Part shown: one piece after another, positions 1-64,000 of the stretch
Position numbering within the stretch: position 1 is the first letter of the stretch
Layout: each line of letters starts with the position of its first letter
Origin: Acorus gramineus
Taxonomy: Eukaryota; Streptophyta; Magnoliopsida; Acorales; Acoraceae
DNA: 64,000 nt
NCBI GenBank assembly: GCA_030737835.1
Contig: JAUJYN010000041.1
Span: 779,135 to 843,134, forward strand
Reading direction: 5' to 3'
Made by a program: the position numbers and the translations under genes
Notes under the pieces: generated by a model
What the model saw: only the letters and a program-made list of their open reading frames with translations
Database searches by the model: none
Told to the model about the DNA's origin: nothing

Positions 1-158
1 CCAAGACCGAGACGGGGGGGGGAGTCGATTCACTGGAAGAAACTAGGGTTAGGGTTTATCGAGAGGGCCGTCTCGGGTCGTGGATCTGGAGAAGTACGTG
101 ATCCCCCGGGGGGACCTTCGATGTCAGGATCTTCGATGATGTTCGGGGTTCAGTGACA
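1..158 (+). other. possible 5' UTR exon of an unidentified gene
   Basis: A GC-richer block ends in a good splice donor (CAAG|GTTTGT at about 158/159), followed by a T-rich, intron-like stretch. It contains a telo-box-like motif (AGGGTTAGGGTTT near 49-58) of the kind common in plant 5' UTRs. A short ATG-initiated ORF (from 121) ends in TGA just before the donor and would act as an upstream ORF. No protein family is recognisable. A matching acceptor could be the TTTTACAG near 1700, but this is a guess. The gene, if real, would begin outside the window. Confidence 0.25.
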
Positions 159-460
159 AGGTTTGTTTCTGTTGCATATGGTTTTAAAGATTCTCGCTTT
201 TTTATTATTTTAGTTTTTTTTTTTTTTTTTTTGATAAATGGGTAATTGCGGGATTCGATGCTTTAGTTGATAAGTGGAAGAACTTTATATTTATTGAGTT
301 TATGATGGGATTCACACGGAAAATCAAGACCGAGTGGCAGCTGATGTCATATGAGTTGATAATATGAGGAAGACATGTAACATGATAAAGTCTGTTGCAA
401 ATGTTATGGGTACTCTGTTGGTTTTAAAACTCTTGTGGAAAATGTTATGAGGGGTCCTTT

Positions 461-681
461 TTCTAGCCCAATTTCCAATTCACATATATTTTGATTTTTT
501 TTTAAATGATATACTTCATCTAATTGGGTACATGCTTTTATAAAAAATGAAACATAATACTCCAATGAATTGCATGAATACATTTATAGAAAATGTAAAA
601 AATTCCTAACAAGACATATGTCTCATCAATGTGAGTATGTGACGCTAACAAAACATATGAGACTGGAATTGGTGTTGGTCT
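461..681 (+). repeat. MITE family A, copy 1
   Basis: About 220 bp, AT-rich, with degenerate inverted ends (left CCAATTTCCAATT, right GACTGGAATTGG). The interior reads ATACTCCAATGAATTGCATG and a variant of ACATATG...GTGAGTA. Related copies lie at 17641-17876, 20428-20600 and, reversed, at 36870-37052. Family assignment is by mutual similarity only. Confidence 0.5.
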
Positions 682-833
682 TGTTGGAAAAGGAATTGTA
701 TGTAACAGAGCTCAACTCCTATTAACATGTGAATAGAAGTGAAAACCTTTTCAGTACATCTTTTATTGATTTTTAAATTTGAATGCTTGGGCCACAATTG
801 GGAAAGAAGAAAAGAAGAAATTGAACACCAATA
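682..833. other. no gene seen
   Basis: AT-rich spacer between a MITE and a microsatellite. I see no coding or regulatory signal. Confidence 0.4.
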
Positions 834-881
<48 letters not shown>

Positions 882-962
882 GTTTTTTGAAAATGGGGGC
901 TCCCCTCGGTTTGATACCCTGACCTCCTTAATGGAGAGGGGAGGTGCTAGACAACTAAATAA
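834..962 (-). mobile_element. SINE-like piece with (ATT)n tail
   Basis: Read on the minus strand, a tRNA-like head (AGTTGTCTAGCACC as a possible A box, GGTATCAAACC as a B box) is followed by a short body and then a run of about 15 AAT triplets, seen on the plus strand as ATT repeats at 835-881. A trinucleotide microsatellite attached to a pol III-like head is a common SINE tail form. No target duplication was found, so it could also be a tRNA-like sequence beside an unrelated microsatellite. Confidence 0.38.
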
Positions 963-1535
963 AACTTGGTTTGCTTGATTATAGGATAATGTTTATGAAA
1001 ATAGATGATATGGGCTATAAAGGTCCCACTCACCTAAACGCCAGAAAATGGTTGAAGGAAAATGGGAGTAAAGCGGTTAAATAAAATAAATAAATTAGCT
1101 TTTATATTCAATAAAAGTTCCTATCTTTTTTTCAAGAAAAAAAAAGCGGTTAAATAAACGAAAGCGGGGGACAAAAGAAGAAGAGAACTTATAAAATGAT
1201 ATATGCATCATGCAATATTAAGATGTTCATTATGATTTTTGTGTATATCAAATTGGTTTTAACATTTTGAACAGAAGCTTTTATGTGTTTTTATATGGAA
1301 TATGCTTGCTTATTAAAGAAAAAATAATTCTCCATGGAATGGATTTTACGTACAATAACACCTCCTTGCCAATTAAGAAGAAACAACAGGTTTATTAAAA
1401 TCTAATTACTGCTTCTCTTATCATCTCCTTTTAGATGCATCATTTATCAACTGACTTTTATCATTTTTTGGCTTTACTAATGATAATCACAAGGGGGTTG
1501 TTTCCACTAAAGATTCACTTGATTTTTGAAAATGA

Positions 1536-1628
1536 AATCTCCTGCATTGGTTTTATAATTGTGGTGAATCTCCTGCATTGGTTTTATAATTGTGGTGAAT
1601 CTCCTGCATTGGTTTTATAATTGTGGTG
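1536..1628 (+). repeat. 31-bp tandem repeat, three copies
   Basis: The unit starting AATCTCCTGCATTGG is repeated three times without any difference I can see (1536-1566, 1567-1597, 1598-1628). It creates a spurious repetitive ORF. Perfect identity implies a recent slippage or unequal-exchange event. Confidence 0.95.
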
Positions 1629-2664
1629 AACTTTAAGCTTCCCTGCTTTGCTCCAGCCATGGCGCTAAGTCATTCTTGGAATTGTGTGTTTATTTTACAG
1701 GGCTAGAAAAGGGATCAACTGTTTGGATGCTGCCTTTCTTTGACTTCCTTTCTTGGTTTAGGTCAATGGCTTACAAATATTTACGAGACACAGAGTTGTT
1801 GTACACAAGTGATGTTATGCATTGAATTGGCAGCCTCCATTCACAGAAGCACAGCCAGCCTCATCATGTGTACATCCTCTCAGGGCAACACACCCAGAGT
1901 ATTAGTCACCTCATTCCTGAGTCATTGATGTGATCAATATTTTTAAGATCACTGCAGGTACTCTGCTGATCTATAAGGATCTATTCAAAATGAATATATA
2001 AAGTTCTGAGTTCAATATACCTTCATGTAATGGTTGCTTTGCCTCAAAAGACAGTCGAGGTATTGCTCAAAGCTTTAAGCTAAGGGGTCAGTTCATGAGG
2101 GATGTTGTAATTGATACATGTTTTTTTTCTTTCTATTTTATGTATTTTTGGGCTGTATGGCATGGCTTTTCCGGAAACTCATATATTATTTACATGCTGT
2201 TTCTGATTATAAAATGGTGTTTTGGTTCAAAATATATTTTTCCTGTGCATTAAATCATTTAGAGGTCAGATTTGCTAGACTAGAAATCAATGACATCACT
2301 GCACTTTAATTTGATAAATAGCCTCATGGTCAAGGATCGCATGTAGATATCACATCTCTTCTATGATCATTGATAGGGAACTGAACTGTTGGTAGGTTAA
2401 TAGGTTATCTAATGTGAACTCAAGATACCCTCTCCCCTCCCCCCCCCCTCCCCCTCGTCTCACATAAAGTTACATACTTCTGCATGTGGGTATATATATA
2501 AACATGTGACAGTAGCACTCACAGGTCAGGATCAGACTCTATTTACATTCTTTACTTGAACCATTTGTTAAAACCCGAGTACCTGGCCGTTGAGCTGTGA
2601 ACGGGGGAAAATTCCGCTGTTTGGCATTCATGAGTTTGATTCTGTTCCAGTTGTCATATTTTGT
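1629..2664. other. 3' flank of the ABCG gene, no gene seen
   Basis: No ORF with family resemblance. The part nearest 2664 should contain the 3' UTR and poly(A) site of the minus-strand ABC transporter. A C-rich/CT-rich run lies near 2430-2455. A possible acceptor (TTTTACAG near 1700) and short non-coding exon-like sequence follow, without support for a product. Confidence 0.4.
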
Positions 2665-5600
2665 TCAAGCTCCTGACTGGAGCTTCATCCTCCTCAGGGA
2701 AATATATGCGATGAGGCGGTACCCAAAAACCATAGCTATCATGGTCAATACTTCTGTCATACCATTGCCCATGGTGATTCCATGTATGGAGGGAGGGACA
2801 CGATCATACTGCACTCGGAGCAGGAGCCTGTATGTATGGTAGTTGAAAGAGAGATAGCGAATCCACGATATGAACACAGGAACTCTCTGCAAAAATCACA
2901 AGCCATTAGTTTATGTTTTTGACATGCATCAAGAACTGAACAAGCAATCTTTGGAAGGTCTCAAATAATGAGAGTTTTTAGAAATCTTAACTCTGTGCTT
3001 GTTTGCTTCGATGTCTTACGATGTTTCTAGAAGAAACTAATGGAATAATGTTATATTCGATAACAGAGGCCAAAATGTCTCTTATATAGATACAAGATGT
3101 ACAAAACCCTAGAAATAGAAAAAGACAAAAAAACCCATGAGAAAAATAGGCCCAACAGGCCTATTTCACTATAATAACTCAAATAGTTTCCAGAATGATC
3201 AATAAGGATCAGTTGAGTCAATGGAGGGGACTTATCATTTTCTGTGATTTGCAATCTATCATAATGTAAAGGTCTCTCACAGAGGAAATGGTCAAACGAT
3301 ATCCATTTCCATTTCTGAACTTCTAGGAATCAGAATTCTCCTCATGCCTCTATCAGCAGTTTAGCTGTTTCAGTCAACGATCAGCTTTGGAGAAATGTTT
3401 GTTAGAAGAGGATTTATGGAACTGGATTCTGTGGAGAGAGAGCTTAACTGGAGATGCTGTGAAGTCTGAGTTTCAAATTTATTGACATTTTGTCAAGTGG
3501 TCTACATTGCCCCTCCTAAAGTTGTATCTGTTATGTGTTTCTGAGCTTTTCATAGTCAATACTGTGCGATGGGATATCATCTTGTTGCAAATTTGGCAAT
3601 GATAATGGTAAATGGATGGAAACATTGAAGTTCTAAGAGGGTTTGGATGGAAGTAGTTAAACAAAATATGGAAAATAATATATTATGGAACTGACCTTTG
3701 TCAGATCTTGTCTCAAATCATTGCGAAACAGGATTTGGTAATGATGAAGATTGTTATGCTCATTCAGCTGACTCACTTCCACACAAAGTGTTGAACTCTT
3801 CTATTTCACTAATCCTATGAGACGAGCTAAGATGTTATTTTTAGTTATTTCTTTTGCTAGTTTCAAAGATAAGTTACATGCTTTTCCAGTTTTCTGAATA
3901 AAATACAAATGTTTCTTGTAATTGTTAATTGTTATGCATTTCACTCCTCTTTTTGGGATATGGGTCAAAATATTCACATAGGTACGTTCTATCTTTTTCT
4001 TTGTTAATATAAATTTTTTATTAAACTTTTAAACTATGCTCAGATCCCTCTTGTGTGTTGGCAAAAATTGAAAAATTTTCTATGGGATTGGGGGGCATAC
4101 AGGTGGAGGTAGCCTACCTAGTTTGGCCGAAAGGTCAGCTACGGGAGGTCCCTTCGATATATATATTAAAAATAAAATAAAAAAACTATGCTCGGATACT
4201 TACATTCACAAAGAAACCACCTGACAACATGAAAGTCATGATTGTTACAGAAGCAAAAGTTGTTGCCTTTTTGATATCCATCAAAGTTGCACCGATAACT
4301 TGTCCTAGCCCCTGTGTTGCATATAAATGTTTACTTTGCAGTTTCAAATTTAACAAAAATAATTTAAACCATCCCATGAGGTATACCTGTGCTGCAATTA
4401 TGCTGAGGAACACAATTAGCATGCTGAGAAAGAAGCAATATGCACTCAATCTTAAGGCCGCCATGAAGTAGACAATGGTTATAAAGATTATAGGCAAAAA
4501 GAGGTCCAGTGGCAGGTCACTTGTTGTCCTAGCCATGAAATATGCACTTAGCCGATACATGTCAACCGCTCGCTCTTTTTTTAGCATGGCCCTTTCTTGA
4601 GGAAATGTGAAGATTGCTGTGAAAACTGGAAAGAATCCCCAGAAGACAGAAATGAAGAACAGTAATCCTGCCTGCATTGAGAGAATGATTGTATATGTAA
4701 AAACGAAGGTTGAAAGCCAACCATTTAATCAACTAGTTTGTTTGTTTTTATACTTAATTATTTGAAAATGGAAGTTGTGGATCATATTTGTTCTTCTAGT
4801 TGGAAGAGAAAAAAGGATGCTCAAGATATTCTAATGTTCAAGGATCCAAGCTGACCTTTGCGTGGATTTTTTGTTCAAACTTCAATGGGAATGTAAAATT
4901 TCTACCCTTCACATGCTTCATCTGAAGCTATATCCTAGATTACCAATTCCTCTACCCGGTGCTAATATGTTAAAATTAATCATGATAAATCATTATTATT
5001 TTTTTTGTCCCACCGTTGTGTGTTATTTTGAAAAAATAAATAAAGCTAGCTGTTGTATTTTGTGATAAGCCGTCGAGGAATCTTTTTATGTATGCATTTC
5101 TTTAAAGGGGCTGTTCTTTTTTTTTTTGCTTGGTAAAGGGACTCTTCTTTCATGCTCAAGTTTCCTATCTCTGTAATTTTGATATGGCCTTTTGTACTGG
5201 GAATCCGTTTTCGTGTCTATTCAGATAGATTCTTGTCATGGATTTGGAATTAATGCCTTTAGAGTAGTCTGCCTTAACTTATTAGCTAATATAAGAGATT
5301 TTGAAACCTTTACTGGTAATGTTAGCATGCCAGAGAATACAGTAACATTTAGGTAACCTCCATAGGAAGCAGCTGTTCTCAAGTGGAGCAAGAATATCGA
5401 GATATGTTCTCTATTTGAATAAATTCCTAACAATTTAGTAATAAAATTCCCCAGGTAGTTCATTACAAAAATGCTAAATTTAGATATGATTATCAAATTG
5501 TTTCTGTATATTATGAATGCTGATCCAATATTCCTCTAATTTGGATAAGCTTATTACCTGATCCTGCAGACCTATTGGGGTACTGTTATCTGAACGCCAC

Positions 5601-8600
5601 CAAAGCAAACCAATGATAAATGCGGTTGCAATAACTTGAGTTATTCTCATCCAGCTTAGATAGTCATGCTTCCTTTCTTTCAGCCCTCTCCAAAACAAGA
5701 TGGTGTATTGCTCCCACCAGCTTGCTCCCCATTCTCGTTTTGGTGATTGCACCTTTGACTTCAGATCTTCATTGACGGGGATGGGCAAGAGGAGCTTCTT
5801 CTTCTCTTTATTTGCAACTCGATTCTCATAAGCCTCCACTAGATACTGCGTCCAATGGTTAAAGTTAAAACTTAGAACAAATAGCTTGGCAGAGGATTGT
5901 GAGTTTACTTGCAATAGAGAATAGTAGTGAAGGTATTGTAGAATTAAGTTATCAAATGAGATATTGAATAGATTTGTATTTGTGTGCCGTTGTTTTATTA
6001 TTTGCAGAATTTGGAGAATTTATCTTACCATAACTACTTTATGAAGTTTTTGATGGCTAAATTAATACTGTTTTGATAAAAGCAATCATTTGCAGTTAGT
6101 AAATGTCATGTTTGCTCTCAAGTAGATAAGAGTGAGAAACTATTCTATGAACTTTTTTTTCCATATAATATCTAACATTGTTAAGCCTTACCTCATGTAC
6201 ATCTGTTGGAGATGGCTTCCCATGGCGCCTTTGTGTTTCCGAGTTTCCCATCTGCACTTTGTCTTCTAATTCCGATGGTATTGAGATATCATTCATATTA
6301 CCATTTGCTAGATCTAGTAGAAACTCTGCAGGATTCATGGCAATGACAGGAGAACATCCTATAGATGAAAAATATGCCATAGCTTCTGATGCCTTGCCAA
6401 AGTAGAGCAAACTTCCCTTTCCAAGAAGGATAAGTTTATCAAATTTGTGAAATAGTCTGCTAGATGGCTGATGAATAGTTGTTGCCACAGTTTTCCCAGA
6501 CTGTTATGAGATCAAAGCAACCACATAAGTACAAATAAGTTCAAACCATAGGAATCCAGATTTCAAGTTTTTTTTCTTTATCATAACTCTAGTAACTTAA
6601 AATTCAGGTGGTTGTAACCTTCACATGGTAAGTCTGAATTCATACTCTTGCTGAGTTTTCAGCTTGTTTGTGCTTACATTTTGTAGCATCTTCCCCATGT
6701 GAATGCTATGATGTTAATCCCCTATTAGTTACTGGAGAATTTCTTGTTCTCTTTTCCAGATTAGCTGAACATCTTCAAATGAAAGAGAAAGAAAGAAGAG
6801 AACTAAAGTTGGTTTAGAGAGGACAAATATGCGTCTGAGCTTTTTCATCATTAACATGATCATGCATCCTAGTAACTCTCTGACTTAGCTTCCTGGCATT
6901 GTTTTAGGAAGAACGTTGACTGCAGAAAACTTGTATTTTTATTTTTTTTGAAAGTGCGTGTTTTCTGGTTAAATCTTCTCCTGTTAATGGGGGGAAAAGC
7001 TCGAATGTAGGAACACTCGGTGAGACAAGAGGTGGTTTGGTATAATAGTATGATTTTTTTTTGTGTGCTATATGAACACAATTTTGACCACACTTAACCA
7101 AAAGAAACATGATCATGCATCCAAGCATTTTTGTTTTCATAATCTGCATATGATAACTTTCTTGGGTGACATCTACAATGGAAGATATGTAATTGTTTCA
7201 CTTTTAACAATCAGAGAACCTTTCAGGCAAGAAAATTAAGTCCTTTGAAAATAATTTTCCCATTTAGGGATCAATATTGATGCATATATAACGATGGTTA
7301 AAATTGTGAAGCAGCAATCATGTGAGAAAGTCTGCATATGATAACTTTCTTGGGTGACATCTACAATGGAAGATCTGTAATTGTTTCACTTTTAACAATC
7401 AGAGAACCTTTCAGGCAAGAAAATTAAGTCCTTTGAAAATAATTTTCCCATTTAGGGATCAATATTGATGCATATATAACGATGGTTAAAATTGTGAAGC
7501 AGCAATCATGTGAGAAAGTCTGTTTTTTGGATATTCAGGAAAATGAAAATGCACATGTTTGAGAATGAAATGATAACCACAGAACATTCTGGGAACTTGT
7601 TATTATATATTTATTCATGTTTATGCATGGACATGTGTAGGATAGTAGGATATTGACTTGAAGGAATGGAAGGCATTAGATTTGCAGTATAGTTCGTAAA
7701 CTAAAATCTACTTCTTTTTTTCTCTCATTTATTGTTAAAAAGAAAGATATAAAACTAAAATCCACTGTCAGGGGATATTCCTAATTAATCATGCCTCGGG
7801 TCAAAGGTTAATTCGGTGTTTTCTTTTGTAGGGAAAGGAAGTTCATGGTGTCATATAGCATAATAACCAAACCATATGTGTAATAACTATTAGATGTATG
7901 AAATGTAATTGGTGACAAAACCCAAAATTCAATAGAACTAAAAGAAAGTATGATATTGATTTGTATTCTAGTTTCCAATTATCCAATCTAGTTGTCTGGG
8001 AGTTCCTATCTATACTTTTATGCTCCTAATATTATCCTATTTGGATGATAGGCTGTATGTACTGTAACTGTTTCAGCAGGAAAATAAGACAAGGATTTTC
8101 TTGTGAAGGTTTTGATATTGAGTTTTTTTGCTCTCAGTTATGGATATTAAGTATTTTATGATGCATCCTTGCTGATAGAGGAGACTTTCTCATACTGTCC
8201 CTATGATGTCATTTTAATCTTGTAGATTAGATACAATTTAGTTTGAGTAAGTTATTTATATTTCAAATAAAAAATGAACTTGAAGCTTTGCAAATGATTG
8301 ATTCTTGTTGGTCTTGAGTTTTCATTATATACTACCAATCAATTTGGCTTCTCTTTGATCACCTGTTCTTTCCATGCATTCATTAATGTTGGATTTTGAA
8401 GTGTGCTCAACCAATTTTGGTATCATGTAGTCACCATTTCAAGTATTTCAGTTGGAAATCTTGTATGGTTACATACCTCAGCGATGTCATGTAGCATCTG
8501 AATTATTCTTAAGGCTGTTGTTGAGTCCAGGCCAGAGGTTGGCTCATCAAGAAAGAGCAATGAAGGGTTGATAATGATCTCATTACCAATACAAACTCTT

Positions 8601-11141
8601 TTCCTTTCACCACCTGAGACTCCCCGCACAAAGGATCCTCCAATCATCGTATCTTGGCATCTGCAAGACAGCAAGAGTACATTCCATAACACTCAGATCT
8701 TGCTTGCAAGTCTAAAGTATCCTCCAATATAATTTTTGACACGGGAAACATGAGCATGAGATCTGCATATGTGTACTTTCACACATCATTTTCTGTGTTT
8801 GCCTGTATATCTGTTGCTGTTTCCAGATAGATAGAAGTGGGTTTTATATCTATTTTGTGGTTGGGATGTCCAGATACATGTATTTTATGAGTGCATAAAT
8901 TTCATGGAGTTTGGTTTGGTCATGTGGAACCAAGTTCACCCAATTCTTAATAACAAACAGCCTTTTAATGCCATTTTAAAAATCTATAGTGAGATAAAAT
9001 ACATTTAAGAACAGGTGATGCATGGAGTTTAGAGCTGTGTGTTCCATTAACATTACTAAGCGCTTGATAACATTGTAGTAACTAAAATAAAATATAAGCT
9101 ATGGTATGCATGGGTCTATGTCTGAGACTTTAATATGATGCAGTTTGTCGTGACACAGTTTCATGTTAGTAACATATCATAGTTTATAGTATCCTTGAAT
9201 GTCCTGTTTTCTTGCATGGACTCATACATGCACATTATGGCAAGTTGCCAAATGCTGAGCTGCATTTGGGAGATGATTCATCTGTCATCCTGTTATTCCT
9301 GTTGAACTACATAGAATGTGAAGTGTATTTAGTGAACCATTAAATTTACCTACCTCTCAAGGCCAAGCTCATTAATGACGTCCATGGCCCTTTCTTCCTT
9401 CTGGTTTCTCGTCAGTGTCTTGGGAAGCCGAAGGAGAGCTGCATATGTTAATGTTTCTTTCACAGTGAGGTGCCCGAACAAAACATCGTCTTGGGTCACG
9501 AATCCTATCCTGTCAAATGTTACTTTGTTACATACTTTTAAATTAATCTTTCCCTTCTCTTTTTTCTTTTTTTCACTTTTAATTACTAACTTCCTCTATG
9601 GTCATGGGCAGGAGCTAATGTTCACTTCAGGGCACATTGAACTCCCCCACCAATCAATTGGCTTGAACTCCAAATCCTCTGAATCCTCCAGGTAAACTAT
9701 TGAACTACATGCCTCCAAAGAACCATAGAATCCGTTAGGTCCCTATTTTTACTGATTTCCTTGTGTATGTAGAAAACTACAATTCTCCTCTTTCATTGGA
9801 TTATCCAGGCTACAATTTACCTTCTCTTCAACGGCTTTGAGTATGGCGTTTCATTGTAAGTTATGGAACCCTCAGCCAACATTGGATTGATTCTCCCGCC
9901 AAGGAGACTGAGGAGAGTGGTCTTGCCACTTCCTGAAGGACCCATCAAAGCTAGCACTTCTCCAGGGCTGACCGAACCTGTGATTCCGTGAAGGATCGGT
10001 TTCTCGGTAGTCGTGGTCACGCCTTTAACCACCACCTTGTATTTTACCTCCTGGAACTGCACAGTTGAAGTAACTCAGGAAGATCAAAGGTGCGTAAGCA
10101 TTCGTAGCCTTTTACAGTTGTCATGGAAGTTCTTGAATGTTGAGTCAATGAGAAATGATTACCTTGAGGTGAATTGGCAGGGTTGGTTCCGCAATGATCT
10201 TCTTTCGCATGCCGGTTTCAATATCCTCTGCTTCTGCAAGGCAGGTACTGTATTTTAGAATCTCATATGTGCATACTTTTGTGTCTGTTCTAAACACATG
10301 CTTGCTGTGTTCCAATTGATATGCACATGTGCCACTACACACAATGCAGAGAGAATGAGCCTTGATTTTTTCCATATTAGGGTCGGGTTTACCATGTAGT
10401 GATGGATTGGGCTGCTTTTTGGCTATAAATCATCTGTCTCTTTCTTATGGATGACTCGATGTATGTCCAATCTGGGGTAGCTTTGGAATTGATCTCTCAA
10501 GGCACAGTTTTCTCAAGATCGGCTGTTTCATTAGAAAGGAAACAAAACTATTTTGAACTAATTTTCAAAAATGTCAATTTTTGTTTGTTCAAAATTGGAA
10601 TATAAAACCAGTTTCAAACAGTATCAAATCCTGATGAACTAAACAGTCCTCCAGTCTGAAAATTCACCCACTGACCACCCAAAAAATGTAATTATTCATC
10701 ATGGCTTATAATTAAAGTCTGTTAAGTTTTCAGATTATGTGAAACTAAACTATGGATAAAATAAATATAGGTCAGATTAAGTGAAGAAGTTTGCAACATT
10801 AGGACTAACATACGATTATCATCGTCGCTGAGGTGATTGTGATCAGTGAGGTCTTCAATGGGGGCATTGAAACCAGTGAATGAGAAGGAGAAGCCGAGGC
10901 TGGCGCTGGATGCCCGGCTCAGTGATGTCCCACCGCTTAGCTCGTCCAGCTCCACCCTCAGCTGCGCACTCCTCGCCTTCCTTATCTGTCCTTTCTTTCC
11001 CATGCTTGCCTTCCTCAGCTGACTTGAGCTAACCTCGGCTGCTACCGTGTCGGCTGAAGCCGCTCGGTTCAGTAATGTCCTCTCTGCGGCCCCCGGTTGG
11101 TCCGATTTCGCCCGTGGAATTATGGATGATGTGGAATCCAT
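2665..11141 (-). CDS. ABCG22: ABCG subfamily half-transporter, ABCG22-like
   Basis: Plasma-membrane ATP-driven half-transporter of the plant WBC/ABCG group. Residue pattern and exon contents follow Arabidopsis ABCG22, a stomatal/drought-related member. Ten exons (minus): 11141-10814, 10233-10163, 10056-9821, 9509-9354, 8660-8477, 6500-6192, 5845-5558, 4671-4387, 4311-4204, 2886-2665. All junctions are GT-AG and phases agree, giving 2187 bp, about 728 aa, close to the family length (~750). The Ser/Ala-rich cytosolic N-terminus holds the conserved [19 protein letters not shown]. Walker A GPSGSGKT is at ~172-179, signature VSGGE ~278-282, Walker B LLFLDEP ~298-304, and the H-loop histidine of TIHQP ~335. 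Exons 7-10 give the ABC2 membrane domain ([16 protein letters not shown], ending RRMKLQSGA). The start chosen is the ATG of MDSTSSI; an upstream in-frame ATG at 11189 lies in a poor context. No disabling change was seen. Confidence 0.94.
3051..3261 (-). mobile_element. short solo-LTR-like insertion in ABCG22 intron 9
   Basis: A 211-bp insertion flanked by an exact 5-bp direct repeat TAATG (3046-3050 and 3262-3266). On the minus strand it begins TGATAGATTG, carries a TATA-like CTATATAAGAG and ends TATCGAATATAA. Size and promoter motif suit a small (TRIM- or Copia-like) solo LTR. The expected terminal CA is not clear, so the class is uncertain. Confidence 0.4.
4046..4182 (+). mobile_element. 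5'-truncated SINE in ABCG22 intron 9
   Basis: Flanked by a near-perfect 15-bp direct repeat (AAACTATGCTCAGAT at 4031-4045; one mismatch at 4183-4197) and ending in an A-rich tail. Its body (GGCCGAAAGGTCAGCTACGG then TCCCTTCGAT) aligns with the 3' half of the SINE at 20776-21589, in the same order. It lacks the tRNA-like head, as expected from incomplete reverse transcription. Its target duplication ends within about 10 bp of the exon 9 splice donor. Confidence 0.65.
7143..7518. repeat. 188-bp tandem duplication in ABCG22 intron 5
   Basis: Two adjacent 188-bp copies (7143-7330 and 7331-7518) start TCTGCATATGATAACTT and end TGTGAGAAAG. The only difference I find is GATATG versus GATCTG. It lies wholly inside intron 5 between the signature-motif exon and the H-loop exon, so the protein is unaffected. 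Confidence 0.96.
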
Positions 11142-11660
11142 CCTAGCCACAGCTTTTCTTCTCAACCAAAAAATAAATATATAAAGCAATAGTGAACCAT
11201 GTCAGTTTTTTTGGTGATACATTTAATGTCATTGAAACAATACGAGGGAAATTCAATTATCTTGGAAGTGAAAAATTTGTTTCAGAACACCTGAATAATT
11301 TTCAAATAATTGGAAGGAATTTATATCAGTCTATGGGGAAATTACCATGGCAATGGTTTTGATTGTATGAATGAAAATGGTCTTGCTTAGCAGGAATTTC
11401 TTATAGAGATTCTTGGTCATATAATTCTGTCACCTCATAAAACTTAAAAACCACAACTTCATTGGCAATCATGATTCACCAGTTCTTTGGTCTGCCATTT
11501 ATATTTTATGATGATGAAATACATAGTCCTGTTTGACTAAAGAAGCACTGTTATATGTTTTGACATATGAAGAAAGGAAGAAAGCAAAAGAAAGAGTGAC
11601 TGAGTGATGTCTGAAATAAAACTCCATCACAACACAAAAGGAAAACAAGAGATTTAATAC

Positions 11661-11750
11661 CTTAGCTAAAACAGAAGCAGTGTGCAAGGTTTTGTGTGTC
11701 TCTTTGTAAGATATTGGACTTCTATTCCAGGAGCTGAAACTGTAGATACA
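11661..11750 (-). other. probable 5' UTR exon of ABCG22
   Basis: A TATA box lies at 11778-11786, which would put transcription start near 11750. A donor CTAAG|GTATTAAAT lies at 11661/11660. An acceptor just upstream of the ATG (GGCTAG|GATGG near 11143, or TTGAG near 11165) would remove a ~500-bp leader intron. This is inferred from spacing and splice motifs only. Confidence 0.5.
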
Positions 11751-11777
11751 CCACTCAAAATTGCTTCTCCTCCACCC

Positions 11778-11786
11778 CTTTTTATA
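11778..11786 (-). promoter_or_regulatory. TATA box of ABCG22
   Basis: TATAAAAAG on the minus strand, followed by GGGGTGGAGGAG. It lies about 640 bp upstream of the start codon, with a plausible leader exon and intron between. Confidence 0.55.
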
Positions 11787-11829
11787 GTGATAGGTAAACA
11801 TTAGAGCAAAAAAACATAGAACACACTTT

Positions 11830-14800
11830 TAAGAGATGTGGTATGTTGTTATCACATCAACACCCTTCTCTATTTCTGATATGTCATGCATGTCCTCTGG
11901 TATAATAAATGGTCCACAACAGAAGTCCAAAAACTCTCTGTCACTCTTATTTTACTTGATGTGTATGCATTGCTAATTCAGTAGAGGAAAGAACTTAATT
12001 AAAGACTGACTGGCTGCCTGGAAATATTTAGCTCATTAAAATATCTGCCATTATGTTTTTTCCCCCAACTTTATGAACTAATCATTTCACACTCATTCGG
12101 CCTTGAAATATTTAAAAAATAATAATTGATAACTCATCACTGACATATTACTATTAATTGCAGAGATTTAAAAAAAAAAACTTTTAACTTGAAATATTTG
12201 AAATGACTTCACAACTTACAGATACAACAAATGATAGCATTAACAATAGACAGCATCAGCAATACATGCTTATCAGTGTCACAGAGGAAAGAAAATTGTG
12301 ATAGAAAATGTCATGAATAGTGAAACCTTGATCATTATTTACCACAAAAATTATGATAATAATTGGCAGTTAACATCACAAGCCTTACCTAGCAACCACC
12401 AAGAAAACATGGTATTGGAGGCTGATTTAATTCTCAGGGACCCGCATAAAAAAAATCCCTTGAAACATTATTGCTGCCAATGTAAATTACTATTCAGGTT
12501 TATTCTTGTGGATCAAATCAAAATAATTGGATTGGTCCGTATTCTGCTACCTATTTTAAAAACAAATGAATATAAATGTTGCTTCTGGTTTTCCATGGAC
12601 ATGGCTAATTGTTGTTGCTGCCAATTTGATTTTGCTTTTGTAATTGGTTTAAGATAGTGTCTTTTTTTTTTTGGGTGCTTTTGGTACTGGATTATGATTT
12701 TTTTAAATGTATTTCAGCTATTTTTTTAAAGTGGTGGAGAGTAGTTTTTAGATTAAGCCTCATTTGGATGTTTTTAAGCAGATTCTGCGTCTAGAAAGTG
12801 AAAGGTTTTAAGACGTTGGTCCAAATACATTTTCAACGTTTAGCTTTTCAAACTATCCTCTGACTTTTTCAGGTAAAAAAATTCAACAATTGAAACGTTA
12901 ACAAAACAACTTCTTCAAAAGTTGAGTTTGAAATGTAAAATTTTAAGTAGCAACTGCCGTCCAAATACAGCCGTTGATTGATTTTGTATATAAGTTGGTT
13001 CCCACAGTCTGATCCATTGAATGCTGAAAGCAAACAATGTACCCATACATTCTTCTGCCAACCACAAGCCAGTCTATGTACATGGATTTCTACATACACT
13101 TGGAAAAGCTTCATGTGATGCCTTTTGGGTTGTTTTCATACATAATGAAAATGGAGGGATATTTGTCGGACTGTGAAAAAAACCATTGCTTCATAACAGA
13201 GACTCAGGTCCCATTTTAGAACCAATTGTCACACAGATATTTTTAGTTAAATCAATTTTTAGATAATAATTAGTTCTAGATGAGCATTTATTTTTAAAAT
13301 TTTGGATTTGAATTTTAGCTTTCATGTGTTAAAATAAAAACAATAGTTTTTATGAAAATGCTGAGTTGTAAGGAGTTTTATGAAAAGTTGGTTGATAGCA
13401 AACTGATTATAAATTAGTTTTAGGCATCATCTTTGAACGGGCTGGGTGTTAACTTTTTCTAAAAAATTGTGTTTAGAATTAAGTTTGCATGAAGTTAGCT
13501 CTCTATCGATTTTGAAAAAGTTAGATGTTAACATTTTTTTTGTAATAAGGTGTCTACAACTTTTAGTTGTAGCTTTTTTTTATAGAAAAAATAAATTTGG
13601 ATAACTCAGTTTCTTATAAACCCAAAAAGAACATGATTTCAAATGGAGTGTGTGTTTGAAAACATGTTTGGATGGTTTTTAGAGATTCCATTTTAGTGAA
13701 GCATGTATTTAATTCAAACTCATTTTCCAACGATCTCAGTTTTTTTTTTTTTTTTTCTTGCAAGTACATCCCCTGAGAAGCTTCGTAGAGAATTTAGGTT
13801 GGACAGACAAATTTTTATTTATTTTTTATTTGGGAAATTAGTGTGGTTGTATTTGTAATTTGAGGAGCCCCTACATATTTGGGTAGTTGGGAGTGACCAT
13901 GAAGGACAGTGTGACAGAGAGACCCATAAAAAGGACATCCTTGGGTGCTTGCAATATTTATTGGAGGGAAATGTCTTCCATCCACGTGGCAAACCATATT
14001 TTCTAGGTAATCCATATTTTCTAGGTCTTTTTAAACCTTAAAAAAAAAAAAAACTAGGCCTATATAATCAAATGATTAATCAGGACAAAAATATCCCTAA
14101 AAAATAGAAACCACCACCACCACTAGCTATGGAAAAAAAAAACATAATTTTGATATTAGTATGTATTAATGGGATTTATATCAATACTTATTTGAATATG
14201 TATTTGAATATACGACATGTGTTCATCAATAAATACTAATGAGATTTTTATAAATGATTTTTTAATTAATAAAGAATTTTTAATTATTTGTGGGATACAT
14301 GTTGTTCATTCAAGCACAAATTGAATGAAATCCCATCAATGTTTACTGAGATAAAAAAAAGGTCTTATATTAGGAGGTTTAGGAGTGGTATTACTTACCA
14401 ATCCAATTTATTCTGCCTTTTCATTGGGATTGGTTCTTGTTTGTATATCCTTATTCTATAACAATTTGACCTATTATTTTTTCTTTTATTTGATTTGGAA
14501 TTTCTAAATATTTAGTACTGACGCGCCATAGTAATTGCACCTATCAAGGCAACTAAAAGAATTATTGAAACGAGTTCAAATGGAAGATAAAAATCTGTTT
14601 TTTTAGAAAAAAAAACTAGTATACATCTCCAGAGTTTTAAAAATGTAAAGTTGCGTTTTTTTTTATAAATTTGACATTAGTAGTAACAAGATATATGAAC
14701 TTAAAAACTAAATTACATAAGATGAAAATATATTAATTACTCTGAGCTCTTGTTGGTTCATGTTTACATAGTAATCATAGTAGGTAGGAAAATGATATAT

Positions 14801-15083
14801 AAAGCTTTGTTTACATCTCACACATATTTTTTTTTAAAATATATATTTAACTAATGAACTATATTATTTGATAAAAGATAATGTAAATATTCATGCACAT
14901 GTATATATATATATATATTTATAAGAGGATATATATTGAGATAATATGATAAACACTCTATGGGCACTTTTGTAATTGAACCCCAGCAAGAGTGGAATTG
15001 TGGAGGAGCCGGCGGTGCCCTCCACAGCAGGGCATTCCGAAGGACCACATCGGTGTCAGACGGCGATAAGGGGTTCCTGCATT
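11830..15083. other. intergenic, upstream of ABCG22; no gene
   Basis: AT-rich sequence without recognisable protein. ORFs such as 12298-12657 have no family resemblance and lie in low-complexity sequence. About 12758-12972 has ends (CATTTGGATG on the left, CGTCCAAATACAG on the right) typical of short hAT-like MITEs. Poly(A/T) runs lie at 13740-13757 and 14040-14053. A TA-rich run lies near 14901-14920. Confidence 0.5.
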
Positions 15084-15200
15084 TCGACGACACGTGGACG
15101 GTCCAAATTGAACCACGTACGTGACCACGTGAGTGTCACGGGTCTCTGTCCTTCCAGTCTTTTTTATCTTTGTCTCCCAATCGTCGACTTACACGTGTTC
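15084..15200. promoter_or_regulatory. G-box/ABRE cluster in a GC-richer island
   Basis: Three CACGTG palindromes (15091-15096, 15126-15131, 15192-15197) plus CCACGTACGTG lie within about 110 bp, inside a GC-richer island (~14980-15310) surrounded by AT-rich DNA. CACGTG/ACGT cores are bound by bZIP and bHLH factors, and ACACGTG-type sites are ABA-response elements. The island sits about 3.3 kb upstream of the ABCG22 TATA box. It could be a distal enhancer, the promoter of an unrecognised gene, or a relic. Confidence 0.4.
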
Positions 15201-15460
15201 CTGGTCTTTCGTTAATCAATGCTCGGCGCATCTGCAGCCGTCCATTCGGTAGGCTCCGCAACCAAATCAGCTGAGTTTGACTGACTCGGGTCGAACTACC
15301 TCGGAATTTTGGATTTTGTTGCGTATCAAAAATATATATATCAATTATACAGCCAAAATATCCTCTTAAAACTCTATACTACCAATATTTCTCAAAAATT
15401 TAAAAATTGGACATGAATGTTTTTTTTTTTTAAAGTATTCATTTACATTATAATTTGAAA

Positions 15461-15961
15461 TGGAAAAATCCACCCGTAAACTGACTGAAATTCATATAAC
15501 CTCCTGCAAATACCTAGTAAATCCAAATAAACTCTTGAATAAAATTTATGATTACAGATGATGAATATTTTGTGAATATTATGTTTGGTTAACCCTGATA
15601 GAGAACACAGTATACCAAAAAATCTTACAATGTGTTAAAAATGTGAAACATCTTCTGTAAATGACGATTTTACCCCTCTGAATAGGGTTTTATAATATAT
15701 CCATAGAGAGTAAAATCATCATTTTTATAGGATTTTTCGCATTTTAAACACATTGTAGGTTTTTTTATTATTATATTGTGCTTTCAATTAGAGTTAATCA
15801 AACAAGATATTCACTAAATATTCATCATCTGTCAACAGAAATTTTATTCAGAGGGTTACTTGGATTTACAGGGTGTTTTCAGGGGGTTATATAAATTTTA
15901 AGAAAGGCAGGGGGTTATATGAATTTTAATAAAATTTCAGGGGGCTGTATGGATTTTTCCC
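15461..15961. mobile_element. foldback MITE (Mutator-like ends likely)
   Basis: About 500 bp that is inverted-repeat over nearly its whole length. Left GGAAAAATCCA pairs with right TGGATTTTTCC. GAAATTCATATAACC pairs with GGGGTTATATGAATTTT-type sequence. GATGATGAATATT pairs with AATATTCATCATC, and ATGACGATTTTAC pairs with GTAAAATCATCAT around the centre near 15690. Flanks show a degenerate AATTTGAAA/AATTTATAA pair. It has no coding capacity. Confidence 0.75.
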
Positions 15962-17640
15962 AATTTATAAATATTTAAAGTTCTGCAGAAGTACCTCACA
16001 AAAGGGTATTAGTGCGTCGTTTATGCTCTTTTGAGAGATATTGTTGGTAATAATATTTTGGTAGGGGTGATGAAATGAGATTTTTTCCAAGTGTACGTGT
16101 GCAAAAAAACCATTTTGAAACTCGATCATGCACGTAATTGATAAACGAGGCAAAAATAAAGTTTTTCTTTCATTTGATTCATTAGTGTTTGTGTCAAATT
16201 CTTTTGTTTTTTTTGTGTTTTTTTATATAAATTAAACTAGTAGACCTTTCTATCGTGATTTCATTACTGAAAAATTGAAATACATGTATGAAGGGGAAAG
16301 AGAGATATAGAGCAAACTAAACAAAATGGTAAACAAGAAAAACAACTAAACCACACACAACATATGTACCCTGTTAAAATTTTCAATATTTGTTGAAAAT
16401 GAGTACATTTAATTTGTCATGAAGAGACACGTATTTATACTTTTTTCATTACAGCATACACCTCATCAAAACATATATATTATTTTATAAAAATTAAAAA
16501 TTATTCATATTGCAAGTGGACTATTCGTAAAATTATTCTTTCCATATACACCCTCGCCCGTCGCGTCTTTGCATATGACCGCCTTTTTTTTATATTATAA
16601 TCAGGTGTTACATTTTTGTTTTTATTTTTATTTTTATTTTTAAAAGTTAAATTTTATTCTATGAGCTAGAGTAAGATTCAATTGCAAGATTTTCAATGAA
16701 GAGAAGATACATATTATTTGTCAAACTGTAAGCTGTAAATAGGTGTTTACTTTTTTATTGAAATATGAAATATGTTTTTTTATCTATCATTCTTATCCAA
16801 AATCTACCTTTTTATTGGAAAGTGTTTTACACCAAAACTCAAAATGAGTTGTACGGCAGTGTGATTCCTCCCACCACCAAGAGATGTCACTTTGGGCAAA
16901 AAAAAAAAAAGAAAAAGAAATTGAAGGAGGATAGATATCACATGTTCATTGCATCCATCAATGCAAAGCCACTTTGTTGGTCTCCTTTTACAAGTGCACG
17001 CATCCATCTATGGACTATTGGTGGACTGTCATGCAAAGGGGCACTTCTTTTGTATGGTCCTCCTCCAACGTTGTTACACGTGGTCCTTGTATACTATTCC
17101 TACATAAAATTAATCTCATTTCATTTTTTTTTTTGCTTTTATGAAATGTGCTACATACAATTAATTCAAGTAGATATTTCATCTTTATCATGAAATATAT
17201 GTTTTGTTACATATACATTTAAACAAGAATTAAACTATGTAAAGACTGCACATAATACTTTATTCAAAACTGGTTTAATACTATCATTTTCTTTTTGGGT
17301 ACCAGAGAATGAAAAAGAGAGCAAAACATATGACCTCAGAGAGCATATCATCATGTGATAGGATATGTGAAAACATTTTTTGGTTTCGGGCAGTGTCACA
17401 GTCTATTTGTAGCACTATTTGTAAACTGGGAACGTCGAATTTCAGTTGTCAAAATATGTATCCACTGTGTCTGTACCAGAGTTGATCTACATGCAAGTTG
17501 GTCCAATAAATAATATAATTTTGGAAATGGAAATAGAGAGAATGATAACAAGCAAAACAAAGAAAATATATATAAACAATTGTAAAGGAAATGACCAATG
17601 CATCTTCTGCTACTGCAGCAATTTTTTTTCGGATACCCTA
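15962..17640. other. intergenic, no gene seen
   Basis: AT-rich DNA. The 142-codon frame at 16765-17193 contains a poly-lysine run from an A-tract and resembles no family. Nothing else stands out. Confidence 0.45.
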
Positions 17641-17876
17641 TTTTTAGTCTCAATTCCAGTTTAATTACATGTGTTTTGAATTTTTTTAAAATGGTATATC
17701 TCATCTAATGAGGTAGATGTTTTTTTAAAAAATAAAGTATATACTCCAATGAATTGCATGGTTACATTTATAGAAAATGTAATAAAATTCTTTCGAATCA
17801 TATGTTTTGTCAGCGTGAGCATATGCATCGTTAATTTTCTATCGATGCATATAGAACTGGAATTGAGGCTGAAAAC
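17641..17876 (+). repeat. MITE family A, copy 2 (best preserved)
   Basis: Terminal inverted repeats are clear: TTTTTAGTCTCAATTCCAGT at the left against ACTGGAATTGAGGCTGAAAAC at the right. The interior matches copies 1, 3 and 4 (ACTCCAATGAATTGCATGG and GTGAGCATATGCATCG). It is 236 bp and non-coding. Confidence 0.7.
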
Positions 17877-18515
17877 GAATATATGTGTAATAATGGGACT
17901 GAAAGCGTGAGATTGCTTGAATGATCAACAGGAGAATATATAATCAACAAACACACACATATATATTTATGGATTCATTGCTAATAAGTGATGCTGAATG
18001 TTCAGAAGACTCACACTATAAGTTGACATTGATTAATGTGTGTTTAATATGCGTTTATAATAACCCAGCAAAAAAAAAAAAGCATTTAATAAGTGCACAA
18101 ATTTAAGTGTCACTTGTAAACTGTAATCAGAAACTTTTTATTAGTTCATTGTGGCATCAATTTTTTTTTTCTGAAGGAAAAATGTAGATATATCTATTTC
18201 AATGTAGAATCAAAATAAACAAAACCTGAATTGAAGATTAGGACATATTATTGTGTTAGAATATTCTAATTAGAACCAGTGGATCAAGTTTCTTCCAACG
18301 GCTGATGATTTGATTATATTTGCGTTGACCTTAATGAAATGACATTGCCACTGCATGTGAGGATGCATAAGGATCGCATATAACAACTCCCAAAGAATAA
18401 AAAGAACATCTTTTGATGGATAATTATGGCCAAGAGAGTTCATAATCTCTAATATTAGCCCCTTTTCAAGTCAATTTTGCATATGCTACGTCACCAATGT
18501 AATATATGAAATCAC
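17877..18515. other. intergenic, no gene seen
   Basis: AT-rich spacer between MITE copy 2 and the LINE remnant. No coding or repeat signal recognised. Confidence 0.4.
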
Positions 18516-19280
18516 TTTTTTTTAATAAGGTGATAGACACTCGTCCTCAATTTTAATCAAAGAAAGGCAATGCCTAATTTAGAAAAACAATTATAAGAGA
18601 TATCTACATAAAAACCCATTGGCAAGGAAGAAGTAGAAGAGATATCTACTCCTCTTCCTAATAGTATCCCTTGTAAATAGAAACATAAGTACAACTTCTA
18701 ACTACTCAATAAAAAATAAAACCCCTTCTGATCGAAACACTGCTCGCCCCAGGCCCTAGCGCAAGAAACACTCCAATCCTATATGAGATGCATGATCATG
18801 TCCCAAATATTCTCTACATAGACTGGAGTTCTTTAAAAAACATGATGGTTTCGAGCAATTCACAAACCCCAAGCAACTGTAGGAACCAGCTATTGCGTGA
18901 CCTTGGCTTTCACTCCCTTGTCCCCCCTCGCCCTCAATTGCTTTCCCACCCTCCACAGCTCTTCTAACGAGGAGCGGGTGTCCCTGAAATCGGTCATTCC
19001 CATGAGTTGCTGCCAAATCCACTTCGCAGCCATGCATTCAAGCAAAATATGTGTTGTGGACTTCTCTCCTCTATGACATAAATAACAAGAAGTATCTGCT
19101 CGCGGAGTCCATCGTGCACGGTACACCTTGGTAAGTGGTTTGTCCTGATACACGAGCCACAAGAAATTTTTTACTTTTAGCGGGATTTTTGGAGCTCAAA
19201 TCTCGTTGAGTTTCTGAGCCATTTCTGTCGAGGAAGGCTGATTTCTACGCCACCATTCATAACAGCGTTTGACACTTAAC
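18516..19280 (-). mobile_element. 3' remnant of an L1-type LINE (zf-RVT region)
   Basis: Minus-strand translation around 19190-18890 gives the zinc-binding reverse-transcriptase tail typical of plant LINE ORF2: KNFLWLVYQDKPL, then CYLCHRGEKSTTHILLEC with its C-x2-C...H-x4-C spacing, then WIWQQL. Downstream VAWGL*IARN resembles the usual AIWLERN stretch and carries a stop. A T-run at 18516-18523 would be the poly(A) tail. The copy is 5'-truncated, has lost the reverse-transcriptase core and is interrupted by stops. It is unrelated in detail to the LINE at 49-55 kb. Confidence 0.82.
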
Positions 19281-20427
19281 ACAATATAAAACTCTACTAC
19301 ATTAGTACATCATCTATAATGAAAAAATTAAAACATATGCATTCAATTCATATATGCATGTTATGCACTTTGTGTAAGTTGTCAACTCTCATTTTCATCT
19401 CCTTTTCATTGCTTACTCTTTTTTATTCTTTTTTTCTTACATTATTATGCATTTTGTTCACTTTATCAACTTGTACATTGTTATTCATCCGCTGTACATT
19501 GTTATATCAATTATGTATATTATTAAGTATCTATTATACATTGTTGAATCTCGTATGCTGTTATCCATTCCAGTACATTGTTACGTAACAAAGATGATAT
19601 TTGGATAGAAGGAGAAAAAAGTGAAACTGTTAACTTTAGCTTGAATGTGTTCTAATATGCTAAAAAGTTGGGGGACCTAAAAAACATATGGTCTAACATT
19701 TTCCATCTTCTAATTCCATTTTCAGGGTGGAGCCAAATTGATGGAAATCAGCCCATTGATAGATTTTTTTTTTATCAATAAGATTTTATTCAAATATATT
19801 TGTTCATGGTGCATTTGTCTTACATGACACATTTTCATTGACTACCACAGGGTTGTTCCTTGTAGTTAGCCATAAATGATCCCATTATCATTGACAGAGA
19901 CTTTGAGATATATAATAAGGTACATGCATACATGATATCTCTTTCTCACATCGACCTCCTTGTATATTATAGGCATTTTGTCAACAGTTTTGTTACTAGT
20001 TCCATATATATACTATATTACGAAAATAATAAAAATATATAAATTAAATGAGTATGTTTTTTATTTATTTTTTATAATAAAATATAATTTATTATTGGAG
20101 TATATACTTTAAACAAATAAAATCATGTACGGGTTGCAAATGACGTTGAACATAACATTTGTAAAATGTTACATCGAGCCTTGTTTGTAGCCTAATTTGT
20201 AGGTCACACATGTTTTAAATTTTTTTTTTTATTGAAGTATATTCTTAACTATTGTGTACTTCTATGAAAGATGATGCACATGCTTAAGGTGAAAGATCTA
20301 TTTTCAACTACTTGAGTTGGGCCAGTCCATGACCGGAATAACTTGTCCTATTATTTAGTATGTTTCGATGCCTTCTAATAAGTTTATTTTAAGGCTAATG
20401 TTACGTACAGTCCCATTTTTAACATCA
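19281..20427. other. intergenic, no gene seen
   Basis: Low-complexity AT-rich DNA. The 89-codon frame at 19319-19588 is a run of TACATTGTTAT-like repeats, not a gene. No MITE ends found. Confidence 0.45.
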
Positions 20428-20600
20428 ATTATAGATTGAATGCTTTTATAAAAAATGAAACATATACTCTGATGAATTGCATAGATGCATTTATGAAAAA
20501 TATAAAAAAAATCTTTCAAAACATATGCCTTGTTAATGTGAGTACATGCGTCGTTAATTTTCTATCAATGCATATAAGGTTGAAATTGGGGCTGAAAACA
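20428..20600 (+). repeat. MITE family A, copy 3
   Basis: Shares the interior of copy 1 almost word for word (GCTTTTATAAAAAATGAAAC, GATGAATTGCAT, GTGAGTACATGCG) and ends GAAATTGGGGCTGAAAAC, like copy 2. The left end is less clear. Confidence 0.55.
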
Positions 20601-20775
20601 GATCTAGGTGTAGCAACGCCCTTATTTTAAATCCATAAATAAAAGTGATGTTACCTAATAAAAAATTATTAGCTAATATCTAATTAATTATCTAAATAAT
20701 TTAATGATAAATAATAATAAATCGTATTGAATTTTCAATTTGCATAAACAATTCAATGGGTAAAAATCAATGTAA

Positions 20776-21589
20776 CTGTAGGTCTTGAGTTCGAGTGTAG
20801 TGTCCCCAGTAGTTATAGCTAGAGGTGTAAAACGGGCCGTGCCGTGCCGGCCCGGCCCGCTAAACAACCGGGCTAACGGGCTAACGGCCCGGCCCGGCCC
20901 GGCCCGGCCCGTTTCATGTAAGGGTGCCGTGCCGGCACGGCACGGTCCGCAGGGGGTCGGCCCAGCACGGCCCTCCGTGCCAGCCCGGCGGGCCAACGGG
21001 CCGGCCCGGCGGGCCACCGTGCCGTGCCAACGGGCCGGCCAGGCCCGTTGGCCCGCCAACGGCTAGTCCAACTAACCGTTGGCCCCAACGGCTAGTAAAC
21101 TGGCCGTTCACGGGCCAACGGGCCGGCCCGGCCCGTTGGCCCGTCCCAACGGTGGGGCCCACGGCACAAACCGTGCCGCGGGCCTAGCGGGCCGTGCCGT
21201 TCCGGCACGGCGGGCCTAGCGGGCCGTGCCAGAAACGGCACGCGGGCCGGGGGTCAGGCCCAGCCCGCGTCGCCACCCAAACGGGCCGGCCCACGGCACG
21301 GCCCGTGCCGTGCCGTGCCGTGCCGGCACGGGCCCTTAACGGGCCGTGCCACGGGCCGGGCCGGGCCGGCCCGCCCGTTTGACACCTCTAGTTATAGCAC
21401 AACGGTTCAGGGCTTACCTGTGCTAAAGGTAGGTCTTGTATTCGAGTCTTGGTGCTGTGTTATACCTCCTGTTTGTTAGGCGAAATTCAAAAGAATTTTT
21501 TGTGGGACCAGAGACAAACAGGCAAAGATAGCTTTTCCAGCTTGACCATAAGGTCAACCACGAGAAATTCCTCCGATGTAAAAAAAAAA
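20776..21589 (+). mobile_element. SINE, split by a later hAT insertion
   Basis: Flanked by an exact 14-bp target duplication AAAAATCAATGTAA (20762-20775 and 21590-21603) and ending in a poly(A) tract. Without the inserted element it would be about 235 bp. It has a tRNA-like promoter: A-box region TAGCACAACGG and B-box GTATTCGAGTC near 21430. A second B-box-like TGAGTTCGAGTGT near 20787 precedes it, suggesting a partly duplicated head. The 3' half matches the truncated SINE in ABCG22 intron 9. It encodes no protein and depends on a LINE for movement. Confidence 0.78.
20820..21390. mobile_element. GC-rich non-autonomous hAT-type element
   Basis: 571 bp, with inverted ends TAGAGGTGTAAAACGGGC / GCCCGTTTGACACCTCTA (one mismatch) and an exact 8-bp target duplication GTTATAGC (20812-20819 and 21391-21398), the hAT hallmark. 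The interior is strikingly GC-rich and built from GCCGTGCCG, GGCCCGGC and CAACGGGCC words. The many overlapping frames in it are compositional artefacts. It is inserted in the SINE, so it is the younger of the two. Confidence 0.9.
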
Positions 21590-21603
21590 AAAAATCAATG
21601 TAA

Positions 21604-22459
21604 GTTGTTACACTCAGTCTTTTTGACATTTTTTTTTTTTAGCCCACACAAATTTTCAAATTTTTTAATCATCCGAATTTCAATGTTGCTTAAGTTGAAA
21701 TGAAATTTTCAAACTCGTTCTAAAGAATATTTTAGTGATTTTGTCACCCCTCCACGAATACTGTTACACTTAGGCCATTTCTGCAGCCCCACTAACTTTC
21801 TCTAACCTAGTATATGTTTATCTACTAGATTAAAAAGTATAAAAAATATATTTAATTTATTCGAACAACATATTTTAGAAAAATAATAAGAAATTTCAAA
21901 TAAAAATTACAAGGTTGATTGTACTAAGGATTTTAATTTTCAATTATACCCTCTGGATCTCAATCTCGATCATATACTTCATCGTAGCCTCAAATAGGGT
22001 CCATTAACATCATAATTTCAAAAGGAAATAGTTAGAATCAGCCTCATTTCCTACTCTAAACGCAGTTCACATCATTTTAAATTTATTTTAAAACAATAAT
22101 ATATCTAATGTAATAAAATTTATATCTAGATATGTCAATGTGTGGTAGGTCGACCCGGACCCGACCAATCTAAATGCCTGACTCGAATGACACGGCAATT
22201 AAAACCATTCGGGCATAGGTCCACCCCGATCCGATTGACCTCATCCAAATACTATGTGATCTTTTTTTTTTTGTGATCCAACCCAATACCTATAATCTAA
22301 CCCAATATGAAAAAAAATCAGCTGACTCATATTTAAAAGTGTTATGGTATCATGTTATTTTTTTTCAAGTTGGAGTAATTAGATCAAATTTAGATTACTG
22401 GATTGATATATTTCCTTGCAAGCCGTGAGGGCTAGTCAAGGTCAAGCCATGAATATGAT
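21604..22459. other. intergenic, no gene seen
   Basis: AT-rich DNA. A short GC-richer piece near 22135-22260 contains GACCCGGACCCGACC-type repeats and may be a relic of another hAT-like MITE; its ends cannot be set. Confidence 0.4.
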
Positions 22460-22665
22460 ATTCCCAGATGAATGATTGAATTAAAGACTTTTGTTTAATT
22501 TCACAGCCCCTACTCTCACGTTAATAAGTCTACGTGAATGAGATTTTGAAATGACATTTTTTGTCTTCTTCTCTTCCCACCCCAACCCCCACGCAATGTT
22601 AAGGACTTCAAACGTCAACTGACCAGAATTTGTGGAGCATAAAAAACTATACATATAAAAATGAA
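22460..22665 (+). promoter_or_regulatory. relic copy of the LRR receptor gene promoter
   Basis: Aligns along its whole length with 37540-37735, the region just upstream of the LRR receptor-like protein start codon. Shared landmarks in the same order: GATTGAATTAAAGACTT, CACAGCCCC, TCACGTTAAT, CCCACCCCAACCCCCACGC, TGTTAAGGACT/CGTTAAGGACT, TTTGTGGA(G/A)CAT, and a TATA-like ACTATACATATAAAAA. No coding exon follows; the sequence runs into the Mutator-like element at 22796. It is probably the remnant of a tandem duplicate gene that lost its body. Confidence 0.65.
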
Positions 22666-22786
22666 TTTTTTTAAAAGTTAGAATTTAAATATTTTCAAGT
22701 GAAATAAAATTTTCAAATTTTTTAGCTCAGTTTTTTAAAAGTGTGTTGTTAGACAAAAACCTTTTCGAGCCTCAATTTTGGTATGA

Positions 22787-22795
22787 TATGATTTA
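22787..22795 (+). repeat. left 9-bp target duplication of the Mutator-like element
   Basis: TATGATTTA, identical to 36853-36861 on the other side of the element. Confidence 0.9.
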
Positions 22796-22893
22796 GGGGG
22801 AATTGTCCAAATACCCCTGGACCAAGCCTCCCATTATTTTCATACCCCCTGACTTTGGAGAATTTTTATTTACCCCTGCAGAGCTGTCCCCTT
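22796..22893 (+). repeat. left terminal inverted repeat of the MULE
   Basis: Pairs with 36755-36852 reversed: AATACCCCT(G/A)GACCAA, then TTTACCCCTGCAGAG(C/T)TGTCCC near the inner end. The similarity fades into T- and C-rich sequence beyond about 100 bp. Confidence 0.88.
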
Positions 22894-22953
22894 TTTTTTG
22901 TACCCCTCACCCTTGCCACATCACCTTTCACTACCTAAATTACCCTCTCTACT

Positions 22954-23230
22954 TTATTTTCCCCCCAAAACCTTTGGAACTTCCCCCCAAAACCCTCTCC
23001 CCCAAATTACTCTCCCCTCCCCCCCCCCCCCCCCCCAAAACCCTCTCTCTCCCCAAATCACTATCTGTCTCACCTGATACTCCGTCGACCGCCTTGTCAC
23101 CGCCATCATCACCTTTGTTAAGGGCCTGCCCGAAGCAATCAAAGACGTTCATGTAGTGGGAGAGGCCGAGCAAGATCTTGCCTTTTATGGTGAACGTCTA
23201 TAGATGGTTAGATTCGATCTTCAAAGCTCG
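22954..23230 (-). other. unidentified coding-like stretch in the MULE left arm
   Basis: On the minus strand a GC-richer stretch reads GKILLGLSHYMNVFDCFGQA followed by LNKGDDGGDKAVDGVSGE, then low-complexity glycine-rich sequence from a C-run. It looks unlike the surrounding AT-rich arm and could be a captured host exon. I do not recognise the family. Confidence 0.25.
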
Positions 23231-23939
23231 ATGTCAACTGTTTTGGATCTCAGTTGCTGCATCTGAAGGTCCTCCACATCTTCTTCTTCTTCTCTTCTTT
23301 TTCTTCTTCTTCTTCTTCTACTATTGCAGATTCTCACTCATCTCCCATTGTTTCAGATGAATTTCACTTTTGGGTTCTTCTTGATCAGGTTAATTTAAAT
23401 ATTGGGTTTTGATATTTGTTTGGTTTACCTTTAATTTAAAATTATTTATTGTACTTGTTAATTCTGTAATTGCTTATAAAAATTCTGTAATTGGTCATTT
23501 ACATGTCTGTAGATTGATAATACATTTCTATAATTCATTATTACATTTCTATAATGTTGTATGTCCTTAGTTTAAATATATAAATGATATTACATCTCTG
23601 TTCAGTAGATAATAGTTTTTGTAGTTTCTGTTATAGTTGTTATGCAAATGATGGATTATATTACATTTTTGTTCTATAAATGGTAGTTTATATTATTATT
23701 GGGCATTACATTGATAGTTATTTTGTTGTAGTCGTTATATTGGTATACATTCTGTAATTGTTTATAAAGTTTTTGTAATTAGGAATTTACATATATGTAA
23801 ATTGTAATACATTGCTGTTATTGGTCATTATATTTCTGTAAAGTTGTATGTCCTTTGTTTAATTTCATTAGTAGTTTTTACAATTATTTATGTGATGTAG
23901 TTTCTTTAATATTGTTTAGGTGGTTGACTGATCGTTGCA

Positions 23940-24060
23940 TCTTTATATAGATTGAATAGCGCGTTCTTCCTTATGGAGTACGTTGGATGCCTAGTTTGAA
24001 AGCCTTTAGTGAGTTCGATTTCATCCAAGAGGACATGAAGAGGATCAAAGGGGAGACTTT
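23940..24060 (+). pseudogene. unidentified ORF piece left of the gypsy insertion
   Basis: An AG acceptor-like site (TATATAG near 23950) precedes a plus-strand stretch reading LPYGVRWMPSLKAFSEFDF then IQEDMKRIKGETF, running straight into the LTR at 24061. The residue mix looks protein-like (charged/hydrophobic alternation) but no family is recognised. The stretch at 34294-34428 on the far side is in the same orientation and may belong to the same original gene of the MULE. Confidence 0.35.
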
Positions 24061-26782
24061 TGTCACACCCCAGGGCGGCCGTCCCTGAAACGCGGCAAGT
24101 ATATATAATATCAGCAGTCTATACAGGAGATCAATAATATACTCTAAACGATAACAAAATGACAACACAGACAGAAAGGTGGCTGACATGATATATACAA
24201 ATAGCGGAAGCTAAAAGACTGAGTCTGTAATTCAAAGACATATTACAGACTCGATACATAATCAACTGTCCTGTGAGAGCCAATATATACAATGACATCC
24301 AATATAATACAAACGAGTGCCCAAACACGGAATATAATACATACAATCAAAAGGGATGCTGATGGCCTCTCACACTCGCAGAACGTGGCGCTGCTCCGCT
24401 ACTGCTGAAGTACCTCGGGGAGCTCCTCCTTCAGATCCGACTCAGTGATAACTGTAGAAAAATATGAGAGGGGTGACCCACACGCTCAGTGAATAGCACA
24501 ACCCATGCATCACAATTCATATTAACCATATAATTTTTATAGCCCTTAACACGGGACACTAAACAATCCAGTGGGTCATTACAACGCCGACCCACCACAC
24601 CCTCACCCTCACCCCCACCCTCCAAAAAGGGGTGACATGAATCTTTTGGGACTGACTAGACTGCTCGTGAGCCCCTGGTCATCACGAGCAGTCTTTCCCC
24701 GCTCCGTAGCTCGTCTGGTCTACTCCCACGATCAGCATAGTCCGACGCATTGGAGGTACCTACAGGTGAGAGCCCTCTGTCAGGACAGCCTGTCTAACGC
24801 CGGGGCTGCCACTACACGGAACCCAACCAGAAAGGGGAAGGTAGCCTACTCACACGGATACGATCCTCTTGGATCCATTGACAACACATACTATCAATTC
24901 TAATGTCATGAATTCTTCAGAATTCTTCCAGTGCGCATAACCACGATGCGAGGAAACATATATTATAACCACCGGTTATAATATTCTCTAAGGCATGATA
25001 ATAACCATAAGCTCACATTAGATTTAAATAAATTAAACTAATGGGACACACGCATAGGTCGAGGCTTTCCTAGCATAAAAACATGGTATCAGGATGCATG
25101 GCTTTTATATATATATCATAAGGGTGCATGTCCCTAACATACAAGGTCTAGGGTGGCATGCATACTACATAATAATCATGCCTGCATAGATTACATATAG
25201 TACTAGTTAATATTAAACTATGGTGTCCCAGGGGAGGACGATACACGCCTAAGTGCATATAACGCCTCCCTACTGGGTTGGATTGTCCCACTCACCGAAA
25301 CCCGGGTCGTCGCGTGACCGTCCGTCAAGATCTGCAAGACAGGGTATTCAACACGGTGAGTAAAATACACAAATACATAGAAAATACGCTAGAAATACCC
25401 AACACTCGGACAAGCGTACATACGGCCCGTACGCACGCGAGTCCGAGCACCCCGACACACTCCCGCACCCCCGGGCAGCCATATGCACGGCCACGCGCAC
25501 GCGCACGCACGCACACCGGCGCCCCGGGCGCACTGTCGCGCCCTAGCCCGCGCGCCCATGCACGCTGCCACGCCCCTGCCCACGCGCCAAGACACGTCGC
25601 ACGCTCAGGCGCACGCACGCGCGCGCCCGCGCGCATCGCGCGTCCAGCCCTGGGTGCACCCCCGCGCACTGCGACCCAACGCAGCGCCTCGCGCGCACAC
25701 CCGCACACACTGCGCCCCAGCGCGGTACCCCGCGCGCACTGCTCTCCCCCCCCCCGCGCAGCTCCCGCACGCACGCCCGCGCCCCACGCCAGCTCGCCCG
25801 ACAGTGCGCCTGCCCTGCCTGCCCTGCCTGCGCGCACAGGCCCGCGCACACGCACAGGGATGATCCCGCACGGGCGCCCGAGCCGCCCCAAACCTCCAAC
25901 AGCCCCCCTCCAACTCCCCAACCACCATGCATGCCATGAATACCCAAAAGCACATCCTAAACAAGCATCTACACAAGAAAAGGAAGGAAAGAAAGCTCAC
26001 CCAAGGAGTGGAGGGGAAGGGGAGGAAATCGGGTGCTCTTCACGCACCGATTCGCCACCTCTAAGACCACCACCACCAAGCCTTCTTCTCAGCCAAAGAA
26101 GGGCTGAAAACAGGGGAGAAAAGAAGCTAAGAGAGGAGAAAAACCAAGGGGAATGGAGATCCAAGACCATAGAAAGATAGATCGGGTCCTCACCTATCTT
26201 TCCTCCTTCAATGGCTTTTTCTTTTGAACTCTCTAACTAGGTCCAATGGGGGATTTAAAGAGAGGGAGGTGAGAGCTTTTGAAAGCTTGAAATGGGGGAG
26301 AAGATGAATAGGGGAGGGGATTAAAGGGGGACGCCCAACTTAAAGGCACACACACTCACCACACACACACACACTCACTTACCTTAGCATTAATTAGGTT
26401 TAGGTAGGTTTAGTTAGGTTTAGGTGAACTTTGACCCTAGTTAACCCAACCACACTAAAAACCAAAACCAATTGACCAAGTCAAGGGTCAACATTGACCA
26501 AGTCAAGTCTCCCAATGACTTTTCCCCCGGTCAAAACCCGGATACGATTCAGAACTGTGAAATTCTGAAACGTTACCGGAATTCGATGAAATTTTCGTGA
26601 GTGGCTTAAAATGGCACCAGGACACATAATATGCAGTTAGATTTTCAATCGGAGCTCTCAAACTCAGGGTGATAGCCAAAAGTCTAAAATTTTAGCGGTT
26701 CCGATCGAAAAATGAAAAAGTTGAAAAACTGTCAGAATGCTCCAATGGTTACCAGAAGGCTAAAAGTGACACATATATAACA
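24061..26782 (-). repeat. 3' LTR of the gypsy element
   Basis: 2722 bp, bounded by TG...CA when read on either strand (plus-strand start TGTCACACCCCAGGGCGG, end ACACATATATAACA). Contains a highly GC-rich alternating CG/CA block around 25430-25870 and a CA-rich microsatellite near 26345-26375. Confidence 0.93.
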
Positions 26783-26830
26783 TTCTTCCCCCCTTAGAAA
26801 ATTTTGTCCTCAAAATAAATACAAAGACAT

Positions 26831-27133
26831 CTAGGAAGGGAAAAGATGCGGATACGCGTCACGCATGGCGTCCTCTAGCTCCCAAGTGGCCTCGGCACCG
26901 GAACGGTGCTGCCATTGCACCTTGACCAACTGGACGGTCTTGGTGCGGAGCCTCTTCTCGCGGCGGTCCATGATCTCGATCAGCTGCTCCACGAATGACA
27001 AGTCCGGCTCGAAGACGAGCGGCTCGAACGGGATGACGTGAGCAGGATCGTGGACATAACGCCTCAGCTGTGAGACATGGAAGACGTCATGGGCCTGAGC
27101 CAACTGTGGGGGCAGAGCTATGCGATAGGCCAC
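26831..27133 (-). pseudogene. gypsy integrase C-terminus with chromodomain-like tail (fossil)
   Basis: The pattern HDVFHVSQLRRYVHDPAHVI is the usual junction after the plant chromovirus integrase. LVKVQWQHRSGAEATWELED that follows is a chromodomain-like motif. Part of the broken Tekay-type element. Confidence 0.85.
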
Positions 27134-27299
27134 CTCTCCAACCCGCTCGAGGATGAGGAACGGCCCAATGAAACGCGGACTCAGCTAACCCCGCACGCCA
27201 AAACGGAAGATGCCCTTCATCGGGGACACAAGACATGGTCACCAACCTCGAAGACAAGCTCACGGCGACGACGGATCGGCGTAGCTCTTCTGACGACTC

Positions 27300-30200
27300 T
27301 GAGCGACTCAGATACGCTCGCGAATCGTCTTCACCATCTCTGAGGTCTGGTGGATGATCTCTGGTCCCTCCAACTGGCGCTCTCCGACCTCGTCCCAACA
27401 CAAGGGGGACCTGCAGCTGCGGCCATAGAGCGCCTCGTAAGGAGCCATCTGGATACTCGAGTGGTAGCTGTTGTTGTAGGCAAACTCCACCAACGGAAGA
27501 TGTCTCTCCCAACTACCTCCAAAATCGAGAACGCAGGCTCACAGCCTGTCCGCCAGGGTCTGAATCGTCCTCTCCGACTGGCCGTCCGTCTGTGAATGAA
27601 ACGCTCTACTGAAGTGGAGGTTCGTACCGAGGGCGTGCTGGAGACTACGCCAGAACCTCGAGGTAAATCGCGCGTCTCGATCAGAAATGATGCTGACTGG
27701 AGTGCCATGGAGACGAACAACTGCGCCAGGGTGTCCAGAGAATCGGTGAGTCAGATGGGGAGGAAATGAGCGAACTTGGTCAGTCGGTCGACGATTACCC
27801 AGATGGCATCGCGGCCCGAACGTGACCTTGGCAAACCCGAGACGAAGTCCATGGTGATCTGCTCCCACTTCCACTGAGGAATCTCAATGGACTGCAGCTT
27901 CCCTGCAGGGCGCTGATGCTCCGACTTCACCTGCTGGCATACTAAGCAACGGGCCACGAAACGAGCAATATCCGTCTTCATCCCGCGCCACCAGTAGCCA
28001 CGACGAAGGCTCCCGTACATCTTCATGCCACCATGATGCATTGTGTACCTCGAACGATGGGCCTCGTCCAAGATCTTCTGCTTCAGCTCTGGGTTGTCAG
28101 AAATACAGACTCGGCCTCTGAACCGCAGGATCCCGTCCTCGTGAATCTGGTAGTTCGGACGCTCACCCCGGGCGACGCCTTCAGAGAGGACTATAAAATG
28201 CGGATCCTGACCCTGAGCAGTGCGGATCTCGTCGAGAAGAACTGGCTGCACCACTAGCCTGGCCAAAAAGCCACCCGCAGGAGTCTCTCGAACATTGATC
28301 CAGCAAGCGGCCTCCTCCAGAAGCCTCCAACGACGTACAGCCATGTGGGCGGCCATGCCCAAGGGCTGCCTACTGAGAGCATCCGCCACGACATTCGCCT
28401 TACCCGGATGGTAAGCGATGTCACAATCATAGTCCTTCAGGAACTCGACCCAACGTCTCTGACGCATGTTGAGCTCCGGCTGGGACTGCAAATATGTCAA
28501 GCTCTTGTGATCAGTAAAGAGCTCGAACTCCTCGCCATAGAGGTAGTGTCTCCACATCTTCAGCGCAAAGATGATCGCTGCCAACTCTAAGTCGTCGGTG
28601 GGGTAATTCTGCTCATGGGGCTTCAACTGAGGCGACGCGTAAGCCACAACCTTACCGTGCTGCATCAGGACGCAACCCACACCCAATCGCGATGCATCGG
28701 AGTAAACTGCGAACCCACCACTCCCAGACGGAAGGGTAAGAACTGGCGCTGAGGTGAGCCTTCGCTTCAACTCCAGGAAGCTCTCCTCGCAAGCTGGGGA
28801 CCACTCGAACCGGACATCCTTCCGAGTGAGGCGGGTAAGAGGAACAGCTATCTTCGAGAAACCCTCGACAAACCTCCTATAATAACCCGCCAAGCCTAGG
28901 AAGCTCCGAATCTCTGTGGGGTTCGACGGTCGACGCCAATTCGACACGGCGAGCGTCTTGTCCGGGTCCACAGATATGCCCTCGCTGGAAATCACGTGGC
29001 CCAGAAAGGCCATACGCTCCAACCAAAACTCGCACTTGCTGAATTTGGTGAACAACTGATGTCGGGCCAAAGTTTCCAAGACCGTGCGGAGATGGTAGCG
29101 TGCTCCTCAAGACTCCTCGAGTACACCAGAATATCGTCGATGAAGACTACTACGAAGGAATCGAGGAAGGGCTGAAACACCCGGTTCATCAGATCCATGA
29201 AGGCTGTCGGCGCATTCGTCAACCCGAACGGCAGTACTCTGAACTCATAGTGCCCATACCGGGTACGAAAGGCCGTCTTCAAAATATCTGACTCCCGGAT
29301 CTCAGCTGATAGTAGCCCGAATGAAGATCAATCTTAGAGAAGACACGCGCTCCCTGGAGCTGGTCAAACAGATCGTCGATCCGTGGTAAGGGGTACTTGT
29401 TCTTCATGGTCCGCTTGTTCAGCTGCCTGTAATCAATACAAAGCCACAGCGAACCGTCCTTCTTCCGGACGAACAGAACAGGGGCTCCCCACGGAGAAAC
29501 ACTCGGACGTGCGAAGCCCTTCTCTAGCAACTCCTCCAACTGCTCCTTGAGCACCTTCAGCTCTGCTGAGGCCATCTGGTACGGAGCTCTCGAAATCGGC
29601 TCGGTCCCCGGAATCAGATTTATCTCAAACTCGATCGCGCGATCCGGCGGGAATCCCAGAAGATCATCGGGGAAAACCTCAGGATACTCTGCCACGACCA
29701 GAGTCTGACTGATATCTGTCCGCAGCGGTGCGTCCTCCTGAGCAATATACGCCAGAAAGACCTCGCATCCTCCCTGAAGGAGTCTCCACGCCTGGATGGA
29801 CGACACGAACCCCAAAGGGGCTACGTCACGATCGCCCACGAACTGGAAGGACCTCCGACCCGGAAGGTGGAAAGACACCGACTTAGCAAAACAGTCTATG
29901 TTGGCGTGACTAGCTGAGAGCCAACCCATTCCCAGGATGGCATCGAAGTCCGTCATCGCGAGCTCTACCAACTCCACTGGAAACTCATGCTCCGCAACCA
30001 CCACGGTACACCCTCGGTACACAGAACAGAGGAGAATACGGTCTCCCACATGCAATGATATCTCCAGCATAACTTCAAGAGGGGCGGACGCCACGCCCGT
30101 CCGTCTCGCAAAAGTGGGAGACACGAACGAGTGTGTGGCTCTGGAATCAAACAACACATATGCAGGGAGCTGGGAGATCAGAACAATACCTTGGACGACG

Positions 30201-30394
30201 CTACCCGAAGCTTGAGCCTCCTCGGCCGAAAATGCTGCAACTTGGCCGTGAACAAACTGCAGCTGAGGAGTAGGGGCATGCCTCGCAGGCTGCGCTGGCT
30301 GCCTCCTCTGGTCAACACGGCCACCCTGTGGCTGGCTGCTGCTGTTGTAACTGCTGCTGCTGCTGCGGAGGCAGCTCGCGGGGTCAGCCAGCAT
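27300..30394 (-). pseudogene. gypsy pol region (fossil)
   Basis: Minus strand, in order. Aspartic protease region around 30200-29950 ([16 protein letters not shown]). Reverse transcriptase around 29500-29000 ([29 protein letters not shown]). RNase H around 28750-28430 ([25 protein letters not shown]). Integrase zinc finger and core from about 28060 ([51 protein letters not shown]). The domain order is typical of Ty3/gypsy. The region is broken. Confidence 0.92.
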
Positions 30395-30419
30395 CAGGGC
30401 AATTATACAAGATATGCCC

Positions 30420-31552
30420 GATGCGCTAACAGTGGTAACAGCGCTACCTCTCCGGCTGCCTGGTCTGGACAGGTACTACTGCAATGGGTGCTGGACCTCG
30501 CACTGGCACCACATCCACTGAATGAGAGGCAGCCACTGATTGATCAAAACGGGGCCGCTTCTTCTTGCGTTGTCCCTGGTCCTAGCTCCTGGGAGGTCTT
30601 TGGTCTGCAGAAGGGGTTGGAACCCCCATGGAGACCCCGAGGTCTTGCTCGACTGTCTTTGCCCGAGACACCAAGTCCGAGTACCTCGTGAATGCTTGGG
30701 AGGTGACATGCACCTGAATGGCGCTACTGAGACCCAGCTCGAAACGACGGCACCGTGTCTCCTCATCCATCACCAAGGCTAGGGCGAACCTGGAAAGCCT
30801 CGTGAAGCGCGTGGAGTAGTCAGCGACAGACATGGAGCCCTGCATCAGCTGCTCGAACTCCCGCATCACGATCAGGCGCGTCGAAAACGGGAAGTACTCC
30901 TCCAGAAAAAACTCCGGAATCCCGCCCATAGAAGCCGCTCCACTCCCTCGAGGATGTCCACCGATCGGGTAGCCCACCAGTCGGCGATGCTACCCTTCAA
31001 CATGAAGGTGGCCAGGGAGACATGCTGGCGGTCGGTGCAGTGCATGGTCGAGAAGATTGTGTCCACCTTCATCAACCAATGCTCAGGGGCAAGGGGATCC
31101 GCCGTCTGGCCATGGAACTCGGGAGGGTGGAGCTTCGGAAAGGCATTGAGGCCACTCTGATGCACTCGCGCTGCAGCCTCCAGCTCCACGTCCCTCTCCA
31201 GGGGATCCTGAACTCTCACCGCCGGAATCACCACGGGGACAGGGGGTACGTCGGGCACCACCAGTGGATCTGCCACCAAGGGGACCTGCGGAACTGCCTC
31301 TCGGGCCGCCCGTAGCTCCTGAATCTCTCGTGCCTGCTCAGCCAACACCCTAGTCTGGGCCTCCAGTGCCCTGGTCTGAGTCTCCACCAGATCTGCTATC
31401 CGAGCGAAAGCACGCTCCCATGCAGGAGGCTCCTGCGCCGGTCCTGGCCTCACAGCCGAGGACTCTCCAGTAGCATCCTCGCCTCCGATAGGTCTGGGAA
31501 CCTCCAAAGGCCGAGAGGGACCACGTCCACGCATTCCTCTGTCAGGAGGCAT
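30420..31552 (-). pseudogene. gypsy gag region (fossil)
   Basis: Begins MPPDRGMRGRGPSRPLE, has an Arg/Glu-rich coiled-coil-like stretch (LVETQTRALEAQTRVLAEQA) and the retrotransposon gag core (FHGQTADPLAPEHWLMKVD; ADWW). A CCHC-like knuckle region lies near 30430. Broken. Confidence 0.88.
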
Positions 31553-31653
31553 ATCAGCAACCTAGGAAAACCAGACACTAGGATCAGAATACTCATATAA
31601 AAATCCTAGGACTCATCTCTACGAAAAGAAGCAATTGGCTCTTACAGGACCAG

Positions 31654-31665
31654 GCTCTGATACCA
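31654..31665 (-). other. primer binding site of the gypsy element
   Basis: TGGTATCAGAGC on the minus strand, the standard initiator tRNA-Met primer complement, separated from the LTR edge by a few A residues. Confidence 0.92.
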
Positions 31666-31670
31666 ATTTT

Positions 31671-34292
31671 TGTCACGCCCCAGGGCGGCCGTCCCCGAGA
31701 CGCGGCAAGTATATATAATATCAGCAGTCTATACAGGAGATCAATAATATACTCTAAACGATAACAAAATGAAAACACAGACAGAAAGGTGGCTGACATG
31801 ATATATAAAAATAGCGGAACCTAAAAGACTGAGTCTGTAATTCAAAGACATATTACAGACTCGATACATAATCAACTTTCCTGTGAGAGTCAATATATAC
31901 AATGACATCCAATATAATACAAACGAGTGCCCAAGCACGGAATATAATACATACAATCAAAAGGGATGCTGATGGCCTCTCACACTCGCAGAACGTGGCG
32001 CTGCTCCGCTACTGCTGAAGTACCTCGGGGAGCTCCTCCTTCAGATCCAACTCAGTGATAACTGTAGAAAAATATGAGAGGGGTGACCCACACGCTCAGT
32101 GAATAGCACAACCCATGCATCACAATTCATATTAACCATATAATTTTTATAGCCCTTAACACGGGACACTAAACAATCCAGTGGGTCGTTACAACGCCGA
32201 CCCACCACACCCTCACCCTCACCCCCACCCTCCAAAAAGGGGTGACATGGGTCTTTTGGGACTGACTAGACTGCTCTTAGCCCCTGGTCATCACGAGTAG
32301 TCTTTCTCCGCTCCGTAGCTCGCCTGGTCTACTCCCATGATCAACACAGTCCGACGCATCGGAGGTACCTACAAATGGGAGCCCTCTGTCAGGACAGCCT
32401 GTCTAACGCCGGGGTTGCCACTACACGGAACCCAACCAGAAAGGGGAAGGTAGCCTACTCACACGGATACGATCCTCTTGGATCCATTGACAACACATAC
32501 TATCAATTCTAATGTCATGAATTCTTCAGAATTCTTCCAGTGCGCATAACCACGATGCGAGGAAACATATATTATAACCACCGGTTATAATATTCTCTAA
32601 GGCATGATAATAACCATAAGCTCAAATTAGATTTAAATAAATTAAACTAATGGGACACACGCATAGGTCGAGGCTTTCCTAGCATAAAAACATGGTATCA
32701 GGATGCATGGCTTTGATATATATATATCATAAGGGTGCATGTCCCTAACATACAAGGTCTAGGGTGGCATGCATACTACATAATAATCATGCCTGCATAG
32801 ATTACATATAGTACTAGTTAATATTAAACTATGGTGCCCCAGGGGAGGACGATACACGCCTAAGTGCATATAACGCCTCCCTACTGGGTTGGATTGTCCC
32901 ACTCACCGAAACCCGGGTCGTCGCGTGACCGTCCATCAAGATCTGCAAGGCAGGGTATTCAACACGGTGAGTAAAATGCACAAATACATAGAAAATACGC
33001 TAGAAATACCCAACACTCGGACAAGCGTACATACGGCCCGTACGCACGCGAGTCCGAGCACCCCGACACACTCCCGCACCCCCGGGCAGCCATACGCACG
33101 GCCACCCGCACGCCGCACGCTCGGGCGCACGCACGCGCGCGCCCGCGCGCACCGCGCGTCCAGCCCTGGTTGCACTTACGCGCACTACGACCCAGCGCAG
33201 CGCCTCGCGCGCACACCCGTCCACACTGCGCCCCTGCGCAGTACCCCGCGCGCACTGCGCCCCCCCCTGCGCAGCACCCGCATGCACGCCCGCGCCCCAC
33301 GCCAGCTCGCCCGACAGCGCGCCTGCCCTGCCTGCGCGCACAGGCCCGCGCGCACGGGCAGGGATGATCCCGCACGCGCGCCCGAGCCGCCCCAAACCTC
33401 CAACAGCCCCCAACAGCCCCCCTCCAACTCCCCAACCACCATGCATGCCATGAATACCCAAAAACACATCCTAAACAAGCATCTACACAAGAAAAGGAAG
33501 GAATGAAAGCTCACCCAAGGAGAGGAAGGTAAGGGGAGGAAATCGGGTGCTCTTCACGCACCGATTCGCCACCTTCCACCACCACCAAGCCTTCTTCTCA
33601 GCCAAAGAAGGGCTGAAAACAGGGGAGAAAAGAAGCTAAGAGAGGAGAAAAACCAAGGGGAATGGAGATCCAAGACCATAGAAAGATAGATCGGGTCCTC
33701 ACCTATCTTTTCTCCTTCAATGGCATCTTCTTTTGAACTCTCTAACTAGGTCCAATGGGGGATTTAAAGAGAGGGAGGTGAGAGCTTTTGAAAGCTTGAA
33801 ATGGGGGAGAAGATAAATAGGCGAGGGGATTAGAGGGGGACGCCCAACTTACAGGCACACACACTCACCACACACACACACACTCACTTACGCTTAGCAT
33901 TAATTAGGTTTAGGTAGGTTTAGTTAGGTTTAGGTGAACTTTGACCCTAGTCAACCCAACCACACTAAAAACCAAAACCAATTGACCAAGTCAAGGGTCA
34001 ACATTGACCAAGTCAAGTCTCCCAATGACTTTTCGCCCGGTCAAAACCCGGATACGATTCGGAACTGCGAAATTCTGAATTTTTACCGGAATTTGATGAA
34101 ATTTTCGTGAGTGGCTTAAAATGGCACCAGGACACATAATATGCAGTTAGATTTTCAATCGGAGCTCTCAAACTCAGGGTGATAGCTAAAAGTCCAAAAT
34201 TTTAGCGGTTCCGATCGAAAAACGAAAAAGTTGAAAAACTGTCAGAATGCTCCAATGGTTATCAGAAGGCTAAAAGTGACACATATATAACA
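31671..34292 (-). repeat. 5' LTR of the gypsy element
   Basis: 2622 bp. Nearly identical to 24061-26782, differing mainly in length of the GC-rich block (33050-33390 here). Confidence 0.93.
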
Positions 34293-34293
34293 A

Positions 34294-34428
34294 GAACAAC
34301 TTATTTCATTAGGATATGAAGACAGCGTTATAATTCAAACGATTGATGTATCTATTTTAATGACACTTTTAGAAAATATTTATAACTATATCATATCAAT
34401 TCATTTTGTGGACGTTGAATACACTTAA
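34294..34428 (+). pseudogene. unidentified ORF piece right of the gypsy insertion
   Basis: Plus-strand frame starts at the LTR edge and reads EQLISLGYEDSVIIQTIDVS then ILMTLLENIYNYI, ending in a stop after 44 codons. It may continue the piece at 23940-24060. Similar exon-like fragments lie downstream in the MULE: QTSYVPHCKDSILSLLDML near 34594-34680 and a related stretch with YNLLDML near 35455-35550. Family unknown. Confidence 0.35.
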
Positions 34429-36234
34429 ATATGATAATGATAAGACTTACAGTTCATGAATTTATTATAATGACACTGAGAATATATTTGTAACCATTTA
34501 TGTTTAAACATATTTGTGTATGTTAAATGCTCTCTGTAGGTAACTATGAAATACCTGTAACTATTTGTATAATTTCTGTAATTGACCATCGTCAGACATC
34601 TTATGTCCCTCATTGTAAAGACTCAATTCTATCATTGCTGGATATGCTAGACATCCACTGTGAGGGGCATCTCGTAGAAGTATCAAGGATTATATAGCTA
34701 TGTGTATACTTTCTATATGTATCATTGTGTGTTTCTATGAGCACACCAGACTACGAAAGCTCTCAACCTATGGTAAAGTTTCAAGGATTTTTCGATGGGA
34801 GAGGATGGAAGACAAAAGCCCCCTCATCTGCTGCTCTAAACAATTCCATTTCCTCATAGTAGAGCATGCAACTCATAATGTTTATGTGATCATGAACTCA
34901 TTCATGGAAGAGACATAAGAATAATTCTAAGCTATCTTTAACTATTTGGTAGCTCATTTAGCTCTTCAGTGGTGATTTTCTCCTCACTGGATGGTTATTT
35001 TAATTTCATACTCTATAGACATGCACTATAACTCAAACGTTAATTGATTAGAACCACTTAATACATGATTATTCTAGTATTATTGGAGCTCAAATTAATC
35101 ATCATTAAATAGTCCTAGTTAGTTATGTTATATATATTATAGTTATGTTGTAGTTGTTACATCGGGCATTGTTAGTTATGTTGTAGTTGTTACATTAGAT
35201 ATATAATGTTAGTTTCTTACTGGTCTTTGTAATTAGATTGTTTCTGTTTTGTAAATGGTAGTTTCAATTATGTAAATGATATTTTATATTATGTATATCG
35301 TAGTTTCTGTTCTATAAATAGTATTTCTGTAATTTATGAGTAAAATGCTGTAAATCGTAATTATATTTTTGTGATTGGACATTAGATTTTTGTATTAATA
35401 TGATTTGCATATATTTTACACAGAGAAGGTCAACCATAGATGCTACACGTTGACTATGATCAGACCCAACACATACCATCTATTCCTCCTTGAAAAACGT
35501 ATCCAATTCTATAATCTGCTGGACATGTTAAAAATTTACTGGATGTTAAGTACTATTTTTTATCGTTTCTTTTTGTACATGACTTATTGTTCTTGTATCT
35601 ATTGTAAATACACTATGGAATGTGTGTATAATCATTTTGTGTTTAACCATCATTGTGCACACTAAATGCTATCTCTAGGTAAAAATTAAGTATCTGGAAC
35701 TATGCATATCATATCTGTATGTATCATGTTGTAGTTCTGTATTTCTGTAACTCTTTATGTAAGTACATTTGATAGTTATTGTAAATCATAAATATATTGA
35801 TCTAATTAACATATAATGTTTTTGTATATGTAATTAACATATATTGATGTAACTAACATTCTCTAAGTTGGATTCTCATATCCTGTGCGCCGAAGTGATC
35901 CACATTTTTCTAAGTGATCCACATTGTGAAATATTTGACCAGATTGTCTAATGAGGCTATGAGCTTTATTAAATTAAGTTATTTGGATGTTCACCAATTC
36001 CCGAGCATTTGATTGCTCGACTGCGTTTTCATTATCACCTTCCTGTGAGTCATTCACGTGACTGAGATCCGCTTCAAGTCCATATGTACTTACAAAAAAC
36101 ATAGCATAAGTTATAAAATATAAGAGTAAACGCACAGAATTAACATATCAATTTACGTGAAACTATGATAAAATTGTATGATGATAGAAATTACATATAT
36201 TATGTATGATATCTATCTTTGTCAAAAGCCTTTA
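34429..36234. other. MULE right arm with exon-like fragments
   Basis: AT-rich sequence with degenerate repeats built on TGTAATTG/TTACATT words (about 35120-35400 and 35700-35860). A minus-strand frame near 36090-35970 reads YGLEADLSHVNDSQEGDN then ENAVEQSNARELVN before a stop; it could be a terminal exon of something captured. A plus-strand frame at 34745-34915 contains FRWERMEDKSPLICCS. None is recognised. Confidence 0.3.
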
Positions 36235-36440
36235 ATGGCTTCCATGAATAACTGGTTGACTTTCTCTCTATCCCACAAGAGCTTCCTCAACATACCCAAT
36301 CACAGTTAGTCTCTCGTGGGGATCTCGGATTCGGATCGAACAACGAACCTTCTCTAAACATCCCAACACTCAGATTAAATGATTCTTTTGGTATCCTTGA
36401 AGCTTTCAATAGACCCCATTCTTTAGAAGAGCAAAAATAC
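36235..36440 (+). pseudogene. captured BABY BOOM/PLETHORA-like N-terminal fragment
   Basis: Starts ATG and reads MASMNNWLTFSLS. After a one-base loss (reading shifts at about 36273) it continues PQELPQHTQSQLVSRGDLGF, then PSLNIP and FGILEAFNRP. This order (MNNWLxFSLSPQELP ... LGF ... PSLN ... FGILEAFNR) is that of the N-terminus of the AP2-domain embryogenesis/root factors BABY BOOM and relatives (ANT-like clade). The AP2 domains are absent. It lies inside the MULE, about 300 bp from the right TIR, so it is best read as a host gene fragment captured by a Pack-MULE. The frameshift makes it unlikely to encode a useful protein; it could be a source of small RNAs. Confidence 0.75.
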
Positions 36441-36754
36441 CTAAACAGTAATAAAAGCCTTCCTTTGATCCTTGTTTTTTTCATAGGTTTGTTGTTCTCT
36501 TTTCAATGTATCAATTTATCTCAAGCTTCTCTCCTTTTTTTTCTTTGGATATAACCCATTATTTCATAAGCATGGACGGATCGGAACGAACTCATCCGAG
36601 GAAGTAGAAGAAATAATTTGGGGAAGAAGAAGAGAAAGTGCTGGTTTGGAGAAGAAGAAGAAAAAGAAAAAGAAAAAAAAATGGAATATCATTTTTATTT
36701 GTCTTATATGAAGGGGTATTACTGGTATTAAGAAAAAACAGGGATAAAAGAAAA

Positions 36755-36852
36755 AAGGGACAACTCTGCAGGGGTAAAAAAAAAATTATTTAAAATCCAG
36801 GGGCACAGAAAAAATAAGGGGGTTGGTCTAGGGGTATTTGAACAATTCCCCC
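36755..36852 (-). repeat. right terminal inverted repeat of the MULE
   Basis: Reverse partner of 22796-22893. Ends GGGTATTTGAACAATTCCCCC, followed directly by the TATGATTTA duplication. Confidence 0.88.
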
Positions 36853-36861
36853 TATGATTTA
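36853..36861 (+). repeat. right 9-bp target duplication of the Mutator-like element
   Basis: TATGATTTA, identical to 22787-22795. Confidence 0.9.
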
Positions 36862-36869
36862 TTAGCATC

Positions 36870-37052
36870 ATGTACTCACATTAATGAAGTATATGTTTCA
36901 TCAAAAAAAAATTATATTTTTATTATAAATGTATCCATACAATTCATTGCAGTATATCTTTCATTTTTAATAAAAATATGCATTTCACTAGATGAGGTAT
37001 ACTCTTTAAAAAAAATCTAAGCGTGTGTAGACTGAAATTGAGACTAAAAAAT
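36870..37052 (-). repeat. MITE family A, copy 4 (reversed)
   Basis: Read on the minus strand it starts TTTTTTAGTCTCAATTTCAGT, has GCAATGAATTGTATGGATAC in the middle and ends GTGAGTACATGATG, matching copies 1-3. It lies just outside the MULE. Confidence 0.55.
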
Positions 37053-37194
37053 AAAATGTGCATAACAATATCCTCTAAAAAACTATTATAGTGCACTATT
37101 TGACCATGTTAACACTCGTCATTCTTGCAATCCCCACCTATCTAGTATATATTAAATATGTACTATATTAAAAAGTGTCAAGAAAATATATTTA

Positions 37195-37471
37195 AGTCTC
37201 TTTTGACAACCCATTTTGGGTTGTTTTTAGCTTCTTTAAAAGCTAAAAGTCTGAAACATATTACCAAAAAAATCCATTTAATTGAAAAACTGCCCTCATG
37301 ATTATAACAAAAGTGCATCAAAAACAAAATTTATTCCAACAAAAGTAACTTCTGTTATCAGCAACAAATGTGATTCTTTAATTAATTAAAAAGCAGACAT
37401 GATGATTACATCATAAAAAACTGTCTATAAAGTTAAAAGTTGCTTTTCTAAATGTGTTTTCAAACGGGGCT
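37195..37471. repeat. hAT-like MITE upstream of the receptor gene
   Basis: 277 bp with degenerate inverted ends: AGTCTCTTTTGACAAC left, GTTTTCAAACGGGGCT right. Non-coding. No clean target duplication seen. Confidence 0.4.
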
Positions 37472-37539
37472 AATTTATTTGAGTATATGTTTTAGGGAAA
37501 TAGTTAGAAACTCAAAAAAAAAAAAAAAAAAGATGATAG

Positions 37540-37788
37540 TCCCAAATGAATTATTGAATTAAAGACTTTGTTTAACTCCACAGCCCCAACTTTCACGTTA
37601 ATGACTCCACATGAGATTTTGATTGGACTGATTTTTCTTCTTCTTCTCTCCCCACCCCAACCCCCACGCCCACGTTAAGGACTCCAAGTCAAAACCAAAC
37701 TTTGTGGAACATTAAAAACTATATATGCATATAAAAAAGAAGTCTGTGAGCACTTCAAAAAAACAAAACAAAACACAAAGTTGTGAGT
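37540..37788 (+). promoter_or_regulatory. promoter and leader of the LRR receptor-like gene
   Basis: Contains TATATA (37721-37727) and TATAAAAAA (37730-37738), about 50 bp before the start codon, so the leader is short. A CT-rich stretch (37640-37665) and a W-box core in reverse (AGTCAAAA near 37687) are visible; W-boxes are WRKY sites common in defence-gene promoters. The block is duplicated at 22460-22665. Confidence 0.5.
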
Positions 37789-40700
37789 ATGGGAGGATCA
37801 TGTGGTGCTTCGGTGACACTACTAATTGGGTGTCTGATTATATGTTGTTGTTGGTGCTGTGTTGATGTCAATGGGTGTGTGGAGGAGGAGAGGAGGGCAC
37901 TCTTAGACATCAAACACTCTCTCCATTCAGTAGGCTATGACCCTATTATGCTTGAAGATTGGGTTGTTGGAGGTGGAGATTGTTGCAATTGGACTGGAGT
38001 AGAGTGTGATGCATTATCTTACCCATATAGAGCCGTTTCAAAAATCGATCTTTCATTTGTGAGATTGGGATTTTCTCAAAAATGGTATCCGAATGCCAGT
38101 CTGTTTGGTCAATTCAAAGAACTAAAGAAGCTTTATTTGGACATAATGGCATTGCGGGATGGGTCAACCCACAAGGTATAAAAGAACAATCATTTTTCCC
38201 CCCTCTCTCGATTGTTATAATTTATATTTTTAAATGATGAACACAACACAAAATAATGACTCAAATTAATGTATGCTAAGATGTGTATGTGCACAATCTT
38301 AATTCTTGAATGGAAGATGCATGATGCAATGTGAAAGAATTTGGATTAGAAAAAAATTAGATGATAGAATTTTTTTTCTTTTGGTTAATTTTTATGTTGT
38401 TCATGTGTGTGATGGAGTTATTTTTCCTTACATTTAATTTTTATGTATGTGATGAATAAATAAAGTTATCACAATCTAAATAAGACAAAATAGGTAAAGA
38501 GAATGGATGATTTTCTTTTTCTTTTTCATGTTTAACAAACAATTATTTTTTTGCATGTTCAAAGTATTTTTTTTTACCTTTTTCCTCACTATACTATGTG
38601 CACAAACATACCCTTAACAATGTTTTGGCTGCTTTGTTTTACGGGTATCTAAAAAAATATAGTGTGGATTGATACACTCAATCTATTTTGTAATCCAATA
38701 TGCAGCCTCATTTGCTATGCATGATAGCGTAATATATACTGTGCTATTGTAGTTTATAGTGTTCTATCATAGTGTACGGAGTAAAAAAAAATTATTTTTC
38801 TAAGAAAATATATTATTGTATCTCAGTATATATTTCATTCATATAACAGTATGTATTTCAATAGAAGCTCATCTTTTTTTTTCTTTATTTCCTATGTCAT
38901 ACTTATTTTTTAAAAATATAAATTGTGATGTAGATATTTGGCATTTACAAAAAGTTCAACAGCTGCACCTGCGCGGCAATCACTTAAATGATGAAAGCAT
39001 TGCTCGATTAATTGTACCATGGATTCACAATTTGACTTCATTATTCGAACTTTATCTCGGTTGGAACAATTTGAAAGAGATACGTTGGATTTCCAACATC
39101 ACTTCTCTGAGTTCGCTCGACTTACCAAATACTCAAATAAAAGATTTCTCAGGTACGTATTTCCTTAACACTTTTTAAAATTTCTTTTTATTTATGTCAT
39201 GAAAATAAATTTGTTTCTTTAAAATGATGATATATTACAATAGTTTTACAATAACAAAAAAAAAACTGTGATATGCTGATGCAGAGATGAAAAGAGGTAC
39301 TTTCGATGGATGGAAATTAGAGAGAGATTACAAATTTAAAAATTTCTTTTGTTTCAAAAAATAGATATTTTTTAAACTAAATATATATATATATTTAAAA
39401 AACTGAATAATTTTTACAATCTTCTATTTATAGACATCTAAATATATTGAAATGTGATAATATCTTATCAAAATTTTAGTCATTTTAACTATAAATATAT
39501 TAATACTCTAACAACTAAATATATTTCTAGAAACGTGACTCTCTTTCTAAATCTAACAAATCCTAACAACCTTAGTTTGAAATTCATAGATTTACGCCCA
39601 AAACTAATTATTTAATCTAATTAGTTAAATAAAATAATAATTATTTAACATAATTATGGAAATCCATAGATTTATGCCCAAACTAATATAATATTGACAT
39701 GGGCCGGGTTATGAAGTTCATTTCATTTTTATTTTTTTATTTATTTTACTTCTAAGTATATATGTTGACACTTTAAGGTTTGTTTGGAAACGAGTTTGAG
39801 CAGCTTTTGGTTTTAAATGAAGCTGTTTTCTCAAATCAGTTTCCAAACAGAAAAATTAGGGCCAAAAGCTACAAATAAATTTTTGTGAAAAAAATATTTA
39901 AAACTTGAGTTTTGCAGAAGCTGTAGAGAGACAGCTTTCTACAAAATTAGTTTTAAACTCATCTTTTTGCCTAGAATCAATTTTGTAATCATGCAACCAA
40001 ACGATAGTCTTATTAATAAGATTTTCCATCAAGTGTGCCATTGCATATTTTGTACGTATATACTTTTTACATGAGATTATGAAGTTCGTTTCATTTATAA
40101 TTTAGTCTCGTGTTCATTGATGCTTTAGTCCATGCCTAAAATTTTCTAATCAAAACATGATTACCATTAGTTGTTGGTAAAGTTGGATTAGGATGAACAA
40201 TGGGCGTAATTTGTTTTGACAAAGATCAACAAGTCTTTTCTTCTAGCATGATCATATGTTTATGAGCCAGAGATAAACATTGTTTGGATGTGATCACTGA
40301 TATAATATCATATTCACTTAATTATATAACTAAAGTTCATACATCAATAGATTCAGTAGTTTTCTTCAATGATTTAAATGAGTCAAATTTAGTATGTGAT
40401 GTTTTTCCTTTCATCTTTCTGTTAAAATAATAGTAGCAGTAACTAACCCCTCTCTTTTCAAGTTCTATCATCCAACATCAAAGATGATCAAAGAATATGT
40501 GGGAAGTTTTACCCACTGGGTATAGTGTCAATCTTATCCGGGCAACCTTATTATATATGTATTGTGTATTGTGAGGAATACGTCAACCTTATCCGGGCAT
40601 CTGTACAAAATTTAGTGTATTGAGCTAGAGATAAACATCGTTTAGATGTGATCGGTGATATAATACCATTTCCACTTAATTATATAACTAAAGTTAATAA

Positions 40701-43700
40701 ATCAATAGATTCATTAGTTTTCTTCAATGATTTAAATGAGTCAAATTTAGTATATAATATTTTCTTTCATCTTTCTATTCAAATAATAGTAGTAATAACC
40801 AACACTTCTCTCTTCTAGTTTTATCATCTAACAACGAAGATGATCAAAGGATATTGTGCAAAAAAAGCCCTCTTGGGCTGGGAAATGTGGGCATTTGCCC
40901 ACTGTTTGTTCTGGGTATATATTATGTATTGTGGAGAATAGTATCAACCTTGTCCAGACATTTGTACTAAAATAAAATAAAAAGATGATTAGATGAAATT
41001 AATCAGGTTGATTGTCATATACCCTTATCAAAAACTTTGTTTGTCAAAACATACATATGATTAGTTTTATTTTTTTTTATTGACCCCGTGATGAATTTGG
41101 TAATTTACTAATTAAGACTGATTAGTTTGAAAAAAAGGCCTCTTTTGCCCGTTTAAATTAATAGATAAAAAAAGACAATGAAATCATTACCATTTTCTGT
41201 GACCAGATTTCTTTTTATATCATACATGAGATGCAACCGTTTAAATAATAAGCCCGATAAAATATGACTTTATTCAGTTGGAAAATTAACTTAATAATAT
41301 GATGAAAAATATATATATTTTTTAGATATATGCGGTCCGTTTTGCAACCTATACACTATGATAGCATATTGTATAATGCACTATCAGTGTATGAGATTTT
41401 ATCATAGTGCACAATCAAAGTTTTTTTTTCATTTTTCCAAAGAGAAAACAAATACACTATTGTATCTTAGGATATACTTCATTTTTGTATAACAGTATGT
41501 ACTTCAATGAAAGAGTATAATTTTTTAAAAACGAAAAACTGTGTGAATTGTAAATGAGGATGAACATATCATTTTCCTTTTCTATAATGGTTTGTTATTT
41601 ATTGTTCTAAGCTATCCCAATTGCATATCTGCAGGTCTCTATAGACTCCCTCATATTCAAGAATTAAACCTTGGTTTCAATGAGCTCACTGAAATTTCAT
41701 GGCTTTCCAACCTAACATCCCTTACTTCTCTTTTTTTAGCTGACAATACACTCAATGATTCCTCTATTATAAAAGGTAATATCACATTTTACTTTTTGTC
41801 CTTTTTAGTGGTGGATACTTGTTTAAGTATTCTAAAATTTTCAATCATGATATTGAGGGATATGATCTATGTAATTTTTATGTTTAACAATGAGGAAGCC
41901 AAAAGATTTATATTTGATTTGGCTTTTATCGAATTTCTCATCTTACCTATTAAATTACAGTTGGGGGTTATCTACACTATATTTTTTGTTTAAATTTTGT
42001 TTTTTTTAAAAAGTGCATTTTGTTGAGCCTTGATGACCCCCTATTAGTATATAATTTTTTTTTTGAAAAAGATACACACAGCCCCTATTGCAACCCCAAT
42101 TGCAATCATTTGTATTGCGGAGAATAGTGTTAACCTTGTCCAAGCATTTGTACAAAAAAGAAAAAAGAAAAACGATGATTAGATGAAATTAATCAGGTTG
42201 ATTGTCATGTACCTCTATCAAAAACTTTGTTCATCAAAACATACATATGATTAGTTTTAATTTTTTTTATTGATCCCGTGATGAATTTGGTAATTTACAA
42301 ATTAAGCATGATTAGTTTAAAAAAAAAGGCCCATTTTGCTAGTTTAAATTAATAGATAAAAAAAGAAAATGAAATCATTATCATTTTTTGTGACCAGATT
42401 TCTTTTTATATCATACATGAAATGCAACAGTTTAAAGCATAGGCACGATAAAATATGGCTTTATTCAGTTGGAAAATTAATTTATTAATATGATGAAAAA
42501 TATTTTTTTCTAGATATATGCGGTCCTTTTTCCAACCCTGTAGACTATGATTGCATATTGTATACTGCATTATCAGTGAATGAGATTTTATCATAGTGCA
42601 CAATTAAAGTTTTTTTTTCATTTTTTCAAAGAGAAAACAAATACACTCTTGCATCTTAGGATATACTTCATTTTGTATAACAGTATGCACTTCAATAAAG
42701 GAGTATAATTTTTTAAAAATGAAAAACTGTGTGAATTGCAAATGAGGATGAACATATCATTTTCCTTTTCTATAATGGTTTGTTATATATTGTTCTAAGC
42801 TATCCCAATTGCATATCTGCAGGTCTCTCGAGACTTCCTCATATTCAAGAATTAAACCTTGGTTCCAATGAGCTCACTGAAATTTCATGGCTTTCCAACC
42901 TAACATCCTTGATTTATCTCGATTTATCTAACAATACACTCGATGATTCCTCTATTATAAAAGGTAATATCACAGTTTACTTTCTGCCCTTTTTAGTGGT
43001 GGGCACTTGTTTAAGTATTCTAAAATTTTCAATCATGATATTGAGCGATATGATCTATGTAGTTTTTATGTTTAATAATGAGGAAGCCAAAAGATTTATA
43101 TTTGATTTGGCTTTTATTGAATTTCTCATCTTACCTATTAAATTACAGTAGAGGGTTATCTACACAATATTTTTTTGTTTAAAATGTTTTATTTTTTAAA
43201 AAGTGCATTTTGTTGAGCCTTGATGACCCCCTATTAATATATAATTTTTTTTGGAAAAAGATACACACAACCCCCATTGCAGCACCAATTGCAGTCATTT
43301 GTATCGTGAAGAATAGTGTCAATCTGGTCCATGCATTTGTACAAAAATAAAAAGAAAAAAAGATGATTAGATGAAATTAATCAGGTTGATTGTCATGTAC
43401 CTTTATCAAAAACGTTGTTTATCAAAACATAAATATGATTAGTTTTATTTTTTTTTATTGATCCCGTGATGAATTTGATAATTTACTAATTAAGCATGAT
43501 TAGTTTTAAAAAAAGGCCCCTTTTGCCTATTTAAATTAATAGATAAAAAAATTAAAATGAAATCATTACCGTTTTTGTGACCAGATTTCTTTTTATATCA
43601 TACATGAGATGCAACAGTTTAAAGCATAAGCCGAATAAAATATGGCTTTATTAAGTTGAAAAATTAACTTAATAATATGATGAAAAATATTTTTTTCTAA

Positions 43701-46222
43701 ATATGTGCGGTCCGTTTTGCAGCCCTGTACACTATGATAGCATATTGTATAATGCACTATCAGTGTATGAAATTTTATCATAGTGTACAATCAAAGTGTT
43801 TTTTTTCATTTTTCCAAAGAGAAAATAAATACACTATTGTATCTTAAGATAAGGAGTATAATTTTTTAAATAATGAAAAACTGTGTGAATTGCAAATGAG
43901 GATGAACATATCATTTTCCTTTTCTATAATGGTTTGTTATTTATTGTTCTAAGCTATCCCAATTGCATATCTGCAGGTCTCTGGAGACTCCCTCATATTC
44001 AAGAATTAAACCTTGGTTCCAATGAGCTCACTGAAATTTCATGGCTTTCCAACCTAACATCCTTGACTACTCTTTTTTTAGATGACAATACACTCAATGA
44101 TTCCTCTATTATAAAAGATAATATCACAGTTTACTTTCTGCCCTTTTAGTGGTGGACACTTGTTTAGGTATTATAAAATTTTCAATCATGATATTGAGCG
44201 ATATGATTTATGTAGTTTTTATGTTTAATAATGAGAAAGTCAAAAGATTTATATTTGATTTGACTTTTATCCAATTTCTCATCTTACCTATTAAATTACA
44301 GGAGGGATTATCTACACAATATCTTTGTGTTTTAATTTTTTTTTTTTTTATATAAAGTGCATTTTGTTGAGCCTTGATGACTATTTCAAAGTTGACAAAA
44401 ATGTGTTCTGTTGTTATTCATCACACTTGATTTCCTCTGTTATGCAGATCTTTGCCAGCTACAAGATTTACAAGAGTTAGATCTCTCGAAAAATTCAATG
44501 AAGGGCAACATTGATACGTGTTTGAAAAGTCTGTATTCCCTAGAATTTCTAGATCTATCTTCCAATCAATTAGACGGTGCATTTCCATTTTCCACATTTG
44601 CCAACCTCTCCAACATATCCTTTATTCATCTATCAAATAACGACCGACTAGAGGTTGAAACAGAGTCTCCATCATGGGTTCCATCATTCCAATTGGAGTC
44701 CCTTCTTCTAAGCAACTGTGTACTCAACAAACGTAGTGGGCGAAGGGTCCCTAGTTTCCTGTCCACACAAAATGCATTGATCGACATAGATTTGTCCCAT
44801 AGTTCGATCATAGTGAGCAATCTGTCAGAGTTGATTAATAATGTTACTCAAAATTTATATTTGGGGGGAAATACATTTCATGGACCGTTCCTTCAGGATA
44901 ACAAAAATAGCAGTTCATCACTCGAATTCCTAGACTTGTCTGATAGTAATATATGTGGAACACTTCCCCCAAATTTTACAATCTTCTTTACTAAACTAGT
45001 TAAGTTTAATATGTCTGGCAATTCCTTGCATGGGACTATCCCTCTCTCTCTTGGTGTCCATCCATCGCTGGTTTACTTAGATTTGTCCAGAAATAATTTT
45101 ACAGGAGAGATACCACAATCGATCATGAAAAATCAAAATTTGATTTATTTGGACTTGGCGAACAATAACCTGATCGGGAAGATATCTTTTAGGAATTGCA
45201 GTATGCCCCGGCTACAATATTTCAATCTATATGATAATCACCTCACAGGGTCCATACCTATAAGCTTGTTTAATAGCTCAAATATAATGTTCTTGGATAT
45301 TAGAAAGAATTTCTTCTCAGGTAATATTCATAGTTCATTATTTACACTTCACAATGCGGTAATACTTCTCTTGTCTGAAAATAATTTTGAAGGTCCAGTT
45401 CCAACTCAAGTGTGTCATATGCAAAATCTTCACATCTTAGATCTTTCAAATAACTATCTTTCTGGAACAATTCCTAATTGTCTGAAAAATATCAGTTCTT
45501 GGATCATAGATTCTCTAATTGACTACCCTATGTTCATGGTTGCCCCTTTTAGACTTTTTCAAATTTCTACCAACACAGTTGTGACTAACTTAACGACAAA
45601 AGGTAGGTGCGATTCTTACAAGGGCACTCCCCTCTCTCTAATGACCGAGCTAGACTTATCCAAGAATCAGTTTTCTGGTCCCCTCCCTTTTCAAATGGGA
45701 TATTTGAGTGCGCTCCACTCGTTAAACTTGTCAAACAACCACCTCACAGGACCAATTCCAAATTCCTTTCAAAAATTGGAAAATATAGAGAGTTTGGACC
45801 TCTCTAATAATTATCTATCAGGTGAAATTCCTTCCCAGCTTGTCAAACTCCACACGCTCTCCGTATTTCGAGCGGCGTACAATAACTTGTCAGGCATTAT
45901 CCCATACAAAGATCAATTCTGCACATTCAATAAAAGCAGCTTTGAAGGTAATCCTGGCTTGTCTGGAGTATTGATAGAGAAGAATTGCTGGTCAATGCAT
46001 GAGACTTCACAAACATACCATGACAGCAGTCACAACAGTAATGGTGATCAGGAAGATACGTCGAAGGCCATTGATAATGATGTGATCTTCTATTCATTCA
46101 TCGCGGCATCATTTGCGATCGGATTTTGGGGTGTCATTGCGGTGCTCGCCTTCAACAAGAATGGGCGGATCAAGTTTTTCATGGCGGCTGATTATTTTCT
46201 CTATGCATGCATGGATGTGTGA
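37789..46222 (+). CDS. LRR receptor-like protein (RLP), multi-exon
   Basis: Extracellular LRR protein with one membrane segment and no kinase, of the RLP group resembling Arabidopsis RLP1/13/14/15/56, whose LRRs are spread over small exons. Proposed exons: 37789-38175 (signal peptide with a Cys-rich core, then LRRNT with ALLDIKHSL and DCCNWTGVECD), 38934-39152, 41635-41775, 42823-42963, 43977-44117, 44448-46222. The last exon holds most LRRs, the island-like NTVVTNLTTKGR, the final repeats (NNYLSGEIPSQL), SFEGNPGL, an acidic spacer and TM segment VIFYSFIAASFAIGFWGVIA, with a ~20-residue tail. Total is about 930 aa. Oddities: exon 1 ends in phase 0 while exon 2 needs phase 1, so a small exon is missed or a frameshift exists; exon 5 has AT where its GT donor should be. 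Likely role is ligand perception with a co-receptor kinase. It may be a decaying gene. Confidence 0.78.
39777..40004. repeat. hAT-like MITE in RLP intron 2
   Basis: Ends GGTTTGTTTGGAAACGAG and GCAACCAAACGAT are inverted. The interior pairs AGCAGCTTTTGG/CCAAAAGCT and AGCTGT/ACAGCT. Typical of short plant MITEs; no target duplication confirmed. Confidence 0.4.
40264..40860 (+). repeat. tandem duplication (~360 bp period) in RLP intron 2
   Basis: Sequence from GAGATAAACATTGTTTGG is repeated about 360 bp on (GAGATAAACATCGTTTAG near 40628). Both copies contain TTAATTATATAACTAAAGTT and TCTTCAATGATTTAAATGAG. Diverged, so older than the exon units that follow. Confidence 0.75.
40925..44385 (+). repeat. 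triplicated intron+LRR-exon unit (~1.15-1.19 kb each)
   Basis: Three successive units each contain, in order: ATTGT(G)GAGAATAGT, GATTAGATGAAATTAATCAG, a MITE-like stretch (GCATATTGTATA...GTGTGAATTG), the acceptor CATATCTGCAG, a 141-bp LRR exon, AATATCACA..., and TTTTGTTGAGCCTTGATGA. Exon starts are 1188 and 1154 bp apart. Each exon encodes 47 residues (two LRRs: LPHIQELNLGSNELTEISW plus LSNLTSL...LNDSSIIK) and is phase 1 at both ends, so units can be added or skipped without shifting frame. Confidence 0.92.
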
Positions 46223-46585
46223 TCTTGGGCCTCATAAAATGCATTGAAAAAGAAGGCCAAAATAATATATGTTGCGTCCAATTCAAGAAAACTTGTGCAA
46301 CTTTTTAACTAGTGAATAAATGCATTCGCACGTATTTGAATTGTTTTTCTCCAATGAATGGGTATTTTGGAATAACTTGCTTTCAAAATATTAAGAATTG
46401 ATGATTTTTTTAGACATTGATGGAAATAGTCGATAGAAAATGCATGGATTTTCTTTCTTCAAGTCTTTGTTAATTTGAAGCGGTGGTGTAGTTGAGAACT
46501 ATGATGGAAGTCGAATAAAACCAAAAAATCTGTTTATTTATGAGGAATAAGTGAATATAGCTATGATAAAATATGTGAGAATAAG

Positions 46586-46818
46586 TTTTTTTTGTTTGTT
46601 GGGTAATTGATTTATATTGAAAAAGGGAAGAAAATGTACAAAGCAGGAAGGATTACAGAGAATATGAAAGGAGAAGTAGGCTTTTCAATGCCTATACCAA
46701 AATACAAATTAAAGACTAGAGACCTCCATTACAAACTTGATGTGTTGTTGATTAGTTTCTTCTCAACTGAACTTTACCCACTTTGTCATCCGATAAGTGT
46801 TCAAGAAATTCATTGTTG
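46586..46818 (-). mobile_element. 3' end of an L1-type LINE downstream of the RLP
   Basis: Matches the 3' end of the LINE at 49296-55472 almost base for base, including the poly(A) side (T-run after GAGAATAAG) and the RNase H end. It contains about 46 bp absent from the other copy (around 46742-46787). It stops abruptly at a GC-rich LTR piece at 46819. It is therefore the first half of a duplicated locus, not a separate insertion. Confidence 0.85.
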
Positions 46819-47742
46819 CCCCCAGCCCGAGCACGCCAGCACTGCCAGCCCACTCAGCGCACCTAGCACGACCAGCACTGCCAGCCCCAGACCCGCGCAC
46901 ACCCGCGCGCACGCCGCGCGCACGCACGCCCGCACGCGCCCAGCATACGCGCTGCCTGGGCCGCTGCCGCTGCTGCCTGCTGCCCGGGACAGTGGCCCTG
47001 CCTGCCGAGCACCTCCACCGCCCCTCCCATGACCGCCGACCACCTCCGACCACCCTCCGACGACCCCCACTGCCGCCGACCACCCCCAAACACAAACCCC
47101 CCCCCCCCTAGCAATCATCTAAACAAGAAAACGGAGGGAAAGAAGCTTACCGAGGGGGAGGAAGGGGTGACCGGGTGCTCTCCACGCACCGAAACCCTTC
47201 ACAACGGCCTTCTCACGCCCCGATCTAGCTTGGCCTTCGAAATGGGCCAAATCAGAGGACGAAAAGGGGAGGTCGGGGAGGCTAGGATCGTCGGAACTCG
47301 GATTTGAAGACACCGGAGCGTAGATCGGGACCCGATCTACACTTCCCGTGCTTTGGGTTTTTGGTTTTGATGGGTTTAAGGGCTTCAAATGGGAGCTTTT
47401 GAGAGAGGGGGAGAGAGGGAAATCAAGTCGTAGGGATGATGAATAGTGTAGGGGGTGATTTAGATTCCATTTATATAGTGTGCGACTTAAAAACCCGGAT
47501 ACGCCCCGGAACTGTGAAATTTTTGGAAACGATGCCGGAATTCGATGAAATTTTCATGAGTGGCTTAAAATGGCACCAGGACACATAATATGCAGTTAGA
47601 TTTTCAATCGGAGTCCTCTAACTCGGACGATAGCTAACAGTCCAAAATTATGCGGTTCCGATCGAAAAACACTAAAAATTTTAAAACTGCCAAAAATGCT
47701 CCAATGATTGCCAATAGGCCAAAAAGTGACACATATATAACA
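46819..47742 (-). mobile_element. truncated gypsy LTR at a duplication junction
   Basis: The GC-rich block and the terminal ~700 bp of a Tekay-like LTR (AATTTTCATGAGTGGCTTAA; ending GACACATATATAACA). It is joined on the left to LINE sequence and on the right directly to RLP coding sequence (CTATCCCTCTCTC). A fossil lacking internal region and one end. Confidence 0.88.
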
Positions 47743-48929
47743 CTATCCCTCTCTCTCTTGGTGTCCATCCATCGCTGGCTTACTTAGATTTGTCCAGAAA
47801 TAATTTTACAGGAGAGATACCACAATCGATCATGAAAAATCAAAATTTGATTTATTTGGACTTGGCGAACAATAACCTGACCGGGAAGATATCTTTTACG
47901 AATTGCAGTATGCCCCGGCTACAATATTTCAATCTATATGATAATCACCTCACAGGGTCCATACCTATAAGCTTGTTTAATAGCTCAAATATAATGTTCT
48001 TGGATATTAGAAAGAATTTCTTCTCAGGTAATATTCATAGTTCATTATTTACACTTCACAATGCGGTAATACTTCTCTTGTCTGAAAATAATTTTGAAGG
48101 TCCAGTTCCAACTCAAGTGTGTCATATGCAAAATCTTCACATCTTAGATCTTTCAAATAACTATCTTTCTGGAACAATTCCTAATTGTCTGAAAAATATC
48201 AGTTCTTGGATCATAGATTCTCTAATTGACTACCCTATGTTCATGGTTGCCCCTTATAGAATTTTTTATATTTCTACCAACACAGTTGTGACTAACTTAA
48301 CGACAAAAGGTAGGTGCGATTCTTACATGGGCACTCCCCTCTCCCTAATGACCGAGCTAGACTTATCCAAGAACCAGTTTTCTGGTCCCCTCCCTTTTCA
48401 AATGGGATATTTGAGTGCGCTCCACTCGTTAAACTTGTCAAACAACCACCTCACAGGACCAATTCCAAATTCCTTTCAAAACTTGGAAAATATAGAGAGT
48501 TTGGACCTCTCTAATAATTATCTATCAGGTGAAATTCCTTCCCAGCTTGTCAAACTCCACACGCTCTCCGTATTTCGAGTGGCGTACAATAACTTGTCAG
48601 GCATTATCCCATACAAAGATCAATTCTGCACATTCAATAAAAGCAGCTTTGAAGGTAATCCAGGCTTGTCTGAAGTATTGATAGAGAAGAATTGCTGGTC
48701 AATGCATGAGACTTCACAAACATACCATGACAGCAGTCACAACAGTAATGGTGATCAGGAAGATACGTCGAAGGCCATTGATAATGATGTGATCTTCTAT
48801 TCGTTCATCGCGGCATCATTTGCGATCGGATTTTGGGGTGTCATTGCGGTGCTCGCCTTCAACAAGAATGGGCGGATCAAGTTTTTCATGGCGGCTGATT
48901 ATTTTCTCTATGCATGCATGGATGTGTGA
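47743..48929 (+). pseudogene. truncated duplicate of the RLP (3' half)
   Basis: Begins in mid-exon, exactly at the sequence found at 45036 of the full gene, and continues to the same stop. It keeps the last LRRs, the spacer, the TM segment and the same 3' flank. By eye only some 15 bases differ over ~1.18 kb, several of them amino-acid changes (for example SVFRA/SVFRV, LSGVL/LSEVL). No signal peptide, LRRNT or promoter is attached; the first in-frame Met lies at 47790. It could be transcribed only from the LTR upstream, whose sense runs the other way. Best called a fragment pseudogene. Confidence 0.88.
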
Positions 48930-49295
48930 TCTTGGGCCTCATAAAATGCATTGAAAAAGAAGGCCAAAATAATATATGTTGCATCCAATTCAAGAAAACT
49001 TGTGCAACTTTTTAACTCGTGAATAAATGCATTCGCATGTATTTGAATTGTTTTTCTCCAATGAATGGGTATTTTGGAATAACTTGTCTTTCAAAATATT
49101 AAGAGAATTGATGATTTTTTTAGACATTGATGGAAATAGTCCATAGAAAATGCATGGATTTTCTTTCTTCAAGTCTTTGTTAATTTGAAGCGTTGGTGTA
49201 GTTGAGAACTATGATGGAAGTTGAATAAAACCCAAAAATCTGTTTATTTATGAGGAATAAGTGAATATAGCTATGACAAAATATGTGAGAATAAG

Positions 49296-52007
49296 TTTTT
49301 TTTTTGTTGGGTAATTTATTTATATTGAAAAAAGGAAGAAAATGTACAAAGCAGGAAGGATTACAGAGAATATGAAAGGAGAAGTAGGCTTTTCAATGCC
49401 TATACCAAAATACAAATTAAAGACTAGAGACCTCCATTACAAACTTGATATCCGATAAGTGCTCAAGAAATTCATCGTTGAATTGCTCCGAGCGAATCCG
49501 TGTGACACCAATTTCGGACTGTGCTGCTGCAAGGTAATCAGCAGCACTATTACCCTCTCTAAATACATGTGAGATTTTCCAGAGTTGCAATTGACCCACT
49601 GGATTGTGGAGTTCCCGTAGATCTCTGAAAGAATACCATGGGATTGATCCCCTCCCTTGTGACCATGCAATGGCTGTTATAGAGTCACTCTCGCTCCATA
49701 CCTTAGAGGCCCCATGCGCAATACTTAGCTTTATACCAGCAACCACTCCTTTAAGCTCAAGCAAATTGATTGAGGAGGCTCTTGTTCTTGCTGATAAAGC
49801 CTCAAAACAGTCCCCGTGGTGGTCTCGAATCAATGCCCCATAACCAAAACGATCATCGGAGACAGACCCATCTGAGTTTGCTTTCAACCAGCTAGGAGAG
49901 GGGAGTAGCCATCGAACCTCTTGAATGGAAGTGCTCTTCTCTATGAAATGCATGCCAAAGATGGTCGACATTTTGGCTATTAAGGAATTTAATGGGGCCT
50001 CTAGTGTCTTATTTTTGAACAGGAAACGACCTTCCTCAAGCACCTTACGGACTAACCACTGTTTGTGGATCGATTGAGAGCGAAACACCCTGGAATTCCT
50101 CTCAATCCAGATTGCCCACATGGTCTTTGCAATGATAAAATGAAGGACCTTCCTTTCAGCTTTAGAAATACCCTGCTTTAAAATCTGCATCATATGTTCT
50201 TGGAGATTACTTGATCTAACAAATCTGAAACCCAAGGCCTTGCAAATGGCATTCCAAACAAAAGCAGAGTAAGAACAGTGAATAAAGAGGTGGGAGATGG
50301 TTTCTTGTTCTACTCGACAGAGAGAGCAGCGAGACTCTGAAACTAGCCCTTTGATAAGCAACCTGTCCAAAGAAGGAAGTTTGTTCAATGCAGCTTGCCA
50401 ACAGAGGAAGCTATATCGAGGCGGCTGAGAAGTGTTCCATATTGTCTTACACCAGTCGAGACTTGGGGCAAGATGGTCTTAGGTGATTCCAGGCCAAGGA
50501 AGAGGAGATGCTGCCAGTTTTGTGCCCTGTCCAGATAATAACATCTTCACCAAGGCCACCTACATCTAACATTAAGATTTCCTCCCAGATTCCTTCAAAT
50601 TCGATCGGCCATCGAGGAGGTTTGAACCATTTACCATCTCGGATTAGAGCACTAACTGTATCTTGATCAGGAGGTCCCCAATTTAAGAGTACTGATTCAT
50701 TGAAATGTTCATGGAGACACTTTCCTTGTAGCCATGGATCGAACCATAAAGAAATACTTTTACCTTCGAATATGACATAACTTACATCTGGTTTAATCCA
50801 TCTTCGGGCCTTTAATAATCGATTCCATATCCAAGATTGGGATGATTTGATACTGATTGACCATATATTCTTCGATTTGAAATATTTTTTCCTCATCCAT
50901 TGCACCCATAGAGAATGATGGTTAGCGACTACCTCCCAAAACCTTGCTCCTATGCTCGCTTCATTCCAGGTGGTGATTCTCCTCATTCCTAGACCTGCTT
51001 CAAGAAGAGGAGAACATATTGTGTTCCAGTTCACTGCATGCATTTTCTGCTTTCCATCAACTCCCACCCATAAGAAATTTCGAATCTCCCTCTCGATCTA
51101 CCTAAGAGTCTTCTTAGGTAAAGCGAAAGCCGAAGTCCAGTAAATGCTTAAACTGAATAGCACTGACTTCATCAATTCGATCTTGCCCGCTTTAGATAGA
51201 AAAATGGCTGACCAAGATTGCAATTTTGCACGAATCTTGTCTATAAGAGGAAGACATAGTTGGTGAGTCAGAACCCCTCTTAATAAAGGTAGGCCAAGGT
51301 TTTTAACCGGAAGAGATAGGCTTTGGATGCCAAGAGTTTGAGAGAATTCCTCATTTGATGAACTAAGAAAAAGCTGGCTTTTTGATGGATTGACATGAAG
51401 ACCAGAGATGTTAGAGAACCAGTCGAAGAGCTCTTTCATGGCTGATGCAGAAGAGGAGGTGGCATCCATAAAAAACATTAAATCGTCCGCAAAACAAAGA
51501 TGCGAGACATTCAAATCTGTCTTTATGTATTGGCCAATCTTTCTATCTTGTACAGCCTTTTCAATACTTCTTGATAGGACTTCCATCACTATGACAAAGA
51601 GGAGGGGGGAGAGGGGATCTCCCTGCTTGAGACCACATTTTGAGGAGAAGAAACCGTGCGGGCTACCATTGATTAGAACTGAATATGACGCTGTCTGGAT
51701 GCATTGTGTCACCCAAAGGATCCACTGATTTGGGAAATTCATACCCTTCATAGCTTCAGTTAAGAAATCCCATATCATGCTATCGAAGGCCTTACAAAGG
51801 TCAATTTTGATGCAAGCACGCCCCTCGAAGGATGGAAGAGAGAGATATCTCGAGAGTTCGTGAGCCATTAATATACTATGTACTATGCTCCTCCCCTTTA
51901 CAAAGGCTGACTGGTTTGGAGCAATAAGTGTAACGTCCCCTGGATCCACGGTCCCGTTTTGAAGCGTGAAATCCGGGAGCCTTAACTAAATTCCTCGAAT
52001 CTCAGAG

Positions 52008-52044
<37 letters not shown>

Positions 52045-55000
52045 CTTCATCCAGAGAACATACGAATACATCACCATAATTATACATATATTGTCAATGC
52101 TAAAATCCAACACAAATTCAATATACATCGAAAACAACTTAATTTATATATCCACACTATCATACATATGGGTCCTCTACATGCCAAAGAAATGACCAAC
52201 ACCTTTTACACAAGTCTAGTGCTCCGGAAATAAAATACGAGCTTCAAACTCCAACGCCTTAACGAGATCGACAACCACCAACAGCTAATCTGAAAGGTTG
52301 GGAAGAGAGAGGGATGAGCTACCACACGCTCAGTGAATGGACACAAGTGTCCCAATAATATATTATACTTCAAAATAATCAGTTAAAAAGTGTCTATGGA
52401 ACAATTGTTGTAATATAAAGCAAAGCTTATAATAAAGAAGCCATTTAAAACATTCAAGGATATAATAACATTTCTCTTTCGAATAAAATGTGATGTCATA
52501 AAAATCTTCTCATGATTTCAAACTACATGATGTATATGAATGCAACGGACACGCATGCCCGCTTTCCACGACACCTAGCCGCAGAGATTTCACTTTGGAA
52601 ATCGGGCCACGTAGACATAGCCACCTAGACTTGGGTCAAATTTAGACCGCAGACAATTTCATGCATGCATAATCAAAACTACTTATTCTTTCAAGTATAC
52701 AGCATGCGACAATTTTCATAAATCCCATAATTTCCAATACATATAATATATCCAAAATATCAACATATATGATGATAACATGCTCATATGCTTTGTACAA
52801 GATAGATTTCATAATCATAAAATAATATGATGCTTTTCAAATAATATAGAGACATCCACTCACCTCCAGTCCACGCAATACAAACCGATGCACGTGCATA
52901 AACGCTATACACTCGCACGTGGATAACCTAGCATAACAATTATGCAATCAATAAATAAGAAAATCATTCAATCATGACAAACAACTGACAAACAACTTAC
53001 AACAACACTCAGCCCAATAATCCCAAGAGCCCGTACCAAATAGACCTACAATCCGCAACTCACCTTAAAGGCCTAACAAAAATCCCAACTCCAAATAAAT
53101 ATTAAAATGTTCATATCTCACAATGATCCGATAATCAATATCCATTTATTTCATAAGGCCCACATAATCGATCAATCCTCGAATAAAATATTTAGACAAA
53201 TCCGATGATGCTCAACTATAATTCCAATGATCCAAATAACTCAATCCAATCAATTTACATCCAAATAACAATAATATTCAATTAATATTCATTGATCCCA
53301 CTAAACCAAATTAATTGATTTAATATCCAATTTGAGTCACCAAGATCAATAAAATCATCAAAACCCACAAATCAAATTATACTCATTAAACATCCATTTG
53401 GGATCCCTTTAATCTCTAAAATTCATCAAACTTGATCATGAAGCTAAATATTTGAATTATAAGAAACTGCACAGAAATCTTTGAAAAATCATAACTTTCT
53501 ACTCGTAACTCCGAATTGGACGATTCATGATTCGTTGGAAAGATCTTTTCGAAACCTATTTATGTTTGTGAAATACAATTTTCCCAGAAACGACTCTATC
53601 ATAGTCAAAAACACGATTTAATGATCAGGTATTCAATCCACCCGAAAATAACCCTTAAATCCCAAAACCAATAAATCTAGTTTGATCTTAAGAAATCCTT
53701 CAAGATCCATTGAAATCTAATAAAAACATCATCTATTTAAAATCAATCAAACCCTAACCCTAATCCATCAACATTCTTTCCCAAATAATAGATTGACACA
53801 ATCATCTCCTAACCAAACTAAATTGAAACACTAACAATCAATAGAGAAAGATTTATCACCTTGTAGTGCTCGACGGGTAGAGCTAGGTCATCACCACCTT
53901 TCTTGCCTCATGAGAATTCTGATGCAAACCCTAACCCAAAACGTGTTATATAAAAGGGGTTTTTACCAAATTACAAAACGACCCCTCAAGTATTCCAGGT
54001 TTACAACGAGGTCCTTATCCGATTTACAGAAAGATCCCTATCCGATTTACAAACAGATCCCTGAAGCCTATTAAAAGATATTCTGGATTCGCAACTACAT
54101 CCCTGGGCCCAATAACTTAACACAAAATCCTAAAAACCTAATTTCCCTAACTCCGAATCTCACCAAATTTCAACCAAAATATCTTGAGACTATAAAGATC
54201 TCCAAAAAAATATAAAATAAATATTTCAACATCAATTTATAATTATCAAAATTATAAATCAAATTAGACCCATTTGGGCCTACCGCCAAATAAAAAAAAT
54301 GAAATAATTAAATTTCAATTAAAATTTCCATTATATATTTAAAATAAATATATAAGGCTAAAAATACAGAGACGTTACAATAAGGCTCGGCAAAACCAAT
54401 TGAAGGCGATTAGCCATGATTTTTGTAATGGTTTTGTAAATAACATTACATAATGAGATGGGCCTAAAATTCTCAAATGAAACTGCATTTCTACTCTTTA
54501 GAATGAGAAAAATAAAGGAGTGGTTCACCTGTTTAAGTAGGTATCCAGATCTGAAGAAGGAGGAAATGCCAGCTAAGAAGTCCTCAGAAATAATAGGCCA
54601 ATAGGATTGGAAGAATCCCGCAGAGAAACCATCAGGACCCGGGCTGCTTAGAGGCTTGAGGGAAAATAGTGCATCTTTAATTTCCTTTGAGGAGACAGGG
54701 GTGCAAAGGCCCTCTTGATCGGGTCGTGAAAGCTTACAAGATGTCGGAAGAGATGGGACAGGAGATGACCCCTCACGATTAAGAAGAGATGAAAAGAAGT
54801 CCACCCCGTGGTTAATAATGTCCTGCGGATCAGAAGAATACTGAGAATCCTGCTTTTGAACTAACCGGATTGAGTTTCTTGCTATTCTGGACTTTGTCAT
54901 AACATGAAAATAATGGGAGTTTCTATCTCCTTCTGAAAGCCAAGTTTGGTTTGCCTGTGGAAAGATTCTTCATATCTTAAGAGGTTCAGATAATTGACCT

Positions 55001-55472
55001 TACACTCCCTCTCGTGAGTCTGTAGTTGAGAATTTAGAGGATCAGACATTAGATCCTTCTGATCAATGTCCAGATTTGATTTGCTTCTTGTGAGAGAGCT
55101 ATAGAAAGGCCTGAAAACAGAGAAATCCCAATTCTTTATAATACGCTTGGTATGCTGAAGTTTCTTGACAAGTTTGAACAATGGAGATCCATTAAAATCT
55201 GTCTGCCAGGCTTGCTTAACTAGATCACCAAGTGCGGATGAAATTCCCACATTTTGAAGTATTTAAATGGCCTTTTCCCAAATGAAACACAATTATGGAG
55301 TGAGACCTTCAAGGGAGAGTGATCCGAGAGACCAGGACTTAAATATTGGACGAAGGAGTCTGCATGGTGTAATAGCCACTTGGAGTTTACTAGGATCCGA
55401 TCCAATTTACACTGAACTCGGGTAGTTTGATTAGGAAAAGTTAAGCCCAGTGGCCTGGAGATCCTGAAGAAA
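49296..55472 (-). mobile_element. L1-type LINE, 5'-truncated, ORF2 decayed
   Basis: Minus strand. The end of the endonuclease (GLSDHSPLKVSL near 55310) is followed by reverse transcriptase: SPGPDGFSAGFFQSYW, FRPISLCNVIYK, then after a solo LTR SAFVKGRSI, GLKQGDPLSPLLFV and the catalytic CFADDLMFF. Next come the zinc-binding tail (CSLCRVEQETISHLFIHC) and an RNase H domain (SDGSVSDDRFGYGALIRD; LLELKGVVAGI; REGNSAADYLA). The poly(A) side is the T-run at 49296-49305. One in-frame stop near 51098, frameshifts near 50400-50450, 54900 and 55230, and loss of the 5' part show it is dead. Its 3' end is shared with the fragment at 46586-46818, so it predates the RLP duplication. Confidence 0.9.
51929..54379 (-). 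mobile_element. solo LTR inside the LINE
   Basis: 2451 bp, TGTAACGTCCCC...GACGTTACA, flanked by an exact 5-bp duplication ATAAG (51924-51928 and 54380-54384). It interrupts LINE reverse-transcriptase coding sequence. A short block (CACACGCTCAGTGAAT near 52323) is shared with the Tekay-type LTRs here, suggesting a distant relative. A (TA)n run lies at 52011-52041. No internal region; it formed by LTR-LTR recombination. Orientation is inferred from that shared block. Confidence 0.93.
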
Positions 55473-57151
55473 ACTTGGCTGTCACCCTGAGTTTGGGAGC
55501 TCCGATTGAAAATCTAACTGCATATTATGTGTCCTGGTACCATTTCAAGCCACTCACGAAAATTTCATCGAATTCCGGTAACGTTTCAGAATTTCACAGT
55601 TCCGAATCGTATCCGGGTTTTGACCGAGCGAAAAGTCATTGGGAGACTTGACTTGGTCAAGGTTGACCCTTGACTTGGTCAAATGTTTTTGGTTTTTTGT
55701 GTGGTTGGGTTGACTAGGGTCAAAGTGCATCTAAACCTAATCTAACCTAGCTTAACCTAATCTTTTTTTTACTAAGTGTAAGTGGTGAGTGTGTGAGGTG
55801 TGTGTGTGGTCCCCTTTAAACCCCACGCCCAAGAATAGTCCCCACCCTATTCATCATCTCCTCCAACTCTATCATTCTCTCTCTCCCTTCTCTTTAAAAC
55901 CCCATTTAGACCTAGTAGAAGGTGTTGGATCAAGAAACCCTAGAAGGAGAAAAGATAGGTAAGGACCCGATCTATCCTTCCACGGTTTCGTTTTCGAGTT
56001 CCCTCATGTGTGACCCCCTCTCATGGTCCCTTTTTACCTCTGTTTTCAGCCCCTCTTTGGCTGAGTGGAGATCTTGGTGGTGGTGGTCTTGGAGGTGGCA
56101 AATCGGTGCGCGAAGAGCATCCGATCTCCTCCCCTTCCTTTCCTCTCCTTGGGTGAGTTTTCTTTCGTTCCTTTTCTTGTTTAGATGCATGTTTAGGTTG
56201 TGTTTGTGGGTGTGCTTGGTGAGCATGAGAGTTTGGGGTGGGGGAGGGCTGAGGGAGGTGGTAGAGTCGGCTCGGGCAGTGCGGGCTCATCGGTGCGTGC
56301 ACGCGAGCCTGCGCGCAGGCCGACAGGCAGGCAGGCAGGGCAGGCGCAGGGCAGGCGCGCTGTCGGGCGAGCTGGCAGGGGACGCGGGCGTGAGCGCGGG
56401 CGTGCGCGCGGGTGCTGCGCAGGGGGCGAAGTACGCTGGGCGAGCGGGCTGTGTGCGGGTGCTGCGCAGGGGGCGCAGGGAGAGCAGGCGTGCGAGCGGG
56501 GAGTGCGTGCGGGGCGCTGCGCTGGGGCGTAGTGCACGCGGGTGCATCCGGGCTGTGCGCGGGCCCGCGCGTGCGTGCGCCCGAGCGTGCGGCTTGTCTA
56601 GGCGCGCGGGCTGGGGTTCGACAGCGTGCCTGGGCGCGCGGGCTAGGGTGCGGCAGTGCACCCGGGCCGAGGGTGTGCGTGCGTGCGTGCGCACCCGTGC
56701 GTGCGCGTGCGGGTGGCCGTGCGTATGGCCGCCGGGGGTTCGGGAGTGAGTCGGGGCACTCGGGCTTGCGTGCGTACGGGCCGTATGTACGCTTGTCCGA
56801 GTGTTGGGTATTTTTAGTGTATTTTTGTATGTATTTGTGTATTTTACTCACCGTGTTAAATACCTGTCTTGCAGATCTTGACGGACGGTCACGCGACGAC
56901 CCAGGTATTGGTGAGTGGGACAATCCAACCCAGTAGGGAGGCGTATGTGCTTTTAGGCGTGTATTGTTCTCCCCTGGGGCACCATAGTTTAATATTAACT
57001 TGTGTAATATGTAATCCATGCAGGCATGATCGTTATATAGTATGCATGCCACCCTAGATCTTGTATGTTAGGGACTTACACCCTTAGGATATGTGTAAGA
57101 GCCATGCATCCTGATACCATATTTTCATGCTAGGAAGCCTTGACCTATGCA
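55473..57151 (+). mobile_element. gypsy LTR fragment, opposite orientation
   Basis: Reverse complement of the Tekay-type LTR (GAAAATTTCATCGAATTCCGG; GTTTTGACCGAGCGAAAAGTC; the GC-rich block at 56280-56760). Both ends are missing: it is cut by the LINE junction on the left and by another LTR at 57152. Large overlapping frames in the GC-rich block are compositional, not genes. Confidence 0.85.
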
Positions 57152-57260
57152 TGTCACGCCCCAGGGCGGCCATCCCCGGGACGCGGCAAGTGTATACATG
57201 ATATCAGCAGTCTAAACAGGAGATCAATAAATCACTCTAAACAACAACTAAAATGACAAC
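57152..57260 (-). mobile_element. 109-bp LTR tip adjoining a full LTR
   Basis: TGTCACGCCCCAGGGCGGCC and the next ~100 bp repeat the first bases of the LTR at 57261. Either a tandem duplication of the LTR end, or the tip of an older LTR into which the next element inserted. The second choice predicts ACAAC-flanked sequence beyond the window. Confidence 0.7.
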
Positions 57261-57772
57261 TGTCATGTCCCAGGGTGGCCGTCCCGGGACGCGGCAAGTG
57301 TATATATGATATCAGCAGTCTAAACAAGAGGTCAATAACATACCATAAACAACATCAATATCACAACAATGAAGCTGACAGGATATATACACAAATAGCG
57401 GAAGCTAAAAGACTGAGTCTGTAATTCAAAAACATATTACAGACTCGATACATAATCAACTGTCCTGTGAGAGCCAATATATACAAAGACATCCAAATAA
57501 AATACAACTGCGTGCCCAAGCACGGAATATAATACATACAATCAAAAAGGGTGCTGATAGCCTCTAAAACTCGCGGGACGTGGCGCTACTCCGCTACTGG
57601 TGCAGTCTCTCTCGGGGAGCTCCTCCTTCAAGTCCGCCTCAGTGATAACTGGAGAAAATAATTATGCGAGGGGTGAGCCACACGCTCAGTGAATAGCACA
57701 ACCCATGCATCACAATTCATATTAACCACCATTAATCAGCAAAAGCCCCAAAGTGGCTGGAACAACACAATC

Positions 57773-58238
57773 CGGTGGGTCGTTACATCGCCGAACCACC
57801 ACACCCTCACCCTCACCCCTCAATAGGTGACATAGGATGTTGGGACTTACTAGCCTGATAATCATCTATACACAAATCAGTGGGTCGCCTCCTCGCCGAC
57901 CCACTACACCCTCACCCTCACCCCTCAATAGGTGACAGAGGATATTGGGACTGATAATCATCACTACACAATCCAGTGGGTCGCTACATCGCCGACCCAC
58001 TACACCCTCACCCTCACCCCTCAATAGGTGACAAAGGATATTGGGACTTACTAAGCTGATAATCATCCATACACAAATCAGTGGGTCGCCTCCTCGCCGA
58101 CCCACTACACCCTCACCCTCACCCCTCAATAGGTGACATAGGATATTGGGACTTACAAACCGGTGGGTCGCTACATCGCCGACCCACCACACCCTCACCC
58201 CTCAACAGGTGACATAGGATATTGGGACTGACTAGGCT
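57773..58238 (+). repeat. five tandem repeats of ~100 bp in the LTR
   Basis: Each unit has GGGTCGC(T/C)..CGCCGACCCAC, then CACCCTCACCCTCACCCCTC, then AATAGGTGACA..GGATATTGGGACT. The homologous spot in the LTRs at 24580 and 32190 has one unit, so this copy expanded. Repeats abut without unique spacers, so it is not CRISPR. Confidence 0.9.
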
Positions 58239-58562
58239 GATGGTCACCCTTGGTCCACCGATAGTCTCTCCCCACTCCGTAGGCCGCTTGGCCACTCCCA
58301 CATTCAGCACAGTCCGTCCCAAATCAGGAGGTGCCTACTGATGGGAGCCCCTCCACGGGACAGCCTTTCTAACGCTGGGGTAGTCTCTACACGGATCCAA
58401 CGAAGGGAACAGAACAGCCTATCCATACGCATATGATCCACTCGGATCCGCCGACAACACATCTCAACAACTCTAATGTCTTGAATTCTTCAGAATTCCT
58501 CCAGGGCGCATAACCAAGATGCGGGGAAAAGGTATAAAAATAATAACAAGGTTATAATATTA

Positions 58563-58679
58563 TTGGGAAAAGAAACCTTGGGAGGGCAGCATGTGGTCCC
58601 GATATAGGACATCCCGACAACCAAACAAGGAACACGGAGTACCCTAGCCCGGGTCTCAATGTTGACCTCGCAAGGCCCC
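58563..58679 (+). repeat. 117-bp module, copy 1 (in LTR)
   Basis: TGGGAAAAGAAACCTTGG to CAAGGCCCCT. It interrupts LTR sequence that is continuous in the 24-kb copy, between two AATATT words. A second copy of the same length lies at 63001-63117. Confidence 0.8.
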
Positions 58680-60528
58680 TTAATATTCCCTAAGGCGTGC
58701 TATAACATCATAAGTTTACATTTAATTTAATAAATTAAACTAATAGGACACATACATAGGCCGAGGCTTTCCTAGCATGATAACAAGGTGACAGGATGCA
58801 TGGCTCTTACACAACCTAAGGGTGCAAGTCCCTAACATACACGGTCTAGGGTAGCATGCATACTACATATTAATCATGCTTGCATGGATTACACATTAAA
58901 CAGGTTAATATTAACTATGGTGCCCCAGGGGAGGTCGGTATACGCCCAAGTGCATATAGCGCCTCCCTACTGGGTTGGGTTGTCCCACTCACCAATACCC
59001 GGGTCGTCGCGTGACCGTCCGTCAAGATCTGCAAGACAGGTATTTAACACGGTGAGTAAAATACACAAAAACATACAAAATACACTAAAATACCCAACAC
59101 TCGGACAAACGTACATACGGCCCGTACGTACGCGAGTCCGAGCACCCCGACACACTCCCGAACCCCCGAGCAGCCATACGCACGGCCACCCGCACGCGCA
59201 CGCACGAATGCGCACGCACGCACGCACCCCGGCACCATCGGCGCACTGCCGCGCGCCTACCCGCGCGCCCAGACGCACCACGCGTCCAGCCCAGTGCGCC
59301 CCAGCGCGCACTGCACGCACGCCCCAGCACGCGCACGCACTGGTCCCCAGCTCCTCGCCCAGGCGCCCTGCCCCGCACCCAGGCGCAGTGCCCAGATGCC
59401 CTGCCCGCGCGCGCGCCCGCGCGCACCCCCCGCGCGCACACGCTCGCGCGCACCCCCCGCGCGCACCCCCGCTCGCGCCAGCACCCGCGCGACTACTCCG
59501 CGCGCACCCGCGCGCACGCACCCGCGCCTGACTGCGCGCCCGCCAGCGCTCGCCTGCGCCCGCCTGCGCGCGCGCACGCGCGCAGACCACGCCCAGCGTG
59601 CGCCCAAGCCCTCTTAACCTCATTTTAACCCCTTTTTCACCCATCCCAACCCCTCACACACCCAAACCCAACTACCTAGCAAGCATGACTTTCCCACCAC
59701 CCCTTAAGCCAAGGAAACCAAGAAAAAGGAGGGGAGGAGCTCACCTTGGGAGGGAAAAGAAAGGGGGAGGTTCGGGGCCCTTCGCTCACCGAAACGCCGC
59801 CACCGGAACCACCACCACCACTCAGCCTCCTCTTCAGCCCTCTATGGCAGCAAAAACAGGGGGGGGGAGAGATCATGAGAAAGGGAGCTTGAGAGAGGGG
59901 AACAAACAACAACAAACCAACCAACCTCTTCCTTCTCCACCATCTCCTTCTCTTCCTCTCTTTGAGGCATAACAACAAACACTTGGTGGGGCTTTGGAAA
60001 AAGAAAAGAGAGGGCAAGAAATGAAATCGACGTGGGATTTGGGAGAGGAGAGAGAGAGAGAGATATTTATGAAAATATCTAAGGAGAATTTACTAAGTCG
60101 CCCTCCGACTAGAAATTCTGCGCAAGCTTCACTGGAACAGCCATAACTTCCCCGATACAGCTCCGAATTGAAAGCTAAGAAGATTATCTACAACTTTCAT
60201 GTTTATGCCATGATCAGATAATCCCTCTAGCTAATCCGAAATTAGAGCTAAACATCGAGCAGGGCTGCTGCCAGAATTTCCATCCCCGGGGTATACTTGG
60301 AAAAATACCCATAACTTTTACTACAAGAATCCAGTTGATCTAATTCCACTTCTGTGCGAAAGCTAACTCAAAACTGGACATCTCATAGTAAACTCATAAT
60401 TAAACCTCTTCATCTTGGATTTTAACAAAATCAAATCCAAACACCAAATCAGGAATACATAACTTAGGAAAAAAAAATTATGTACCCAAATCTTCAAACA
60501 GAGCGCTCCAAATGACACAAACACAACA

Positions 60529-63500
60529 TTCTCCCCCCCTTAGGAAATTTAGTCCTGAAATTTAAAAACCCAAAAGGGAAGACCGAAAGTATCAGCTTAG
60601 ACCTTTGCTCCCAAGTGGTCTTCGCACCGGACTGGCGCTACAACCCACTGCAATCAAAGGAACAGTCTTAGCGTGGAGCCTCTTCTCATGCTTGTCCCTG
60701 ACCTCGATCCACTGCTCCACAACGACAAATCCACCTCGAGGATGAGGCGGTCGAACAGAAAGACTGAGCAGGATCGTGGACATAACGCCTCGGCCATGGG
60801 ACAAGGACGACGTCGTGGGCATGAACCAGCTGTGGGGGAAAGGCTACATGATAAGCCACCTCCCCAATCCACTCAATGACGAGAAAAGGTCCCATTAAAG
60901 AGCAAACTCAGCTTGCCCCGAACGTCGAACAGAGGGTGCCCCTAAACCAGGACACCTTCTGAAAATATGGTCGCCAAAACCCAAAGGTAAGCCCCTGGCG
61001 ACGATGACCTGGGTAGCCCTCTGTCGGTTCTGGGAGGTGCAGATATACACACGAACCAACCCGGCCACCGCAAGGTCAAACAACTAACTTATGGCCCCTC
61101 CAACTGGCGCATCCCAACCGTCCCAACACAAGGGAGGTATGAAACTGCGCCTGTAGAGTGCCCTTCACAGATCCATCTGGGTGCTCGAATGGCAGTCGCT
61201 TGCAGGCATACCCCAACAAATGGGTGGTGCCTCACCCAACTGCCCTCATCATCGAGCACGCAGGCACATAGCATGTCCTCCAAGGTCCGAATCGTCCTCA
61301 TTGACTGGCTGTCCATCGCGATGAAACGCTATACTTAAATGGAGGCTCGCGCCAAAGGCTGCGCCACAACCTCAAAGTAACCCTCGCGTCTCAACCGAAA
61401 ATAGCGCCGACTGGAGTGCCATGAAGACGAACAATCGCGAAGGTGAAAACCCACGTCAAGGCGTCCAGAGACTCAATCAGTCTGATAGGGAGGGAAACGC
61501 GGACTTAGTCAGTCGGTCAATGATCACCTAGACGGCGTCGTGACCCGAACGTGACATTAACGAGTCTGCAACAATCCCTGATAACCCTCTCCCACGTCCA
61601 CTGAGGAATCTCAATGGACTGACGCTTTCCACGCGATGATGATCTCGAACTTTGCCTGAGGGCATGCCAACCTGGGGAAACAAGGTCACCCACATCACCT
61701 TATCATCACACCACAGCAAACTCAACAAAGACTACCTCAAAGTAGTCCTCGAAAACCCAATCAAACTTTTGAGATCCACGAAGGCATCCGGCGCACTCGT
61801 CAACCCCGACGGCAGTACTTAAAACTCGTAGTGCCTGAACGGTCATGAAAGGCCATCTACGGGATGTCCAACCCTCGGATCTCCAACTTGTGGTACCCTT
61901 GTGCGAAGATCGATCTAACAGCAGACACTCGCTCTCAGAGCTGGTCAAATAGATCATCGATTCGCGGCAAAGGTAATTGATCTTCTACCTCCACGGGGAG
62001 ATCAAAACAACACCATGAACAATCAAGTTCGGATTCTGCTCCTCGAGCATGGCTGGCGCTCATGATAACACTTACACACTAGGTAAGCCGCTCAACCACA
62101 CTTAATCCACAAGACACGCATTAAGGGGTCGTCGAACCTCGACAATGCCTATGCGACGTCATCTATCTGATAGGCGGTTGAGTCCCATCACGAACGCTAG
62201 CGACGTCTCCTTATTCGCGACCAATGTGGGGCAAACGCGACAGTATCCACAACTGTGCTTACATGCCGCCAGAGATAGGCCGCTCATCACAACCATTGGA
62301 ACTCCGGCATCCTGCACTCCATGGGCAGATTCATCACGGGGAGTCCACGCTCTCGTCATCATTTAGCAGCACTCTCCTGGTGTGGCCTCCACCTGGTAGC
62401 CTCCCAAGCCCGCTATCTCTGCCATATGGGCGCACCACAAGCATAGGATCTGGGAGCACCTCACAGGGCTCTGGCCTCAACCGGGCAGCTACAACACACA
62501 ATGATTTATCGAAGCGACTCCAGATGCCACTATGGAACCCTGTCCACTAGCGATCGCCCACTGAGCTGCAATAGGACGCACCCAATCCCGATCGAACGCA
62601 TCACCACACCCAACCGCGATGCATCGGAGCAAACTGCGAACCCACCCCTCCCAGACGGAAGGTAAGAACTGGCACTGAGGTGAGCCTTCACTTAAACTCC
62701 AGGAAGCTCTCCTCGCAAGACGGGGACCATTCGAACCGGACATCCTTCCGAGCGAGGCGGTTAAGAGGTACAGCTATCTTCGAGAAACCCTCGACAAACC
62801 TCCCGCAAAAAACCCGCCAAGCCCAGGAAGCTCCGAATCTCTGCGGGGTTCGACGGTCGACGCCAACTTAACACGGTGAGCATCTTATCCGGGTCCACAG
62901 ATATGCCCTCGCCAGAAAATCACGTGGCCCAGAAAGGCCCTCCAACCAAAACTCGCACTTAATCCACCATCAATTTGATGCTTCTAAGGTAGTCCTTGAC
63001 TGGGAAAAGAAACCTTGGCAGGGCACCATGAGGTCCCGATATAGGATACCCCGACAACCAAACAAGGAACACGGAGTACCCTAGCCCGGGTCTCAACGCT
63101 GACCCTGCAAGGCCCCTCATCCAGAGTAGGAAGTCTAGAAGAAGACATCACCCTTAAAGAACACTACTAACCCCACTGGATCATCTACATCTAGATAATC
63201 ACCCATCGATATCCTTCAACATCCATCACAAGACCGGACCCAACATCTTTGGGAACGGTCGAATCAACAATTGGGTCACGAGACGTCGCGTCTTCGCCTC
63301 ATCCACACCCTCACTCCCGAAAGGAGGAAACTTGGGACTTTGGGAGAGACTTAGACTGCTCTACACCCCTGGTCCACCGGTAGCCTCTCCCCGCTCCGTA
63401 GCTTACCTGTTACAGGATAGCCTGTCTAACGCCGGGGCTGTACTACACGGATCTGACGAAGGGGAGAACGATTCCACGCTCGCGACATCATTCATTAATC

Positions 63501-64000
63501 CTTTTCCGGGTTAGCCTCTACCTGGCATACTCCCACGATCAGTACCCCTCCGACTACATCGGTGGTACCTACGGATGGTAATTCTCTGCCAGGACAGCTA
63601 CAACCCGGCCTCCTCAACTCGAACAACCACTCTCAATACTCGCGCTGCAGCCTCTAGCTCCACCTCCCTCACCAGGGGATCCTGAACTTTCACCGCTGGG
63701 AACACCACGGGGACTGGGGGTACTTCGGGTACCACTGGCGGATCTGCCATCAAGGGGACCTGTGGAACTGCATCACGGGCCGCCCGCAGCTCCTGAGTCT
63801 CCCGTGCTTGCTCTGCCAATACTCTAGCCTGGGCCTCCAGTGCCCTCACCTGAGTCTCCACCAAATCTGTTATCCGAGCGAACGCACGTTTCCATGCAGG
63901 AGGCTCCTGCGCCGATCCTGGCCTCACAGCCGTGGACTCTCCAGTAGCATCCTCGCCTCTGGTAGGTCCGGAAACCTCCAAAGGTCGAGAGGGACCTAGT
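60529..64000 (-). mobile_element. internal region of a decayed gypsy element (runs off window)
   Basis: Shares order with the better element at 26.8-31.6 kb: integrase/chromodomain-end relics near 60600-60900, integrase relics to about 61650, reverse-transcriptase and RNase H relics scattered to about 62960, and gag start near 63981-63600 (GEDATGESTAVRPGSAQEPP). It is heavily decayed, with many breaks and internal loss. Blocks resembling LTR sequence (63298-63600) and a 117-bp module sit inside it. A fossil, clearly older than the element at 24-34 kb. Confidence 0.8.
63001..63117 (+). repeat. 117-bp module, copy 2 (in gypsy internal region)
   Basis: Same length and ends as 58563-58679; a small number of mismatches by eye (for example GGCAGGGCACCATGAGG against GGGAGGGCAGCATGTGG). 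Confidence 0.8.

Follow-up and report, generated by a model that had tools for sequence, protein, structure and literature searches.

A Pack-MULE-like insertion in Acorus gramineus with a probable captured piece of a euANT gene

Introduction

Does a short stretch of Acorus gramineus DNA hold a piece of a developmental gene that was captured by a MULE, and could such a piece have any role? The pickup of gene pieces is common among MULEs. For the rice reference genome, more than 3000 Pack-MULEs have been reported (PMC4858842). A sequence-only reading of the 64,000-nucleotide stretch analysed here (the window) placed a BABY BOOM (BBM)/PLETHORA (PLT)-like N-terminal fragment inside a Pack-MULE, and noted that captured fragments of this kind can be transcribed and feed small RNAs against the parent gene. 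Our analysis indicates that the locus is very probably a Pack-MULE-like insertion with a captured, decayed 5' piece of a euANT gene, most likely BBM, and with an LTR retrotransposon that came to lie inside it later (Table 1).

Table 1. Features of the insertion, with coordinates in the window.
Feature	Coordinates	Strand	Evidence and remarks
MULE left target-site duplication (TSD), TATGATTTA	22787-22795		Identical at all 9 bp to 36853-36861; the two copies immediately flank the outer ends of the TIRs
MULE left TIR, first bases GGGGGAATTGT	22796-22910	+	79% identity with the right end in reverse complement
MULE left part, including left TIR	22796-24060		No recognised protein domain; sequence, GC and Pfam scans
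LTR retrotransposon inside the MULE, Ty3-type by eye	24061-34292	-	LTR alignment; LTRs 24061-26782 and 31671-34292
MULE right interior	34293-36234		30% GC with patches of ~40%; no Pfam match at curated cut-off
BBM-like euANT N-terminal fragment, degenerate, probably captured	36235-36413	+	tblastn, frameshift-tolerant scores, motif counts, GC
MULE right TIR	36738-36852	-	Pairs with left TIR
MULE right target-site duplication, TATGATTTA	36853-36861		Perfect 9 bp

The fragment and its likely parent

From 36235 to 36273 the translation reads MASMNNWLTFSLS in one frame, and from 36273 it continues as PQELPQHTQSQLVSRGDLGFGSNNEPSLNIPTLRLNDSFGILEAFNRP in another, with a one-base frameshift near 36273. 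The blocks PQELPQ...LGF...FGILEAFNR of the second frame extend up to 36413. The sequence-only reading of 36235 onward, with its shift of frame before PQELPQ, was exact, and translation and tblastn agree on it. The frame of the fragment's own ATG is open for 24 residues and reaches a stop at 36306, as given in the list of open reading frames. The fragment spans ~180 bp, or approximately the first 60 residues of a euANT protein.

We compared the window with N-terminal sequences of PLT2, ANT and three BBM proteins, all reconstructed and typed after the fragment had been read. The reconstructed poplar-type BBM N-terminus is the best-fitting reference. The two best matches of this sequence in the 64 kb by tblastn, at 36273-36413 (E 3e-4) and 36235-36306 (E 1e-3), are collinear; these E-values were obtained without composition correction. 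In a frameshift-tolerant alignment it scores 106, with the match ending at 36413, and its best score on the minus strand is 42. As a control, which covers the poplar-type BBM query only, the window was shuffled in full 100 times with dinucleotides preserved; the mean score was 41 (sd 3.4) and the maximum 50. Five reversed queries scored at most 48 on either strand. The middle of the fragment is shorter than the corresponding part of the reconstructed poplar-type BBM.

The motif of the fragment, WLTFSLS, is present as a single copy in the window and is one residue off WLGFSLS. The latter is described as the euANT2 motif of the whole euANT lineage and is reported in 69% of euANT sequences (PMC6361745); it is printed as WLGFSLF in PMC9669440. 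With the motif glycine left free (WLxFSLS), there is one match in the six frames of the window, against 0.006 expected from base composition. FGILEAF, a string that was picked after the window had been read, is likewise matched once in six frames, against 8e-5 expected on the same basis.

The other reconstructed references fit less far. Arabidopsis BBM (score 56, end 36293), Medicago BBM (53, end 36341) and PLT2 (60, end 36344) each have their best window match at the fragment. Given where these matches end, they support its first part only, and the FGILEAFNR block is uncovered. The score of 60 for PLT2 has a weak margin, because this protein also has a minus-strand match near 55778 with a score of 55. 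The ANT reference peaks away from the fragment (44 at 57644, and 45 on the minus strand). Only poplar-type BBM is both far above chance and extends to 36413.

It is hardly credible that the fragment is a chance resemblance and no captured gene piece at all. The matching text is indeed degenerate and of small length, and its best-fitting reference was reconstructed once the fragment had been read, but none of the 100 shuffles came to half the score of 106, and chance would have to account for two collinear blocks together with a published motif that carries a single change. That the parent was not BBM but a different euANT gene (an unassigned AIL, or one of PLT1/2-like type) deserves more consideration, although we regard it as unlikely. 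PLT2 outscores both the Arabidopsis and the Medicago BBM among the reconstructed sequences, and the euANT2 motif is common to the whole lineage. Against this, the poplar-type BBM, itself a reconstructed sequence, scores 106 and also spans the PQELP and FGILEAFNR blocks. All references except the euANT2 motif were reconstructed after reading, and for this reason we consider the assignment to an N-terminal piece of euANT type good, and a parent that was a BBM homologue instead of PLT likely, the latter on one reconstructed sequence. Of the BBM/PLETHORA-like N-terminus proposed earlier, the euANT-type piece stands, its score being more than twice the shuffle maximum, and BBM over PLT is likely from reconstructed sequences.

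The absence of an AP2 domain, which had also been claimed, was upheld for the window: tblastn of a reconstructed AP2 region gave one match, at 60187-60107, outside the MULE and at chance level (E 0.65). The reconstructed middle part of BBM likewise had one match in the window (E 0.20), outside the MULE.

Collections of prokaryote, viral and plasmid sequences, with no plants among them, contained no true relative, as expected. Among 27 pattern matches in prokaryote genomes, one was confirmed by tblastn, a match of 13 residues at 77% identity in a Clostridia MAG, and we judged it to be chance. In two scans of viral sequences the pattern was matched 1 and 21 times, with 0 confirmed, and a distant search of plasmids gave 0 matches. 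A match of residues 47-88 of the ORF to the PDB sequence of an uncharacterised protein (E 0.12) was also judged to be chance.

The MULE insertion

The TIR arms align over ~115 bp at 79% identity. MULE TIRs are usually reported as 100-500 bp long, and TSDs as 8-11 bp (PMC4858842); long TIRs and a TSD of 9 bp are both present here. The search for the TSD covered 13 x 13 (169) pairs of end offsets at four lengths, and the three perfect readings that it returned all represent one 9-bp duplication in shifted register, for which the probability of chance occurrence at one exact position is ~5e-6. When the flanks were joined with one copy of the TSD, the joined sequence aligned across the junction to repeats at 671-458, 17893-17641 and 20631-20444, with 70-74% identity, the alignments having just 22, 49 and 61 bases to the left of the junction. 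We considered that the two TIRs might derive from different insertions, and this was rejected on the basis of the perfect TSD and the empty-site alignment.

These observations support the interpretation of 22796-36852 as a single MULE insertion into an older repeat copy. The empty site is backed by the alignments, but is less firm than the TIRs, the TSD and the fragment. The earlier placement of the fragment inside a MULE is borne out by the TIRs and the perfect 9-bp TSD, with the empty-site alignment in support, and the end of the fragment lies ~300 bp short of the right TIR, as had been proposed. A dispersed repeat of ~150-250 bp occurs at the three empty-site positions and at 36862-37015, and the target of the MULE was seemingly one copy of it.

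Without the nested LTR retrotransposon, the MULE sequence is ~3.8 kb long. A transposase was sought by Pfam in open stretches of the MULE of at least 35 codons, a floor below which decayed transposase pieces escape detection; no transposase family was found in any of the 45 stretches, and no match reached a curated cut-off. Below these cut-offs were Beta-tre_PLH30, APP_amyloid, DUF1378, HPIH, DUF4901, FeoB_associated, C_LFY_FLO and Cons_hypoth698, none of which is a transposase family. The structure makes a non-autonomous, Pack-MULE-like element well supported.

Pack-MULEs are reported to favour capture of GC-rich regions (PMC8277862). The GC content is 26% over 23400-24060 on the left, 30% over 34293-36234 on the right and 41% over the fragment (36235-36440). 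The value for the fragment is above that of the MULE interior as a whole, in line with GC-rich capture, but this indication is weak, as other windows are similar (0.396 at 35866-36090, and up to 0.40-0.43 in other 100-bp windows of the MULE). By eye, ~36229 and 23998 share a likeness of 10 bp, which we put down to chance.

The nested LTR retrotransposon

Most of the length of the MULE insertion is an LTR retrotransposon that the earlier reading did not include. Its minus-strand ORFs were named by eye as reverse-transcriptase and integrase-like. Substitutions accumulate at a rate of ~1e-8 per site per year. With this rate, the divergence of the LTR pair (K2P 0.030 over 2609 aligned sites) would place the age of the element at the order of 1-2 million years. 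No 5-bp TSD was seen at its two edges (ACTTT and AGAAC), and part of the MULE has thus possibly been lost. The element may be recombinant, or may lie at a deletion or rearrangement.

Further stretches of this LTR element, in diverged form (70-90% identity), are found at 55475-57857, 58155-59596, 60499-61630, 62596-62960 and 63638-63996. The first two of these contain long open frames in several frames simultaneously, probably by chance.

Discussion

The history that we propose begins with the copying of a short 5' gene piece into a MULE near its right end. The piece would come from a member of the euANT lineage, most likely a BBM homologue. This capture would have occurred during repair or replication of the MULE or its ancestor. 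Capture by Pack-MULEs is biased to the 5' ends of genes, and the fragment fits this bias. Gap repair has been proposed as the capture route of Pack-MULEs, and replication fork switching has been proposed for animal relatives, with the suggestion that it perhaps holds in plants (PMC4858842, PMC8277862). An older copy of a repeat, situated upstream of what looks like a receptor-like-protein gene, would then have been the target of the MULE, and the LTR retrotransposon would have entered the MULE at a later date. With its reading frame broken, the captured piece is most likely non-functional today. Three elements of this scheme are inferred: how the piece was captured, which gene it came from and that it has no function.

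With its frame lost, the glycine of WLGFSLS replaced and its middle shortened, the fragment is most likely a non-functional scrap, inert, decayed and unable to give a working protein. The alternative is that the fragment undergoes transcription and gives rise to small RNAs by which the parent BBM/PLT gene is damped; it draws on reports that Pack-MULEs can be transcribed and have been linked to small RNAs (PMC4858842, PMC8277862). We consider it highly improbable here, given a piece that is short (~180 bp), frameshifted and diverged, with nothing seen in the sequence in its favour. We give a similarly low probability to the reading in which transcription of a MULE-borne BBM/PLT N-terminal piece produces either small RNAs or a transcript, and the parental embryogenesis gene would become less active as a result. 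For the locus to be of consequence, the scrap would have to be expressed and to act on the intact gene. Pack-MULEs move gene pieces around plant genomes, and on its own a further case in which the piece is a broken scrap from a developmental gene contributes little.

We regard this locus, most likely an inert scrap inside a MULE, as a fresh example of a well-known type of event, and as ordinary. It resembles Pack-MULEs of rice and other plants in its ~115-bp TIRs, 9-bp TSD, piece of a host gene and lack of a recognised transposase. It differs from them in the fair divergence of its TIRs (79% identity) and in the large LTR retrotransposon that it contains; in addition, a single captured piece was identified, and the parent is putative. 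The fragment resembles BBM/euANT (AIL/PLT) AP2 factors in having a euANT2-like block and collinear N-terminal blocks. Unlike those factors, it covers ~60 residues, is frameshifted, has WLTF for WLGF and a shortened middle, and lacks AP2 domains, of which euANT proteins have two. In the open-licence literature we found no work that joins Pack-MULEs with BABY BOOM or AINTEGUMENTA; for Pack-MULE together with PLETHORA, the titles and the openings of abstracts were not about PLETHORA genes.

Neighbouring sequences

On either side of the MULE, 22452-22665 and 37530-37741 are 81% identical. The second copy lies just upstream of the apparent receptor-like-protein start near 37790, and because it adjoins this start, the first copy may be the relic of a duplicated promoter. 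Genes or pieces of genes for leucine-rich-repeat receptor-like proteins, recognised by eye in translations, are clustered from 37790 onward, at 44396-46222 and at 47730-48929. Also named by eye, on the minus strand, were LINE-like reverse-transcriptase ORFs (49417-54969) and ORFs with ABC transporter-like pieces (4186-6019).
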